Assembly: GCF_012932915.1 (NCBI RefSeq)
Contig: NZ_VCQU01000004.1
Location: 496,001 to 560,000 of the forward strand
DNA: 64,000 nt
Direction of reading: 5' to 3'
From: Antrihabitans stalactiti
GTDB taxonomy: Bacteria; Actinomycetota; Actinomycetes; Mycobacteriales; Mycobacteriaceae
Part shown: positions 1-64,000 of the stretch, in pieces
Layout of the letters: each line of letters starts with the position of its first letter
How positions within the stretch are numbered: position 1 is the first letter of the stretch
Translations under genes and position numbers: made by a program
Notes under the pieces: generated by a model
The model's input: only the letters and a program-made list of their open reading frames with translations
What the model was told of the DNA's origin: nothing
The model's database searches: none

Positions 1-813
1 TTGCGTGTCGCACCACGGCAGGTCCGCTCGTCGGCGCTGTACGGAATCGTGGCAATCGCGACCGTGCAGGCCACCTTCTTCCTCGCGATCCAAAGTCTGT
101 CCGTCGGCGTCACGTTGATGATCCAGTTCCTCGCGCCGATCGTTGTGATCGGCTGGGAGTGGCTGGTCCGCGATATTCGACCCAGCACACTCACGATCCT
201 GGGCGCGGTCCTCGCCCTCGCCGGAGCGGTCCTGGTCATCGATGTCTTCGGGGCCACCGAGGTGAGCATCGAAGGCATCGCCTGGGCAGCGCTGTCGATG
301 CTCGGCAATGCGTGCTTCTTCCTGATGTCGACTCGGAGCGCTGGTTCGCCATCGCCGGTTGTGACGATGGCGTACGGCATGGTCTTCGCGGCGCTCGCGG
401 TCGGCGCTCTCGGCGTCACCGGCCTGTTCACCATGACGTTCGCGACCGATCCGGCGGTCCTCGCCAGCCACGATCTGCCCTGGATATTGCCGCTCGTGCT
501 GCTGATCACGATCAGTACGGTCGTCGCCTACCTGTGCGGAATCGCCGGCGTCGGCCTGATCGGCGCGACCCTCACCTCGCTCGTGCTGCTCACCGAAGTG
601 CTGTTCGGTGTCATCTCGTCATGGCTGCTGCTCGGTCAGACGATCTCGGTAATCCAGCTACTCGGCGGCTCGTGCATCGTCGGCGGCGTCGCAATCGCCA
701 GACTCGGCGGCGCGGGCGCTGCCGAACCGTTCATCGAGACGGTTGAGCCAACCGACGAAGCGCATACTCCGTCACCTCGATCAACGCCTCCTTCGCCGAT
801 TCGCGCGACCTAG
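1..813 (+). CDS. EamA/DMT-superfamily permease, 5' end cut off by the window
   Basis: Polytopic inner-membrane transporter of the drug/metabolite (EamA) superfamily; substrate unknown. The 270 visible residues are strongly hydrophobic, with about eight membrane segments and the typical ending of each EamA repeat (small, Gly/Ala-rich helices such as GAVLALAGAVLVI near residue 68). Family members have about 300 residues and ten helices, so the first one or two helices probably lie before base 1, and the TTG at base 1 is only an in-frame codon. A hydrophilic Pro/Thr/Ser tail follows the last helix. The 3' end overlaps the convergent GTPase gene by 83 bp, so no terminator separates them. Confidence 0.8.
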   Translation: MRVAPRQVRSSALYGIVAIATVQATFFLAIQSLSVGVTLMIQFLAPIVVIGWEWLVRDIRPSTLTILGAVLALAGAVLVIDVFGATEVSIEGIAWAALSMLGNACFFLMSTRSAGSPSPVVTMAYGMVFAALAVGALGVTGLFTMTFATDPAVLASHDLPWILPLVLLITISTVVAYLCGIAGVGLIGATLTSLVLLTEVLFGVISSWLLLGQTISVIQLLGGSCIVGGVAIARLGGAGAAEPFIETVEPTDEAHTPSPRSTPPSPIRAT

Positions 814-1306
814 CGTCGATGCTGATGATCGGGACGTCCGCGGAAATCGCGAGTGCGCGCCGAACGTCTTCGTGGTCGTGGCGCGGTGCACCATCGAACT
901 CGTTGATGGCGATCAAGAACGGCAATTCCCGCGCCTCGAAGAAGTCGATCGGCGCGAACGAATCGTCGAGCCGCTGAGTATCGATCAGCACGACCGCGCC
1001 GATCGCGCCACGCACGATGTCGTCCCACATGAACCAGAAACGGCTCTGCCCCGGCGTCCCGAACAAGTACAGGACCAGATCGTCGGACAGGCTGATGCGG
1101 CCGAAGTCCATCGCCACCGTCGTCGTCGACTTGTTCGGCGTCGAGGACAGATCGTCGAAGGATTCGCTGACGTTGGTCACGAGGGCTTCGGTTCGCAGCG
1201 GAACGATCTCGGACACCGCGCCGACCAACGTGGTCTTGCCGACGCCGAACCCTCCTGCGATCACAATCTTCGCCGAGGTCACTCGGTCAGATGTTGCGAA
1301 GTCCAC
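731..1306 (-). CDS. Conservon Ras-like GTPase (CvnD type)
   Basis: Small GTP-binding protein of 191 residues and last gene of a four-gene conservon. Visible motifs are the P-loop GGFGVGKTT (18-26), a Walker-B/G3 element FGTPGQ (82-87) and NEFD (135-138) in place of the usual NKxD guanine-specificity motif, as is common in bacterial MglA/CvnD proteins. Known conservons in Streptomyces form membrane-associated complexes that behave like G-protein-coupled signalling and affect development or antibiotic production. The start overlaps the DUF742 gene by 20 bp, implying translational coupling. The cytosolic or membrane-peripheral location is inferred from the family. Confidence 0.9.
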   Translation of the reverse strand: MDFATSDRVTSAKIVIAGGFGVGKTTLVGAVSEIVPLRTEALVTNVSESFDDLSSTPNKSTTTVAMDFGRISLSDDLVLYLFGTPGQSRFWFMWDDIVRGAIGAVVLIDTQRLDDSFAPIDFFEARELPFLIAINEFDGAPRHDHEDVRRALAISADVPIISIDARSRESAKEALIEVTEYALRRLAQPSR

Positions 1307-1661
1307 TGAGAACCCTTTCGATCAGCTCGCGGCGCTCGACATCGGTCGAATCGTCCCGCAATGTTGCGAGCACCTTCACGTGCCCGCTCGCAACCAGGTC
1401 GGCGACAAGTACCCGAGCCACACCCAACGGAATCACCGCGCGGGCCGCAATCTCGGCCACAGACGGCGATTCGCCGCACAGTGCGAGGATGGCTGCCTCG
1501 ACATCGCTCAGCTCCCAATGCTTGTTTCGCGCTCCCGGTAGCGCCTGGACCAGCGCCTCCAATGCCAGCTCCACGGCGGGCTGCGTTCGGCCGGACGTCA
1601 ACGAGTACGGCCGCACCAAACTTGGCCGATTCACCGGAACATCATGCTCGTGACTGTCCAT
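1287..1661 (-). CDS. DUF742 protein (CvnC type)
   Basis: A 124-residue DUF742 protein, the third conservon component. The typical N-terminal VRPYSLTSGR stretch lies near residues 16-25, and a winged-helix-like segment follows (SPSVAEIAARAVIPLGVARVL), ending in a GHVKVLATL strand. The start is placed at ATG 1661 (MDSHEHD), because longer readings run into the roadblock gene and lack family similarity. The stop overlaps the GTPase start. Function is not established beyond its place in conservon complexes. Confidence 0.85.
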   Translation of the reverse strand: MDSHEHDVPVNRPSLVRPYSLTSGRTQPAVELALEALVQALPGARNKHWELSDVEAAILALCGESPSVAEIAARAVIPLGVARVLVADLVASGHVKVLATLRDDSTDVERRELIERVLSGLRNI

Positions 1662-1674
1662 CCGACCTACCCCG

Positions 1675-2088
1675 TCACGGTCCCAGGTTCGTGCGCGGTG
1701 CTGCCTGGACGGCTTGCCCGACACGATCGACAAGAATCGCCATCTCGTATCCCACCTGGCCGATATCGCACGACGCACTCGTCAGCACCGCGAGAATCGA
1801 ACCGTCGCCGACGTTCATCGTCAACAAGTAGCCCTTCTCCATCTCGACGACCGTCTGCAGCACGCCGCCACCCCCGAACAGGTTCGACGCTCCGACGGAC
1901 AAGCTCGACAGACCCGAGGTCACTGCCGACAACTGTTCGGCGCGTTCGACAGGAAGTCGGTCGCTCGCCGACATCAGGAGACCGTCGGCCGACACGAGGA
2001 CCGCGTGCGTAACGCCCGGAACTTCGTTGGCGAAGTTCGACACCAGCCAGCCGAGTGATCGGTGGGCAGAACGGTCAGCGCTTGTCAT
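1675..2088 (-). CDS. Roadblock/LC7 domain protein (CvnB type)
   Basis: A 137-residue roadblock/LC7 protein, expected to pair with the Ras-like GTPase as a regulatory or GAP-like partner. The fold is recognisable from [22 protein letters not shown] near the N-terminus, then the Gly-rich loop LFGGGG and the strand pair [17 protein letters not shown]. The start is ATG 2088 (MTSADRS), which overlaps the end of the kinase gene by 14 bp. It precedes the DUF742 gene with a 13-bp gap. Confidence 0.9.
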
Positions 2089-4645
2089 CGCTCTCCTTCT
2101 TCGTTTCGTTCGGACGCGCAGCCCGACCGTCGCGCACACCTTTGAGGTGGCGGGTCAGATTAGCGCGAACGAGGTCGGGATTGGACGTGCCACTGCGCGG
2201 TCCGCCAGTTTGCGCACCAATCCCGCCAGGAACGAGGCGCTGTCCAGGCTGCCGCTGCGGTAGTCCTGTCACCGTGTTCTTTTCGACAGCCACATCGTGG
2301 CTGCGGTCTGCAGCGGACCAGCCTTCGTCACCGGCCGATCGCCAGCCAGTGGACGCCGCCGCATCGGGTGTGTTCACATCGGCCAGCCACGCCGTAGCGG
2401 TCACCATGCCTGCGAAAATCGGGGTCTCCGCGGACTTCGGGGAATCCTCGAAAACCGAGGCTGTGCTCGCCCGTTTGTAGCGATGAAGGGTGTCGCCGCG
2501 CGGATCGCCGAGCAGACTCCCGCCGGAGTCGTTGCCTGCATCCGCGGTCGGAATCAGTGCCGCACCCGCGCGACCCGGTTCTCGCACCGGCAGCGCCGAC
2601 CCGGCGGCGGATCCTGCCGCAATCCCGTTGCCCAACGCCGACGTGCCAGGTGTCCGTTGCGGCAGACCGCTCTGGACAGGTGCGGGCGGCGCGGCCACCG
2701 GCTCGGCGGGTCGTTCCGGGAGCGGGAGCAACGTCGGCGGCAAGTGCACGCTTGCCGTGACACCGGCGTTGGTTTCGCGGTCCGCGCTCGGCCGCAGGCG
2801 GACCGTGATGCCGTACCGCGCCGCAAGCTTGGCCACCACGAACAGGCCCATTCGACGCGTTGTCTCGACGGTGACCTCGGCATCGATCGCCAGGCGCTCG
2901 TTGATCGACGTCAACTGATCACGGGGAATGCCCACGCCCGAGTCGGCGAGCTCGACGAGCAGCCCGCCGTCGACCGCACGAGCGAACATGAACACGACCT
3001 CGGTATCGCGCGGTGAGGCTCGCAACGCGTTCTCGACCAGTTCGGCGAACAAATGGACCACGTCGGTCGCCGCAGCGGACGCGACACCGTACTTCGGCGC
3101 TACGCCGATCCGAACTCGGTGGTAGTCCTCGACCTCGGACATCGCGGCGCGCAGAACGTCGCCGATCTCGACCGACCCGGGCTGGCCCTGCCGCGGCCTG
3201 GTGCCCGCGAGCACCAGCAGGTTGTCGCTGTTTCGGCGCATTCTCGCCGCAAGGTGATCGAGCTCGAAGAGGTTGTTGAGCCGCGCAGGATCCTTCTCGT
3301 CGAACTCGAGCTTCTCGATCATTCCGAGCTGACGATCGATCAGCACCCTGCTGCGGCGAGCCATCGTTTCGAACATCTCGTTGATCTGCAGCCGAAGTTG
3401 CGCCTGGCCGCCTGCAAGCCGCAGCGCCTGACCGTGCATGTCGTCGACCGCTCTGGCCAGCTGGCCGATCTCCTCGGTCGTATGAATAGGTACCGGCTCG
3501 ACCTGGAGGTCCTCGATGGTCGCACCCGAATCGATGCGGCTGAGTTCACCGGCCAGATCGTGGTGTGCGACTCGGAGGGTGCCGTCGCGAAGACGACTGA
3601 TGGGTCGAACCAGCGAACGCGCGACAAGAATGGCGAACAACAGTGCAGCGAGGAGACAGACCAGGACGATCAGACTGTTGCGAATGGCTGCCGTCCTGGC
3701 GGCGTCGGCGCGGTCGGTGACCACTGCACTCATCTCGGCGCCCGCCTGCCGATAGAGCCCGTCCAAAATGTCCTTGCTGTTGTACAGCAGCGCCGCCAGC
3801 TTCGTCGACGCATCGACGGCGTCCTTCTTCTGCGAGAACTCCAGCAGGACCAGATCGCAGTTTTCGGCGTTCGACTTCAGCTGTTGGACGCGGTCGTTCG
3901 CCTCCGGGAACGAATGTTCCAAGCTGTCCAACAACGCTTGTTCACCGCCCGAGGCGCGCAGAACCGCGACAGCCGCAGCGGGATCATTGGGGTCGGCCAT
4001 CGCGCTGATTCCCGACGTCGCGAAGTTGAACAGCTGCCGCCCAGCCGCCCACGAGTCGATCAATTTGGTCTTTGCGACAACGACTTCGCTGTTGTGAATC
4101 GGCTTGACGATCCCGTCGACCGCCTGCGTCGCACTGGCTGCGATGGCGTTGCGTGCGTCGGCGATCTGCTTGATGCGTGCGACCACCGCCGCCCGGTCGG
4201 TCGTACCCGCATCGCTCGTGATCGACACGAGTCGGTCGCCGGTCGTCACCATCGCCCGCAAGGCGGAGGCGACATCGGTGTCCAGATCACCATCGGCGAG
4301 TTCGGCCTTCGCCTCGCTGATTCGCTTCTTCAGAACCTCGAGATCCTCGGCTTGTGGCGGGCGTCCCGGATTGGCCAGCTGAGCAGCCCACGTTGTGGTC
4401 GCGACCTCGAAATCGAGGATCAGCGGAATCGTGGCAACCCGATCAGCGGCTCGTTGGAGGTCGTTCGCATCGCCGAGCGAGGTGGTCACGCGGACGAGAC
4501 CGAGGACGAGCGCCGCCGCAAGTGGCACCGCCACGACCGCGGTCACCTTCCAGCGGACGCCCCATTGCTCGATGTTCCACCATCGAGGTCTGGACTCTTT
4601 TGGTTTCACGCGGACGGGCTTGCTGCTGTCGGTCATTCTGCTCAC
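2075..4645 (-). CDS. Nitrate/nitrite-sensor-like histidine kinase (CvnA type)
   Basis: Membrane sensor kinase heading the conservon (856 residues). A transmembrane helix at about 34-55 and another at about 323-346 bracket an extracytoplasmic helical domain of NIT type. A HAMP linker (about 347-405), a helical segment containing His463 ([12 protein letters not shown]) and an HATPase domain with N-box [11 protein letters not shown] (531-541) and G1 box DSGVGI (568-573) follow. Residues after about 640 are Pro/Ala-rich and probably disordered. Two starts compete: GTG 4645 and ATG 4636. As in other conservon kinases no response regulator is adjacent, so output probably runs through the GTPase module. 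The ligand is unknown. Confidence 0.88.
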
Positions 4646-4782
4646 TTTCCACCAGGTTCGACACCGAACAAGTCCCCCACGACGGAACCCGGCATGTTGC
4701 TATTGAACAGTAGCGGGGCGCCTGTCGCCGTCCAAGTTCGTGCTGACGGGACTTCGACCACGCTCTCGATGAGCAGAAACGC

Positions 4783-6618
4783 CTACCTCGTGTTGTTGCT
4801 CACTCTGCGCTGGACCGCAGCAATCTCGCGCACACCATCGGCGAGCAAGCTGCGGTTGATCGGCGACAATTCCGACATCGTGACGATGTCGCCAGGCGGA
4901 TGGCCATCGGCGATCTGAGCAACTTGGTGCGCCATCCGCAACGTCTGCAACAGCGCGAACACCTCGTTCAACGTCTTCGCGTCGGGCTCGGTCAGCAGAC
5001 CGTTTCCTGCCGCAGCCTCGAGCCGTGCGGGCGTGGACGCGGATGCGATGCCCACGGTGAGACCGCCCCACCGCGCCAGATTCACGATGGGCGTGACCGC
5101 ATGAGCCTTCAGATCGAACGTGCCACCGCGGCGGGAAAGCACATCGCGCAGCGAGCGCATCCGCGCCTTGTCCGACAGCGCATTGAGCAGTTGCAATCGA
5201 AGAGCGTTGGGATGGTCGGTCCGCATGCGTCGGTACGCGGCAGGGACCGTGTGCTGTGCGACATCGCCCCAGACCACGCGACCGTCCACCAACAACGACG
5301 ACATCACCAGACCGCGGTCTTTCAGCGGGTCGTCGAGCCACTCCTCGGTCGCACGTGCCCATTCACTTGCAGAGCGAGCGAACCGCGGTTTGCTCGCGAT
5401 CGCGCCATTGCTGTCGGCGGGCAGCCCGCAGGCATCGAGGATGGTGTGGACGCGTCCGGCGAGGCGAAGGAGCCGACCCTTCTCCGGTGCCAGCTCGTCC
5501 GCCCACGACAAGGCGCTGTCGACATCCGACGACGGCATCGCTTCACGCCGCGCGATGCTGCCGAGTGAGAGCCACGCGAACTTCGACCGCGGCAGCCCGA
5601 CCGACGTTGCGAGGGACAGTTCCAACGCCCGCCGCACCACGCTGTCGATGACGACCGACAGGATTCCGCTGGTAGCCGACGCGTCCGTGCCACCCCGAAA
5701 CAAATCGACCGCCAGGTCCGCAATCCCAGTCGACACCGCCTGCAGCTCGGCTGCGTCTGTCGCGAGACCGATGGAGCGTCGCAACAGGAAGCTTTGCCGC
5801 GTGGATGCGGCGAGCAGGTCGGCGTCCTCGACGACTCCGAGGACCTGTCGGTGCTGGGTCAGGACCGGCATGTGCCGCAGCCCGATCTCCAGCATGTCCA
5901 TCAAGACGGTCGACGCGAGCCGGTCGGCCGTGACGTAGTGCGCCGGTGCGCTCATCACGACCCGAATCGGCACATCGACGCCGACGCCTGCCGCGACGAC
6001 TCGGGTCCGCAGGTCTCGGTCGGTGAAGATGCCGTACTCGCCGTCGCTCAGCGGGATCAATACGTAGGAGCTGTGATTGGCCGTCATGTGTTTCACGGCG
6101 TCGCGGACACTCGTGTCCGGCGTGGTGAAGACCGGTTCCGCGCGGACCAAGTCACCGACCGGCCGGCGCGATGCCGGACCCTCCACCGCACTTCGCTTGC
6201 CCGACATCGTGCCCCACGCCGACGATGCCAAAAAGGAGAGTCCGCTCGGCTGCGCGAACACCGGGCGGACAAGTTCACCGGGAAGTCGTAACAACGTGCT
6301 CGGCTCGGTGGCCTGTGCCTTGAACTGCACGTCGCCGTCGGTCAGCAGCGGGAAGAAGCCGAAGATTCCGCCGGTCGAAATAGTGTCGATCTGTCCGGCC
6401 GCGATCTGATCGTCGCCGGTGTGCAGCAACGTCACCTGGCCGGAACACACCATCCAGATCTCGTCCGGCACGTGAGACGTGTAATCCACGACGACGGACC
6501 CGACAGCGAATTCGTGCCGGGACGCCGCCGCCGCGAGCTCGTCGAGCGCGCTCGGTGTCATCGACTGGAACGGTGGATGATCAGCCAAGAACGCAGCGAC
6601 CTCGGGCGCCGGTGTCAC
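4783..6618 (-). CDS. Cyclic-nucleotide-binding/CBS/DUF294 nucleotidyltransferase-like regulator
   Basis: A 611-residue signalling protein, last gene of the choline operon (7 bp after the GMC gene, GTG start). Domains in order are a cNMP-binding fold (about 15-130), two CBS motifs (about 153-210 and 220-275), and a DUF294 nucleotidyltransferase-like domain with GSIARRE (353-359) and SSDVDSA (363-369), the pattern of GlnD-type nucleotidyltransferases. A helical C-terminal domain follows (about 490-605). CBS pairs usually bind adenosine nucleotides. Together the domains suggest a protein-modifying or nucleotide-sensing controller of the neighbouring permease or enzymes, but target and ligand are inference. 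Confidence 0.85.
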   Translation of the reverse strand: MTPAPEVAAFLADHPPFQSMTPSALDELAAAASRHEFAVGSVVVDYTSHVPDEIWMVCSGQVTLLHTGDDQIAAGQIDTISTGGIFGFFPLLTDGDVQFKAQATEPSTLLRLPGELVRPVFAQPSGLSFLASSAWGTMSGKRSAVEGPASRRPVGDLVRAEPVFTTPDTSVRDAVKHMTANHSSYVLIPLSDGEYGIFTDRDLRTRVVAAGVGVDVPIRVVMSAPAHYVTADRLASTVLMDMLEIGLRHMPVLTQHRQVLGVVEDADLLAASTRQSFLLRRSIGLATDAAELQAVSTGIADLAVDLFRGGTDASATSGILSVVIDSVVRRALELSLATSVGLPRSKFAWLSLGSIARREAMPSSDVDSALSWADELAPEKGRLLRLAGRVHTILDACGLPADSNGAIASKPRFARSASEWARATEEWLDDPLKDRGLVMSSLLVDGRVVWGDVAQHTVPAAYRRMRTDHPNALRLQLLNALSDKARMRSLRDVLSRRGGTFDLKAHAVTPIVNLARWGGLTVGIASASTPARLEAAAGNGLLTEPDAKTLNEVFALLQTLRMAHQVAQIADGHPPGDIVTMSELSPINRSLLADGVREIAAVQRRVSNNTR

Positions 6619-6625
6619 ATCGGCC

Positions 6626-8179
6626 TCACCTTCCGCGAATGAGGTCCGCGCACTTCTCCGCCATCGTCATCACCGTGATGTTCGGGTTGATCGCCGGCAA
6701 CTTCGGCATCGCGGATGCATCGACGACACGCAGATTGTGCACGCCCTTGACCCGCAACTCGGGGTCGAGAACGGCCATCGGATCATCGACCGCCCCCATC
6801 CGAGCGGTACCAGCCGGGTGGTACACGGTGTTGTGGGTCTTGTGGATGTAGTCGAGCAACTCCTCGTCGGTGGTCGCCGCTGGACCGGGTGCAAGCTCGC
6901 GGGCGATCCACTCGCGCAACGGTTCCTGCTCGGCGATCTTGCGTGCCAATCGAATTCCGGCAAGCATGACCCGCTCGTCGTGACCGTCCGGGTCGGTGAA
7001 ATACCGCGGATCGACCTTCGCCCGATCCCGAAAATCGCGCGAGCGCAGCCGCACCGTCCCCCGTGATCGCCCCTGGGTGACGTTCGGCGTGAGGCAGAAA
7101 CCGTTGTCTGTCGTGGGATAACCCCAGCGCAGCGTGTTCATGTCGAACGGCACGCTGCCATAGTGCATCATCAGGTCCGGCTGAGTCAGTCCTTCTTCGG
7201 TGGTCGCGAAGAGGCCGATCTCCCACCATTGGGTCGACGTTGTGACCATCGGCTTCGACGCCTCGTAGAACACCAGCCCCTCGACATGGTCGTCGAGGTT
7301 CGCGCCCACCCCCGGCGAGTCGACGCGAACCCTGATGCCGTGTTCGCGAAGGTGCACCGTCGGACCGATTCCCGACAGCATCAACAACTTCGGGGTATCG
7401 ATGGCGCCGGCGGTGACCACGACCTCGCGCCTGGCGTTGACCGTGTCGTAGCCGGTGAGGTCAGGGCGCTGGTACCGAACGCCGGTCGCCGTCAGCGAAT
7501 CGTCGATCAGGATTTCCGAGATCCAGCAGTTCGTACGGACCTCGAGATTCTTGCGGGTATCGAGGATCGGATGCAGGTAGGCGTGTGACGTCGACTGGCG
7601 CGAACCATCTTCGCCCGCGTTGATCTGGAACCAACCAGCACCGTTGAGAACTGTTGTGCCACGGTTGAACTGAACGGTCGGCAACCCGACCTTCGCCGCC
7701 GCATCGATCACCGCTTGCCCGCATGGGTCGTTGGGCGGAACATCTCGGATCCGGACCGGTCCGTCGTGACCGTGCTGGTCGCCTGGCGCGTCGTTGTTCT
7801 CCAGCCTGGTCACGTATTTCAGTACGTCACGAGCACCCCACCCCTTGGCACCCATCGCTTCCCACTCGTCCAGCCCCTCGGCAGGCGGCCAGAACGCGAT
7901 ACACGAATTGTGCGACGAGCAGCCGCCGAGCACCTTCGCCCGAGCGTGCCGCATAAAGCTGTTGCCCTTTTCCTGCGGCTCGATCGGGTAGTCCCAGTCG
8001 TAGCCCGAATCGAGTAGGTGCATCCATTCGGCCAGCACGAGAATGTTCTGGTCGCCGACATCGGACGGTCCGGCCTCGACGAGACACACGGTGACGGACG
8101 GGTCCTCACTCAGGCGCGCCGCGAGGGCGCAGCCAGCCGTGCCGCCGCCGGCGATCACATAGTCGAAGGTGTCTGCCAT
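6626..8179 (-). CDS. GMC-family FAD oxidoreductase, choline-dehydrogenase type
   Basis: Flavoprotein of 517 residues predicted to oxidise choline to betaine aldehyde. The FAD-binding Rossmann motif GGGTAG lies at 11-16, the GMC signature around GGCSSHNSC near residue 85, and the C-terminal catalytic region carries YHPAGTARMG (His about 454) and INPNIT (about 497-500), the usual His/Asn pair of the family. Family length is normal. Substrate is inferred from context: a permease lies 6 bp upstream and a betaine-aldehyde-type dehydrogenase and betaine-demethylating enzymes are in the same operon. Other GMC alcohol oxidases cannot be excluded from sequence alone. Confidence 0.85.
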   Translation of the reverse strand: MADTFDYVIAGGGTAGCALAARLSEDPSVTVCLVEAGPSDVGDQNILVLAEWMHLLDSGYDWDYPIEPQEKGNSFMRHARAKVLGGCSSHNSCIAFWPPAEGLDEWEAMGAKGWGARDVLKYVTRLENNDAPGDQHGHDGPVRIRDVPPNDPCGQAVIDAAAKVGLPTVQFNRGTTVLNGAGWFQINAGEDGSRQSTSHAYLHPILDTRKNLEVRTNCWISEILIDDSLTATGVRYQRPDLTGYDTVNARREVVVTAGAIDTPKLLMLSGIGPTVHLREHGIRVRVDSPGVGANLDDHVEGLVFYEASKPMVTTSTQWWEIGLFATTEEGLTQPDLMMHYGSVPFDMNTLRWGYPTTDNGFCLTPNVTQGRSRGTVRLRSRDFRDRAKVDPRYFTDPDGHDERVMLAGIRLARKIAEQEPLREWIARELAPGPAATTDEELLDYIHKTHNTVYHPAGTARMGAVDDPMAVLDPELRVKGVHNLRVVDASAMPKLPAINPNITVMTMAEKCADLIRGR

Positions 8180-8185
8180 CGCAGC

Positions 8186-9709
8186 TCACTCCTTCGCTTC
8201 GGCGGCGTGCGAGGCCAACGTCCCGATGTGGTTGCGGCCCTTGACGCCGTACCAGAGCAGACCGAGCCCGAGGATTACACCGATGTAGACGAACGCACCC
8301 CAGGTGTTGTACCAAGGCGAGCCGTAGACCGCCTCGCGCGGCCAGGCAAGGTTCAAGGCCATCGCGACCCCCCACACCACAGCCACGATGTTGACGAGCA
8401 TCCCCCATTTGCCCATCGTGAAGTAGCCGCCTGCCTTGAGGTCCTTCGGCGGCCACTCCCCTTTGAGGCGCTTCTTCAGCAGCGGTCCGGTCACCATGAG
8501 GTAGGCCAGGTAGATCATGATGATCGCGATCGACGTGAGCACCGTGAAGATCTTCGGCTGACCGATGTTCACCACGAGAATGGCAATGGCGATCACGCCG
8601 ATCACGACCGCCGGAACGATCGGGGTCTGGTGTTTCGGATGGACCCGAGCGAGCTTCTCGCCGAACGGAAGTGCGTTGTCGCGCGCCATGGCGAACGTCA
8701 GTCGAATCGCTGCTGTGTGGACGGCGAGCGAGCAGACCGTCACGGCGACGACGATGCAGATCAGGAAGATGGTGCCGAGCGGGCCCCACATGACCTGTTC
8801 GACGATGTACTGCAGGCTGCCGTCGGAGCTGCCGATCTTCGGGTCGTTCAGGTCGGGCGCGGCCATGACGGCGAACACCAAGATCGCACCGCCGATGACG
8901 AACGAGGCCAGGATTGCTCGCAGAATGGCCTTCGGTGCGGTGCGACGAGGTTCGACCGTCTCCTCCCCGAGCGAACTCGCGGTGTCGAAGCCGTACATGA
9001 CGTACCCCGACGCGAGCGAGGCGATGAGGAACGCGCCCAGGTAGCCGCCACTTTCACCGGCGCCGTAGCCGTTGGTGGAGAAGAAGATATCGGGACCGCG
9101 GTCGATGTTGAGGGCGAGGATGAAGGCGATGAGCACCGCCGCGATGAGTTCGATAAAGACGCCTGCGCTGTTGATCATCGCCATCAGCCGGACGCTCCAC
9201 GCGTTGACCGCTGTGGTGAAGACGATCCAGATGGTGCCGAGCAGCACCGCGTTTGCGGCGAAATCCTTCGCACCGGAGCCGTCGCCGATGATCTGGAAGC
9301 CACTCCACAGCCGTGGCAGATTGAGTTGCAACGCGAGTACGACGGCGGACAACGTCACGATGGACGCGGTCAGCATCAGCCAGCCCGATGCCCAGCCGAC
9401 GATTTTGCTGCCGAGGATCTTGGCCCAGTTGTAGACGGATCCGGCTACGGGATACTTCGCCGCGAGCTCCATGAAGCACAACGCGACAGCCATTTGGCCG
9501 ACGAAAACGATCGGCCACGACCACAAATAAGCGGGTCCGGCTGTGCCGAACCCGAAGTAGAACAGTTGGAAAGTGCCGGTGAGGATCGAGATGTAACTGA
9601 CGCCCGCCGCGAAGCTGGCGAACTTGCCGATGCTGCGGTCGAGGGATTCCTTGTAGCCGAAATCCTCCATCCCGTTGTCTCCCGACAAACCCTCGGTTTG
9701 CAGTGCCAT
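8186..9709 (-). CDS. APC-superfamily permease, probable choline/betaine or amine uptake
   Basis: Integral membrane transporter of 507 residues with about twelve hydrophobic helices and the amino acid-polyamine-organocation pattern: SYISILTGTFQLF in helix 1, the glycine-rich break GFGTAGPAYLW, then PVAGSVYNWAKILGSK after helix 2. It resembles bacterial GABA/amine permeases. It lies between the aldehyde dehydrogenase (69 bp upstream) and the choline dehydrogenase (6 bp downstream), so it probably imports the pathway substrate. Choline, glycine betaine or ethanolamine are all possible. The start is ATG 9709. Confidence 0.85.
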   Translation of the reverse strand: MALQTEGLSGDNGMEDFGYKESLDRSIGKFASFAAGVSYISILTGTFQLFYFGFGTAGPAYLWSWPIVFVGQMAVALCFMELAAKYPVAGSVYNWAKILGSKIVGWASGWLMLTASIVTLSAVVLALQLNLPRLWSGFQIIGDGSGAKDFAANAVLLGTIWIVFTTAVNAWSVRLMAMINSAGVFIELIAAVLIAFILALNIDRGPDIFFSTNGYGAGESGGYLGAFLIASLASGYVMYGFDTASSLGEETVEPRRTAPKAILRAILASFVIGGAILVFAVMAAPDLNDPKIGSSDGSLQYIVEQVMWGPLGTIFLICIVVAVTVCSLAVHTAAIRLTFAMARDNALPFGEKLARVHPKHQTPIVPAVVIGVIAIAILVVNIGQPKIFTVLTSIAIIMIYLAYLMVTGPLLKKRLKGEWPPKDLKAGGYFTMGKWGMLVNIVAVVWGVAMALNLAWPREAVYGSPWYNTWGAFVYIGVILGLGLLWYGVKGRNHIGTLASHAAEAKE

Positions 9710-9778
9710 GGTCTGATGCCTCTCTCCAGACGTGCGGGGCCGGGACTGGGCGTTCCGACCGAATGACGCTCGCGACGG

Positions 9779-11263
9779 TCAGTCGCCCTTGAACCAGCCC
9801 GCCGGCTTCGGCGAGGTGTTGTGCCAAATATGTTTCATCTCTTGATATTCCGCGAGTCCAGTCGGACCGAGCTCGCGCCCGTTACCCGACTTCTTGAACC
9901 CGCCCCACTCTGCCGCAGCCGTGTAGTAGCCGAAGTCGTTCAGCCAGACCGTGCCGTGCCGCAAAGCCCGAACGACGCGCTCACCGCGCGCCGCATCGGA
10001 CGTCCGAACACCGGCGGCCAGCCCGTATTCGGTGTCGTTGCCGAGCGTGATCGCCTCGGCCTCCGTGCTGAACCGTTCGACCGTGAGGATCGGTCCGAAC
10101 GTTTCTTCCCGCACGATTCGCATCGTCCGGTCACAGCGATCGAAGATTGTCGGCGGGAAGTAGCTCCCGTTGGCGAACGCGGGATCGGTCGGCCGTTCGC
10201 CTCCGACGATCAGCTTCGCGCCCTCCGAAATTCCGAGCGCCACATAGGCTTCGACCTTCTCGCGGTGCTGCTCGGACACCAGCGGACCGGTCTCGCTCGC
10301 GGGATCTAGTCCGTTGCCGAACTTGATCTTCGCGGCACGCTTCGCGAGTTCGGCGACGAAATCGTCGGCAATCGATTCTTCGACGATCAGCCTGGTTCCC
10401 GACGAGCACACCTGCCCCGAGTGCAGGAACACCCCGGTGACGACCTGGTCGACCGAACTCTCCCACTCGGCATCGGCGAACACGATGTGCGGGTTCTTGC
10501 CGCCGAGTTCCACAGCGCATTTCGTGACGTGTTGCGCAGCAACACTGGCGATTCGACGACCGGTCGCCAGCCCGCCGGTAAAGGAGATCAGGTCGACGTC
10601 GGGGGTGTCGGTCAAGGCGTCACCCAGGACCGCGCCGCTGCCCTGCACCAGGTTCAGCACACCTGGCGGCACTCCCGCTTCTTCGGCCAGCCGGACGAAC
10701 GCAATGGTGCTCAAGGGCGTGACTTCGCTCGGCTTCGCGACCATGGTGCAGCCGGCTGCCAGCGCGGGCGCGATTTTCCAGGAGATCTGCAGCAGCGGGT
10801 AATTCCACGGCGCAATCAGCACGCACACGCCGATCGGCTCGCGGACGACTCTGCTGATGACCGTCGGATCGCCGACATCGACGAGTCGGTCGGATTCGAC
10901 GGCGACGAGCCGCGCGTAGTAGCGAAATACCGAGGTGACGTCGTCGATGTCGATTCGACTCTCCACCAACGTCTTACCGGTGTCCTCGGTTTCGATCCGG
11001 GCGAGCGCTTCTTTGTCTCTTTCGAGCAGATCGGCGATGCGGTCCAGGATGGCGGCGCGGTCGGCGACCGGGGTGGCCGGCCAGCTTCCTTCGTCGAAGG
11101 TGGCGCGTGCCGCGGCAACGGCACGAGCTGCGTCGTCGGGGGTCGCCTCGTCGACGACCGCAACGACACTGCCGTCGGCCGGGTTGATCAGTTTTCGAGT
11201 GCCGCCGTCGGACGAATGCACCCACTCGCCTGCAATGTAGAGATCCGGGATGTCACCGCTCAC
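9779..11263 (-). CDS. NAD(P)-dependent aldehyde dehydrogenase, betaine-aldehyde type
   Basis: Aldehyde dehydrogenase of 494 residues expected to convert betaine aldehyde to glycine betaine. Conserved residues are Asn154 in PWNYP, the general base Glu252 in ELGGKNP and the nucleophile Cys286 in SGQVCSSG. The GTG start at 11263 sits in a GTGA overlap with the stop of the Rieske gene, implying coupled translation. Specificity is inferred from the operon; the sequence alone supports only the superfamily and the catalytic residues. Confidence 0.88.
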   Translation of the reverse strand: MSGDIPDLYIAGEWVHSSDGGTRKLINPADGSVVAVVDEATPDDAARAVAAARATFDEGSWPATPVADRAAILDRIADLLERDKEALARIETEDTGKTLVESRIDIDDVTSVFRYYARLVAVESDRLVDVGDPTVISRVVREPIGVCVLIAPWNYPLLQISWKIAPALAAGCTMVAKPSEVTPLSTIAFVRLAEEAGVPPGVLNLVQGSGAVLGDALTDTPDVDLISFTGGLATGRRIASVAAQHVTKCAVELGGKNPHIVFADAEWESSVDQVVTGVFLHSGQVCSSGTRLIVEESIADDFVAELAKRAAKIKFGNGLDPASETGPLVSEQHREKVEAYVALGISEGAKLIVGGERPTDPAFANGSYFPPTIFDRCDRTMRIVREETFGPILTVERFSTEAEAITLGNDTEYGLAAGVRTSDAARGERVVRALRHGTVWLNDFGYYTAAAEWGGFKKSGNGRELGPTGLAEYQEMKHIWHNTSPKPAGWFKGD

Positions 11264-12450
11264 GCTCTATCGCCGCCTTCGGTTGCCGCATGACCCAGTT
11301 TTGCGAGTAACCACTCGTGGAACTCGCCTATGTGATGCTCAGCCGGGACGAGCACCCCGCCATGACGGTAGGCGCGTGAAGCCATTGCTGGTTGAGTTCG
11401 CTCACATGCCTCGAAATCTTGCTCGTTCACCCGGTGAAACAGCTCGACCGAGCGTGATACATCTCGACCTTCCGCGACCACATCGGCGGTGTAGAGCCAG
11501 TCGCATTCGACGACAGTGCGGTCGTGGGCCATCGGATACATGCGGTGAAAAATGATGTGGTCGGGCACGAGGTTCACGAACACCGTCGGCCGGACGGTGA
11601 TTGCGTAGTACTTGCGGTCCTGGTCGACGGCGATCCCCGGCAGCGCCTCGAACCCAGCCGAGCCGTCGACAGTGAACCCGGCGATGTCGCTGCCGAATTC
11701 GGCGCCGTGGCCGACGAAGAACTGCGCCGCAAGCCCCTCCTTGAATTCAGGGAGTACCTCGGTGAGTTCGGGATGGATCGTGGCGCAGTGGTAGCACTCC
11801 ATGAAGTTCTCGATGATGAGCTTCCAGTTCGCCGCGACGTCGTAGACGACCCGGCGTCCGACTTCGAGCCGGTCGATGCCGTAGTTGTCGATGGCTGCGG
11901 GATCACCGAGTCGTTCGGTGACCGCGCCCATGACCTCAGCTTCGAACGACGGCGGCTCGTCTGCCAGGCAGACCCACGCGTAGCCGAGCCATTCTCGCAA
12001 CGCCACCGGGACGAGCCCGAACTCGACGCGGTCGATCGCGTTGCCCTCGAGATCCTTGAGCGACGAGAGGTTCGGTGCCGCAACCAGCTTTCCGTCGAGC
12101 CCGTAGGTCCAGGCGTGGTACGGGCACCGCAGATTCCGTCGCACCTGCCCGGATTCCTCGGTGCACAGCATCGCGCCGCGGTGGCGGCAGACGTTGAGGA
12201 ACGCACGCAGCTGGTCATCGCGTCCGCGGACGATGAGCACGCTTTCGCTGCCGACTTGAATCTTCCTGAACGCTCCCGGGTGCTCCAGGTCGCTGGAGCG
12301 GACCCCGCAGAACCACATCGCTTCGAAGATGCGGCTCTGCTCGGCTCGGAAAATGTCTTCGCTGCAATAGTATTCGCCGCGCAACGTTGGGATCAGCGAC
12401 GGCGCTCGGGAGGTCGTGCCGACAGACTCAGGCAGGTCGGTTGTCGTCAT
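11260..12450 (-). CDS. Rieske non-haem iron oxygenase alpha subunit, glycine-betaine monooxygenase type
   Basis: Ring-hydroxylating-oxygenase-fold enzyme of 396 residues, probably demethylating glycine betaine to dimethylglycine and formaldehyde, like GbcA. The Rieske [2Fe-2S] ligands are Cys88, His90, Cys109 and His112 (CRH and CPYH). The mononuclear iron site shows NWKLIIENFMECYHCATIH with His221 and His226. The SRPBCC-type catalytic domain fills the rest. No reductase gene is fused or immediately adjacent; a Rieske ferredoxin and a ferredoxin reductase lie at 16028-17559. It starts 7 bp after the dimethylglycine-dehydrogenase-like gene. Related quaternary-amine demethylases (carnitine, stachydrine) are the main alternatives. 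Confidence 0.85.
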   Translation of the reverse strand: MTTTDLPESVGTTSRAPSLIPTLRGEYYCSEDIFRAEQSRIFEAMWFCGVRSSDLEHPGAFRKIQVGSESVLIVRGRDDQLRAFLNVCRHRGAMLCTEESGQVRRNLRCPYHAWTYGLDGKLVAAPNLSSLKDLEGNAIDRVEFGLVPVALREWLGYAWVCLADEPPSFEAEVMGAVTERLGDPAAIDNYGIDRLEVGRRVVYDVAANWKLIIENFMECYHCATIHPELTEVLPEFKEGLAAQFFVGHGAEFGSDIAGFTVDGSAGFEALPGIAVDQDRKYYAITVRPTVFVNLVPDHIIFHRMYPMAHDRTVVECDWLYTADVVAEGRDVSRSVELFHRVNEQDFEACERTQPAMASRAYRHGGVLVPAEHHIGEFHEWLLAKLGHAATEGGDRA

Positions 12451-12456
12451 CGCCCG

Positions 12457-14910
12457 CTACCTCCGAATCCGAGCCATCTCGGGATCGACTACCGGTTCGG
12501 TGTGCACCACCGCCCGGTGACTCGTCCCAAGGAAGTCGACGAACACGTCATCGCCGGGTTCGACCGCGGCGGGCAGCCACGCATACGCGATGGTCGCGCC
12601 GATCGTCGGCGAATAGCCCGCGCTGGTTACGTACCCCGCCGTCCCACCGTGGACCGATACCGGCTCCTTGCCGAGCACAACGGTCGCGGGGTCGTCGAAC
12701 ACGATGCTGCGCAACACCTTCTCGGGTGCGCCGGCGCTCTCCAGCGCAGCCTTGCCGATGAAGTCACCCTTCGCCATCCGCACCGCGAAGTCGATGCCTG
12801 CGGCAGCCGGAGTGTGCTCGGTGGTCATGTCCGTACCCCAGGACCGGTAGCCCTTTTCGATGCGCAGACTGTTGAACGCGATCCGCCCTGCCGCGACGAC
12901 GTTGTGTTCCTGACCGGCAGCCCAGAGCAGATCCCACAGCGCAGCGCCGTATTCCGCGGTCGTGTAGATCTCCCAGCCGAGCTCGCCGACATAGGACACC
13001 CGCATCATCGTCACCGGGATCGGACCGAGGTAGGTCTGCAACGCACGGAAGTACTTGAACTTGTCGTGCGAGATGTCGGCGGCCGTCAGCGGCTGCACGA
13101 CGTCGCGCGCGGCCGGTCCCCACACCCCGATGCAGCAGGTACTGCCCGTGATGTCGCGCAGCGTGACGCTACCGTCGTCGGGGAGCTGCCGGGAGATCCA
13201 ATCGAAGTCCAGCGGACCGTTCGCGCCGACCTGGAACAGGGCCGGTTCCAAACGAGCGACGGTGAGATCGCTTCGAACACCACCGTTTTCGTCGAGCATG
13301 AGGGTGTAGGTGACCGAGCCGACGGACTTGTCCAGATTGTTGGTCGTGAGTCGTTGCAGCAGCGCGAGCGCGCCCGGACCGGCGACTTCGTATCGCGTCA
13401 ACGGCGTCATGTCGAACATCGCGACATGTTCACGGGTCCAGATTGCCTCGGCGATCGCGATGGGCGAATAGAATCTCGCCGACCATCCTTCGCGGTGCGG
13501 GATCTCGACACCCCGATCGACGAGTTGTTGCAGCAGTGGAGCATTCGCCTCGTAGTACGCGGGACGCTCCCAACAGCCACCCTCGAAGAAGAACGCGCCG
13601 AGTTCTTGCTCACGCCGATAGAACGGGCTGGTCCGCAGGCCACGCAGGTCGTTGCGGTACTGGTGCGGATGGATGATGTCGTAGACCTCGACGAACGCTT
13701 GCGAGCTGGTCTTCAAGATGAATTCGTCACTGAGCGCCGGCTTTTCGAAACGGTAGAGATCGCATTCGTGCACGTCGGTGTGCGGCGCGCCTTCGGTGAT
13801 CCATTCCGCCATAGCCTTGGCGACGCCCGCGGAGTGCGTCACCCAGACGGCCTCGGAGACCCAGAAGCCGGACAGGTCTCGGTGCTCGCCCATGATCGAC
13901 ATGCCGTCGGGCGTGAACGAGAAGATGCCGTTGAACGCCTCCTCGATCTTGGAATCGCCCAGAGCAGGAAGCAGTTTCGCGCTCTCCAGCCACGCTGGGG
14001 CAAAGTCCTCGTCGGTGAACGGCAGCATCGAGGGCATCTGCTCGTTCGCCGAGTCGATCAGCAGCGTCGACATGTCGACCGGCATCGGCTTGTGTCCGTA
14101 GTAGCCGATGCCGATGCGGTCGCCGTGCTCGCGGAAGTAGAGATCCTGGTCCTGATGGCGAAGAATCGGCAGCCCCGCTTCCGCGAGTTCGGAATTGCGA
14201 CCGACCAATTCGGCGATCTGGCCGGTCCTCGCGTACTGGTGCGCCATCGGGACCAGCGGGATCGTGAGGCCGACCTGCTTGCCGAGCTGCGCGCCCCAGA
14301 AGCCGGCAGCACACACCACGATGTCGGCATCGATGACGCCGTCGGTTGTGCGCACACCTGTCACGCGGGAGCCGCTGTGCAGAATTTCCACGACGTCCTG
14401 GTGCGGCCGAAACTCCGCTCCCCTGCTGATCGCCCGCTTCGCTTGCGCCTCTGCCGCCCGCAACGCTTTGGCCAAACCGTCTGTGAGCGTGTGGAAGCCA
14501 CCGAGAATCCGGTCGGCGTCGAGCAGCGGGTGCAAGCGTGCGCATTCCCCAGGGTCGAGCAGGCGGCCCTCGATTCCCCACGACCGTGCCCAGCCTGCTT
14601 TGCGATGCAAGTCGGTCCAGCGCTCGGGCGTGGTGGCCACCTCCAGCCCACCGACCGGATTGAAACACCAACCGTCGGGGTGCTCCAGCGCGAGGAATTT
14701 CTCGGCCGTATAGCGAGCAAATTCGCTCATGGTTTTCGACGGATTCGTCTGGAAGACGAGGCCCGGCGCATGCGAGGTGGAGCCGCCGGTCGCGAACAAC
14801 GGTCCGCGATCGACCACGACGACGTCGGTCCAACCGCGTTGCGTGATCTCGTCGGCGAGGGATGTGCCGACTATTCCGGCTCCGATGATGACGACTTTCG
14901 GCTGAGCCAC
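12457..14910 (-). CDS. FAD-dependent dimethylglycine/sarcosine dehydrogenase-type enzyme with GcvT domain
   Basis: Flavoprotein of 817 residues. The N-terminal DAO fold has GAGIVG (10-15). A TGGSTSHAPG segment (41-50) follows, whose His47 aligns with the His that carries covalent FAD in animal dimethylglycine and sarcosine dehydrogenases. The C-terminal half is a GcvT-like folate-binding domain that captures the released one-carbon unit as methylene-THF. Expected reaction: dimethylglycine to sarcosine. The start is GTG 14910, chosen because GGAGG lies 5 bp upstream; an upstream ATG would place the operator repeats inside the gene. First gene of the six-gene operon running to 4783. Confidence 0.88.
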   Translation of the reverse strand: MAQPKVVIIGAGIVGTSLADEITQRGWTDVVVVDRGPLFATGGSTSHAPGLVFQTNPSKTMSEFARYTAEKFLALEHPDGWCFNPVGGLEVATTPERWTDLHRKAGWARSWGIEGRLLDPGECARLHPLLDADRILGGFHTLTDGLAKALRAAEAQAKRAISRGAEFRPHQDVVEILHSGSRVTGVRTTDGVIDADIVVCAAGFWGAQLGKQVGLTIPLVPMAHQYARTGQIAELVGRNSELAEAGLPILRHQDQDLYFREHGDRIGIGYYGHKPMPVDMSTLLIDSANEQMPSMLPFTDEDFAPAWLESAKLLPALGDSKIEEAFNGIFSFTPDGMSIMGEHRDLSGFWVSEAVWVTHSAGVAKAMAEWITEGAPHTDVHECDLYRFEKPALSDEFILKTSSQAFVEVYDIIHPHQYRNDLRGLRTSPFYRREQELGAFFFEGGCWERPAYYEANAPLLQQLVDRGVEIPHREGWSARFYSPIAIAEAIWTREHVAMFDMTPLTRYEVAGPGALALLQRLTTNNLDKSVGSVTYTLMLDENGGVRSDLTVARLEPALFQVGANGPLDFDWISRQLPDDGSVTLRDITGSTCCIGVWGPAARDVVQPLTAADISHDKFKYFRALQTYLGPIPVTMMRVSYVGELGWEIYTTAEYGAALWDLLWAAGQEHNVVAAGRIAFNSLRIEKGYRSWGTDMTTEHTPAAAGIDFAVRMAKGDFIGKAALESAGAPEKVLRSIVFDDPATVVLGKEPVSVHGGTAGYVTSAGYSPTIGATIAYAWLPAAVEPGDDVFVDFLGTSHRAVVHTEPVVDPEMARIRR

Positions 14911-14924
14911 ATGAGCCTCCGCTT

Positions 14925-14960
14925 GTTGCGCATTACGCAACTTAATGTGCATTACGCAAC
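14925..14960 (-). promoter_or_regulatory. Candidate operator: repeated GTTGCG(T)AAT elements upstream of the betaine operon
   Basis: The inverted repeat GTTGCG-CATTA-CGCAAC lies at 14925-14941. The 12-bp string GCATTACGCAAC occurs at 14930-14941 and again at 14949-14960, a 19-bp period, between the operon's start codon and a minus-strand TTGACA at 14991-14986. A similar GTTGCG array precedes the ferredoxin gene. The position suggests binding by the neighbouring IclR-family protein. The repeats are visible; the regulator assignment is inference. Confidence 0.6.
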
Positions 14961-15059
14961 AAAGCGTGATCCTCGAAAAGCCCCTTGTCAACTACAAAAA
15001 TGGACAACTTTGCCGGCGGTTTCGCCGCCGTTACCGACCGATGACGGGCAGGTGAGCGG

Positions 15060-15878
15060 TCAGCGCCGCTTTGTTCGCGGCAGGTAGCCCAAACGCGCAC
15101 TGATCTCGCTTGCAACGCCGGTTGCGTGCGCGGCGAGGGCGTCGAAACGCTCTTCGGGCATTCGATACGCCGGTCCGGAAATAGTCAGCGCCGCAACAAT
15201 TTTGGTGCTGTTGTCACGCACCGGCGCGCCGACGGCATGCAAGCCGGTCTCCAGCTCTTCGACCGTGTACGCCCAACCCCGTTCGCGGACGAGGGCCAGT
15301 TCACGCTCGAGTACCGGGTAACTGACGATCGTCTTGTCGGTGAACCGTTCGAGCGGGGAGCCGAGCCGTTCGCGCAGCTGCGCAGAAGTCAGTTCGCTGA
15401 TCAGCATCTTGCCGCTCGAAGTCGCATGCGCAGGGCTCGCCTGCCCGACCCAGGTGCGTAAAGCGACCTCCGCTGAACCGGCCGCCTCGACGATATTGAT
15501 CGCGCGGTCACCTTCGAGAATCGCGAGGTTCACCGTCTCGCCGACCTCGTGGGCGAGCGCATCGCAGCGCGCTTGTGCCGCCTTGGCCAAATCACGTCCG
15601 GCGACCGTAGCGCCGGCCAACCGCACGACCGTGAAGCCCAGGCGATACTTGCCGCGATCGCTGAGCTGCTCGACGAATCCACGCGCCTCGAGCACCGCGA
15701 CCAGACGCGACACCGTCGACTTGTGCACGCCGAGTTCTTCGGCGATTTCGGTGATTCCCGCGGAACCTTGCGCACCGAGGATCTCGAGGACCATCAGCGC
15801 GCGGTCGACCGACTGCACGGCCGCACCGGATCGCCGGTCGCCATCCAGACCGGCGTCGACGGCCGCGGGATCGCTCAT
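15060..15878 (-). CDS. IclR-family transcriptional regulator
   Basis: Regulator of 272 residues: an N-terminal winged helix (about 22-80, with GITEIAEELGVHKSTVSRLVAVLEARG as helix-turn-helix) and a C-terminal IclR effector domain (about 95-260, with ATSSGKMLISELT). It lies between the betaine operon (transcribed the same way, downstream of this gene) and the divergent ferredoxin operon, whose upstream regions share GTTGCG repeats. Effector is likely a pathway intermediate such as glycine betaine or dimethylglycine. Activator or repressor cannot be told from sequence. Confidence 0.9.
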   Translation of the reverse strand: MSDPAAVDAGLDGDRRSGAAVQSVDRALMVLEILGAQGSAGITEIAEELGVHKSTVSRLVAVLEARGFVEQLSDRGKYRLGFTVVRLAGATVAGRDLAKAAQARCDALAHEVGETVNLAILEGDRAINIVEAAGSAEVALRTWVGQASPAHATSSGKMLISELTSAQLRERLGSPLERFTDKTIVSYPVLERELALVRERGWAYTVEELETGLHAVGAPVRDNSTKIVAALTISGPAYRMPEERFDALAAHATGVASEISARLGYLPRTKRR

Positions 15879-15950
15879 GCCTGCAGGTTATCCCCGAGGC
15901 CACACGTGTCCGATTCCGCCCTTGACGGCCAGTGTCGGAACCGGCATTCT

Positions 15951-15985
15951 GTTGCGTATAGAGCGACTGTTGCAATGGGAGCAAC
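15951..15985. promoter_or_regulatory. Candidate IclR operator in the iclR-ferredoxin intergenic region
   Basis: GTTGCGTAT (15951) and GTTGCAATG (15969) are spaced 18 bp apart. The second half forms an inverted repeat, GTTGC-AATGGGA-GCAAC (15969-15985). A plus-strand TTGACG at 15922-15927 lies 23 bp before the first element, close to the 25 bp between TTGACA and the first element in front of the betaine operon. This shared arrangement suggests the same regulator. Confidence 0.55.
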
Positions 15986-16027
15986 AAACTCCGCTCGAAA
16001 GCCCGCTGCTTCAAATAAGGAACTTCG

Positions 16028-16369
16028 ATGACCGGTACCGCCGCTCCCGTCACAGACTCGACCGTCTTCGTCTGCTCGACCGCCGATCTTCCGGTTGGCG
16101 AGGCGACAACCATCACCCACCCAGGCTTGCCGACCATTGCGGTGTTCCACACCGACGAGGGCGTATTCGCCATCGACGACACCTGCACGCACCAAGACGC
16201 CTCGCTTGCCGACGGCTGGGCGGAGGGCTGCACCGTGGAGTGCCCGCTGCACGAGTCCTGCTTCGACCTGCGGACGGGAGCAGTCTCGGGCCCGCCTGCG
16301 AAGGTCCCAGTCCGCACCCACCGCGTCACCGTCGTCGACGGTGCAATCTACGTCGCAGTCGAGCCATAG
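16028..16369 (+). CDS. Rieske-type [2Fe-2S] ferredoxin
   Basis: A 113-residue soluble Rieske ferredoxin of the NirD/BphF type. Cluster ligands are Cys53 and His55 (CTH) and Cys72 and His75 (CPLH). An AAGGA Shine-Dalgarno sits 7 bp before the ATG. It is followed after 2 bp by a ferredoxin reductase, forming a classic two-protein electron chain from NAD(P)H. The partner oxygenase is most likely the Rieske enzyme at 11260-12450, which has no reductase of its own nearby; that pairing is inferred. Confidence 0.9.
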   Translation: MTGTAAPVTDSTVFVCSTADLPVGEATTITHPGLPTIAVFHTDEGVFAIDDTCTHQDASLADGWAEGCTVECPLHESCFDLRTGAVSGPPAKVPVRTHRVTVVDGAIYVAVEP

Positions 16370-16371
16370 CC

Positions 16372-17559
16372 ATGACGCCGCGCTCCGTGGCCATCGTCGG
16401 CGCATCGCTCGCCGGGCTGTCCGCGGTCCGCGCACTGCGATCGGAGGGCTATACCGGCACGATCACCGTCATCGGTGACGAGCCGCACATGCCCTACGAC
16501 CGGCCACCGTTGTCGAAGGAATTCCTGTCCGGCGACGATTCCAACGTCGCGCTCCTGGACGAGGCCGCCGGCGAAACCGACGCCCTCGGCGCGACCTGGC
16601 TGCTCGGTCTGCGTGCAACAGGAATTTCGTCCGTCGGGATCGGCCACGAAGTGCAGACCGACGACGGCACGTCGGTCCGCGCCGATGCTGTGATCATCGC
16701 GACCGGAGCCCGCGCCCGAACCCTGCCCGGTGCCGACGCGCTCGATGGCGTGCACACGCTGCGCACCTTCGACGATGCGCGCGCACTGCGTAAGTCATTG
16801 GCCTCGGCGCGCAGGCTCGTCGTCATCGGAGCCGGTTTCATCGGCGCGGAAGTGGCATCGTCCGCCGCCGCCATCGGTCTGGAGGTGACGGTCGTAGAGG
16901 TGTCGCCCGAGCCGCTCGCGGGCGTGCTGGGTGCGCACGTCGGTTCGCTGTGCGCGGCCCGCCATCGCGCCAACGGCGTCGGACTGCTGACCGGCGTCAC
17001 GGTCGAGAAGCTGCTCGGGACAACCGCAGTGACCGGTGTCGAGTTGGGCAACGGTCTCGTGTTGCGCGCCGACGCTGTCGTCATCGGCATCGGCGCCATT
17101 CCGAACGTCGAGTGGGCGGCCGAGTCCGGACTCGAGATAGCCAACGGCTTCGTGACAGACGCTCTGTGCCGCACGACGATCGACGGAATCTACGCGATCG
17201 GCGACTGCGCCCGATCCTTCGACGAGGAACTCGGCGCACACCACCGCAGCGAACATTGGACTAACGCCACCACCCAGGCCAAGACGGCTGCACGGACGAT
17301 CATGGGAGCGTCGCATCCCCCGCAGGCTGCGCCGTACTTCTGGTCGAACCAGTACGACAAACGGCTGCAATTCGCGGGCCGTAGGCGGCGGACCGACGAG
17401 GTCAAGTTCGTCGACGGTGATGCCGACACTGCGTCTTTCACTGTGGTGTACGAACGTGACGGCGAGGTCGTCGCCGTCTTCGCGATGGACAATCCTCGCC
17501 TCTTCACCCGCTACCGCAAGAACCTGGAACGAGGTCGGCGCGCTACTGTCCAGCGATGA
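16372..17559 (+). CDS. NAD(P)H:ferredoxin reductase (FAD-dependent)
   Basis: Flavoprotein reductase of 395 residues of the BphA4/putidaredoxin-reductase family. It shows an N-terminal FAD motif (VAIVGASLAGLSA), the family's MPYDRPPLSKEFL signature (about 43-55), a second Rossmann motif VVIGAGFIGAEVA for NAD(P)H (about 147) and the FAD-contacting IYAIGDCA near the C-terminus. It passes electrons to the ferredoxin encoded 2 bp upstream. The reading frame is open for more than a kilobase upstream, but the start is set at ATG 16372 where similarity begins, just after the ferredoxin stop. Confidence 0.92.
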   Translation: MTPRSVAIVGASLAGLSAVRALRSEGYTGTITVIGDEPHMPYDRPPLSKEFLSGDDSNVALLDEAAGETDALGATWLLGLRATGISSVGIGHEVQTDDGTSVRADAVIIATGARARTLPGADALDGVHTLRTFDDARALRKSLASARRLVVIGAGFIGAEVASSAAAIGLEVTVVEVSPEPLAGVLGAHVGSLCAARHRANGVGLLTGVTVEKLLGTTAVTGVELGNGLVLRADAVVIGIGAIPNVEWAAESGLEIANGFVTDALCRTTIDGIYAIGDCARSFDEELGAHHRSEHWTNATTQAKTAARTIMGASHPPQAAPYFWSNQYDKRLQFAGRRRRTDEVKFVDGDADTASFTVVYERDGEVVAVFAMDNPRLFTRYRKNLERGRRATVQR

Positions 17560-18110
17560 TTCGCACAGCATGGCATTTCGACGAATCCGACGGGGAACTG
17601 CATATTCACACCGGAGTCGCGGGCCGGGCAGCCAAGATGGGTCACCGGCTGGTCATTGCAATGACCGCCTGGCGGGGCACGGTGTCGTTCGTCGACGGCG
17701 AACCGGCTGCAGCAGACCTCACCGTCGACGTTGGTTCGTTTCAGGTGCTGCGGGGCGACGGTGGCTTGAAGCCCCTGTCCGGAGCCGAGCGGGCCATCAT
17801 CAAGACGAATGCACTCAAGGCACTGCACGTCACGCGGTTCCCCCAGATCCATTTCCGCACACACCATGTCCACAACGTCGGCGAGGGCGACTATCGCCTC
17901 ACCGGACTGCTGGAGATTCACGGGAAGAGCCATGAGCGTGTAGTCGATGTGCGCCTCGATGATGTGGGCGACGCCTGGCGACTGTCCGGCCAGGCCGAAG
18001 TTCGCCAATCGGATTTCGGCGTCAAGCCGTTCTCGATGCTTGCAGGAACTCTCAAAGTTGTCGACGCCGTGACCGTGTCGGTCTCCGTCACTCGGGCCAA
18101 GGACGACTGA
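17556..18110 (+). CDS. YceI-family protein
   Basis: A 184-residue YceI-like protein with the lipocalin-like pattern of alternating strands (HFRTHHVHNVG, YRLTGLLEIHGKSHERVV). Family members bind long isoprenoid or other hydrophobic ligands; no signal peptide is visible, so it is probably cytosolic. The start codon overlaps the reductase stop as ATGA, so the two are translationally coupled. Its role with a ferredoxin chain is unknown. Confidence 0.8.
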   Translation: MIRTAWHFDESDGELHIHTGVAGRAAKMGHRLVIAMTAWRGTVSFVDGEPAAADLTVDVGSFQVLRGDGGLKPLSGAERAIIKTNALKALHVTRFPQIHFRTHHVHNVGEGDYRLTGLLEIHGKSHERVVDVRLDDVGDAWRLSGQAEVRQSDFGVKPFSMLAGTLKVVDAVTVSVSVTRAKDD

Positions 18111-18122
18111 GGCTGGGTTCGG

Positions 18123-18440
18123 TCAGCCGCGTGACGGCAGCACCGCAAACAACCACCCAGCGCCGGTCGGATCTGCTGCCGCCAAACCGGGGTCGGAACT
18201 CACCGCGTCGTTGACGATGGTGACTCGACCGGTCACCGGTGAGTACAGGCCGGTCGACTCACCTGCGGACACGACCACACCACATTGTGCTCCCGCCTCG
18301 ACGACGGACCCGACCCGCGGAAGATCGACAGCCGAGACCGCTCCGATCTGCTGCGCAACGACGGGCATCATGCTGATTCGCAAGGGCACGTCGAAATAGT
18401 TGGTGCTGGTCGCGACAGTCAGCCAGTTCTGCGTAGCCAT
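18123..18440 (-). CDS. Glycine-cleavage H-protein homologue lacking the lipoyl lysine
   Basis: A 105-residue protein that follows the H-protein fold along its length (IGAVSAVDLPRVGSVV, LYSPVTGRV, GLAAADPTGAGWL). The canonical lipoylation stretch ESVKAxSDLY reads VSAGESTGLY here, so the modified Lys is replaced by Gly, and there is no lysine anywhere in the protein. It therefore cannot carry lipoate in the normal way. It is the last gene of the sarcosine oxidase operon, downstream of purU, and ends 12 bp from the convergent YceI gene. The start at ATG 18440 has AGAAAGG upstream. Function unknown; it may dock on GcvT-like domains without catalysis. Confidence 0.8.
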   Translation of the reverse strand: MATQNWLTVATSTNYFDVPLRISMMPVVAQQIGAVSAVDLPRVGSVVEAGAQCGVVVSAGESTGLYSPVTGRVTIVNDAVSSDPGLAAADPTGAGWLFAVLPSRG

Positions 18441-18466
18441 CGGAAGATGCCTTTCTGATTGGGTTT

Positions 18467-19315
18467 TCAGCGAAATACGACGGTGCTCGTGTCGTTGAGC
18501 AGAACGCGGCGTTGGCAGTGCCAACGGACCGCCCGCGAGAGTGCGAGGGCTTCGGCGTCGCTGCCGACCGTTGCCAGCCGACGCGGATCGTAGGTGTGGT
18601 CGATCCGAATCACTTCTTGCTCGATGATCGGACCCTCGTCGAGATCGGGCGTGACGTAATGCGCTGTGGCGCCGACGTATTTGACGCCGCGATCGAACGC
18701 CTGGTGATACGGCTTCGCGCCCTTGAACCCCGGGAGGAAGGAGTGATGGATGTTGATTGCGCGTCCGCGCAAAGCCGTGCACATCTCGTCCGACAGCACC
18801 TGCATGTAGCGCGCGAGGACAACCAAGTCCGCCTGGTATTCATCGACCAGATCCAGCAAGCGGGCTTCGGCCTCTCGCTTGGTCGCTGGCGTGACCGGCA
18901 CATGAATATAGGGCAGGCCGACAGCCTCGGCCATCGGTCGCAAATCCTCGTGATTGGAGACGACGGCGACGATCTCGGCACCGAGTGTGCCCGCGCGCCA
19001 ACGGAAGATGAGGTCGTTGAGACAGTGCCCCAGCCGCGAGACCATCACGAGCACGCGTTGCGGCCGGTCGTCGGTGAGCTCGAACGTCGTGCCGAACTCG
19101 TCTGCCACTTCCTCGAACTCGGCACACAGTTGCGCAACGTCGGCTTCCTGCGCGGACACGAAAGCGGTTCGCATGAACAGCGAGCCACGGAGGACGTCGT
19201 CGAATTGCTGATGCTCGATGATGTCGCACCCGTGCCGGAAGAGGAACGAGCTGATCGAATGCACGATTCCCGGGCGTTCTTTGCAGGTCAACGTGAGCGT
19301 GAAGTTGGTTGTCAT
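18467..19315 (-). CDS. purU: Formyltetrahydrofolate deformylase
   Basis: Hydrolyses 10-formyl-THF to formate and THF. The 282 residues comprise an N-terminal ACT domain (about 6-85, TCKERPGIVHSISSFL) and a formyltransferase-like catalytic domain with Asn188 and His190 in NIHHSFLP and Asp226 in DLDEGP, matching the Asn/His/Asp triad of the family. In this operon it can recycle THF loaded with methyl groups from betaine, dimethylglycine and sarcosine. It follows sdaA by 10 bp. Confidence 0.95.
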   Translation of the reverse strand: MTTNFTLTLTCKERPGIVHSISSFLFRHGCDIIEHQQFDDVLRGSLFMRTAFVSAQEADVAQLCAEFEEVADEFGTTFELTDDRPQRVLVMVSRLGHCLNDLIFRWRAGTLGAEIVAVVSNHEDLRPMAEAVGLPYIHVPVTPATKREAEARLLDLVDEYQADLVVLARYMQVLSDEMCTALRGRAINIHHSFLPGFKGAKPYHQAFDRGVKYVGATAHYVTPDLDEGPIIEQEVIRIDHTYDPRRLATVGSDAEALALSRAVRWHCQRRVLLNDTSTVVFR

Positions 19316-19325
19316 CGGTCGCCTT

Positions 19326-20696
19326 TCAACATTCGACGATGTTCAGCGCGAGGCCGCCGCGGGCCGTCTCCTTGTATTTGTCTTTCATGTCCGCACCGGT
19401 CTCGCGCATCGTCTTGATCGCCTTGTCGAGCGTGACGTGGTGATGCCCGTCGCCCCGAACTGCCATGCGGGCGGCGGTGATTGCTTTGATCGAGCCAACG
19501 GCATTGCGTTCGATGCAGGGAATCTGCACGAGCCCGCCGACGGGGTCGCAGGTCAGCCCGAGGTTGTGTTCGATGCCGATCTCGGCAGCGTTCTCGATCT
19601 GTTCCGGAGTGCCGCCAAGTACCGCAGCCAAGCCGGCCGCCGCCATCGAGCAGGCCGATCCGACCTCACCCTGGCACCCGACCTCGGCACCGGAGATCGA
19701 CGCATTCTCTTTGAACAGCAACCCGATTGCGCCGGCGGTGAGCAAGAAATCGACGATTCCGTCGTCTGACGAGTTCAGAAATCGTCGGTAGTAGTGCAAG
19801 ACCGCGGGAACGATGCCAGCAGCACCGTTGGTCGGCGCCGTGACCACCCGTCCGCCCGCGGCATTCTCCTCGTTGACGGCCAACGCGTACATGGTCACCC
19901 ACTCCATAGCGCGCAACGCGTCGTGGTGATCGTCGGCCGCCTCCAGCGTGGCCAGCAGGTTGGCCGCTCGTCTGCGGACTCGCAGACCGCCGGGCAGCAC
20001 CCCGCCGGTCTGCGAGCCGCGAGTGACGCATTCCTGCATCACCGACCAGATGCGCAGGAGGCCGGACCGAATCTCGTCCTCAGTGCGCCACGACAATTCG
20101 TTGGCCAGCATCAATTGGCCGATACTCAGTTCGGTTTCGTGGGTCAACGCGAGCAGTTGATCGCCGGAGTGGAAGGGATATCGCACCGGCGTAGGGTCTT
20201 CGACGATCGCAGCGTTGCCTGTGTCGTCCTCGTCGAGCACGAAACCGCCACCGACGGAGTAGTACTCGCGACTGCAGACCACCCGTCCACCAGCATTGCG
20301 CGCCTCGAACGTCATGCCGTTGGGATGGACGGCCAACTTGCGGCGACGGTGCAGCACGATGTCGTCGTCGATGTCGAATCCGATCAGGCGCGCACCGCCG
20401 AGTCGAAGCCGTCGTTGTGCACGCACAGTTCCGACGCGGGTGTGCGTGGTGGTCGGATCGACCAAGTCCGGCTGCTCACCTTCGAGGCCCAAGACGACCG
20501 CACCGACACTGCCGTGCCCGTGCCCGGTCGCGCCCAGCGATCCGAACAGTTCGACGTGCACGTGCGCCGTCGCGTCCAGCAGCCCCTTGTCGGCAAGCCT
20601 GGTCACGAAGCGATAAGCCGCGCGCATCGGGCCGACGGTGTGCGAACTCGACGGTCCGATACCGATCTTGAACAGATCGAACACGCTGATCGTCAT
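19326..20696 (-). CDS. sdaA: L-serine dehydratase, single-chain iron-sulfur type
   Basis: Deaminates L-serine to pyruvate and ammonia. The 456 residues match the fused alpha-beta type: N-terminal [10 protein letters not shown] (14-23) and C-terminal cysteine-containing stretches ([15 protein letters not shown] and LTCDPVGG...IPC) that hold the oxygen-sensitive [4Fe-4S] cluster. The start at ATG 20696 overlaps the soxG stop by 4 bp. In this operon it completes sarcosine to glycine to serine to pyruvate, given a serine hydroxymethyltransferase encoded elsewhere. Confidence 0.95.
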
Positions 20697-21277
20697 GGGG
20701 TGCCGATGTATTCGGTCGCTGCATCGAGAAGCCAGGCGGCAAGGTAGTGCGCGAACGACGAGCGAACGAGGATCTGGAAGGTAGTGCCGGTGTCGTCGCC
20801 TGCCGCCAACACGACGTTCGCCTGGCCGAGCATGGTCTGCACTGCCGAGTTCGCCGCAAACACCCGTGGGTGCAGATCGATCGAGCAGCCCTGGGCGAGG
20901 ACCTCCCTGGCGTGAGCACCGCTGAGCCACAGCGTCGTCCGTTGGGCGGACACATCGGCAGCAGTGCCACCGAGCTCGGAAACCGCTTCGCGCAGTTCGC
21001 GTTCGAAGGTCTCGGGGGCGTCGGTCGTGCTGGTGACGAGCCATTCGTCCGGGCCCATCCAGATTGCCGTCACCGTGCCCGCCACTGCATACGTCGACGC
21101 CACGGTCGGCAGGTCGATCCCCAATTGCGTGGTGAGCGCGGCCGCAGCGGCGGCGTCGGCCCGCAGGTCGATCATCGTGAGGAACGGCTCTTCGACGATG
21201 CGCACAGTGTCGGGCAGTTCCGCAAAACGCTGCGCGAATGCGTCGAGTGGGCTTGTGCGTCCCAATGTTTCAGCCAT
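20693..21277 (-). CDS. soxG: Sarcosine oxidase gamma subunit
   Basis: Gamma subunit (194 residues) of heterotetrameric sarcosine oxidase. It shows the GcvT-like fold of the family, with WMGPDEWLV (about 73-81) and a C-terminal [16 protein letters not shown]. The start overlaps the soxA end by 8 bp and the stop overlaps sdaA by 4 bp. It stabilises the complex and has no cofactor motif of its own. Confidence 0.9.
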
Positions 21278-24092
21278 CGCGACGTGCTCCTTCGGGATCG
21301 ACAAGCACGGACCCGGTGACCTCGACCGGCACCAGCGACGCACCGATCGGCACGTGCAGGGTTTCCCCGATCCGGGATCGTCCGGCCTTGACCAGTGCAA
21401 GCGCAAACGTCCGGCCGAGTTCGGCGCTGCGGTAGCTCGACGTGATGTACCCGAGCATCGGCACCGGTGGCGGAGGCAAGGTTTCGTCGGCGCGGTACTC
21501 GATGATCTGGGCGCCTTCCGGCAGGACGAAATCCCGATCCACTGGTAGCAGCCCGACGAGCTGCCGCCGCAACGGATTCTGGTTCTCGATGCGTGCAAAG
21601 GACCGCTTGCCGACGAAGTCGAGCTTCTTCTTCGAGACGGCCCAGCCCATTCCGAGGTCGTGCGGCGTGACCGTGCCGTCGGTGTCCTGACCGACGATCG
21701 GGTAGCCCTTCTCGGCACGCAGGACGTGCATCGTTTCGGTGCCGTACGGCGTGATCGCGTACGGCCGTCCGGCCTCGATCAGCCTCTCCCACAACGCAGG
21801 TGCGTACCAGGAGTTGACGTTCACCTCATAGGCAAGCTCGCCGGAGAAGCTGATCCGTGCGACTCGTACAGCCACTTCGCCGATGCAGGTGTCGCGCCAC
21901 GTCATGAACGGAAACGCGTCGTTGGCGACGTCGAGGTCGGGGAAAACAGCCGCGACAACGTCACGTGACCGCGGACCCACGACGGGGAAGGTCGACCAAT
22001 GCTCGGTGACCGACGTCAGCCGGACCCGCAGGTCTGGCCACTCCGTCTGCAGCCACTCCTCCATCCACTCCAAAATCTTGGCGGCCCCACCTGTAGTGGT
22101 GAAAACGATGAAGCGGTCCTGCGCGAGCCGCATGACCGTGCCGTCGTCGATCACCATTCCGTCGACGCCGCACATCACGCCGTATCGAACGCTGCCGACC
22201 TTCAGGTTGCTCATCAGGTTCGTGTAGATGCGGTCGAGGAGCTCGCCCGCGTCGGCTCCAGACACATCGATCTTGCCGAGGGTCGAACCATCGAGGATGC
22301 CGACCGACGCTCTGACAGCGCCACATTCGCGCAACACGGCGGCATCCATATCCTCGCCCGGCTGCGGATAGTACCGTGGCCGCTTCCACTGGCCGACGTC
22401 CTCGAAGACGGCACCGTGCTCGACGTGCCAGTTGTGCAGCGCGGTCGTACGTTCGGGATCGAAGAGCGCGCCCCGGCTACGGCCTGCCAACGCGGCGAAC
22501 GCAACCGGTGTGTACGGCGGACGAAACGTCGTGGTGCCCAGGGTCTCGATTCCGACACCGAGAAGTTCGGCGGTGATTCCCGACGAGATCACTCCGGATG
22601 TCTTGCCTTGATCGTGCGCAGTGCCGATCGTGGTGTAGCGCTTGATGTGCTCCATCGAACGCATGCCAGCCCCGACTGCACGACGCAGGTCGGCGACCGT
22701 CGCATCGCGTTGCAGGTCGACGAACGCGTCCGCTTCGGAGCCATACGCCACGCGCCACAACACCACTGGATCCGACTCCGCGAGGCTTTCGTCGGAAGCT
22801 GTTGGCAATGAGAGGTTTCCGGCATCGTGCCCGAGATCGATTGCTGCGCGCACCCCGTCGCGCAGACATCCTGCAAGATCGAGAACGCCGTTGGCAGACC
22901 CGGCGACCTCGATGCCACCGAGCCGCTCGCCTGGCACGAACGCGCCCAGTTGGTCGTCGTAGCAAAGCTTGCCGCGCACCTGACTGAACAGATGCACCGC
23001 CGGATTCCAGCCCCCGCTGACGAGGAGCAAGTCGCAGGCAATCGACTCGTCGCCGACCAGTGCGTGGGTGATGCGATCGGTCCCGAGTGTTCCGGTCACT
23101 GCCGCATTCGTGCGGACCGCAATGCCGCGTCGAGCACACTCCTGGTGCAGCGCGACAGGTCCGTCGGCGCGGGCGTCGATGATCGCTTCGATGGTCACGC
23201 CCGCGGTCGCGAGATCCAGGGCCGCCGAGTAGGCGCTGTCGTTGGTCGTGAACACGACAGCTTTCTCGCCGGCCTTCACGCCGTACCGATGCAGGAAGGT
23301 CCGGGCACCGTGCGCGAGCATGATTCCCGGGCGGTCGTTGTCGGCGAACACCACCGGGCGTTCGTGGGCGCCTGCGGCGATGACGATCTGGCTCGCTCGG
23401 ACTCGCCACACCCGTTGCCGGGAGACGTTTTTGGGAGCAGCGAAACCGAGGTGGTCGGTCCGGCGTTCCAGAGCGAGCACGAAACCGTCGTCGTAGTGGC
23501 CGAAGGCGGTGGTGCGTTGCAGGTGCCGGACCTCCGGGTAGGAAGCCAACTCGGCCACCGCGCCGGCCACCCATTCCATGGCGGGCGCGTCGTCGAGGGT
23601 GTCCGCGCTCCCGAGCAGCGAGCCGCCTGCCTCGGACTGCTCGTCGATCAGCACCACCCGAGCACCGGTGCGCGCTGCGGTGAGCGCAGCGGTCAGCCCT
23701 GCGGGGCCAGCGCCGACGACAAGGAGATCGGTGTGCAGATGCTGGGCGTCGTAGCGTGATTCGTCAGGAATATCAGCCAACCGGCCTTGCCCTGGAATGC
23801 CATGAGCGATCAGACCGTCGTACAACTCGACCGTGCTCGCGGACAGCATGGGCTCGGGAAACGGCTGCTCGATCTGGACGAGGCCACCCGTATCCTCGGC
23901 CCAGGCTGCGGTGATACCCCGCGGCCGGCCGAGCTTGATACTCGTCGTGATCGCGTGGATGCCATTGGCGAGCAGCGCCGAGGCCAAGGTATCGCCGCGT
24001 TGCCCGGTCAGGGTGCGACCGCCGAAAGTGAACTCGTACGAGGTGTTTCGGTCGATGCGGCCGCCGTCTGCGGTGCGAAATGGCGCGGTCAT
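21270..24092 (-). CDS. soxA: Sarcosine oxidase alpha subunit
   Basis: Large subunit of 940 residues. It begins with a ferredoxin-like domain (about 10-90) without cluster cysteines, followed by a pyridine-nucleotide/FAD fold with GAGPAG (127-132), and ends in a GcvT-like domain (about 580-940) that binds THF and traps the methyl carbon as 5,10-methylene-THF. In the known enzyme the alpha subunit binds NAD and part of the flavin site. The start is ATG 24092, in a 4-bp overlap with soxD. Length and domain order match characterised Corynebacterium and Pseudomonas enzymes. Confidence 0.95.
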   Translation of the reverse strand: MTAPFRTADGGRIDRNTSYEFTFGGRTLTGQRGDTLASALLANGIHAITTSIKLGRPRGITAAWAEDTGGLVQIEQPFPEPMLSASTVELYDGLIAHGIPGQGRLADIPDESRYDAQHLHTDLLVVGAGPAGLTAALTAARTGARVVLIDEQSEAGGSLLGSADTLDDAPAMEWVAGAVAELASYPEVRHLQRTTAFGHYDDGFVLALERRTDHLGFAAPKNVSRQRVWRVRASQIVIAAGAHERPVVFADNDRPGIMLAHGARTFLHRYGVKAGEKAVVFTTNDSAYSAALDLATAGVTIEAIIDARADGPVALHQECARRGIAVRTNAAVTGTLGTDRITHALVGDESIACDLLLVSGGWNPAVHLFSQVRGKLCYDDQLGAFVPGERLGGIEVAGSANGVLDLAGCLRDGVRAAIDLGHDAGNLSLPTASDESLAESDPVVLWRVAYGSEADAFVDLQRDATVADLRRAVGAGMRSMEHIKRYTTIGTAHDQGKTSGVISSGITAELLGVGIETLGTTTFRPPYTPVAFAALAGRSRGALFDPERTTALHNWHVEHGAVFEDVGQWKRPRYYPQPGEDMDAAVLRECGAVRASVGILDGSTLGKIDVSGADAGELLDRIYTNLMSNLKVGSVRYGVMCGVDGMVIDDGTVMRLAQDRFIVFTTTGGAAKILEWMEEWLQTEWPDLRVRLTSVTEHWSTFPVVGPRSRDVVAAVFPDLDVANDAFPFMTWRDTCIGEVAVRVARISFSGELAYEVNVNSWYAPALWERLIEAGRPYAITPYGTETMHVLRAEKGYPIVGQDTDGTVTPHDLGMGWAVSKKKLDFVGKRSFARIENQNPLRRQLVGLLPVDRDFVLPEGAQIIEYRADETLPPPPVPMLGYITSSYRSAELGRTFALALVKAGRSRIGETLHVPIGASLVPVEVTGSVLVDPEGARRDG

Positions 24093-24367
24093 GGCAGTGC
24101 CGGCTTCTGCTCGTCGGGACGGTAGACACCGTGGAAGCGATAGGTGGCGGTATCGCGGAGTGCGTTGAACCATCGGCGACACCCGGCCGAGTGGTACCAG
24201 CGTTCGGCGAATGTGCCCTTGGGATTGCTGCGGAAGAACACGTAGTGCGCCCATTCCTCGTCCGACAGGTCGGCCGGATTCTCCGGGTAGGCGACATGCG
24301 CCTGGCCGCCGTAGTGAAACTCGGTTTCCTCGCGTGATCCGCACCAAGGACACTCGATCAACTGCAT
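24089..24367 (-). CDS. soxD: Sarcosine oxidase delta subunit
   Basis: Small zinc-binding delta subunit of 92 residues. Cysteines in IECPWCG (6 and 9) and later HSAGC are the likely zinc ligands, and FFRSNPKGTFAERWYHSAGC is diagnostic. The start is set at ATG 24367 because AGGAGG lies exactly 6 bp upstream; ATG 24373 would abut the Shine-Dalgarno. It follows soxB by 10 bp. Confidence 0.92.
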   Translation of the reverse strand: MQLIECPWCGSREETEFHYGGQAHVAYPENPADLSDEEWAHYVFFRSNPKGTFAERWYHSAGCRRWFNALRDTATYRFHGVYRPDEQKPALP

Positions 24368-24377
24368 TTGCATCCTC

Positions 24378-25607
24378 CTAATGCGCGACGGCGGCAGCGC
24401 CGTGCTCGTCCACGAGCGCGCCTGTGACGAAGCGGTCGAGGCTGAACGGTGCGACGTACGGATGCGGCTCGTCGTAGGCCAGGGTGTGCGCCAGACACCA
24501 GCCGACGCCCGGAGTCGCCTTGAAACCGCCTGTCCCCCACCCGCAATTGAGATAGACGTTGTCGTATGGAGTGCGTCCGACGATCGGTGAGGCATCGGGG
24601 CACACATCGACGATTCCGCCCCAGCTGCGCAGCAAGTGCGCCCGGGCGAAAATTGGGAAAAGCTCGACAGCGGCAGCCATCTGACGCTCGATGATGTGAA
24701 ATGCCCCGCGCTGACCGAACCCGTTGTAGGAGTCGATGCCCGCACCCATCACCAATTCACCCTTGTGCGCCTGCGACACGTAAACGTGCACGGCGTTGGA
24801 CATCACGACGGTCGGATGCACCGGTTCCAGCAACTCCGAGACCAGCGCCTGCAATGGATGGCTCTGCACGGGAACGGCAATCCCCAGCATGTCGGTCAGC
24901 ACGGACGTGTGGCCGGCCGCACACAGCGCGATCTTCCCCGCACCGATGGTGCCGAGATTCGTGCGCACTCCCGTCACCCGGTTCCCGTCGGTCTCGAACC
25001 CGACGACCTCGCAGCCCTGGATGATGTCCACCCCGGCCGCATCGGCTCGCCGAGCGAAACCCCAAGCGACATAGTCGTGTTTGGCGATTCCTGCGCGCGG
25101 CTGATAGGTCGCACCCAGTACCGGGTAGCGGATGTTGTCGGAGATGTTGACGATCGGGCACAGCTCCTTGACGCCCTCGGGTCCGACCCATTCGGCGTCG
25201 ATTCCGTTGAGGCGGTTGGCTTCTACTCTGCGCACGCTGTCGCGAACGTCCTGCAGGCTGTGGGCGAGGTTCAGCACTCCCCGCTGGCTGAACAGGATCG
25301 GGTAGCCGAGGTCGTCTTCCAGCCCCTCCCACAACTTCAGCGAATGCTCGTAGATCGCCGAACTCTCGTCCCAGAGATAGTTGGAGCGGATGACCGTCGT
25401 GTTGCGGGCCATGTTGCCGCCGGCGAGCCAACCCTTCTCCAGCACAGCAACATTCGTGATGCCGTGGTTCTGCGCCAGATAGTGCGCCGTTGCAAGGCCG
25501 TGCCCACCGCCGCCGATGATCACGACGTCGTACGACGTGCACGGCTCCGGATTGCGCCACAGGAAATCTGGATGGTCGGGCAGGTCCGCGCCGGGGGCCA
25601 AAGTCAT
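24378..25607 (-). CDS. soxB: Sarcosine oxidase beta subunit
   Basis: Catalytic flavoprotein subunit of 409 residues, first gene of the soxBDAG-sdaA-purU operon. The DAO-family FAD motif is [12 protein letters not shown] (28-39). His177 in AKHDYV corresponds to the residue that carries covalent FMN in the characterised enzyme. With soxA and THF it oxidises sarcosine to glycine, hydrogen peroxide and methylene-THF. A weak GGGAACC precedes ATG 25607. The promoter region shares a palindrome with the divergent GntR gene. Confidence 0.95.
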
Positions 25608-25639
25608 CTCGGTTCCCTTCTGTCGAACAGTTGCCGCGA

Positions 25640-25653
25640 ACTGATATATCAGT
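25640..25653. promoter_or_regulatory. 14-bp palindrome between soxB and the GntR gene
   Basis: ACTGATATATCAGT is a perfect palindrome in the short divergent intergenic region, 33 bp from soxB and 68 bp from the GntR start. TATCAG recurs right after it. Its symmetry, position and AT-rich core fit an operator for the FCD-type GntR protein that overlaps both promoters. Binding is inferred. Confidence 0.55.
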
Positions 25654-25720
25654 ATCAGGTTAGAGTAGAGTCACCGCTAGCCGAGGTCAACAGGTGCGGC
25701 AAGATTCGAGGAGGCACATC

Positions 25721-26383
25721 GTGAGCGTGGAGCCGCTGTTCGTCGAGCGCACTGTGTCGGAGGCCGACCGAGCGTACGAGATCATCCGGGAACGCCTGGT
25801 CATGCTCGATATCCGACCCAACGAGCCGGTCAACGACGAAGGCCTGGCGCGCGCACTCGGCTTCGGCAGGACGCCCGTGCGCGAGGCCCTCAAGCGCCTG
25901 GAACGCGACCGACTCATCGTGTCGTTTTCGCGTCGCGGAACCTTCGCAACCACCGTCGACATCACCGACCTGGCACACATCTCGGAAATCCGCACCCAAC
26001 TCGAACCGATCGCCGCAGCCCGCGCCGCCCGGACCGCATCGGCACCTACTCGGCAGCGGCTAGCCGAACTGGCCGACGAGATCACCCAGATCAGCGACGA
26101 TGACGACGACAACCGCGCCCTGCTGAAGACCGACGTGCGCGTGCACCGAGAAATCTATCGAGCGTCGGGTAACCCGTACCTCGAGGATGTGTTGATAACC
26201 CAGGACGCGCACGCCACGCGAATCTGGTGCCTGTTCTTGGACCGCCTCCCGCACGTCGCCGAGCACGTCCGCGAACATGCGCCGCTGTTGCGCGCGATCG
26301 TCGACGGCGACGCAGACCGGGCGGCCGAGCTGACTCTCGCGCACGTGATCGGCTTCGAAAAGTCGATTCGCGAGCTGTTGTAG
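25721..26383 (+). CDS. GntR-family regulator, FCD subfamily
   Basis: A 220-residue regulator with an N-terminal winged helix (about 12-75, ALGFGRTPVREALKRLERDRLI) and an all-helical FCD effector domain whose metal/ligand residues lie in RVHREIYRASGN and later His-containing helices. The start is GTG 25721, preceded by GAGGAGG with 6 bp spacing, in preference to GTG 25694. It is divergent from soxB, so it is the likely regulator of the sarcosine operon. Its stop abuts that of truA. Confidence 0.88.
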   Translation: MSVEPLFVERTVSEADRAYEIIRERLVMLDIRPNEPVNDEGLARALGFGRTPVREALKRLERDRLIVSFSRRGTFATTVDITDLAHISEIRTQLEPIAAARAARTASAPTRQRLAELADEITQISDDDDDNRALLKTDVRVHREIYRASGNPYLEDVLITQDAHATRIWCLFLDRLPHVAEHVREHAPLLRAIVDGDADRAAELTLAHVIGFEKSIRELL

Positions 26384-27259
26384 CTAGCTGCAGCAACCGC
26401 CGTCGGGTGTCAGAGCAGCCCGAACCTCGCGGGTCGTGGTGTTGCGAGCGGCCAGTTCGTCGTCGGCGGGATAGTCGACGCCAACAAGACTCAGTCCGTG
26501 CGCCGGCGCCACGGTCACCGAGCTGGACCGCTCGCGCAATTCGAGCAGCGCGGCAATCGCACTCGGAGTGCGCCTGCCCTCGCCTACCGCGAGGACAGCA
26601 CCGACCAGGCTGCGCACCATCGACCAACAGAATGCATCGGCGCTCACCCGCGCGGTCAGCAGGTCGCCGTCTCGCTCCCAGTCGAATCGCTGCAGCTCAC
26701 GGACCGTGGTGGCGCCCTCACGGCGGCGGCAGAACGCTGAAAAGTCGTGCAGGCCGAGCAATCCGTCGCTGGCGGCCTGCATCGCATCCACGTCCAAGTC
26801 GCGGCGCCACGCGACCACTCCCCTGGCGGCGAGGGGCTGCGCCCCGAACGGCGCGGTCGTCAAGCGGTACACGTAGTGGCGACGCATCGCCGAGAAACGA
26901 GCGTCGAAGTCCGGCGGCGCCACAGCGATTCGCGTGATCCGGACGTCCGTCGGCAAGTACCGGGCCATGCGGAACACGAGGCGGTCAAGGTCGGCAGGCG
27001 CGTCGACGAGGTCCATGTGCGCGACCTGCCCCTCGGCATGCACGCCGGCGTCGGTCCGGCCTGCGACGGTCAGCTGCACCGGCTGCCGCAGCACGTTGCT
27101 CAGCGATTCTTCGAGCACACCGCATACGGTTCGCAGGCCGGGTTGCCGTGCCCAACCCTTGAAATCGGTTCCGTCGTAAGCGATATCGAGGCGATGACGC
27201 ACAGCAGTGAGCCCGCCGTCCCCAATGGGAACGACGGGCTCACTGCGCGAATCAGTCAT
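26384..27259 (-). CDS. truA: tRNA pseudouridine(38-40) synthase
   Basis: Forms pseudouridine in the tRNA anticodon arm. The 291 residues carry the catalytic Asp70 in GRTDAGVHA, the family motif RHYVYRL and a C-terminal [16 protein letters not shown]. It follows rplQ by 23 bp on the same strand, the usual actinobacterial extension of the alpha operon. A short C-terminal tail ends in Cys-Cys-Ser. Confidence 0.95.
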
Positions 27260-27282
27260 TGCTGGCCTACAAGCCCGACAAA

Positions 27283-28038
27283 TCAGGACTCGTCGGTCTT
27301 CTCCCGCTGCGACGGCGGCAGCTGGTAACCAGCGGCTTCCGCGGCTTCGGCGTCGGCGAACCAGATCTCGGCGACAGTCGAGTTGTAGAAACGGCTGTCC
27401 GGCACGTGGTACAGCATCGAGTCGGCATTGCCCTTGATGGGGAAGCCCTCGGGCTGCGAACCATCTTCGAGCGGTGCGTGACTGCCTGCCGGGGCAACCT
27501 CTTCAGACGCTGCGACGGCAGACGACTGATCGGTCACGCCATCGGCAACAGCGTCCGCGTTGGCAACCTCGGCGTCGGTCGCGTCGGCCTCGACGGCCGC
27601 AACGACGTTGGCGGGTGCTGCGTCGGCCTTCTTCTTCGAAGCGGCGACGCGCGTTGCGCGGCTTGCTTCGTTGGAGACGGTCGCCTCGCGGACGAGCTCG
27701 ATGATCGCCATCGGCGCGTTGTCACCCTTACGGGGAACGGTTTTGATGATCCGCGTGTAGCCACCGTCACGACCCTCGAACGAGGGACCGATCTCGGCGA
27801 ACAGGGCGTGCACGACGTCCTTGTTGCGGATCACCTTCAGCACCTCGCGACGATGCGCGAGGGTGCCGGCCTTGGCGTGGGTGACGATCTTTTCTGCGTA
27901 CGGACGAAGGCGCTTGGCCTTGTTCTCCGTGGTGGTGATCCGGCCATGCTCGAAGAGCGCTGTGGCCAAGTTGGCCAGAATCGCCTTCTGATGCGAAGCC
28001 GACCCGCCTAGACGGCGACCCTTACTGGGCTTGGGCAT
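27283..28038 (-). CDS. rplQ: 50S ribosomal protein L17 with long C-terminal extension
   Basis: The first 120 residues are a normal L17 ([37 protein letters not shown]). The remaining 130 or so residues are Ala/acidic-rich and repetitive in composition, then end in a short ordered-looking segment ([24 protein letters not shown]). Bacterial L17 is about 120 residues and mycobacterial L17 about 180, so this one is unusually long. Separated from rpoA by a 132-bp hairpin-bearing gap. Confidence 0.95.
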
Positions 28039-28058
28039 TGGAGTTTCTCCTGATTAAT

Positions 28059-28167
28059 GTGAGCGAGCGGAGCGAGGGCCGCGCGATCTGGACTGACGAG
28101 CGGAGGAGCGAAGCGGAGGAGCGAGGAGGGAAGATCGTGCGATCAGCCCTCGCTCCGGCTCGCTCAC
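28059..28167. repeat. Long GAGCG-rich inverted repeat between rplQ and rpoA
   Basis: The arm at 28059-28079 (GTGAGCGAGCGGAGCGAGGG C) is matched in inverse by 28146-28167 with one unpaired base. Between the arms lie further purine-rich GAGCG/GGAGG strings. It occupies almost the whole gap between two genes normally transcribed together, so it could attenuate or process the transcript. It looks like a dispersed palindromic element inserted in the operon. Confidence 0.65.
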
Positions 28168-28170
28168 AAA

Positions 28171-29229
28171 TCACAACTGCTCGGTCTCGGCGAAGTCTTC
28201 GTTCGAATCGTCGCCGTGGAACGAGGCTGCGCTGTCGTCCCAGGTGCCGGTCGCGGCGTCGTAGCCCGCAACAGACGCGGGATCGAACGACGCGGGGCTG
28301 TCCTTGAGCGACAGTCCGAGCGAGTGCAGCTTGACCTTGACCTCGTCGATCGACTTCTGCCCGAAGTTGCGGATGTCGAGCAGGTCCGACTCGGTGCGGG
28401 CAACGAGCTCGCCGACCGTGTGAACACCCTCGCGCTTGAGGCAGTTGTACGAACGGACGGTGAGGTCCAGGTCTTCGATCGGCAGCCCGAACGATGCGAT
28501 GTGATCGGCCTCGGCAGGCGAGGGTCCGATCTCGATGCCTTCGGCTTCGACGTTGAGTTCACGCGCCAGACCGAACAGCTCGACGAGCGTCTTACCGGCC
28601 GAAGCAAGTGCGTCGCGCGACGTGATGGAGTTCTTGGTCTCCACGTCGAGGATCAGCTTGTCGAAGTCGGTGCGCTGCTCGACACGAGTGGCCTCGACCT
28701 TGTACGTCACCTTCAGGACCGGCGAGTAGATCGAGTCGACCGGGATACGGCCGATCTCGGCACCGGATGCCTTGTTCTGCACTGCCGGCACGTAACCACG
28801 ACCGCGTTCGACGACGAGCTCGATCTCGAGCTTGCCCTTGTCGTTCAGGGTTGCGATGTGCATGTCCGGGTTGTGCACGGTGACGCCCGCGGGGGGAACG
28901 ATGTCACCAGCGGTGACGGTGCCCGGACCCTGCTTGCGCACGTACATGGTGACCGGCTCGTCCTCTTCCGAGCTCACGACGAGGCCCTTGAGGTTCAGGA
29001 TGATGTCGGTGACGTCTTCCTTGACTCCGGGGACCGTGGTGAATTCGTGCAGCACGCCGTCGATGCGAATGCTTGTGACCGCCGCGCCCGGGATGGACGA
29101 CAGCAGGGTGCGACGCAGCGAGTTGCCGAGCGTGTAGCCGAAGCCGGGCTCGAGGGGCTCGATGGTGAACTTCGAGCGGTTGTCGGCCAAGACCTCTTCG
29201 GTCAGGGTCGGGCGCTGAGAAATCAGCAT
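28171..29229 (-). CDS. rpoA: RNA polymerase alpha subunit
   Basis: The 352 residues have the assembly domain (about 1-228, with [20 protein letters not shown]) and the C-terminal UP-element/activator domain (about 250-315, with [19 protein letters not shown] and [14 protein letters not shown]), then an acidic tail. Part of the alpha operon, 91 bp downstream of rpsD. Confidence 0.98.
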
Positions 29230-29320
29230 GTGGTGTTCCTCCTGTTACGGGCGCCCACTATTTGACGCCCACGTGTGGGGATACGAAGCGCTGCCCGCGA
29301 GTGCGGGCAGCGACGACGCA

Positions 29321-29926
29321 TTACTTCGAGTAGTACTCGACGATCAGCTGTTCGGTGAGCGGCACGTCGATCTGGGCGCGCTCAGGCTCCTGGTGAACCA
29401 GGATCCGCAGCCGACCGGGGACAACCTGCAACCAACCGGGAACCGGGCGGTCGCCGACGGTCTCGCGTGCAATCTGGAACGGCAGCGTCTCGAGCGACTT
29501 CGGGCGGACGTCGATGATGTCGTACTGCGAGACGCGGTAGGACGGGACGTCGACCTTCACGTTGTTGACCGTGAAGTGGCCGTGGCTGACGAGCTGACGA
29601 GCCTGGCGACGCGTGCGTGCCAAACCTGCCCGGTACACAACGTTGTCGAGACGAGTCTCGAGCAGACGCAGGAGGTTCTCGCCGGTCTTGCCCTTCTGGC
29701 GGTTCGCCTCCTTGTAGTACAGGCTGAACTGCTTTTCCATCACGCCGTAGGTGAAGCGAGCCTTCTGCTTCTCCTGCAGCTGGAGCAGGTATTCGCTCTC
29801 CTTGATCCGCGCGCGGCCGTGCTGGCCGGGCGGGTAGGGGCGACGCTCGAACGCTTGGTCTCCGCCGACGAGGTCGACGCGAAGACGACGCGACTTGCGG
29901 GTCATGGGTCCGGTATAACGAGCCAT
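29321..29926 (-). CDS. rpsD: 30S ribosomal protein S4
   Basis: Primary 16S rRNA-binding protein of 201 residues. The S4 RNA-binding domain is clear (RLDNVVYRAGLARTRRQARQ, SHGHFTVNNVKVDVPSY). The first residues lack the CxxC zinc pair seen in some S4 forms. In many bacteria S4 represses the alpha operon translationally. It lies 19 bp downstream of rpsK. Confidence 0.97.
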   Translation of the reverse strand: MARYTGPMTRKSRRLRVDLVGGDQAFERRPYPPGQHGRARIKESEYLLQLQEKQKARFTYGVMEKQFSLYYKEANRQKGKTGENLLRLLETRLDNVVYRAGLARTRRQARQLVSHGHFTVNNVKVDVPSYRVSQYDIIDVRPKSLETLPFQIARETVGDRPVPGWLQVVPGRLRILVHQEPERAQIDVPLTEQLIVEYYSK

Positions 29927-29945
29927 TTTGTTCTATTCCTTCCCG

Positions 29946-30359
29946 CTAGACGCGACGACGTTTAGGCGGACGGCAGCCGTTGTGCGGCTGTGGGGTCACA
30001 TCGGAAATGGTGCCGACCTCGAGGCCTGCGGCCTGCAGCGAACGAATCGCGGTTTCGCGACCGGAGCCGGGGCCCTTCACGAAAACGTCGACCTTCTTGA
30101 CACCGTGCTCCTGCGCCTTGCGGGCAGCGTTCTCGGCGGCGAGCTGAGCCGCGAACGGCGTCGACTTGCGCGAACCCTTGAAGCCGACATGGCCCGAGGA
30201 CGCCCACGAGATGACGTTTCCGGCCGGATCGGTGATCGACACGATGGTGTTGTTGAAGGTGCTCTTGATGTGCGCGTTGCCGTGGGGAACGTTTTTCTTT
30301 TCCCTGCGCCGGGTCTTCTGGGTCTTCTTCGGACCAGCTGTACGTGACTTGGGTGGCAT
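29946..30359 (-). CDS. rpsK: 30S ribosomal protein S11
   Basis: Platform protein of 137 residues with the conserved C-terminus [10 protein letters not shown] and [21 protein letters not shown]. Its ATG overlaps the rpsM stop by one base (TAATG), so the two are coupled. Confidence 0.97.
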
Positions 30360-30733
30360 TACTTCGCCTTCTTCTTGCCGGCAATGGTGCGCTTGGGGCC
30401 CTTACGGGTACGCGCGTTGGTCTTGGTGCGCTGTCCACGAACGGGCAGCCCACGACGGTGGCGAAGACCCTGGTAGCAGCCGATCTCGATCTTGCGGCGG
30501 ATATCCGCCTGAACCTCGCGGCGGAGGTCACCCTCGACCTTGAGCGAATCTTCGATGTACTCACGGAGCTTCGCGAGGTCGTCGTCGCCGAGATCCTTGC
30601 TTCGCAGGTCCGGGCTGACGCCGGTAGCCGTGAGAATTTCCTTGGAGCGGGTACGGCCGATGCCGTAGATGTAGGTCAGCGCGATCTCCATCCGCTTTTC
30701 GCGGGGCAGATCAACGCCTGCGAGACGTGCCAT
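30359..30733 (-). CDS. rpsM: 30S ribosomal protein S13
   Basis: Head protein of 124 residues: [37 protein letters not shown] and a basic tail. First gene of the rpsM-rpsK-rpsD-rpoA-rplQ-truA block. AAGGA lies 9 bp before the ATG, downstream of a structured leader. Confidence 0.97.
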
Positions 30734-30764
30734 GTGGCAGTTTCCTTAATCGTTAGGAGGTTTT

Positions 30765-30849
30765 CTCCCAGCCCGTCCCCTCGTCTTGTGGGGCCCCGGC
30801 CTCCGGTCCGGGGGTGCTGCCATGCCAAGTGCATGGTTGGCGCTGGGAG
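30765..30849 (-). promoter_or_regulatory. Structured leader between rpmJ and rpsM
   Basis: An outer stem CTCCCAGC/GCTGGGAG (30765-30772 with 30842-30849) encloses two hairpins: CCCCGG/CCGGGG (30794-30799, 30808-30813) and CCATGC/GCATGG (30820-30825, 30831-30836). It lies 32 bp upstream of rpsM, the gene whose leader is the S4 autoregulatory target in other bacteria. Base pairing is visible; a regulatory role is inference. Confidence 0.5.
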
Positions 30850-30901
30850 GTCTTCTTTTGTTGCTGTGCCGAGCCGATTTGCGATTCGGTTGCGCGGTGG
30901 T

Positions 30902-31015
30902 CTAGCCCTGACGCTGCTTGTGACGCAGGTTCTCGCAGATCACCATGACTCGCCCTTTACGGCGGATCACCTTGCACTTTTCGCAGATCGGCTTGACGCT
31001 CGGGTTGACCTTCAC
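30902..31015 (-). CDS. rpmJ: 50S ribosomal protein L36
   Basis: A 37-residue protein starting at GTG 31015 ([15 protein letters not shown]). Zinc ligands Cys11, Cys14, Cys27 and His32 are all present, so this is the zinc-binding C+ form. GGAGA lies about 9 bp upstream. It sits between infA and rpsM in the usual order. Confidence 0.95.
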
Positions 31016-31088
31016 GTCGTCCAATCTCCTGTTTCAGACCCGCCTTACGGCAGGCATGGGTTAACCCCGACGCTCGGCCGGGGAGTCG

Positions 31089-31310
31089 TTACTTGTACCG
31101 ATAAACGATGCGACCGCGCGAGAGGTCGTAGGGCGACAGCTCGACGACCACTCGGTCTTCGGGAAGGATACGAATGTAGTGCTGACGCATCTTTCCGCTG
31201 ATGTGCGCGAGAACTTTGTGGCCGTTCTCCAGCTCAATGCGAAACATTGCATTGGGCAGGGGCTCGACAACGCGTCCTTCGACCTCGATGGCTCCGTCTT
31301 TCTTCGCCAT
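31089..31310 (-). CDS. infA: Translation initiation factor IF-1
   Basis: A 73-residue single S1/OB-fold protein ([40 protein letters not shown]). The start at ATG 31310 gives the standard actinobacterial length; GGAGG ends only 2 bp before it, so spacing is short. First gene of the infA-rpmJ-rpsM block, with a promoter candidate at 31459-31487. Confidence 0.97.
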
Positions 31311-31458
31311 ATCCTCCGCGATTCTTGGTTCATAAATCCTGGTTGGAAGCATTCGCTACCGCTACTGTGGTGCCCAGCGACGACCGCACCGGCTGAGCAG
31401 AATCCGTTCCCAGATGAGGGCACGCGAACAACCGGCACGCACAGCGCACCGTCCGCCT

Positions 31459-31487
31459 ACTTTACCGGCATGTGACGCCCACGCCAA
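31459..31487 (-). promoter_or_regulatory. Candidate infA promoter
   Basis: On the minus strand, TTGGCG (31487-31482) and TAAAGT (31464-31459) are separated by 17 bp. Each matches four of six consensus positions of a housekeeping sigma-70-type promoter. It would start transcription about 140 bp before infA. Confidence 0.4.
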
Positions 31488-31520
31488 ATGCCACATCTCG
31501 GGGCGACCTACGCTCGTCTC

Positions 31521-31958
31521 GTGCGGGTATTGGTGCAACGAGTTTTATCGGCTTCCGTGGCGGTCGACGGCGTCATCGTGGGCGAGATCGAACCTTCTCC
31601 AGGTCGTCAGGGCCTGCTTGCGCTGGTCGGCGTCACTCATTCCGACACCGTGGCGACGGCTGCGGCATTGGCCGACAAGTTGTGGCGGCTGCGCATCCTC
31701 GACGACGCGCGATCGGCGGCCGATACCGATGCGCCGATCCTCGTCGTCAGCCAGTTCACGCTGTATGCCGACACCACGAAAGGACGCCGACCATCGTGGT
31801 CGGCGGCAGCCCCCGGCGCGGCGGCCGAGCCGCTGGTCGAGGCCATGGTTGACGCGCTGCGAACGCTCGGCGCGACCGTGGCAACGGGAAGCTTCGGCGC
31901 TCATATGCAAGTCAGTCTGATCAATGACGGACCGGTCACTGTGATGTTAGAGTTCTAA
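31521..31958 (+). CDS. dtd: D-aminoacyl-tRNA deacylase
   Basis: Removes D-amino acids mischarged on tRNA. The 145 residues start at GTG 31521 ([17 protein letters not shown]); key motifs are [17 protein letters not shown] (about 79-95) and the C-terminal NDGPVTV with the Gly-cisPro element that enforces chirality. Transcribed opposite to the ribosomal genes around it. Confidence 0.95.
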
Positions 31959-31996
31959 CTAGAACGATCTATCAACTCCGGGCGGGAGCTTTGATC

Positions 31997-32455
31997 ATGG
32001 CTGTTGGCATCGAACGTCGTTCTCGTACCAAGTGGGCCTTCGTCCAATGGGCGGTGCTGGTCATAGCCGTCGCTCACGTCGTCCAAGCGATTGTCGGCTT
32101 CATCGCCGAACCGAGCTTCGCTATTGGCCCGGACGCCCCGACAGCACAAATCCTCGGCATGGATTACAACGGTTGGCACGCCGTGGCAGGTCTGCTCCTG
32201 TTCGGGCCGGCTCTGTTGTTCGCCACCCGCAAGTCGTGGTCGGTGCTCTACTGCTTCGCGGCTGGGGTGGCCGGCGGTCTTCCCGGCGTATGGGCGTTGT
32301 TCTCGCATCAGCCCGCGTACGTCTTCAACTTCCCTAACAACATTGCCGACGCGATCCAGCACTTCGTCGTCGCGGGAATCTTGATCGCCTGCGCACTGAT
32401 ACAGATCAGGCTCGACGGCAGCTTCGCCAAGTCGATGAGCGATCTGCGCGGCTAG
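31997..32455 (+). CDS. Small four-helix membrane protein, DUF4383-like
   Basis: A 152-residue protein with about four hydrophobic helices (WAVLVIAVAHVVQAIVGFIA, WHAVAGLLLFGPALLFA, YCFAAGVAGGLPGVWALF, FVVAGILIACALIQI). It resembles DUF4383 proteins of actinobacteria. The start is ATG 31997, with GGGAG 8 bp upstream. It follows dtd by 38 bp on the same strand and converges with map. Function unknown. Confidence 0.75.
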   Translation: MAVGIERRSRTKWAFVQWAVLVIAVAHVVQAIVGFIAEPSFAIGPDAPTAQILGMDYNGWHAVAGLLLFGPALLFATRKSWSVLYCFAAGVAGGLPGVWALFSHQPAYVFNFPNNIADAIQHFVVAGILIACALIQIRLDGSFAKSMSDLRG

Positions 32456-32460
32456 CGGAG

Positions 32461-33258
32461 TTACTCCGGGCGCAGGGTCAAGATTCGCGGACCGTTTTCG
32501 GTCACTGCGACGGTGTGCTCCCAATGCGCGGCGCGGCTGCCGTCAGTGGTGACGACCGTCCAGTCGTCGTCGAGAATTGCGGTGTTCGACGTGCCCAGAG
32601 TGAGCATCGGCTCGATGGCCAGGACCGAACCGACGACCAGCTCCGGACCTTTCCCGGGTGGACCTTCGTTGGCGAGGAACGGCTCCATGTGCATTTCACG
32701 ACCGATGCCGTGCCCGCCGTAGCCATCGACGATCCCGTATTGGCGACCGTGTTCCTTCTCCGCAGCGCGAGTACCCAACTCGATCGCGTGCGATATGTCG
32801 CTCAACCGATTGCCGGGGATCATCGCAGCGGCGCCTGCCTCCATCGACAAACGCGTGGCCTCGCTGAGCAAGCGGTCGGCTTCGATGATGTCGCCGACAC
32901 CATAGGTCCATGCCGAGTCGCCATGCCAACCGTCGAGGATCGCACCGCAGTCGATCGACAGCAGGTCACCGTCGACGAGCACATCGTCTGCCGACGGAAT
33001 GCCGTGCACGACGCGGTCGTTGATCGACGAACAAATGGAGCCGGTAAACCCGTGATAGCCCTTGAAGGACGGCACGGCGCCCGCGTCGCGAATCACCTGT
33101 TCGGCGATTGCGTCGAGTTCGAGAGTCGAAACCCCGGCCTTCGTCGCGGCACGAACGGCGACGAGCGCGGCCCCCACGACCGAGCCCGCAGCCGCCATCG
33201 CGTCGAGCTCGCCCGCGGATCGAAAGGGCACGACCTTACGCCGGCGGCGTATTCCCAT
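32461..33258 (-). CDS. map: Methionine aminopeptidase, type I
   Basis: Removes N-terminal Met from nascent proteins. All five dinuclear metal ligands are visible: Asp103, Asp114, His183, Glu216 and Glu247. The 265-residue length is that of type Ia. It overlaps the adk stop as ATGA, the secY-adk-map arrangement of many bacteria. Confidence 0.97.
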
Positions 33259-33803
33259 CAGTGACCCAGCGCAGCCAGGGCCCGCTGGTTGACTTCCTCG
33301 ATCTCGCCGACGCCGTCGATGCTGACAACCAGTCCGTCGTAATGGTCGAGCAGCGGGGCCGTCTCTTCGCGGTATACCCGAAGCCGGTTGCGGATGACCT
33401 CTTCGCTGTCGTCTGCGCGACCACGCGCGAGCATGCGCTCGACAACGACGTCCTCGTCGACAGTCAGCGACAGAACCGCATCGAGCTTGGTGCCCAGCGC
33501 CTGCAGAATTCCTTCGAGAGCCTCGGCTTGACCGACCGTGCGGGGGAAGCCGTCGAGAACGAAGCCTGCCTCGGCATCGGGCTCGGCCACGCGTGCCTCG
33601 ACCATCCGGTTCGTGATCTCGCTCGGGACCAAGTCGCCCGCGTCGAGGTACTTCTTGGCCTCGAGGCCTACTGGCGTTTCCTCGCCGATGTTGGCGCGGA
33701 ACAGGTCGCCGGTCGAGACGTGCGGTACGCCGAGTTTCTCCGCAATAAGAACGGCCTGGGTGCCTTTGCCCGCACCGGGAGGGCCAAGCAGTACGAGTCT
33801 CAT
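33258..33803 (-). CDS. adk: Adenylate kinase, short form
   Basis: Interconverts AMP+ATP and 2 ADP. The 181 residues contain the P-loop [10 protein letters not shown] (7-16) and [16 protein letters not shown]. The zinc LID insertion of long bacterial forms is absent, as in mycobacteria. Overlaps both secY and map by 4 bp or less. Confidence 0.97.
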
Positions 33804-35125
33804 TTGAGGAACCCTTCGTAATTTCTTTGCATTAGCTGGCTTTCGATCTGTTTAACCGTGTCGAGGCCGACGCTCACCATGATGAGCACCGCCGTGCCGC
33901 CGAACGGAAGGTTCTGCAAACCGCCCGAGGAACCGATGTTGAGGAACAGGTTAGGCAGAACGGCGACTGTACCGAGGTATATCGAGCCCGGAAGCGTAAT
34001 TCGGCTCAACACGAAATTCAGATAGTCGGCGGTAGGTCTACCTGGGCGGATTCCAGGAATGAAGCCGCCGAACTTCTTCATCTCGTCGGCGCGCTCTTCT
34101 GGGTTGAACGTGATCGCCACATAGAAGTAAGTGAAGAACACGATCAAGCCGAAGTAGATGGCGATGTACACCGGGTTGCTGGGGTTCACGAGGTACTGCG
34201 TGATGATCTTCTGCCACCAGCTCGGTTCCGCCGCGGCGTCCTTCGAAGTGGTCAACTGTGCGATCAAGTTCGGCAGATACAGCAGCGACGACGCGAAGAT
34301 GACGGGGATGACGCCGGCCTGGTTGACCTTCAACGGCAGGTAGGTCGAGGAACCGCCGTACATCTTCCGACCGACCATGCGCTTGGCGTACTGAACCGGA
34401 ATTCGGCGCTGCCCCTGCTCGACGAACACCACGCCGGACACGATGGCGAGCGCCGCGAGGCAGACGAGGCCGAAGACGATGCCACCACGGGTGTCGAGGA
34501 TCTGCTTGCCCTCGGACGGAATTCGCGAGGCGATACCGGCGAAGATGAGCAGCGACATACCGTTGCCGACGCCGCGCTCGGTGATGATCTCGCCGAACCA
34601 CATGATCAGCGACGCGCCGGCGGTCATGACCAGGACGATGATGATCAAGCCGAAGATGCTCTTGTCGGCGATGATGTCTTTCTGGCAGCCCTGCAACAGT
34701 TGACCGCGAGACGCGAGCGCCACCAGACCGGTCGCCTGGAGGACCGCGAGAGCGATCGACAAGTAGCGGGTGTACTGCGTCATCTTCGCTTGGCCGGATT
34801 GGCCTTCTTTACGCAGCGCCTCGAACCGCGGAATGACCACGGTGAGCAACTGAATAATGATGCTGGCCGTGATGTACGGCATGATGCCGATCGCGAAAAC
34901 CGACAAGTGCAGCAACGCGCCGCCGGAGAACAGGTTGATCAGCTGGTAGATACCAGCCGAATCGCCACCGGTTACTTGGTCGATGCAGCTCTTGACGTTC
35001 TTGTAGTCGACGCCAGGCGACGGAAGCGCTGCACCAAAGCGGTACAAGGCGACCAGCCCCAGCGTGAAGAGGATCTTCCGCCTCAAATCCGGGGTCCTGA
35101 CGGCCGACACGAAGGCGGAAAGCAC
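33800..35125 (-). CDS. secY: Preprotein translocase subunit SecY
   Basis: Ten-helix channel of the Sec translocon (441 residues; [20 protein letters not shown] at the N-terminus, [20 protein letters not shown] in the late cytosolic loop). Starts at GTG 35125 with AGGAGG 4 bp upstream. Heads the secY-adk-map operon, set apart from rplO by 495 bp. Confidence 0.97.
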
Positions 35126-35620
35126 TAATCCTCCTGGGCATCACCGATTTCGGCGGCAAGCGGCAGAGCTGGACGAAACCAGCGATGGACAACATGACAT
35201 AGACATACGCGCGAATCCACCAAAGCTCCGGATCACACAACCTCCGAGGATAACAGCCGCCGCGGGGTCTCCAGCACGGCCCCGTTGCCAGCCAGCGTCG
35301 GCAGGCGCTGTCTTTTTGATCAGCGATAACGCTTGCGTCACCGCGTAGGGCCGGAGCGCTTGTCCCGCCGGATTCTCTAAAAGACGTGGTAGAGCATGGG
35401 TACGGGTCCAAACCTGCTTCGTCGGAGCAATGAACGTCCGGCTTGTTTCGGTTGACGACACGTTGGACCGCGTCGCATCGGCGACAAATGTCACGTCGGT
35501 GACTGGTTCGCCTATTTGCAGGCAGATCGCAGCGACGAGCGCGATCCAGCAGTCGCTGAAACGCAGAAGGACCGCGACCGAAGCAGTGCTTCGATCGCGG
35601 CCCTCGCTGTCGGAATCTCT
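35126..35620. other. Intergenic region between secY and rplO
   Basis: No convincing gene is present; the short frames here lack family features and good start sites. The rplO-proximal end holds a hairpin that probably terminates the spc transcript, and the remainder presumably carries the secY promoter. I could not identify a strong -35/-10 pair. Confidence 0.6.
35572..35600 (-). terminator. Probable terminator downstream of rplO
   Basis: CCGCGACCGAAGCA (35572-35585) pairs with TGCTTCGATCGCGG (35587-35600), 13 of 14 positions. On the minus strand it begins 21 bp after the rplO stop and is followed by CCTTCTGCGTTTC, a weak T-rich run. Confidence 0.6.
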
Positions 35621-36061
35621 TTAGAGCTCGGTGACCGATCCCCCGGCAGCGGCGATCTTGTCCTTCGCCGAACCCGAGAATTTGTTGGCGCTCACCTGAA
35701 CAGCGACGCCGATTTCACCTTCGCCGAGAACCTTGACGAGCTGGTTCTTGCGGACGGCTCCTGCAGCAACGAGCTCGTCGACACCAACCGTGCCCCCTTG
35801 CGGGAACAGTTCGGCAATCGCGCCCACGTTGACAACCTGGTACTCCGTGCGGAACGGGTTCGTGAACCCCTTCAGCTTCGGCAGGCGCATATGCAACGGC
35901 ATCTGCCCACCTTCGAAGGCGGCCGGAACATTCTTGCGAGCCTTGGTGCCCTTGGTACCGCGACCTGCAGTCTTGCCCTTGGAGCCTTCACCGCGACCGA
36001 CGCGGGTCTTGGCCGTCTTCGCACCCGGTGCGGGGCGAAGATGATGCAACTTGATGGTCAT
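35621..36061 (-). CDS. rplO: 50S ribosomal protein L15
   Basis: A 146-residue protein with the Gly/Lys-rich N-terminus typical of L15 ([20 protein letters not shown]) and a C-terminal globular domain. The start is ATG 36061, with GAGG 6 bp upstream, rather than an upstream in-frame ATG. Last gene of the spc block here. Confidence 0.96.
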
Positions 36062-36062
36062 G

Positions 36063-36242
36063 TCAGACCTCCTCAACTGTGACGAGGTGGCGGACCGCGT
36101 TGATCAAACCGCGAGTCTGCGCGTTGTCCTCGCGAACAACGGTCTGGCGGATGCCGCGCAGACCGAGCGTGCGCAAGCTGTCGCGCTGGTTCTGCTTGGC
36201 ACCGATCTTGCTCTTGACCTGGGTAACTTTCAGCTCAGCCAT
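36063..36242 (-). CDS. rpmD: 50S ribosomal protein L30
   Basis: A 59-residue protein ([34 protein letters not shown]). Its start overlaps the rpsE end by 8 bp and it stops just before rplO, so it is read as part of the same transcript. Confidence 0.95.
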
Positions 36243-36903
36243 GGCTTGCACTCCCTGCTGCCAGTCTGCGCGCACGCAACATGCCGGCGGGAGCAACGTC
36301 CTCGATCGGCAGGCCACGACGGGCTGCCACTTCTTCCGGACGCTGCAGGCCCTTGAGAGCTGCAACTGTGGCGTGCACGACGTTGATGGCGTTGTCGCTA
36401 CCGAGCGACTTGGCCAGAATGTCGTGGATACCAGCACATTCGAGGACGGCACGCGCTGCGCCACCCGCGATCACACCGGTACCCGGGCTGGCGGGACGCA
36501 GCATGACAACGCCTGCGGCCGCTTCGCCCTGAACCGGGTGAGTGATGGTGCTGCCGATCATCGGGACGCGGAAGAAGCCCTTACGCGCTTCCTCGACACC
36601 CTTCTGGATCGCCGCGGGAACTTCCTTGGCCTTGCCGTAGCCGACGCCGACCAATCCGTTGCCGTCACCGACGATCACGAGGGCGGTGAAGCTGAAGCGA
36701 CGACCACCCTTCACGACCTTCGATACGCGGTTGATCGCGACGACCCGCTCGAGCTGGTTCGTCTTCTCGGCCGCGGGTCCGCGCTGGTCACGACCGCCAC
36801 CGCGGCCGTCACGACCGCCGCGCTCGCCGCCACGCCCGTCAGTACTTGGTCCGTTGGCTCCGGCGGGTCCGCTTCCGCCGTCACGCCTTTGACGTCCCGG
36901 CAT
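36235..36903 (-). CDS. rpsE: 30S ribosomal protein S5
   Basis: Residues from about 48 on form the standard S5 double-stranded RNA-binding and C-terminal domains ([20 protein letters not shown]-like, [17 protein letters not shown]). The first 45 residues are a Gly/Arg-rich low-complexity extension common in high-GC actinobacteria. AAAGG lies 8 bp before ATG 36903. Confidence 0.96.
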
Positions 36904-36949
36904 CAGACTGCCTTTCCGTTGTTCAAGTTCGTGCTGTTTGTCTTTGTCA

Positions 36950-37351
36950 TCAGAACTTCAACCCGCCTTCGCGAGCTGCGTCTGCCAGAGCCGCAATCCG
37001 GCCGTGGTAGCCGTGGCCGCCGTGATCGAACACGATCGCCTCGATCCCCGCAGCCTTGGCGCGCTCCGCGATCAGCTGGCCGACCTTGGCGCTGAGCGCC
37101 TTCTTGTCGCCCTCTGCACCGCGGAAGGAGGTCTCGGTCGTCGACGCGGCAGCGAGCGTGCGACCGGCAAGGTCGTCCACAAGCTGAACGTGAATGTGAC
37201 GCGAGGACCGGTTGACGACCAGACGTGGCCGCTCCGGGGTACCCGAAACCTTCTTGCGAAGACGGAAGTGCCTGCGTGCCTTCGACAAACGGCGCGCCGT
37301 GGACACATCGGTGCCCAGCGGAATTCTCTTCTTGGACTGTGCGGTCGTCAT
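36950..37351 (-). CDS. rplR: 50S ribosomal protein L18
   Basis: 5S rRNA-binding protein of 133 residues ([40 protein letters not shown]). The start at ATG 37351 follows the rplF stop by one base. Confidence 0.96.
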
Positions 37352-37352
37352 A

Positions 37353-37892
37353 TCACTTACCCGTCTTTCCGACCTTGCGACGGACAACTTCACCCTCGTA
37401 GCGGATGCCCTTGCCCTTGTACGGGTCGGGCTTACGGAGACGGTGAATGTTCGCCGCGACCTGGCCGACTTTCTGCTTGTCGATGCCGGAGACCGAGAAA
37501 CGGGTCGGCGTCTCGACAGCGAACGTGATGCCCTCGGGAGCCTCGATCGGCACCGGGTGGCTGAAGCCGAGCGCAAATTCGAGATTGCTGCCCTTGAGCG
37601 CGACGCGGTAACCGACGCCGTGGATCTCCATCTTGCGCGTGTAGCCCTGGGTCACACCGGTGATCAGGTTCGACACGAGCGTGCGCGTGAGACCGTGCAG
37701 CGCACGGCTGCGACGCTCGTCGTTCGGACGGCTGACGGTGATGACGCCGTCGTCGCCCTTCGCGATGGTGATCGGCTCTGCGACGACCAGCTCGAGGGTG
37801 CCCTTGGGCCCCTTGACCGAGACGTTCTGTCCGTCGAGGTTCACATCGACGCCCGCAGGCACCGGAATAGGAAGCTTTCCAATACGTGACAT
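37353..37892 (-). CDS. rplF: 50S ribosomal protein L6
   Basis: A 179-residue protein with the duplicated L6 fold ([21 protein letters not shown]-terminal [16 protein letters not shown]). Located 13 bp downstream of rpsH. Confidence 0.97.
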
Positions 37893-37905
37893 TGCGTGGC
37901 CTCCC

Positions 37906-38304
37906 CTACCAGACGTAGGCGAGGACTTCCCCGCCTACTCCCTGCTTGGCCGCCTGGCGATCGGTGAGCAGACCGGTCGACGTGGAGATGATCGCCACGC
38001 CGAGGCCGCCCAGGACCTTTGGCAGGTTGGTGGATTTTGCGTACACCCGCAGACCGGGCTTCGAGACACGACGCACGCCGGCGAGGCTGCGCTCGCGGCT
38101 CGGGCCGTACTTGAGGTCGACGATGAGCGTCTTTCCGACGGTCGCGTCTTCGGTGCGGTAATCGGAGATGTAGCCCTCACGCTTGAGGATCTCGGCGATG
38201 TTCGCCTTGATCTTGCTGTGCGGGAGCTTCACCTCATCGTGGTACGCCGAGTTGGCGTTGCGCAGACGTGTCAGAAAGTCTGCGATGGGGTCGGTCATGG
38301 TCAT
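37906..38304 (-). CDS. rpsH: 30S ribosomal protein S8
   Basis: A 132-residue 16S-binding protein, which in other bacteria represses the spc operon ([21 protein letters not shown]-terminal [20 protein letters not shown]). Two ATGs at 38304 and 38298 are possible; the first matches the mycobacterial form. Separated from rpsN by two non-ribosomal genes, so it must have its own promoter in 38305-38509. Confidence 0.97.
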
Positions 38305-38509
38305 GGTTTGACCTCGACACCTTTCTCGCTGTGGTTCCCATGCAACACCGGCACGCTCGGTAAAGAGCGACCCGATCGTGGGCCTTCAGCAATTCGGCTG
38401 GTCCGCCTCGACAATTGCCTGGCGGATGAGTTCACGTCGCAACGGACACAACTGTGCCCGGGCAACCGCTCTAGTGTAGAGAACCACGCGGCGTGGGCCA
38501 AATCGAGCG

Positions 38510-39271
38510 TCAGAGCGGTCCGACGTGCACCAATGCTCGAACGTCGTCATCGACTGCAAAGGTCATTTCCACCGAGTCGTCGTCTGCTCGACGGGAGTGA
38601 ATCCGGACCTCGTCACCCCATGTGATCGCCTTGACGTATTCGACGATCGCCCGATACGACGACTCCGGCATCGTGTCGAGAGTCTGCTGCACGCCGTGCC
38701 AGTACGCCGTGTTGTTGATGTGCTCGAAGTGGTCCAGGTCGGTGCGACGGAGCGGGAAAACCACGCCGGGTTCGTCCGATCGGCTGTCGGTGAGCCACGG
38801 CCGCCACCTCAGCCGGTGTTCCGTCGTCGTCGCCCCGAGATAGTCGAAGAAGTAATCCGTGAACCGGGACGGGCCCTTCGTCTCCATGTTCATGTTGATC
38901 CAGAAGGCCTCGGTCTCGACCAGGCCACCGTCACTGCCTTCGAGCCGCACCCGCATGTTGCACCAGCGAGGCGATACACCCGAACACCACCGCTGCAGCC
39001 GGACGACTTCCGGAAACTTGATCGGCTCGATCACGTCGATCACAGTTCGCCGAACGATCCAATGGGGATGGGTTTCGAAAGCGTTCGCGTCTTCCAGATG
39101 CTCGAGCCCGATGATTTCCAGGAAACGCGCTATCGCGTCGAGCCGCAATCGATAGTCCTCATCGATCTCGCTGCCCGCGAATCGCAATGAGGTCTCGTAC
39201 ACATTCTCGTGTTCCGGCACTGGTGGGAGTGGGTGACCTGGAGGCATTGGCAGACGATAGCCCGTCTGCAT
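38510..39271 (-). CDS. Acyl-ACP/acyl-CoA thioesterase-like double-hotdog protein
   Basis: A 253-residue protein with two hotdog domains resembling bacterial FatA/FatB-type acyl-ACP thioesterases: an N-terminal domain (about 25-130) and a C-terminal one with the motif FEHINNTAYW, which carries the His/Asn typical of these catalysts. It would hydrolyse acyl-ACP or acyl-CoA to free fatty acids. The start is uncertain (ATG 39271 preferred, ATG 39247 possible), because neither has a clear Shine-Dalgarno. It is divergent from the TerD-AIM24 gene by 28 bp and sits inside the ribosomal cluster. Confidence 0.8.
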   Translation of the reverse strand: MQTGYRLPMPPGHPLPPVPEHENVYETSLRFAGSEIDEDYRLRLDAIARFLEIIGLEHLEDANAFETHPHWIVRRTVIDVIEPIKFPEVVRLQRWCSGVSPRWCNMRVRLEGSDGGLVETEAFWINMNMETKGPSRFTDYFFDYLGATTTEHRLRWRPWLTDSRSDEPGVVFPLRRTDLDHFEHINNTAYWHGVQQTLDTMPESSYRAIVEYVKAITWGDEVRIHSRRADDDSVEMTFAVDDDVRALVHVGPL

Positions 39272-39299
39272 ACGCGACGACCGTGCCACACTGGATGAC

Positions 39300-40622
39300 G
39301 TGACTAGCCTCGCCCGCGGGGAGAACCGACCTGCACCGTCCGAGCAGTTGACGGTCACCGTCAGGTCGGCGTCCGCCGTCGATGTATCCGCACTACTCCT
39401 CGCCGCCAACGGCAAGGTGCGGACCGACTCGGACCTGGTGTTTTTCAACAATCCCGTCGGCCCAGGCGTGTCGTATCACCATGGCCAAGGCGCCGGCGAC
39501 GTCATCGCAGTCAACACGAGGAGCCTGCCTGCCGACGTCGACAAGGTCGTCGTCACCGCGAGCCTCGACGGATCCGGTCCGTCGACGTTCGCCAGCGCGG
39601 GTTCGATCGTCGCCACAGTCGGTGACCTGACGTTCGAAATGTCCGGGCTCACAACGGAATCCGCCCTCGTCTGCGTGGAGATCTATCGGCGCGCCGAGGC
39701 ATGGAAGGTCCGGGCGGTCGGTCAGGGGTACGACGACGGCCTTGCAGGCATCGCGACCGCGTTCGGAATCAACATCGATGACGAACCTGCGCCACCGCCA
39801 CCACCTCCTCCTCCCCCACCGCAGGCTGCAGCCCCGCGCCCGTCAATGCCACCGCCGCCACCTCAGCAAGGAGCAAGCCCCATGCAGAGCGACCTGTTCA
39901 ACGCCAGCCATGCCGAGGTCACCGGCAGGGGCATTCAGAAGCAGGGCGGCAAGATGATCAAAGTCGCCATGAACGGCGAGGTGATGGCCAGAGCCGGCTC
40001 GATGGTGGCCTACCAGGGCGACATGCGTTTCGAGGCACTCGGCGCCGGCGGTATCGGAAACGTGATTAGGCAGCGGCTGTCCGGCGAAGGCGTGCCGCTG
40101 ATGAAGGTCTCCGGAAACGGCGATCTCTTCCTGGCCGACGCCGCGTCGGATGTTCACCTGATCGACCTCGACGGCACGGACGGTCTGACGATCAACGGCG
40201 CCAACGTTCTCGCATTCGACTCGACGATTTCGTACACGATCGGTCGCGTCCAGGGCGCGGCGATGGCCAGCAACGCAGGCCTGTTCAACTGCATCTTCAC
40301 CGGACGAGGGCGAATCGCGATCACCACGCATGGCGTGCCCGTCGTCCTGAACGTCGATCAGCCGACGTTCGCCGACCCGCAAGCCGCGGTCGCCTGGTCG
40401 TCGAGCTTGCAGACCTCGGTCAAGCGCAACGACCAATTCAATATCGGCACCCTGATGGGCAGAAGCACGGGCGAGCGCTTCACCCTTGCGTTCTCAGGTC
40501 GCGGATTTGTGATCGTCCAACCTTCGGAACAGCCGCCCGGCGGAATCATCGGCGGCACCGGAGGTGGTCAGCAGGCCGGCTCCGGCGCAGGCGGCATGCT
40601 GGGCGGACTGCTCGGCCGCTGA
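39300..40622 (+). CDS. TerD-like and AIM24-like fusion protein
   Basis: A 440-residue protein. Residues 15-160 match the TerD/TerZ fold (LLLAANGKVRTDSDLVFFNN, LPADVDKVVVTASLDG, WKVRAVGQGYDDGLAGIA), which in known members binds calcium and is linked to tellurite or stress resistance. A proline-rich linker follows (163-190). Residues 197-410 are an AIM24/TspO-associated double-beta-helix domain (GEVMARAGSMVAYQGD, KVSGNGDLFLADA), and the tail is Gly-rich. The start is GTG 39300. It is plus-strand inside a minus-strand ribosomal cluster and closed by a strong terminator. Confidence 0.85.
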   Translation: MTSLARGENRPAPSEQLTVTVRSASAVDVSALLLAANGKVRTDSDLVFFNNPVGPGVSYHHGQGAGDVIAVNTRSLPADVDKVVVTASLDGSGPSTFASAGSIVATVGDLTFEMSGLTTESALVCVEIYRRAEAWKVRAVGQGYDDGLAGIATAFGINIDDEPAPPPPPPPPPPQAAAPRPSMPPPPPQQGASPMQSDLFNASHAEVTGRGIQKQGGKMIKVAMNGEVMARAGSMVAYQGDMRFEALGAGGIGNVIRQRLSGEGVPLMKVSGNGDLFLADAASDVHLIDLDGTDGLTINGANVLAFDSTISYTIGRVQGAAMASNAGLFNCIFTGRGRIAITTHGVPVVLNVDQPTFADPQAAVAWSSSLQTSVKRNDQFNIGTLMGRSTGERFTLAFSGRGFVIVQPSEQPPGGIIGGTGGGQQAGSGAGGMLGGLLGR

Positions 40623-40640
40623 CTCACGACCCCACGAACG

Positions 40641-40679
40641 CGAAAAGGCACGGACGCGATTCGAGTCCGTGCCTTTTCG
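40641..40679. terminator. Strong bidirectional terminator
   Basis: Perfect 15-bp arms CGAAAAGGCACGGAC (40641-40655) and GTCCGTGCCTTTTCG (40665-40679) enclose a 9-base loop. The A and T runs flank the stem on both strands, so it can end the TerD-AIM24 transcript and the oppositely directed rpsN transcript (stop at 40693). Confidence 0.85.
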
Positions 40680-40692
40680 GTCTAGGTACGAA

Positions 40693-40878
40693 TTACCAGG
40701 AGCTCTTGTGAACGCCTGGTAGCTCGCCGCGGTGTGCCATCTCGCGGAGGCAGATTCGGCACAGGCCGAACTTGCGGTACACCGCGTGCGGACGGCCGCA
40801 TCGCTGGCAGCGCGTGTATGCGCGGACCGCGAACTTGGGCTTCTTGTTGGCCTTGTTGACCAGCGCTGTCTTCGCCAT
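40693..40878 (-). CDS. rpsN: 30S ribosomal protein S14, zinc type
   Basis: A 61-residue zinc-binding S14 with CxxC pairs at 24/27 and 40/43 (CQRC and CRIC). Starts 2 bp after the rplE stop. It is the last gene of the spc segment before the hotdog/TerD insertion; rpsH, normally next, lies 2.4 kb away. Confidence 0.96.
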
Positions 40879-40880
40879 GC

Positions 40881-41447
40881 TCAGTTCTCCTTGAACGGGA
40901 AGCCGAGCAGCTTGAGCAGCGCGCGTCCCTCTTCGTTGTTGGTAGCGGTGGTCACGACGGTGATGTCCATACCGCGCGGCCGATCGATCTTGTCGACATC
41001 GATCTCGTGGAACATGGACTGCTCGTTGAGGCCGAAGGTGTAGTTGCCGTTGCCGTCGAACTGCTTCGGCGAGAGACCGCGGAAGTCCCTGATGCGGGGA
41101 AGCGCGATCGACGTGAGCCGGTCGAGGAACTCCCACATGCGGTCGCCACGAAGCGTGACGCGAGCACCGATCGGCATGCCTTCGCGGAGCTTGAACTGCG
41201 CGATGGACTTACGGGCCTTGCGGATCTCGGGCTTCTGGCCGGTGATCAGCGCGAGGTCGTGGACCGCACCGTTGATGAGCTTCGCGTCGCGGGCGGCGTC
41301 ACCGACACCCATGTTGACGACAACCTTGACGACGCCGGGGATCTGCATGACGTTGTCGTAGGCGAACTCTTTGTTGAGCGCGTCCTTGATCTCTGCGCGG
41401 TAGCGGAGCTTCAGCCGCGGCTGAGTCTTGTTTTCAGTCGTGGTCAT
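40881..41447 (-). CDS. rplE: 50S ribosomal protein L5
   Basis: A 188-residue protein binding 5S rRNA ([40 protein letters not shown]). The start at ATG 41447 follows the rplX stop directly. Confidence 0.97.
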
Positions 41448-41448
41448 C

Positions 41449-41763
41449 TCAGATGTCCTTCCCGTTGCGACGGGAGATCCGCACCCGCTTGCCATTCTCG
41501 TCCGTGCGGTAACCCACGCGGGTCGGCTTGCCATCGGAGTCGACGACCTGCACGTTCGAGACGTGGATCGGCGCTTCCTGAGTGACGATGCCGCCCGACT
41601 GTGCGCCACGCTGGTTCGCGGACACTGCGGTGTGCTTCTTGATCCGGTTCACGCCTTCGACGAGGACCTTCGAGGTCGCGGGGTAGGCCTGGATGACCTT
41701 GCCCTTCGCGCCCTTGTCCTTACCGGAAACGACGAGCACGGTGTCGCCCTTGTGCACCTTCAT
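41449..41763 (-). CDS. rplX: 50S ribosomal protein L24
   Basis: A 104-residue KOW-domain assembly-initiator protein ([20 protein letters not shown]). Its start abuts the rplN stop. Confidence 0.97.
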
Positions 41764-42132
41764 CTACAGCACCTCCGGGGCGAGCGAAACGATCTTCATG
41801 AACTTCTTGTCACGCAGCTCGCGACCGACCGGTCCGAAGATGCGCGTGCCACGGGGATCGTGGTCGGGCTTGATGATGACGGCGGCGTTCTCGTCGAACT
41901 TGATGTAGCTGCCGTCTGCACGCCGACGCTCTTTGGTCGTGCGCACGATGACGGCCTTGACGACGTCACCCTTCTTCACATTGCCGCCGGGGACGGCGTC
42001 CTTCACGGTGGCGACGATGATGTCGCCAATCCCGGCATAGCGACGCGACGAACCACCGAGAACGCGGATGCAGAGAATCTCCTTGGCACCCGTGTTGTCG
42101 GCGACGCGCAGTCGCGACTCCTGCTGAATCAA
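41764..42132 (-). CDS. rplN: 50S ribosomal protein L14
   Basis: A 122-residue protein, almost invariant in actinobacteria ([20 protein letters not shown]). The start codon is TTG 42132, supported by AGGAGA about 6 bp upstream and the standard length. First gene of the rplN-rplX-rplE-rpsN block, preceded by a terminator and structured leader. Confidence 0.97.
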
Positions 42133-42213
42133 CTACTTCTCCTAGACCTGGCGATGATGCGCGCCGGATTCCGACCCGACGAGCGTGGTCTGTTGCCGTC
42201 CGAACGCGCGCCT

Positions 42214-42275
42214 GCCTGCGGATATGTACACCACAAGGGGTTCGCTGCCGGATCGCGGACACAAGTCCCGCAGGC
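42214..42275 (-). promoter_or_regulatory. Possible structured leader of rplN
   Basis: GCCTGCGG (42214-42221) pairs with CCGCAGGC (42268-42275), and GGAC-ACAA-GTCC (42257-42268) can form a small hairpin that competes with one arm. It lies in the 263-bp gap between rplN and rpsQ, between the upstream terminator and the TTG start. Confidence 0.3.
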
Positions 42276-42348
42276 AACCGGTCAAGTGTAGGCGAAACCG
42301 CAGGTGAGCTCCAAATCGCGAGCCCCCGTTACCCCGCGCAGACACAGA

Positions 42349-42376
42349 AAGCCCGCCCCTGTGCAGGGACGGGCTT
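42349..42376 (-). terminator. Terminator downstream of rpsQ
   Basis: AAGCCCGCCCCTG (42349-42361) pairs with CAGGGACGGGCTT (42364-42376), 12 of 13 positions, followed on the minus strand by TTTCTGTG. It begins 19 bp past the rpsQ stop and separates the S10 block from rplN. Confidence 0.75.
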
Positions 42377-42395
42377 CATGCGTGTTCTTCGAGTG

Positions 42396-42683
42396 CTACT
42401 TGGCGCGCTCGAGTACCTCGACCAGACGCCAGCGCTTGGTCGCCGACATCGGACGGGTCTCCATCAGCTGGACGCGGTCGCCGACACCGGCAGTGCCGTT
42501 CTCGTCGTGCGCCTTAACCTTGGTGGTACGACGGATGATCTTGCCGTAGAGCGGGTGCTTGACCCGGTCTTCGAGCTCGACCACGATCGTCTTCTGCATC
42601 TTGTCCGAGACGACGTAGCCGACGCGGACCTTTCTGCGGTTGCGAACTTCTTCTGTCGTGCTCACGTTCTTGTCCTCACTCAT
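42396..42683 (-). CDS. rpsQ: 30S ribosomal protein S17
   Basis: A 95-residue OB-fold protein ([39 protein letters not shown]) with a short N-terminal acidic extension. Overlaps rpmC by 4 bp and ends the S10 block. Confidence 0.97.
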
Positions 42684-42916
42684 GCGGCATCGCCTGCAGG
42701 TCCGGTGGCCAGGCCGAGCTCGCGCTCACGCATGACCGTGTAGATCCGTGCAATCTCATGACGAACGGTGCGGAGTCGACGGTTGTTGTCGAGCTGTCCG
42801 GTCGCCATCTGGAATCGAAGGTTGAACAGCTCTTCCTTCGATTCACGCAGGCGAGAAATCAGCTCTTCTTCCGTGAGCTCGCGGAGCTCTGCGGCTGGGG
42901 TTCCAGTAGTAGCCAT
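42680..42916 (-). CDS. rpmC: 50S ribosomal protein L29
   Basis: A 78-residue helical-hairpin protein ([40 protein letters not shown]). ATG 42916 overlaps the rplP stop by one base. Confidence 0.96.
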
Positions 42917-43332
42917 CAGAACTGCTCCTCTCTCGTCACGATCCTGCACTTGCAAGGAAGCTTGTGGATCGCGCGGGTCATTGCCTCGCGAGCCGTTGCT
43001 TCATCGGGGTAGGTCATCTCGAACATCACGCGACCCGGCTTGACGTTCGCGATCCACCACTCGGGGGAACCCTTACCGGAACCCATGCGGGTCTCGGCAG
43101 GCTTCTTGGTGAGCGGGCGATCCGGGTAGATGTTGATCCAGATCTTGCCGCCACGCTTGATGTGGCGGGTCATCGCGATACGAGCGGCCTCGATCTGCCG
43201 GTTGGTGATGTAAGCAGGCTCGAGCGCCTGAATGCCGTAGTCACCGAACGACACCTGCGTGCCGCCCTTGGCCGTGCCGGACCGGCTCGGGTGGTGCTGC
43301 TTGCGGTGCTTGACCCTTCTTGGCATCAACAT
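42916..43332 (-). CDS. rplP: 50S ribosomal protein L16
   Basis: A 138-residue protein ([40 protein letters not shown]). ATG 43332 is chosen to match the mycobacterial form, although a second Met lies two codons on. It starts 3 bp after the rpsC stop. Confidence 0.97.
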
Positions 43333-43335
43333 TGG

Positions 43336-44581
<1,246 letters not shown>

Positions 44582-44585
<4 letters not shown>

Positions 44586-44863
44586 CGCCTCTTCGCCTTC
44601 CGGTCATCCTTGATGTGACCCTTGAACGTGCGCGTCGGCGCGAACTCGCCGAGCTTGTGCCCGACCATCGAATCCGAAACGAACACCGGGACGTGCTTGC
44701 GGCCGTCGTGCACCGCAAAGGTGTGTCCGATGAAATCCGGAATGATGGTCGAACGGCGGGACCAGGTCTTGATGACCTGCTTGGTTCCCTTGTCGTTCTG
44801 AACGTCCACCTTCGCGAGGAGGTGATCGTCGACGAACGGGCCTTTCTTCAGGCTGCGTGGCAT
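44582..44863 (-). CDS. rpsS: 30S ribosomal protein S19
   Basis: A 93-residue protein ([40 protein letters not shown]). It is 16 bp downstream of rplB. Confidence 0.97.
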
Positions 44864-44879
44864 CCTTCTCTCCCTCCTG

Positions 44880-45719
44880 TTATCGCTTGTTCTTGCCAGT
44901 GCGGCGGCGGCGGACGATCAATTTGTCGCTTGGGCGACCGGGCTTGCGGGTACGGCCTTCCGGCTGTCCCCACGGGCTGACCGGGTGGCGACCACCGGAG
45001 GTCTTACCCTCACCACCACCGTGCGGGTGGTCGACCGGGTTCATGACGACACCACGGACGGTGGGGCGCTTGCCCTTCCAGCGCATACGGCCGGCCTTGC
45101 CCCAGTTGATGTTGCTCTGCTCGGCGTTGCCGACCTCGCCGACGGTGGCGCGGCAGCGCACGTCGACGCGACGGATTTCACCGGACGGCATACGCAGGGT
45201 CGCGTAGGTGCCTTCCTTACCGAGCAGCTGGGCACCTGCACCGGCGGAGCGAACCATCTTCGCGCCACCGCCCGGACGCAGTTCCACAGCGTGAATCGTG
45301 GTACCGGTCGGGATGTTGCGCAGCGGCAGGTTGTTACCCGGCTTGATGTCGGCGGTGGGGCCGGCCTCGATCGGGGAACCCTGCACGATGCCCTTCGGCG
45401 CGATGATGTAGCGCTTCTCACCGTCGGCAAAGTGCAGCAGCGCGATGTTCGCGGTGCGGTTGGGGTCGTATTCGATGTGCGCAACCTTGGCCGGCACGCC
45501 GTCCTTGTCGTTGCGACGGAAATCGATCAAGCGGTAGGCGCGCTTGTGGCCGCCACCCTTGTGTCGAGTGGTGATGCGACCGTGGGCGTTACGTCCACCC
45601 CGACCGTGCAGTGGGCGGATGAGCGACTTTTCGGGCGTCGACCGAGTGATCTCGGCGAAGTCCGAAACGCTCGCGCCACGACGGCCCGGGGTAGTCGGCT
45701 TGTACTTGCGGATAGCCAT
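44880..45719 (-). CDS. rplB: 50S ribosomal protein L2
   Basis: A 279-residue peptidyl-transferase-centre protein ([20 protein letters not shown]-like N-terminal stretch, [20 protein letters not shown] near the C-terminus, including the conserved His in HPHGGGEG). Confidence 0.98.
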
Positions 45720-45751
45720 GAGTTCTCTTCTACTTTCTGGAGTCCGGGCGC

Positions 45752-46057
45752 CTAGGCGACCGGGCCCCCGAAGATCTCGATGGGCTTGCTATCGGCCGAG
45801 AGGGTCACGAGCGCGCGCTTGGTGCTCTTGCGCGTGCCGTAACCGAAACGGGTCCGCTTGCGCTTGCCCTGACGGTTGGCAGTGTTGACGCTGGTCACGG
45901 TCACGCCGAAGACTTTCTCGACGGCGATCTTGATCTGCGTCTTGTTCGAGTCCGGGTGGACCAGGAAGGTGTAGGTGCCTTCCTCGATCAGCCCGTAGGA
46001 CTTCTCGGAGATGACCGGCGCGAGCAGGATGTCGCGTGGGTCTGCTTGGACAGTCAC
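45752..46057 (-). CDS. rplW: 50S ribosomal protein L23
   Basis: A 101-residue protein docking factors at the tunnel exit ([20 protein letters not shown]). GTG start at 46057, overlapping rplD by 4 bp. Confidence 0.96.
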
Positions 46058-46746
46058 TTGCTCTCCTCCTGGGCAGCCTCTGAGGGCCCGTGGACGAACG
46101 TGTTGAGCGCCTCGACGCTGAACACGACGTCGTCGCTATCGAGCACGTCGTAGGTGTTGAGCTGATCGGGCGCGATCGGCAGCACACCAGGCAGGTTCGC
46201 AACGCTCTTCCACGCGGCGACATCTTCGCGGCCGACGACGAGGAGCAGCTTGCGGCGATCCGACAACTCGGCGAGGAAGCTCTTCGCCGACTTGGTGGAC
46301 GGCGTCTGCCCCGCGACGAGCTCGGTGATGACGTGGATTCGCTCGTTGCGTGCCCGGTCCGACAGGGCACCGCGCAGTGCGGCAGCCTTCATCTTCTTGG
46401 GGGTGCGCTGGCTGTAGTCACGCGGCTGCGGACCGTGGACGACGCCACCGCCTGCGAACTGCGGGGCACGAGTCGAGCCCTGACGGGCGCGGCCGGTTCC
46501 CTTCTGGCGGTACGGCTTGCGACCGCCACCGCTGACCTGCGCGCGGGTCTTCGTAGCGTGCGTGCCCTGACGTGCGGCAGCGAGCTGCGCGACGACGACC
46601 TGGTGCATCAACGCGATGTTTGCGGTCACATCGAAGATCTCCGCGGGGAGATCGACGGTGCCGTTGGTCTTGCCTCCTGGAGCCTTGACATCGAGAGTCA
46701 AAGCCGCCGACGCCTTAGTTGTGGAGACTTTCTCGGCGTTGGTCAT
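46054..46746 (-). CDS. rplD: 50S ribosomal protein L4
   Basis: A 230-residue protein ([20 protein letters not shown], the extended tunnel loop). L4 is the repressor of the S10 operon in E. coli. ATG 46746 overlaps the rplC end by 4 bp. Confidence 0.97.
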
Positions 46747-47420
46747 GCTCGCGCACCACCCTTCACTGCGCTCTTGACGATTACGACGTTGCCTCGACGG
46801 CCCGGAATCGCACCCTTGATCAGCAGCAGACCGTTCTCGGCATCCACCTTGTGGATCGTGAGGTTCTGCGTGGTGATGCGGTCGTTACCCATGCGGCCGG
46901 ACATGCGCATGCCCTTGAACACGCGGCCCGGAGTGGCGCAGCCACCGATCGAACCCGGCCGACGGTGCACAGCCTGTGCGCCGTGGCTCGCGCCCTGACC
47001 CTTGAAGCCGTGACGCTTCATGGTTCCGGCGAAGCCCTTGCCCTTGCTGGTTCCGGTGACGTCGACGAATGCGCCGTCAGCGAAGACCTCTGCAGTGAGC
47101 TCCTGGCCGATCTCGAAGCCGGACGTATCGGCGATGCGCAGCTCGACGACGTGGCGACGCGGGGTCACACCTGCCTTCGCGAACTGGCCGCTGACCGGCT
47201 TGTTCACCTTGCGGGGATCGATTGCACCGAACGCGACCTGGATGGCGCTGTAGCCGTCCCGCTCCTGCGTCCGGATCTGGGTGACGACGTTCGGGCCCGC
47301 CTTGACGACGGTGACCGGAACGACGCGATTGTTCTCGTCGAAGACCTGCGTCATCCCGAGCTTGGTACCGAGGATGCCCGTCGCAGGCCGGTTTTTGTTG
47401 TCAGTCATGTTCTCGCTCAC
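46743..47420 (-). CDS. rplC: 50S ribosomal protein L3
   Basis: A 225-residue protein ([40 protein letters not shown]). The GTG at 47420 lies in a GTGA overlap with the rpsJ stop; ATG 47408 (MTDNKNRP) is an alternative that is closer to the family's usual N-terminus. Confidence 0.96.
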
Positions 47421-47722
47421 TGAATGTTCACGTCGACGCTGGCCGGCAGGTCGATGCGCATGAGCGCGTCAACCGTCTTCGGTGTCGGGTCGAGGATGTC
47501 GATCAGTCGCTTGTGCGTGCGCATCTCGAAGTGCTCGCGCGAATCCTTGTACTTGTGCGGCGAGCGGATGACGCAGTACACGTTCTTTTCTGTGGGCAAC
47601 GGCACCGGGCCGACCACGCGGGCACCCGTACGGGTAACCGTCTCGACGATCTTGCGCGCTGACGCGTCGATCGCCTCATGGTCATAGGCCTTGAGCCTGA
47701 TGCGGATCTTTTGTCCCGCCAC
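47417..47722 (-). CDS. rpsJ: 30S ribosomal protein S10
   Basis: First gene of the S10 block. The 101 residues ([40 protein letters not shown]) match the NusE/S10 family. GTG start at 47722, with AGAGGA 8 bp upstream. Confidence 0.98.
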
Positions 47723-48181
47723 GCTATCTGTCCTCTTCTCGACGTCTCACTACGGCGTTGTTCCTAAACCGCTGTCTTGCCCCCCGGACCTTGTCGGCGA
47801 ACGCGTGGGCGGGCACGGGAATATCGCATCCCGATCCGCTGCCGCTGTTCATCTGTCAAGGTTGCTCCGGTCCACGCGGTCGGGCGTGTCGCCCTTTCGC
47901 ACATTCGTCGGCCCTCGGCCGCAAGAATGTCGTCCCGGACGCACTCGTACGAGTGCTGGGGTTGGTGCTCGTGCTGATTACTCGCCCTACCAGGCCGCAG
48001 ACAAGCGCGTCCCGGTTCAAGGCAACCTGAACAGTATGCCGGAACGGCCCTCCGAGTTCAAATCGCCCCGGAACGCCCGAATGCACTCGATTTCCACGTC
48101 GGTTCGCCATACTAAGAATTGCCGGGACGACGGACCGACCCATCGCCCGATTACGGCACTGACCAGCAGCAAGGGGGCTTC
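47723..48181. other. Divergent intergenic region, S10 leader and promoter space
   Basis: 459 bp without a credible gene, between rpsJ (minus) and the secreted protein (plus). It should hold the S10 operon promoter and leader. I found no clear sigma-70 pair or strong hairpin. The plus-strand gene's AAGGGGG Shine-Dalgarno lies at 48171-48177. Confidence 0.6.
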
Positions 48182-48730
48182 ATGATGTCCATATCATTCA
48201 AGACACTCGGCCGCAGCATCGCAATCGCCGCCCTGACCGCGTCTGCAGTCACTGTCGGTGCCGCCACCGCGACGGCCGAACCGGCCACGGCGACAGCTCA
48301 AGCATCGCAGGTAAGTGCGAGCTTGGACGCCGCCACGAACTCGATCACCGCAACCCTCGCGTCGGGTCGGTTCGTCGACAATGCCGCAGCCCAAGCGATC
48401 GATGTCCTCGACGCCGCAGGGGCGACGATCGAGTCGATTCCGCTCACTGTCAGCGGCGAGCGAGTCCCAGTTGCCGCGACCGTCAGCCCCGACGGAAGCG
48501 CGCTGGTACTTCGCGATGTGTCGACCCTTGATACAGCCAATGCGCTGTGGAGTCAGTGGGTATGGGGCGTGACGAACGGCGGCTGGGTCGGCGCTGTCAT
48601 CGGATGCCTCATCGGTGCGTTCCTGTTCTTCTTGGGTTGCATCCCCGGTATCGCAATCGGTGGAGCGATCGGCAGCCCCAACTCGGGCCAGATCAACGGA
48701 ACGCTCGTCGACCTGCTCTCCGGTCGCTAA
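48182..48730 (+). CDS. Secreted or membrane-anchored protein of unknown function
   Basis: A 182-residue protein. A signal peptide is visible (hydrophobic SIAIAALTASAVTVGAATAT, probable cleavage near residues 32-35), then a beta-rich region with SGERVPVAATVSPDGSALVL. A hydrophobic Gly-rich segment (about 135-165, WVGAVIGCLIGAFLFFLGCI) could be a membrane anchor or pore-like helix hairpin. Two starts are possible; ATG 48185 has the more usual spacing from AAGGGGG. Similar small proteins occur in Nocardia and Rhodococcus, but I know no function. Confidence 0.7.
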   Translation: MMSISFKTLGRSIAIAALTASAVTVGAATATAEPATATAQASQVSASLDAATNSITATLASGRFVDNAAAQAIDVLDAAGATIESIPLTVSGERVPVAATVSPDGSALVLRDVSTLDTANALWSQWVWGVTNGGWVGAVIGCLIGAFLFFLGCIPGIAIGGAIGSPNSGQINGTLVDLLSGR

Positions 48731-48741
48731 GCACCGCATTG

Positions 48742-48790
48742 ACCGAAGGTCACCTTCGTGCAGCCTGACTGCACGAAGGTGACCTTCGGT
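48742..48790 (+). terminator. Perfect 22-bp hairpin after the secreted-protein gene
   Basis: Arms 48742-48763 and 48769-48790 are exact inverse complements (ACCGAAGGTCACCTTCGTGC and its partner) around the loop CCTGA. The hairpin starts 11 bp after the stop. Each arm itself contains GAAGGT/ACCTTC symmetry. There is no long T run, so it may also be a dispersed palindrome. Confidence 0.65.
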
Positions 48791-48871
48791 TTGTGCGCGC
48801 GCCTGCGTGGCGATGCCGGTCCCAAAGCTGGAAGTTCGGCCGCTAACTGACTCTGGAGTAAGATAGCGCGC

Positions 48872-49348
48872 ATGCCTCAGGAAACCGCGACGTACCGCAG
48901 CTGGAAGAAGCTCCCCGACAACCGCATCGGTCACACCCTGTTCTCTCTCGGGATGGTCGCCCGGGTGCCGTATTTCGGCACCGTGCTCCCCAATGTCGTC
49001 GCGCTCGAGCCCGGCCACTGCGAGGTCACCGCGCCGAAATGGATCGGTATCCACAATCACCTGGGAACATTTCACGCCATCGCTGCGTGCAACCTCGCCG
49101 AGGTCGCCATGGGCATGCTTTCCGAAGCCACTGTGCCCGGCACCCACCGGTGGATCCCCAAGGCAATGAACGTCCAGTACTTGGGTAAGGCCAACTCTGG
49201 ACTGCGCGCGGTCGCGACATTGCCCGAGATCCCCGACTTCGCCGCGATCACCGAAGGCCAGGACCTCGTCATTCCCGTCGCAATCTATGACAAGTCCGGC
49301 ACCGAGGTCGTTCACGCCGACATCACCACCTGGATCACGCCGAAGTAG
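48872..49348 (+). CDS. DUF4442 hotdog-fold protein
   Basis: A 158-residue DUF4442 protein of the thioesterase-like hotdog superfamily. IGIHNHLGTFHAIAACNLAE (about 58-77) contains the Asn-His and helix that begin the hotdog active site; the C-terminal strands read GQDLVIPVAIYDKSGTEVVH. Substrate unknown; acyl-CoA is likely. It precedes the cyclase gene by 10 bp, so the two are probably cotranscribed. Confidence 0.8.
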   Translation: MPQETATYRSWKKLPDNRIGHTLFSLGMVARVPYFGTVLPNVVALEPGHCEVTAPKWIGIHNHLGTFHAIAACNLAEVAMGMLSEATVPGTHRWIPKAMNVQYLGKANSGLRAVATLPEIPDFAAITEGQDLVIPVAIYDKSGTEVVHADITTWITPK

Positions 49349-49358
49349 ATTAGGTCGC

Positions 49359-50525
49359 ATGACCAATCGACGGCACGATGTCGACATCTGCGTAGTCGGA
49401 CTCGGCCCCACCGGTCGGGCGCTGGCGTCCCGATGTGCCGCGGCCGGCCTGACTGTCGCAGTCGTCGACCCCAGGCCAGATCACCTGTGGAATCCCACGT
49501 ACTCAGCGTGGGCCGACGAGCTTCCCGACTGGTTGCCGGAGACCGTAGTTGCCGCCCGTATCGAGGCGCCGACGGTGTGGACCAACGTCGAGCGGCGAAT
49601 CGAGCGCCCCTACGTCGTGCTGTCGAAAACAGAACTGTGGAAAGCGCTGCCGATCGACAATGTCCAGGTCGAAGCGCAGCGGGCCATCGACGTCCGAGCC
49701 CACGAAGTCGACCTCGCCGACGGCGACACCATCCAGGCGGCCGTCGTGATCGACGCCCGCGGCCTCCCGCCGGTCCACAAACGGCCTGCCGCAAGCGCGC
49801 ACGGGATTTTCGTCGACGCCGACCGAGTGGCCGAGTTCGTTCCACCGGGCGAAGCGTTGATGTTGGATTGGCGACCAGAAAACGGCGCAGGCAACGACGA
49901 ACCGCCGTCGTTCCTCTATTCCGTGCCGATCGGCGACGGCACCGTCATCTTCGAAGAGACCACTCTCGGAGTGCCAGGCGGCCTTACCCAAGGTGAGCTG
50001 CGCAAGCGGGTGCTGCATCGCCTCGCCACGCACGGCATCGAGCTCACCGGTGACGAGCCGACCGAAGGCTGCCACTATCCCCTCGATCAGCCTCCACCCC
50101 GTCGTTTCGGGCGCGGCGACTCCCCCGTTCCGTTCGGCTCTCGTGGCGGGATGATGCATCCCTGCACCGGCTACAGCGTCGCGGATTCGCTCGCGCTCAC
50201 CGACACCGTCGTCGCCGCATTGCAGGCCGGTGCGGATCCGGTCGATGCGCTGTGGACCAACAAGGCGCGCCTCGTCTATTGGATGCGGATGCGTGGTGTC
50301 GCAGGCATGGGCAGGCTGACCACCGAGCAGATGCGATCGATGTTCGACGCCTTCTTCACTGCCACACCCCGTCAGCAGCGGGCGCTGCTTTCCGAGCACG
50401 ACGACGCCAGTGCGCTTGCGACAGTGCTGTTTTCGACCGTCGCACACACGTGGCCGTTCCGTTGGCGCTACGACCTCGTCGGGTGGACCAATCGCAAACG
50501 ATGGGTCGACTGGTCCGCGAGCTGA
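49359..50525 (+). CDS. Lycopene cyclase-family flavoprotein
   Basis: Monooxygenase-fold flavoprotein of 388 residues of the CrtL/lycopene beta-cyclase family. The N-terminal dinucleotide motif is VVGLGPTGRALA (about 12-23), and FEETTL (about 206) matches the family's catalytic FEET stretch; the partial motif GMMHPCTGYSVADS follows. It would cyclise the ends of lycopene using reduced flavin. No other carotenoid genes are in the window, so substrate is uncertain. The start is ATG 49359, 10 bp after the DUF4442 gene. Confidence 0.82.
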   Translation: MTNRRHDVDICVVGLGPTGRALASRCAAAGLTVAVVDPRPDHLWNPTYSAWADELPDWLPETVVAARIEAPTVWTNVERRIERPYVVLSKTELWKALPIDNVQVEAQRAIDVRAHEVDLADGDTIQAAVVIDARGLPPVHKRPAASAHGIFVDADRVAEFVPPGEALMLDWRPENGAGNDEPPSFLYSVPIGDGTVIFEETTLGVPGGLTQGELRKRVLHRLATHGIELTGDEPTEGCHYPLDQPPPRRFGRGDSPVPFGSRGGMMHPCTGYSVADSLALTDTVVAALQAGADPVDALWTNKARLVYWMRMRGVAGMGRLTTEQMRSMFDAFFTATPRQQRALLSEHDDASALATVLFSTVAHTWPFRWRYDLVGWTNRKRWVDWSAS

Positions 50526-50619
50526 CCTGATCGATCAGGAAAAGAGAAGCGCGGGGCACCGCGCCGCATCTAGCGTGGACGAAACGGACTTCACCATTCC
50601 AAAGGGGGACCTGACGAGC

Positions 50620-52997
<2,378 letters not shown>

Positions 52998-53001
<4 letters not shown>

Positions 53002-54050
53002 TCGGCGAGGTTGTCGCGCCAGTACTTCCAGAGCACTGGCGCGTATTCGGCGAGCGGGGGCACCGCGATCTTCGTGCCTGCGAGCGCAGCCTGGGCACGG
53101 GTCGAGTCGAACCGGCAGGTGAACTCCGCATGCTCGAGCACCTCGGCCGGAACGCCCGCGCGCGGCATCAGCATGCTCTGCACGCCAGGAACATGCATCG
53201 AAATGGTGAAGGCCGATTTCGGTAGCGCCTGAATCATCCGTGGCGCGCCGGCAAGCTCGGCGAAGACGTTGATCACTTCGATGTTGTTCTGCGGCTCGGG
53301 ATTTACCAAGTGGAACGCATGACCGTCCAGGTCTGGCAGGTGTGCGATGTGGTCGACAGCGCGGGCCACGTAGTCGACGGGCACGAGGTTGGTGCTGCCC
53401 ATGTCCGGCATCGGAAACGGCATGCGGCCAGGTAGCCGACCGAGCGTCCGCAGCAACTTGAAGAAGTAGTACGGTCCGTCGATTTTATCCATTTCGCCTG
53501 TCACAGAATGACCTACGACGGCGGAGGGTCGGTAGACACGCCACGGGCGCTCGCATCCGTTGCGAACAATCTGCTCGGACTCGAACTTCGTGCGGTAGTA
53601 CGGCGACTTGAATTCCTGACCTTCGTCGAGCATGTCCTCGGTGAAGGTGCCTTCGTACTGACCGGCGGCCGCGACAGACGACATATGGTCGAAGCAACCA
53701 ACTTCCAGCACGTTGGCTACCTCGACAGCATGCCGCGTGCCGCCGTTGTTGAGGCGCTCGTTCATCTCGTCGGACGCTGTCAGGTCATAGATCGCGGCGA
53801 GATGAAACATGTGGTCGATGCTGCCGCGATGGTCGACGAGCCAGCCAGGATCGATGCCGAGCCGGTCCTGGTTGAGATCGCCGGTCACCGGCTTCACTCG
53901 CTCAGCACCGGCCCAGCGCGCCACCTGGCGCGCCAGCTTGTCCTCCGACCCCGCACGGACGAGAACGTGCACGTCCTCGCCGCGTCGCAGCAGTTCGGGA
54001 ACGAGGAAACGGCCGATGAAACCTGTGGCGCCGGTCACAAGATAGGACAT
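52998..54050 (-). CDS. Extended SDR/NAD-dependent reductase
   Basis: A 350-residue extended SDR. The cofactor motif is GATGFIG (7-13), the catalytic Tyr-Lys is YYRTK (about 150-154), and HLAAIYDLTAS and VYRPSAVVGHS are typical. It resembles mycobacterial SDR and fatty-acyl reductase modules. It follows the fadD5-like gene by 19 bp and overlaps the convergent UvrA gene by 4 bp, so it may act on an acyl-CoA made by that operon. Substrate unknown. Confidence 0.82.
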
Positions 54051-54069
54051 GTGGCCACCCTACTTGTCG

Positions 54070-55626
54070 TCAAATGGCGCTGCCGTAGTCCTTTCGCAAT
54101 TGGTGTTTGACGACCTTGCCGCTCGCGTTGCGAGGCAGCTCCGGCACGACGACGAGATGCTTCGGATGCTTGTACCTCGCCAGGTTGTCGTTGAGCATCG
54201 GCTCCAAGTCGCCCAAAGAAATCGGGTCGTCGCCTGCCAATGCCACGACAGCGACAGGGACCTCTCCCCATTTGTCGTCGGAGCGGCCGATCACCGCGGC
54301 TTCGCGAATCTTCGGATGCGCGAACAGGACGTTCTCGACCTCGGCGCAGTAGATGTTCTCGCCGCCCGAGATGATCATGTCCTTCTTGCGGTCGACGACG
54401 TAGATGAACCCCTCCTCGTCCTGTCGTACGAGGTCGCCGGAATGGAACCAGCCACCGGCGAACGCGTCTGCAGTCGCCTCTGGCTTGTTCCAGTACTCCG
54501 CCATCATCGTCGGACCGCGGTAGACAATTTCGCCGATCTCGCCCGGCGCAACGTCGTTCATGTTGTCGTCGACGACGCGGGCGGCGATGGTCGGAATCGG
54601 CTTACCGACCGAGCCGAGCTTGCGCAGCGCGTCCTTGCCCTCGAGCACACACGTGATCGGCGACATCTCGGTCTGTCCGAACACAGCGACATTGCGCGCT
54701 TCCGGGAAGGTGTCCGACATCGCCTTCAGGACCGTGTCGGACGCGGGCGCGGCGCCCCAACTGATGGCCCGCAAGTACAGCTTGCGTTGCCGGACAGTCG
54801 GTTCCGCGCAGACAGCTTGCCACTGCACCGGCACGAGGAACACCGAGGTCACCTTGTCGCGTTCCCACGCATCGAGCAGTTCGGTCGCGTTGAACGCGCC
54901 GAGTGGGTGGACGACGGTGAGGCCGCCCAGCAACAGGCTCGGCGCGATGCTGCCGAGACCGGCGATGTGGAACATCGGCGCCGCGCACAATGCGATGTCG
55001 TCGCTGACGGCCTCGAATGCACGAATGGCGGTGAGTGCCTGGCACTGCAGATTGCCGTACGAGAGGACCGCACCTTTCGGGCTGCCCGTCGTACCCGAGG
55101 TGTACATGATCAACGACGGCGTGTCTTCGGGAAGGTCGACCGGCGCATGTGGTTCGCCTTGTTCCGCGATCAGATCCTCGTAATCACCGCCGACGACGAT
55201 GCACGTATCGAGCCCAGGCGTTTGTGCCCGGACCGCATTGACGAGCGGCGCCAACGTCGAGTCGGTGACGACGGCGCGGGCGCCGCTGTCGGCAACGATG
55301 TACCCGATCTCCGGCGGTGTCAGCCGGAAGTTCACCGGCACTGCGATCGCACCGAGCGCGTTGATCCCGAGGACGGCCTCGATGTACTCGACGTGATTGA
55401 GCATGACGATCAATACTCGATCGCCCCAGCCCACACCTCGTCGCGCCAACGCATCGGCGAACGCTTCGGAACGGTCGTGCAGCTGCTTCCAGCTCGTGTC
55501 GGTACCCAGATAGCGGAATGCCGGTGCGTCAGGACGCATTTGGGCATGAATCGCAACCTGGTTGACCCAGTGATTGCGGCGGGAGCGCAGGGGTTCGGCG
55601 ACTGCAGTCTTTTGCCCGAGAGTCAT
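54070..55626 (-). CDS. fadD5: FadD5-like acyl-CoA synthetase
   Basis: Class I adenylate-forming enzyme of 518 residues that activates a carboxylic acid as acyl-AMP and then acyl-CoA. The core motif YTSGTTGSPKG lies at 175-185; GWFHSGDLVR and VVDRKKDMIISGGENIY follow, and the A10-type lysine sits in the C-terminal RNASGKVVK. RRNHWVNQVAIHAQMRPDAP and ARVVDDNMNDVAPGEIGEIV closely resemble mycobacterial FadD5. It starts 4 bp after the crotonase gene. The acid substrate, perhaps a sterol side chain or fatty acid, is inferred from the neighbours. Confidence 0.88.
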   Translation of the reverse strand: MTLGQKTAVAEPLRSRRNHWVNQVAIHAQMRPDAPAFRYLGTDTSWKQLHDRSEAFADALARRGVGWGDRVLIVMLNHVEYIEAVLGINALGAIAVPVNFRLTPPEIGYIVADSGARAVVTDSTLAPLVNAVRAQTPGLDTCIVVGGDYEDLIAEQGEPHAPVDLPEDTPSLIMYTSGTTGSPKGAVLSYGNLQCQALTAIRAFEAVSDDIALCAAPMFHIAGLGSIAPSLLLGGLTVVHPLGAFNATELLDAWERDKVTSVFLVPVQWQAVCAEPTVRQRKLYLRAISWGAAPASDTVLKAMSDTFPEARNVAVFGQTEMSPITCVLEGKDALRKLGSVGKPIPTIAARVVDDNMNDVAPGEIGEIVYRGPTMMAEYWNKPEATADAFAGGWFHSGDLVRQDEEGFIYVVDRKKDMIISGGENIYCAEVENVLFAHPKIREAAVIGRSDDKWGEVPVAVVALAGDDPISLGDLEPMLNDNLARYKHPKHLVVVPELPRNASGKVVKHQLRKDYGSAI

Positions 55627-55630
55627 TCCG

Positions 55631-58741
<3,111 letters not shown>

Positions 58742-58750
58742 GAAACAGCT

Positions 58751-60268
58751 ATGTCAACCGACACAACGCTCGAAACGCCGTCCGAGACGGTCTCGCCGAT
58801 CCTGAAATCCGTGAACCCCGCGACGGGTGAAGTCATCGCGGAGTGGCCGGTCCACGATGCCGACGCTGTGACCGCCGCGGTCGGCCGCGCGCGAGTGGCG
58901 TCGGCCGCCTGGCGCGAACTCGGCTTCGACGGCCGCAAGAAAGCGCTGCTGCGCTGGGTCTCGTACTTGGTCAACCACGCCGACGAACTGTCCGAGCTGA
59001 TCCGCAAGGAGAACGGCAAACCGCTCGAAGACGCCTATCTCGAGCTGATCCTCGCCGTCGAACACACCGACTGGGCCGCCAAGCACGCCAAGAAGCACCT
59101 GTCCGCGAAGAAGGTTTCGCCAGGCATGTTGCTCGCGAACTTCGAAGCCGTCATCGAAGAGCGCCCGGTCGGCGTCGTCGGCGTCATCGGCCCGTGGAAC
59201 TATCCGATCTACACGCCGAACGGCTCGATCGCGTACGCGCTCGCCGCAGGCAACGCGGTGGTGTTCAAGCCAAGCGAGTTCACCACCTCGATCGGCAACT
59301 ACTACGCGGACGCATTCGCCAAGGCCAACCCCGAGCTGCCGTCCGGAATCTTCTCGACGGTCAACGGATTGGGTGCGACGGGCGCTGCGCTCGTTGCGTC
59401 AGGCGTGGACAAGATCGCCTTCACCGGCTCGACCGCGACCGGCAAGCGCATCATGGCTGCCGCTGCCGAGCGCATGACACCGCTGGTCCTGGAATGCGGC
59501 GGTAAGGACGCCGCAATCGTCGCCGACGACGCTGATGTCAATGCAGCTGCAGACGGCATCGCGTGGTCGTCCTTCGCCAACAGTGGCCAGACCTGCGTCG
59601 GCACCGAGCGCATCTACGTCGTCGACGAATTGGCAGACCAATTCGTTGCGGCATTCAAGGACAAGCTGAAGACAGTGGCTCCTGGGTCCGGCGACACAGC
59701 AACCTACGGACCGATGACCATGCCCAGCCAGGTCGAGGTGGTTCGTAGCCACATCGCCGACGCAATCGCCAAGGGCGGCAAGGCCGTTGTCGGTGGACCC
59801 GAGTCGGTCCGGGCGCCCTACATCGAGCCGGTCGTGCTGATCGACGTGCCGGAGGATTCGCTTGCCGTCACCGAGGAGACGTTCGGTCCGACGGTGACGA
59901 TCAAGCGGGTGAAGAACAACGACGAAGCCATCGCTCTCGCCAACGCGTCGAAGTACGCGCTCGCGTCAACCGTCTACTCGAAGTCCAAGGGAATGGAGAT
60001 CGCCCGCCAACTTCGCGTCGGTATGACGTCGGTGAACTCGGTCCTGGGCTTCGCTGGAGTTGCCGCACTGCCCTTCGGTGGCGTCGGCGAATCCGGCATC
60101 GGCCGCATCCACGGCGAGCAGGGTCTCCGCGAATTCACCCGCCCGCATTCGATCGCGCGCCAGAAGTTCGCCATCCCCGGCATGGAACTGTTGTCGTTCA
60201 GCCGGAAGGCATCGACGGTCAAGCTGATCAAGCAGGTCATCAAGCTCAAGCACGGCCGCCACACCTGA
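58751..60268 (+). CDS. Aldehyde dehydrogenase
   Basis: A 505-residue NAD(P)-dependent dehydrogenase with Asn150 (PWNYP), Glu248 (LECGGK) and nucleophile Cys282 (SGQTCVG). Residues 465-505 form a basic, Leu/Lys-rich extension (KLIKQVIKLKHGRH) beyond the usual end, which could be a membrane-associating tail as in fatty-aldehyde dehydrogenases. It is cotranscribed with the tandem TetR. The linked acyl-CoA genes suggest a fatty or lipid-derived aldehyde substrate; this is inference. Confidence 0.88.
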   Translation: MSTDTTLETPSETVSPILKSVNPATGEVIAEWPVHDADAVTAAVGRARVASAAWRELGFDGRKKALLRWVSYLVNHADELSELIRKENGKPLEDAYLELILAVEHTDWAAKHAKKHLSAKKVSPGMLLANFEAVIEERPVGVVGVIGPWNYPIYTPNGSIAYALAAGNAVVFKPSEFTTSIGNYYADAFAKANPELPSGIFSTVNGLGATGAALVASGVDKIAFTGSTATGKRIMAAAAERMTPLVLECGGKDAAIVADDADVNAAADGIAWSSFANSGQTCVGTERIYVVDELADQFVAAFKDKLKTVAPGSGDTATYGPMTMPSQVEVVRSHIADAIAKGGKAVVGGPESVRAPYIEPVVLIDVPEDSLAVTEETFGPTVTIKRVKNNDEAIALANASKYALASTVYSKSKGMEIARQLRVGMTSVNSVLGFAGVAALPFGGVGESGIGRIHGEQGLREFTRPHSIARQKFAIPGMELLSFSRKASTVKLIKQVIKLKHGRHT

Positions 60269-60276
60269 TCAACGGT

Positions 60277-60318
60277 CGTGAGTCTTTTTGGAGTCCAGGG
60301 ACTCCAAAAAGACTCACG
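60277..60318. terminator. Bidirectional terminator between convergent genes
   Basis: Perfect 20-bp arms at 60277-60296 (CGTGAGTCTTTTTGGAGTCC) and 60299-60318 with a two-base loop. Runs of T and A lie inside the stem, symmetric for both strands. It closes the aldehyde dehydrogenase transcript and the opposing hydrolase transcript. Confidence 0.8.
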
Positions 60319-60322
60319 AGGG

Positions 60323-61102
60323 TCAGCGGTCGAGGAGAAGGTTCACGCAGGTCGCCGGGTCGTCGCCGAACGGGACGTGCCCGGCGCCTGGAATCGTGAT
60401 GTGCTGCGCGTGCGGCAGTAGCTTGCGCGCTCGGGCTGCCTGGGTCCAGTAGGTCAGTACCACGTCACGGCTCCCCCAGGCGACCGTGACCGGGACGTCG
60501 GCCAACTCGTCGGGGTCGGTGAATTGGTAGTCGGCGAAAGAATCGAGTGTCTCGGCTATGCCCGTCGAATCGAGCACACCGTCGACGTCGAGCCGACGTT
60601 GGTCATGCGCAACCTTCGTCGGTTTGCCGTAGAAGAATGCGAGCAGCGGAACGAGTGCAGGGGATGCTGCCGCGTCCCGGAACCGGGGAATCCGGCTGAT
60701 GACGCGGTAGAGGTTACCGATCGACTGTTGGCACCAGATCCGACCAGCGGTGTCCCAGAAGCCAATTGGCGAAAATGCGATCGCGCGACCTGCGGCTCCT
60801 CGACGTGCGAGCTCGAGAGCGATCCCGCCACCCATCGAGTTGCCACCGACATCCGGCTTGTCCAGGCCCAGTTCTTCGATAAGGGCTTCGACGATATCGA
60901 TATTGCGGTAGACGCCGCATTTTCCGAGGCGCGGTGTCGCTCCGAATCCTGGCAGGTCGACGGCGATCACGTCGCGCTCGGCGGTCAGCGCATCGGCTAC
61001 CGGATTCCAGACTTCCTTGCGACTCCCGACGCCGTGCACCAGCACGAGAGGCTTGCCTGCCCCGCGTCGCGAATAGACCAGACCTTCGGCGGATACGGGC
61101 AT
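60323..61102 (-). CDS. Alpha/beta-fold hydrolase
   Basis: A 259-residue serine hydrolase: oxyanion HGVG (23-26), nucleophile elbow GNSMGG (Ser89), acid in WGSRDVV and base His in GAGHVPFG. The cap region is helical. Substrate unknown; ester or lactone hydrolysis and C-C hydrolases such as MhpC are all in range. Divergent neighbours give no firm clue. Confidence 0.85.
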   Translation of the reverse strand: MPVSAEGLVYSRRGAGKPLVLVHGVGSRKEVWNPVADALTAERDVIAVDLPGFGATPRLGKCGVYRNIDIVEALIEELGLDKPDVGGNSMGGGIALELARRGAAGRAIAFSPIGFWDTAGRIWCQQSIGNLYRVISRIPRFRDAAASPALVPLLAFFYGKPTKVAHDQRRLDVDGVLDSTGIAETLDSFADYQFTDPDELADVPVTVAWGSRDVVLTYWTQAARARKLLPHAQHITIPGAGHVPFGDDPATCVNLLLDR

Positions 61103-61150
61103 GGCGTCACAGTACCGCCTATTGACTCACCGCCAACGCGAGCACTCTCG

Positions 61151-61561
61151 TCAGCCCAGAGTCTCCGCCAGCACCGCGCGATGGGTCACAACGGCAGCCT
61201 TGTGCGCTAGCCGGCCTGCTTCAGTCAACTTGACGAAAATTGCCCGACGATCGTTTTCGCACATCGAACGTTCGACGAGCCTGTCTTTTTCCAACCTTGC
61301 GACGGCACGCGACAGCGCACTCTGGCTCAAGTAGATGTCCCTACCGAGATCACTCATCTTCTGCTTGCTGTGCGCGGCCTCGACGAGTCGGTCGAGCGTC
61401 TCGAACTCGCTCACGCCGATCCCGTGCTTGTCCTGCAATGCCTTTTCCAACGCACACGAGACGGACGCGTGGCAGGCAAGCAAGTCGCGCCAGCGATCGA
61501 CGAGCGCGTCATCACTTCCTCGATTTTCAAGCTCACGCTTCGTTGCGGTCAGCTCGGTCAT
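61151..61561 (-). CDS. MarR-family transcriptional regulator
   Basis: A 136-residue winged-helix regulator with MSDLGRDIYLSQSALSRAVARLEKDRLVER as the recognition region and a wing SMCENDRRAIFVKLTEAG. The start could be ATG 61561 or GTG 61567; neither has a clear Shine-Dalgarno. It is divergent from the MFS exporter, the usual arrangement for self-regulating efflux control. The 86-bp region between them holds GCATTAATTGC (61599-61609), an imperfect palindrome. Confidence 0.88.
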   Translation of the reverse strand: MTELTATKRELENRGSDDALVDRWRDLLACHASVSCALEKALQDKHGIGVSEFETLDRLVEAAHSKQKMSDLGRDIYLSQSALSRAVARLEKDRLVERSMCENDRRAIFVKLTEAGRLAHKAAVVTHRAVLAETLG

Positions 61562-61647
61562 GGCCACATCGTAGCATGCGCCGACATTTATTGCACAGGC
61601 ATTAATTGCTGTTGCATCTTATGCGTGTGCATGTAATGCTCGTCTTC

Positions 61648-63123
61648 ATGACCACTACGGCAACCATCACAGATGCCTACGACACACCTGCTCCACCCGC
61701 AGCCGACGCATCGAATACGAGCTGGCCATTGCGGCTCTGGGGCACATTGGTCGTTCTCTGCATCGTCTTGTTCCTCGACGGCCTCGATGTATCCATGGTT
61801 GGTGTCGCACTACCGTCTGTCGGCTCGGAACTGGGCATGTCCACATCGACCGCACAGTGGTTGATCAGCGGATACGTCCTCGGTTACGGCGGACTGCTTT
61901 TGCTCGGCGGTCGCACAGCGGACCTACTGGGGCGCCGCAAGGTATTCCTGATCGCCCTGGCCGTGTTCGCGGCGGCCTCGCTGCTCGGCGGCGTCGTCGA
62001 TTCCGTGCCATTGCTGATCGCGACGCGCTTCATCAAGGGCTTGGCCGCCGCATTCACCGCACCGACCGGGCTCTCGATCATCACGACCACCTTCGCCGAA
62101 GGCAAGATGCGCAACAAGGCACTCGCGATCTACACCGTCTTCGGCGCGAGCGGCTTCTCGTCCGGCCTGGTGTTCGGCGGATTGATGACCGGAATCGGCT
62201 GGCGCTGGACTTTCCTTCTGCCCGTTCCCGTCGCAATCCTGGCCCTCGTCGGCGCATTCATATTCATCCCGCGCGATAAGGCAACCGAACAAGGTGGATT
62301 CGATATTCTCGGCGCCCTCGCGTCGACCTCGGCAATGTTGCTGTTGGTCTACACCGTTGTCTCCGCACCCGAAGCCGGCTGGGCCTCGGCCCGCACACTC
62401 GGTTCGTTCGCACTCGTGGCGGCGTTGCTGACCGCCTTCGTCAGCATCGAGCGTCGCGTGCGTCATCCATTGATCCGGCTCGGCATCCTGCGCAAGGCGA
62501 ACCTCCTGCGCGCGAATGCCGCGATCATCGCGATGGCAGGCTCGTTCGTCAGCTTCCAGTTCATCGTGACGATCTACGTGCAGAACACCCTGGGCTGGAC
62601 GCCGATGCACCTCGGCCTCGCATTGCTGCCCACCGGTTTGCTCGTCGCATTCAGCGCACCGTGGGCCGATAAGGTCATCGACCGACTGGGCACACCGCGG
62701 CTGATCATCGCGGGCCTGGTCAGCATGACCTTGGGTTACCTGCTGTTCCTGCGCATCGACAGCACCCCGACGTACGCGACCGACATCCTGCCGACGGTGT
62801 TGTTGCTCGGACTCGGGTTCGCACTCGGGTTTTCAGCCATCAACGTGCAGGCAACCAGCGGCATCCAAGATCACGAACAAGGGTTGGCCGCGGGGCTCGT
62901 CCAGACCTCGATGCAGGTCGGCGCGGCGCTCGTGCTCGCCGTGACGACCGCGGTCATCGCGTCCGATCCGGGCGGACACGCCGAGTCCGCGGCGCAGGTA
63001 CTCGACGATTACAAGCCCGGCCTGGTGTTCATCTCCTTCGTCGCCCTGGCCGGTGTCGCTGCCACGCTCACCCACTGGGTCGGAAGAAGGCCGGCCACTG
63101 TGCGCGACGAAGTGCTCGTGTAG
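61648..63123 (+). CDS. MFS drug exporter, DHA2-like
   Basis: A 491-residue transporter with about fourteen hydrophobic helices. The motif GGRTADLLGRRKVFL after helix 2 is the classical MFS loop, and LDGLDVSMVGVALPSVGSEL in helix 1 carries the DHA2 motif D1 pattern. It probably exports drugs or toxic metabolites by proton antiport under the divergent MarR. The start at ATG 61648 is preferred over ATGs a few codons upstream, which add no family sequence. Confidence 0.88.
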   Translation: MTTTATITDAYDTPAPPAADASNTSWPLRLWGTLVVLCIVLFLDGLDVSMVGVALPSVGSELGMSTSTAQWLISGYVLGYGGLLLLGGRTADLLGRRKVFLIALAVFAAASLLGGVVDSVPLLIATRFIKGLAAAFTAPTGLSIITTTFAEGKMRNKALAIYTVFGASGFSSGLVFGGLMTGIGWRWTFLLPVPVAILALVGAFIFIPRDKATEQGGFDILGALASTSAMLLLVYTVVSAPEAGWASARTLGSFALVAALLTAFVSIERRVRHPLIRLGILRKANLLRANAAIIAMAGSFVSFQFIVTIYVQNTLGWTPMHLGLALLPTGLLVAFSAPWADKVIDRLGTPRLIIAGLVSMTLGYLLFLRIDSTPTYATDILPTVLLLGLGFALGFSAINVQATSGIQDHEQGLAAGLVQTSMQVGAALVLAVTTAVIASDPGGHAESAAQVLDDYKPGLVFISFVALAGVAATLTHWVGRRPATVRDEVLV

Positions 63124-63133
63124 ATCTGGAGGG

Positions 63134-63952
63134 ATGATCCGCGTCGGCACGTCAGGGTGGGTGTACCCACCCTGGCGTGCCAGTTTCTATCCCGAGGGCT
63201 TGGCGCACAAGCGCGAACTCGGCTATCTCGCCAGCCGACTGAACTCGGTCGAGATCAACGGCTCGTTCTATGCGCTCCAACGCCCAAGCAGCTATCTCAA
63301 TTGGGCACGGCAAACGCCCGACGACTTCGTATTTGCAGTGAAGGGATCCCGGTTCATCACGCACATGAAGCGACTCCGGGATGTGGACGAGCCGCTCGCA
63401 ACATTCTTCGCGTCCGGCGTGTTGGCCCTCGGGCCCAAGCTCGGTCCCATCCTGTGGCAGTTGCCGCCGAACTTCGCTTTCGACTCGACCACCATCAGGC
63501 AGTTCGTCGCAAAGCTGCCCCGAACTACTGCGGCAGCAGCACTTCTCGCCGCAGGGCACAGCGATCGAATCGCGGACCGCGCGTGGACAACAACCGACCA
63601 GGACCGCCCGCTTCGCCATGCATTCGAAGTGCGAAATCCGACTTTTGCGAATCCGGATTTTCCAGAACTTTTGCGCGATGAGGGAATTGCCCTGGTCACC
63701 GCAGATACGGCAGGCAAATTCCCGTACTTCGAAGAACTCACCGCGGACTTTGTGTACGCCCGCCTCCACGGCGACGTCGAGCTGTACACGAGCGGTTACA
63801 CCGACGCCGCCCTCGACACCTGGGCGGCGAAGTTCGCAGCATGGGGCGCAGATCGCGACATGTTCGTGTACTTCGACAACGACGTGAAGGTCCGCGCGCC
63901 GTACGATGCGATCGGCCTACTCGACCGACTCACCGACCGGGGCGCTTTATGA
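63134..63952 (+). CDS. DUF72 TIM-barrel protein
   Basis: A 272-residue DUF72 protein (IRVGTSGWVYPPWRASFYP, then LNSVEINGSFYALQRPSSYL, FAVKGSRFITHMKRL and the C-terminal DMFVYFDNDVKVRAPYDA). The family adopts a TIM barrel related to sugar isomerases or endonuclease IV; its biochemical role is not established. ATG 63134 with GGAGGG immediately upstream. It is 10 bp after the exporter, so likely in the same transcript. The last 48 bp of the window contain nothing recognisable. Confidence 0.85.
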   Translation: MIRVGTSGWVYPPWRASFYPEGLAHKRELGYLASRLNSVEINGSFYALQRPSSYLNWARQTPDDFVFAVKGSRFITHMKRLRDVDEPLATFFASGVLALGPKLGPILWQLPPNFAFDSTTIRQFVAKLPRTTAAAALLAAGHSDRIADRAWTTTDQDRPLRHAFEVRNPTFANPDFPELLRDEGIALVTADTAGKFPYFEELTADFVYARLHGDVELYTSGYTDAALDTWAAKFAAWGADRDMFVYFDNDVKVRAPYDAIGLLDRLTDRGAL

Positions 63953-64000
63953 CACGGGGGCCGGCGTTCGTTCAACCCAACACAGTTACTGGCGACACTC

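Follow-up and report, generated by a model that had tools for sequence, protein, structure and literature searches.

The sequence analyzed, referred to as the window, is a stretch of 64,000 nucleotides from Antrihabitans stalactiti. The genes soxB, soxD, soxA, soxG, sdaA, and purU lie in this order on one strand and are followed by a gene for a lipoyl-less paralogue of the glycine-cleavage H protein GcvH, hereafter HLP (Table 1). Adjacent genes are separated by no more than 26 bases or have small overlaps, and HLP, which starts 26 bases past purU, is the last gene of this tight soxBDAG-sdaA-purU operon. An earlier note on this DNA had placed the gene in a sarcosine-oxidase operon, and this placement holds. 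Based on the close spacing of the genes, a single transcript from soxB to HLP is likely. Profile matches identified the C-terminus of SoxA as a GcvT-type folate domain, and the soxG product reached 25.1 bits against GCV_T, narrowly below the cut-off of 25.6 bits.

Table 1. Features of the window discussed in the text, with the evidence for each.
Feature	Positions	Strand	Evidence and remarks
Dimethylglycine-dehydrogenase-like (DMGDH-like) protein, DAO and GcvT-type domains	12457..14991	-	Profile matches
HLP, lipoyl-less GcvH paralogue, 105 aa, no Lys	18123..18440	-	Profile matches, translation
Shine-Dalgarno-like AGAAAGG, 9 nt upstream of the HLP ATG	18450..18456	-	Sequence
purU, formyltetrahydrofolate deformylase	18467..19315	-	TIGR00655, 324.3 bits (cut-off 285.95)
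sdaA, L-serine dehydratase	19326..20696	-	SDH_alpha and SDH_beta; start MTISVFDLF picked by eye
soxG, sarcosine oxidase gamma subunit	20693..21277	-	PF04268; start MAETLGRT picked by eye
soxA, sarcosine oxidase alpha subunit	21270..24092	-	TIGR01372, 1193.9 bits (cut-off 1164); start MTAPFRTADGG picked by eye
soxD, sarcosine oxidase delta subunit	24089..24367	-	PF04267; start MQLIECPWCG picked by eye
soxB, sarcosine oxidase beta subunit	24378..25607	-	TIGR01373, 612.5 bits (cut-off 529.45)
GntR/FCD regulator, divergent, adjoining soxB	25694..26383	+	Profile match

The broader region from 6626 to 25607 also includes, according to profile matches, members of the GMC oxidoreductase, permease, aldehyde dehydrogenase, Rieske oxygenase, and Rieske ferredoxin and ferredoxin reductase families. 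Together with the DMGDH-like gene, soxBDAG, sdaA, and purU, this gene set is presumably a complete route from choline or betaine to pyruvate.

The reading frame of HLP is unbroken from the ATG to its end. The protein matched the Pfam family GCV_H (PF01597) with 54.6 bits (cut-off 22.2, E 1.2e-14), and all ten members of set A1 matched this family at an E of 0.01 or better. Its residues 2-103 aligned with the solved GcvH 3tzu (5.2e-17), where the Lys of the ESTK motif is paired with a Gly of HLP in the sequence alignment. The claim of a GcvH homologue with Gly in place of the lipoyl Lys was therefore confirmed. Against the GcvH equivalog TIGR00527, the protein scored 58.1 of the 115.85 bits required, half of the cut-off, and it was also below the cut-off of NF002270 (58.6 vs 117). 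A single-chain AlphaFold model built on a two-row alignment had a pLDDT of 36. Judged from its sequence, HLP is without a lipoylation site and so cannot carry lipoate.

The absence of any Lys among the 105 residues, which the earlier note had stressed, is correct but unremarkable here. The 16 other proteins of the window contain 146 Lys among 6,366 residues (2.3%), a frequency at which 105 residues would include no Lys with a chance of about 0.087, or about once in eleven. SoxG is also free of Lys, and only 10 of the 23 HLPs described below are. Total Lys absence was thus rejected as a significant trait, and the loss of the lipoyl site, rather than a Lys-free composition, is the trait that counts.

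A census of soxD in the family of the window identified matches at E 0.001 in 52 of 401 genomes, 51 of which were above the curated cut-off; the match in G184 was weak and its locus divergent. The census of HLP covered the surroundings of soxD, with the loci of all 52 genomes annotated, including one where the contig stops inside soxA (G347) and three on short contigs (G391, G242, and G021). Of the 52 genomes, 23 have an intact HLP, one (G298) has a frameshifted copy in a broken operon, and none was seen at the soxD loci of the others. The intact HLP adjoins sox genes in 22 of the 23, in agreement with its earlier assignment to the sox operon, and is on a separate short contig in G021. A protein search of the family returned 91 places, of which 64 were read as sequence and the other 27 all belong to genus g3. 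Among the 64, the lipoyl Lys was missing in 23, which are the HLPs, and present in 41; two loci carrying ESPK (L195 and L197) were counted as ordinary GcvH. Eight soxD-positive genomes lacking an HLP, from the genera g1, g6, and g29, were searched in full for GCV_H. No HLP was found in any of them: seven had one match each (G001, G057, G241, G286, G292, G338, and G336), and G278 had two, both ordinary. Additionally, G289 has a second sox locus (L088), where soxB is about 1.6 kb from soxD; HLP is missing there and present at the other locus of this genome.

At the level of the order, soxD was found in 58 of 298 genomes, three of them in the family of the window. The sox loci of 36 of the other 55 genomes were read, and no H-like gene was found at any of these 40 loci, some of which are cut by contig ends and three of which (L159-L161) have divergent sox genes. 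Genes for sdaA, purU, glyA, and folP-like proteins were frequent at the same loci. In a class-wide profile search of 394 genomes, HLP was not separable from GcvH by score, and among the best 30 loci of that search only the one in the window was without ESxK.

Folate synthesis genes were also observed within the sarcosine operons. For example, a dihydropteroate-synthase-like gene (Pterin_bind) is located at L041:9861-10814 on the minus strand, with equivalents in L086, L051, L057, and L082, and it sits between soxG and HLP in the genera g6 and g23. In L082, the dihydropteroate-synthase-like gene occurs with a FolC-like gene (Mur_ligase_C) and without HLP.

Alignment of the 23 HLPs revealed that the Gly of the window protein is not conserved, a point that the earlier note had proposed to check, since Gly occupies the lipoyl column in just two of them; the others have Arg (10), Ala (6), His (2), Thr (2), and Trp (1). 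The constant feature is that the residue is never Lys. No homologue with the normal lipoyl Lys, which had been named as a possible refutation, was found among the 23, and no Lys was present in any of them in alignment columns 66-84 around the site. An ESxK motif with the lipoyl Lys was found in none of the 23 HLPs, whereas each of the 65 ordinary GcvH proteins in the tree described below has it (ESTK in 63, ESPK in one, and ESVK in one). Every HLP has likewise lost the Glu residues of both ESxK and HEW, along with the Asp or Glu four columns past the Lys. The core was retained throughout: all 23 have the W, PxR, LPxV, AGxxC, PxxG, T, N, P, and DPxxxGWLFAxL elements, and 22 columns are invariant among them.

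The alignment columns were assigned putative E. coli GcvH numbers by motif. Three acidic residues of E. coli GcvH, Glu-12, Glu-14, and Asp-68, are described as holding the aminomethyl arm or handing it on (PMC7733448). The residues of the Glu-14 and Asp-68 columns were present in none of the 23 HLPs, and Glu was lost from the Glu-12 column in 17 and kept in six. The Ser-67 column was replaced in all of them, by Val (14), Ile (5), Leu (2), or Thr (2), and the Tyr-70 column was Tyr or Phe in 19. The lipoyl arm and most of its pocket are thus gone and a conserved core is left, and the pocket is not wholly erased, as the Glu-12 and Tyr-70 columns demonstrate.

The hairpin looks rebuilt rather than merely worn down, because the former Asp or Glu column (Asp-68) is Thr in 21 of the 23 HLPs and an inserted Trp is found in 13. 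Such remodeling of the site would be expected if the scaffold had been co-opted as a binding module for a ligand or regulator within one-carbon metabolism, a new function apart from GcvT-type partners. The persistent linkage to sox argues instead for a partner in the sarcosine pathway, and we regard this new function as unlikely.

The substitution rates indicated that HLP is under purifying selection, looser than that on GcvH. The median dN/dS of HLP was 0.236 in genus g6 (21 of 21 pairs usable) and 0.231 in genus g23 (44 of 45 pairs), and the one pair in the genus of the window gave 0.296; none of the three pairs in g24 was usable. Three sets of ordinary GcvH had values of 0.107, 0.091, and 0.116, so that HLP evolves two to three times faster. 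When 14 genes of the window were compared with those of G003, the largest dN/dS was that of HLP (0.285), with SoxG (0.185) second and the ferredoxin reductase (0.184) third.

The faster evolution of HLP would fit a passenger or a slowly decaying duplicate without function, as would its repeated gain or loss in the SoxA tree below and the broken operon of G298 (L074), where frameshifts occur throughout, including HLP. However, the frameshifts of L074 also affect soxA, sdaA, and gntR and may reflect decay or sequencing error. The reading frame of HLP is open in all 23 genomes, and eight of nine aligned relatives are just 37-45% identical to the window protein. These observations, the 22 invariant columns, and a dN/dS far below one in all three measurable groups argue against a passenger, which is thus improbable. 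The same observations answered the suggestion that signs of decay might expose this copy as a pseudogene, and a pseudogene was rejected.

A phylogeny of 88 GcvH and HLP proteins was constructed from 136 columns. Identical sequences and partial matches, among them the broken L074, had been dropped beforehand, as had 32 redundant rows of ordinary GcvH. The 23 HLPs formed one clade (support 88/83; 86% of 200 bootstrap trees), in which long branches meet and the bootstrap is unsettled. This clade was nested in one type of the ordinary GcvH of the family, on a starred branch (96/97). The tree suggests that HLP probably had a single origin by duplication within the family, which is likely rather than certain.

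A SoxA phylogeny was constructed from 87 rows, comprising the window and 86 of 94 fetched loci, with the eight loci without an intact SoxA frame excluded. All 23 SoxA proteins from genomes with HLP, where G021 was counted by genome rather than by linkage, fell within one starred clade of 34 rows. The SoxA tree requires at least six gains or losses of HLP, five of them forced by starred branches. This distribution fits a single recruitment of HLP into the sarcosine-oxidase operon, probably followed by several losses. As HLP is absent from 11 of the 34 operons of this clade, it is not obligatory in sarcosine oxidase, and the enzyme can do without it.

In 22 of the 23 HLP genomes, sdaA is a direct or close neighbor, and HLP might on this basis be a partner of the serine dehydratase. 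However, the SdaA of the window does not share a clade with those of the remaining 21 HLP operons that have sdaA, and G003, which carries HLP and is 99% complete, has no match to SDH_alpha in its genome. HLP hence follows soxBDAG, its constant companion, and not sdaA. SdaA was rejected as the partner of HLP, a reading that is very improbable and largely refuted. The SdaA of the window groups with that of other families of the order, which suggests that the gene was replaced or transferred.

The glycine-cleavage H protein is a carrier that acts through its lipoyl-lysine. HLP cannot act in this way, as the lipoyl Lys is missing, nor is it needed as the H protein of the cell. The source genome encodes a second, ordinary GcvH with the motif ESTKSVSDI (G000:C24:195048-195386; 6.2e-37). 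A scan of genome contigs identified one locus, an ordinary GcvH (L009). A further GCV_H match at 1e-29 or better and GcvP were found in all 33 genomes examined, including all 23 with HLP. One of the 33 is 74% complete (G277), and the ordinary GcvH of G328 and G292 is known from matches rather than at the sequence level. HLP as a replacement H protein for a genome without GcvH was therefore rejected.

The descent of HLP from a genuine GcvH in the tree and the presence of another GcvH and of GcvP in all 23 HLP genomes are compatible with HLP acting as a decoy, which during sarcosine use would displace lipoyl-GcvH from GcvT or GcvP and slow glycine cleavage. Glycine and methylene-tetrahydrofolate would then be spared for conversion to serine by GlyA and to pyruvate by SdaA. 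HLP is also encoded among genes for sarcosine catabolism, a setting in which additional methylene-tetrahydrofolate derived from glycine may be unwanted. The type of ordinary GcvH closest to HLP by phylogeny lies near gcvP in the genomes where both were located. Against a decoy, this type was present in only eight of the 23 HLP genomes, the rest having only the other type, and G003 retains HLP with no SdaA found in its genome. A decoy is about as unlikely, in our judgment, as the new binding function described above. Nothing on inhibition by apo-H was found in the accessible text of PMC9990993.

Relatives of the H protein outside glycine cleavage are represented by TIGR03077 (not_gcvH), NF045810 (GcvH_rel_desulf), and LbpA, and HLP resembles them in this respect. 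The window protein scored far below the cut-offs of the two models (36.1 of 144.05 bits for TIGR03077 and 19.6 of 150 bits for NF045810). LbpA of the Hdr-like sulfur-oxidation system is described as lipoate-binding in the accessible text of its report and keeps the cofactor for which HLP has no site (PMC6067878). With GcvH itself (PF01597; TIGR00527), HLP shares a homologous core with the motifs LPxV, AGxxC, and DPxxxGWLF, but it differs in having lost the lipoyl Lys, the Glu of both ESxK and HEW, and the Asp of the pocket, and in its location in a sox operon. A sarcosine cluster of the order glyA-soxBDAG-sdaA-purU occurs in Arthrobacter and Corynebacterium sp. U-96, which has the same enzymes soxBDAG, sdaA, and purU as the operon of the window but for which the accessible text mentions no H-like gene (PMC3534580). 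A search of the literature, with subscription journals mostly outside its reach, returned no description of an H protein that lacks the lipoyl site and is encoded in a sox operon.

GcvT-type folate domains are common to GcvT, sarcosine oxidase, and dimethylglycine dehydrogenase, and the partner of the H protein is GcvT. The earlier note had considered SoxA and the DMGDH-like protein as possible partners of HLP. The sarcosine oxidase genes, the constant companions of HLP, include soxA with its GcvT-type domain, and the most straightforward interpretation is that HLP docks on a domain of this kind. HLP, having lost the lipoyl site and retained the scaffold of the H protein in the soxBDAG operon, would act as a non-catalytic docking protein. 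Through this scaffold it may bind the GcvT-type folate domain of the tetrameric sarcosine oxidase, either the C-terminal domain of SoxA or SoxG, and once bound it could stabilize or modulate the step in which tetrahydrofolate receives the methylene group. This role of HLP is favored here, albeit tentatively. One point against docking is that the oxidase parts of SoxA may, as we assume, cover the face equivalent to the one by which GcvT binds the H protein. To our knowledge, no other H protein acts purely by docking without a swinging arm. More doubtful is the general proposition that HLP is an arm-free H protein working by docking only, whether it was recruited once to serve sarcosine oxidase as an accessory subunit or gate or is a decoy restraining glycine cleavage during sarcosine use.

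As HLP genes match GCV_H, they could be given the name gcvH by homology, and they should not be counted as components of glycine cleavage. In this family under selection, the core has been kept and the cofactor site discarded, which suggests that the H protein can be useful as a docking scaffold alone. HLP also offers a natural setting in which to study the control of GcvT-type folate domains.
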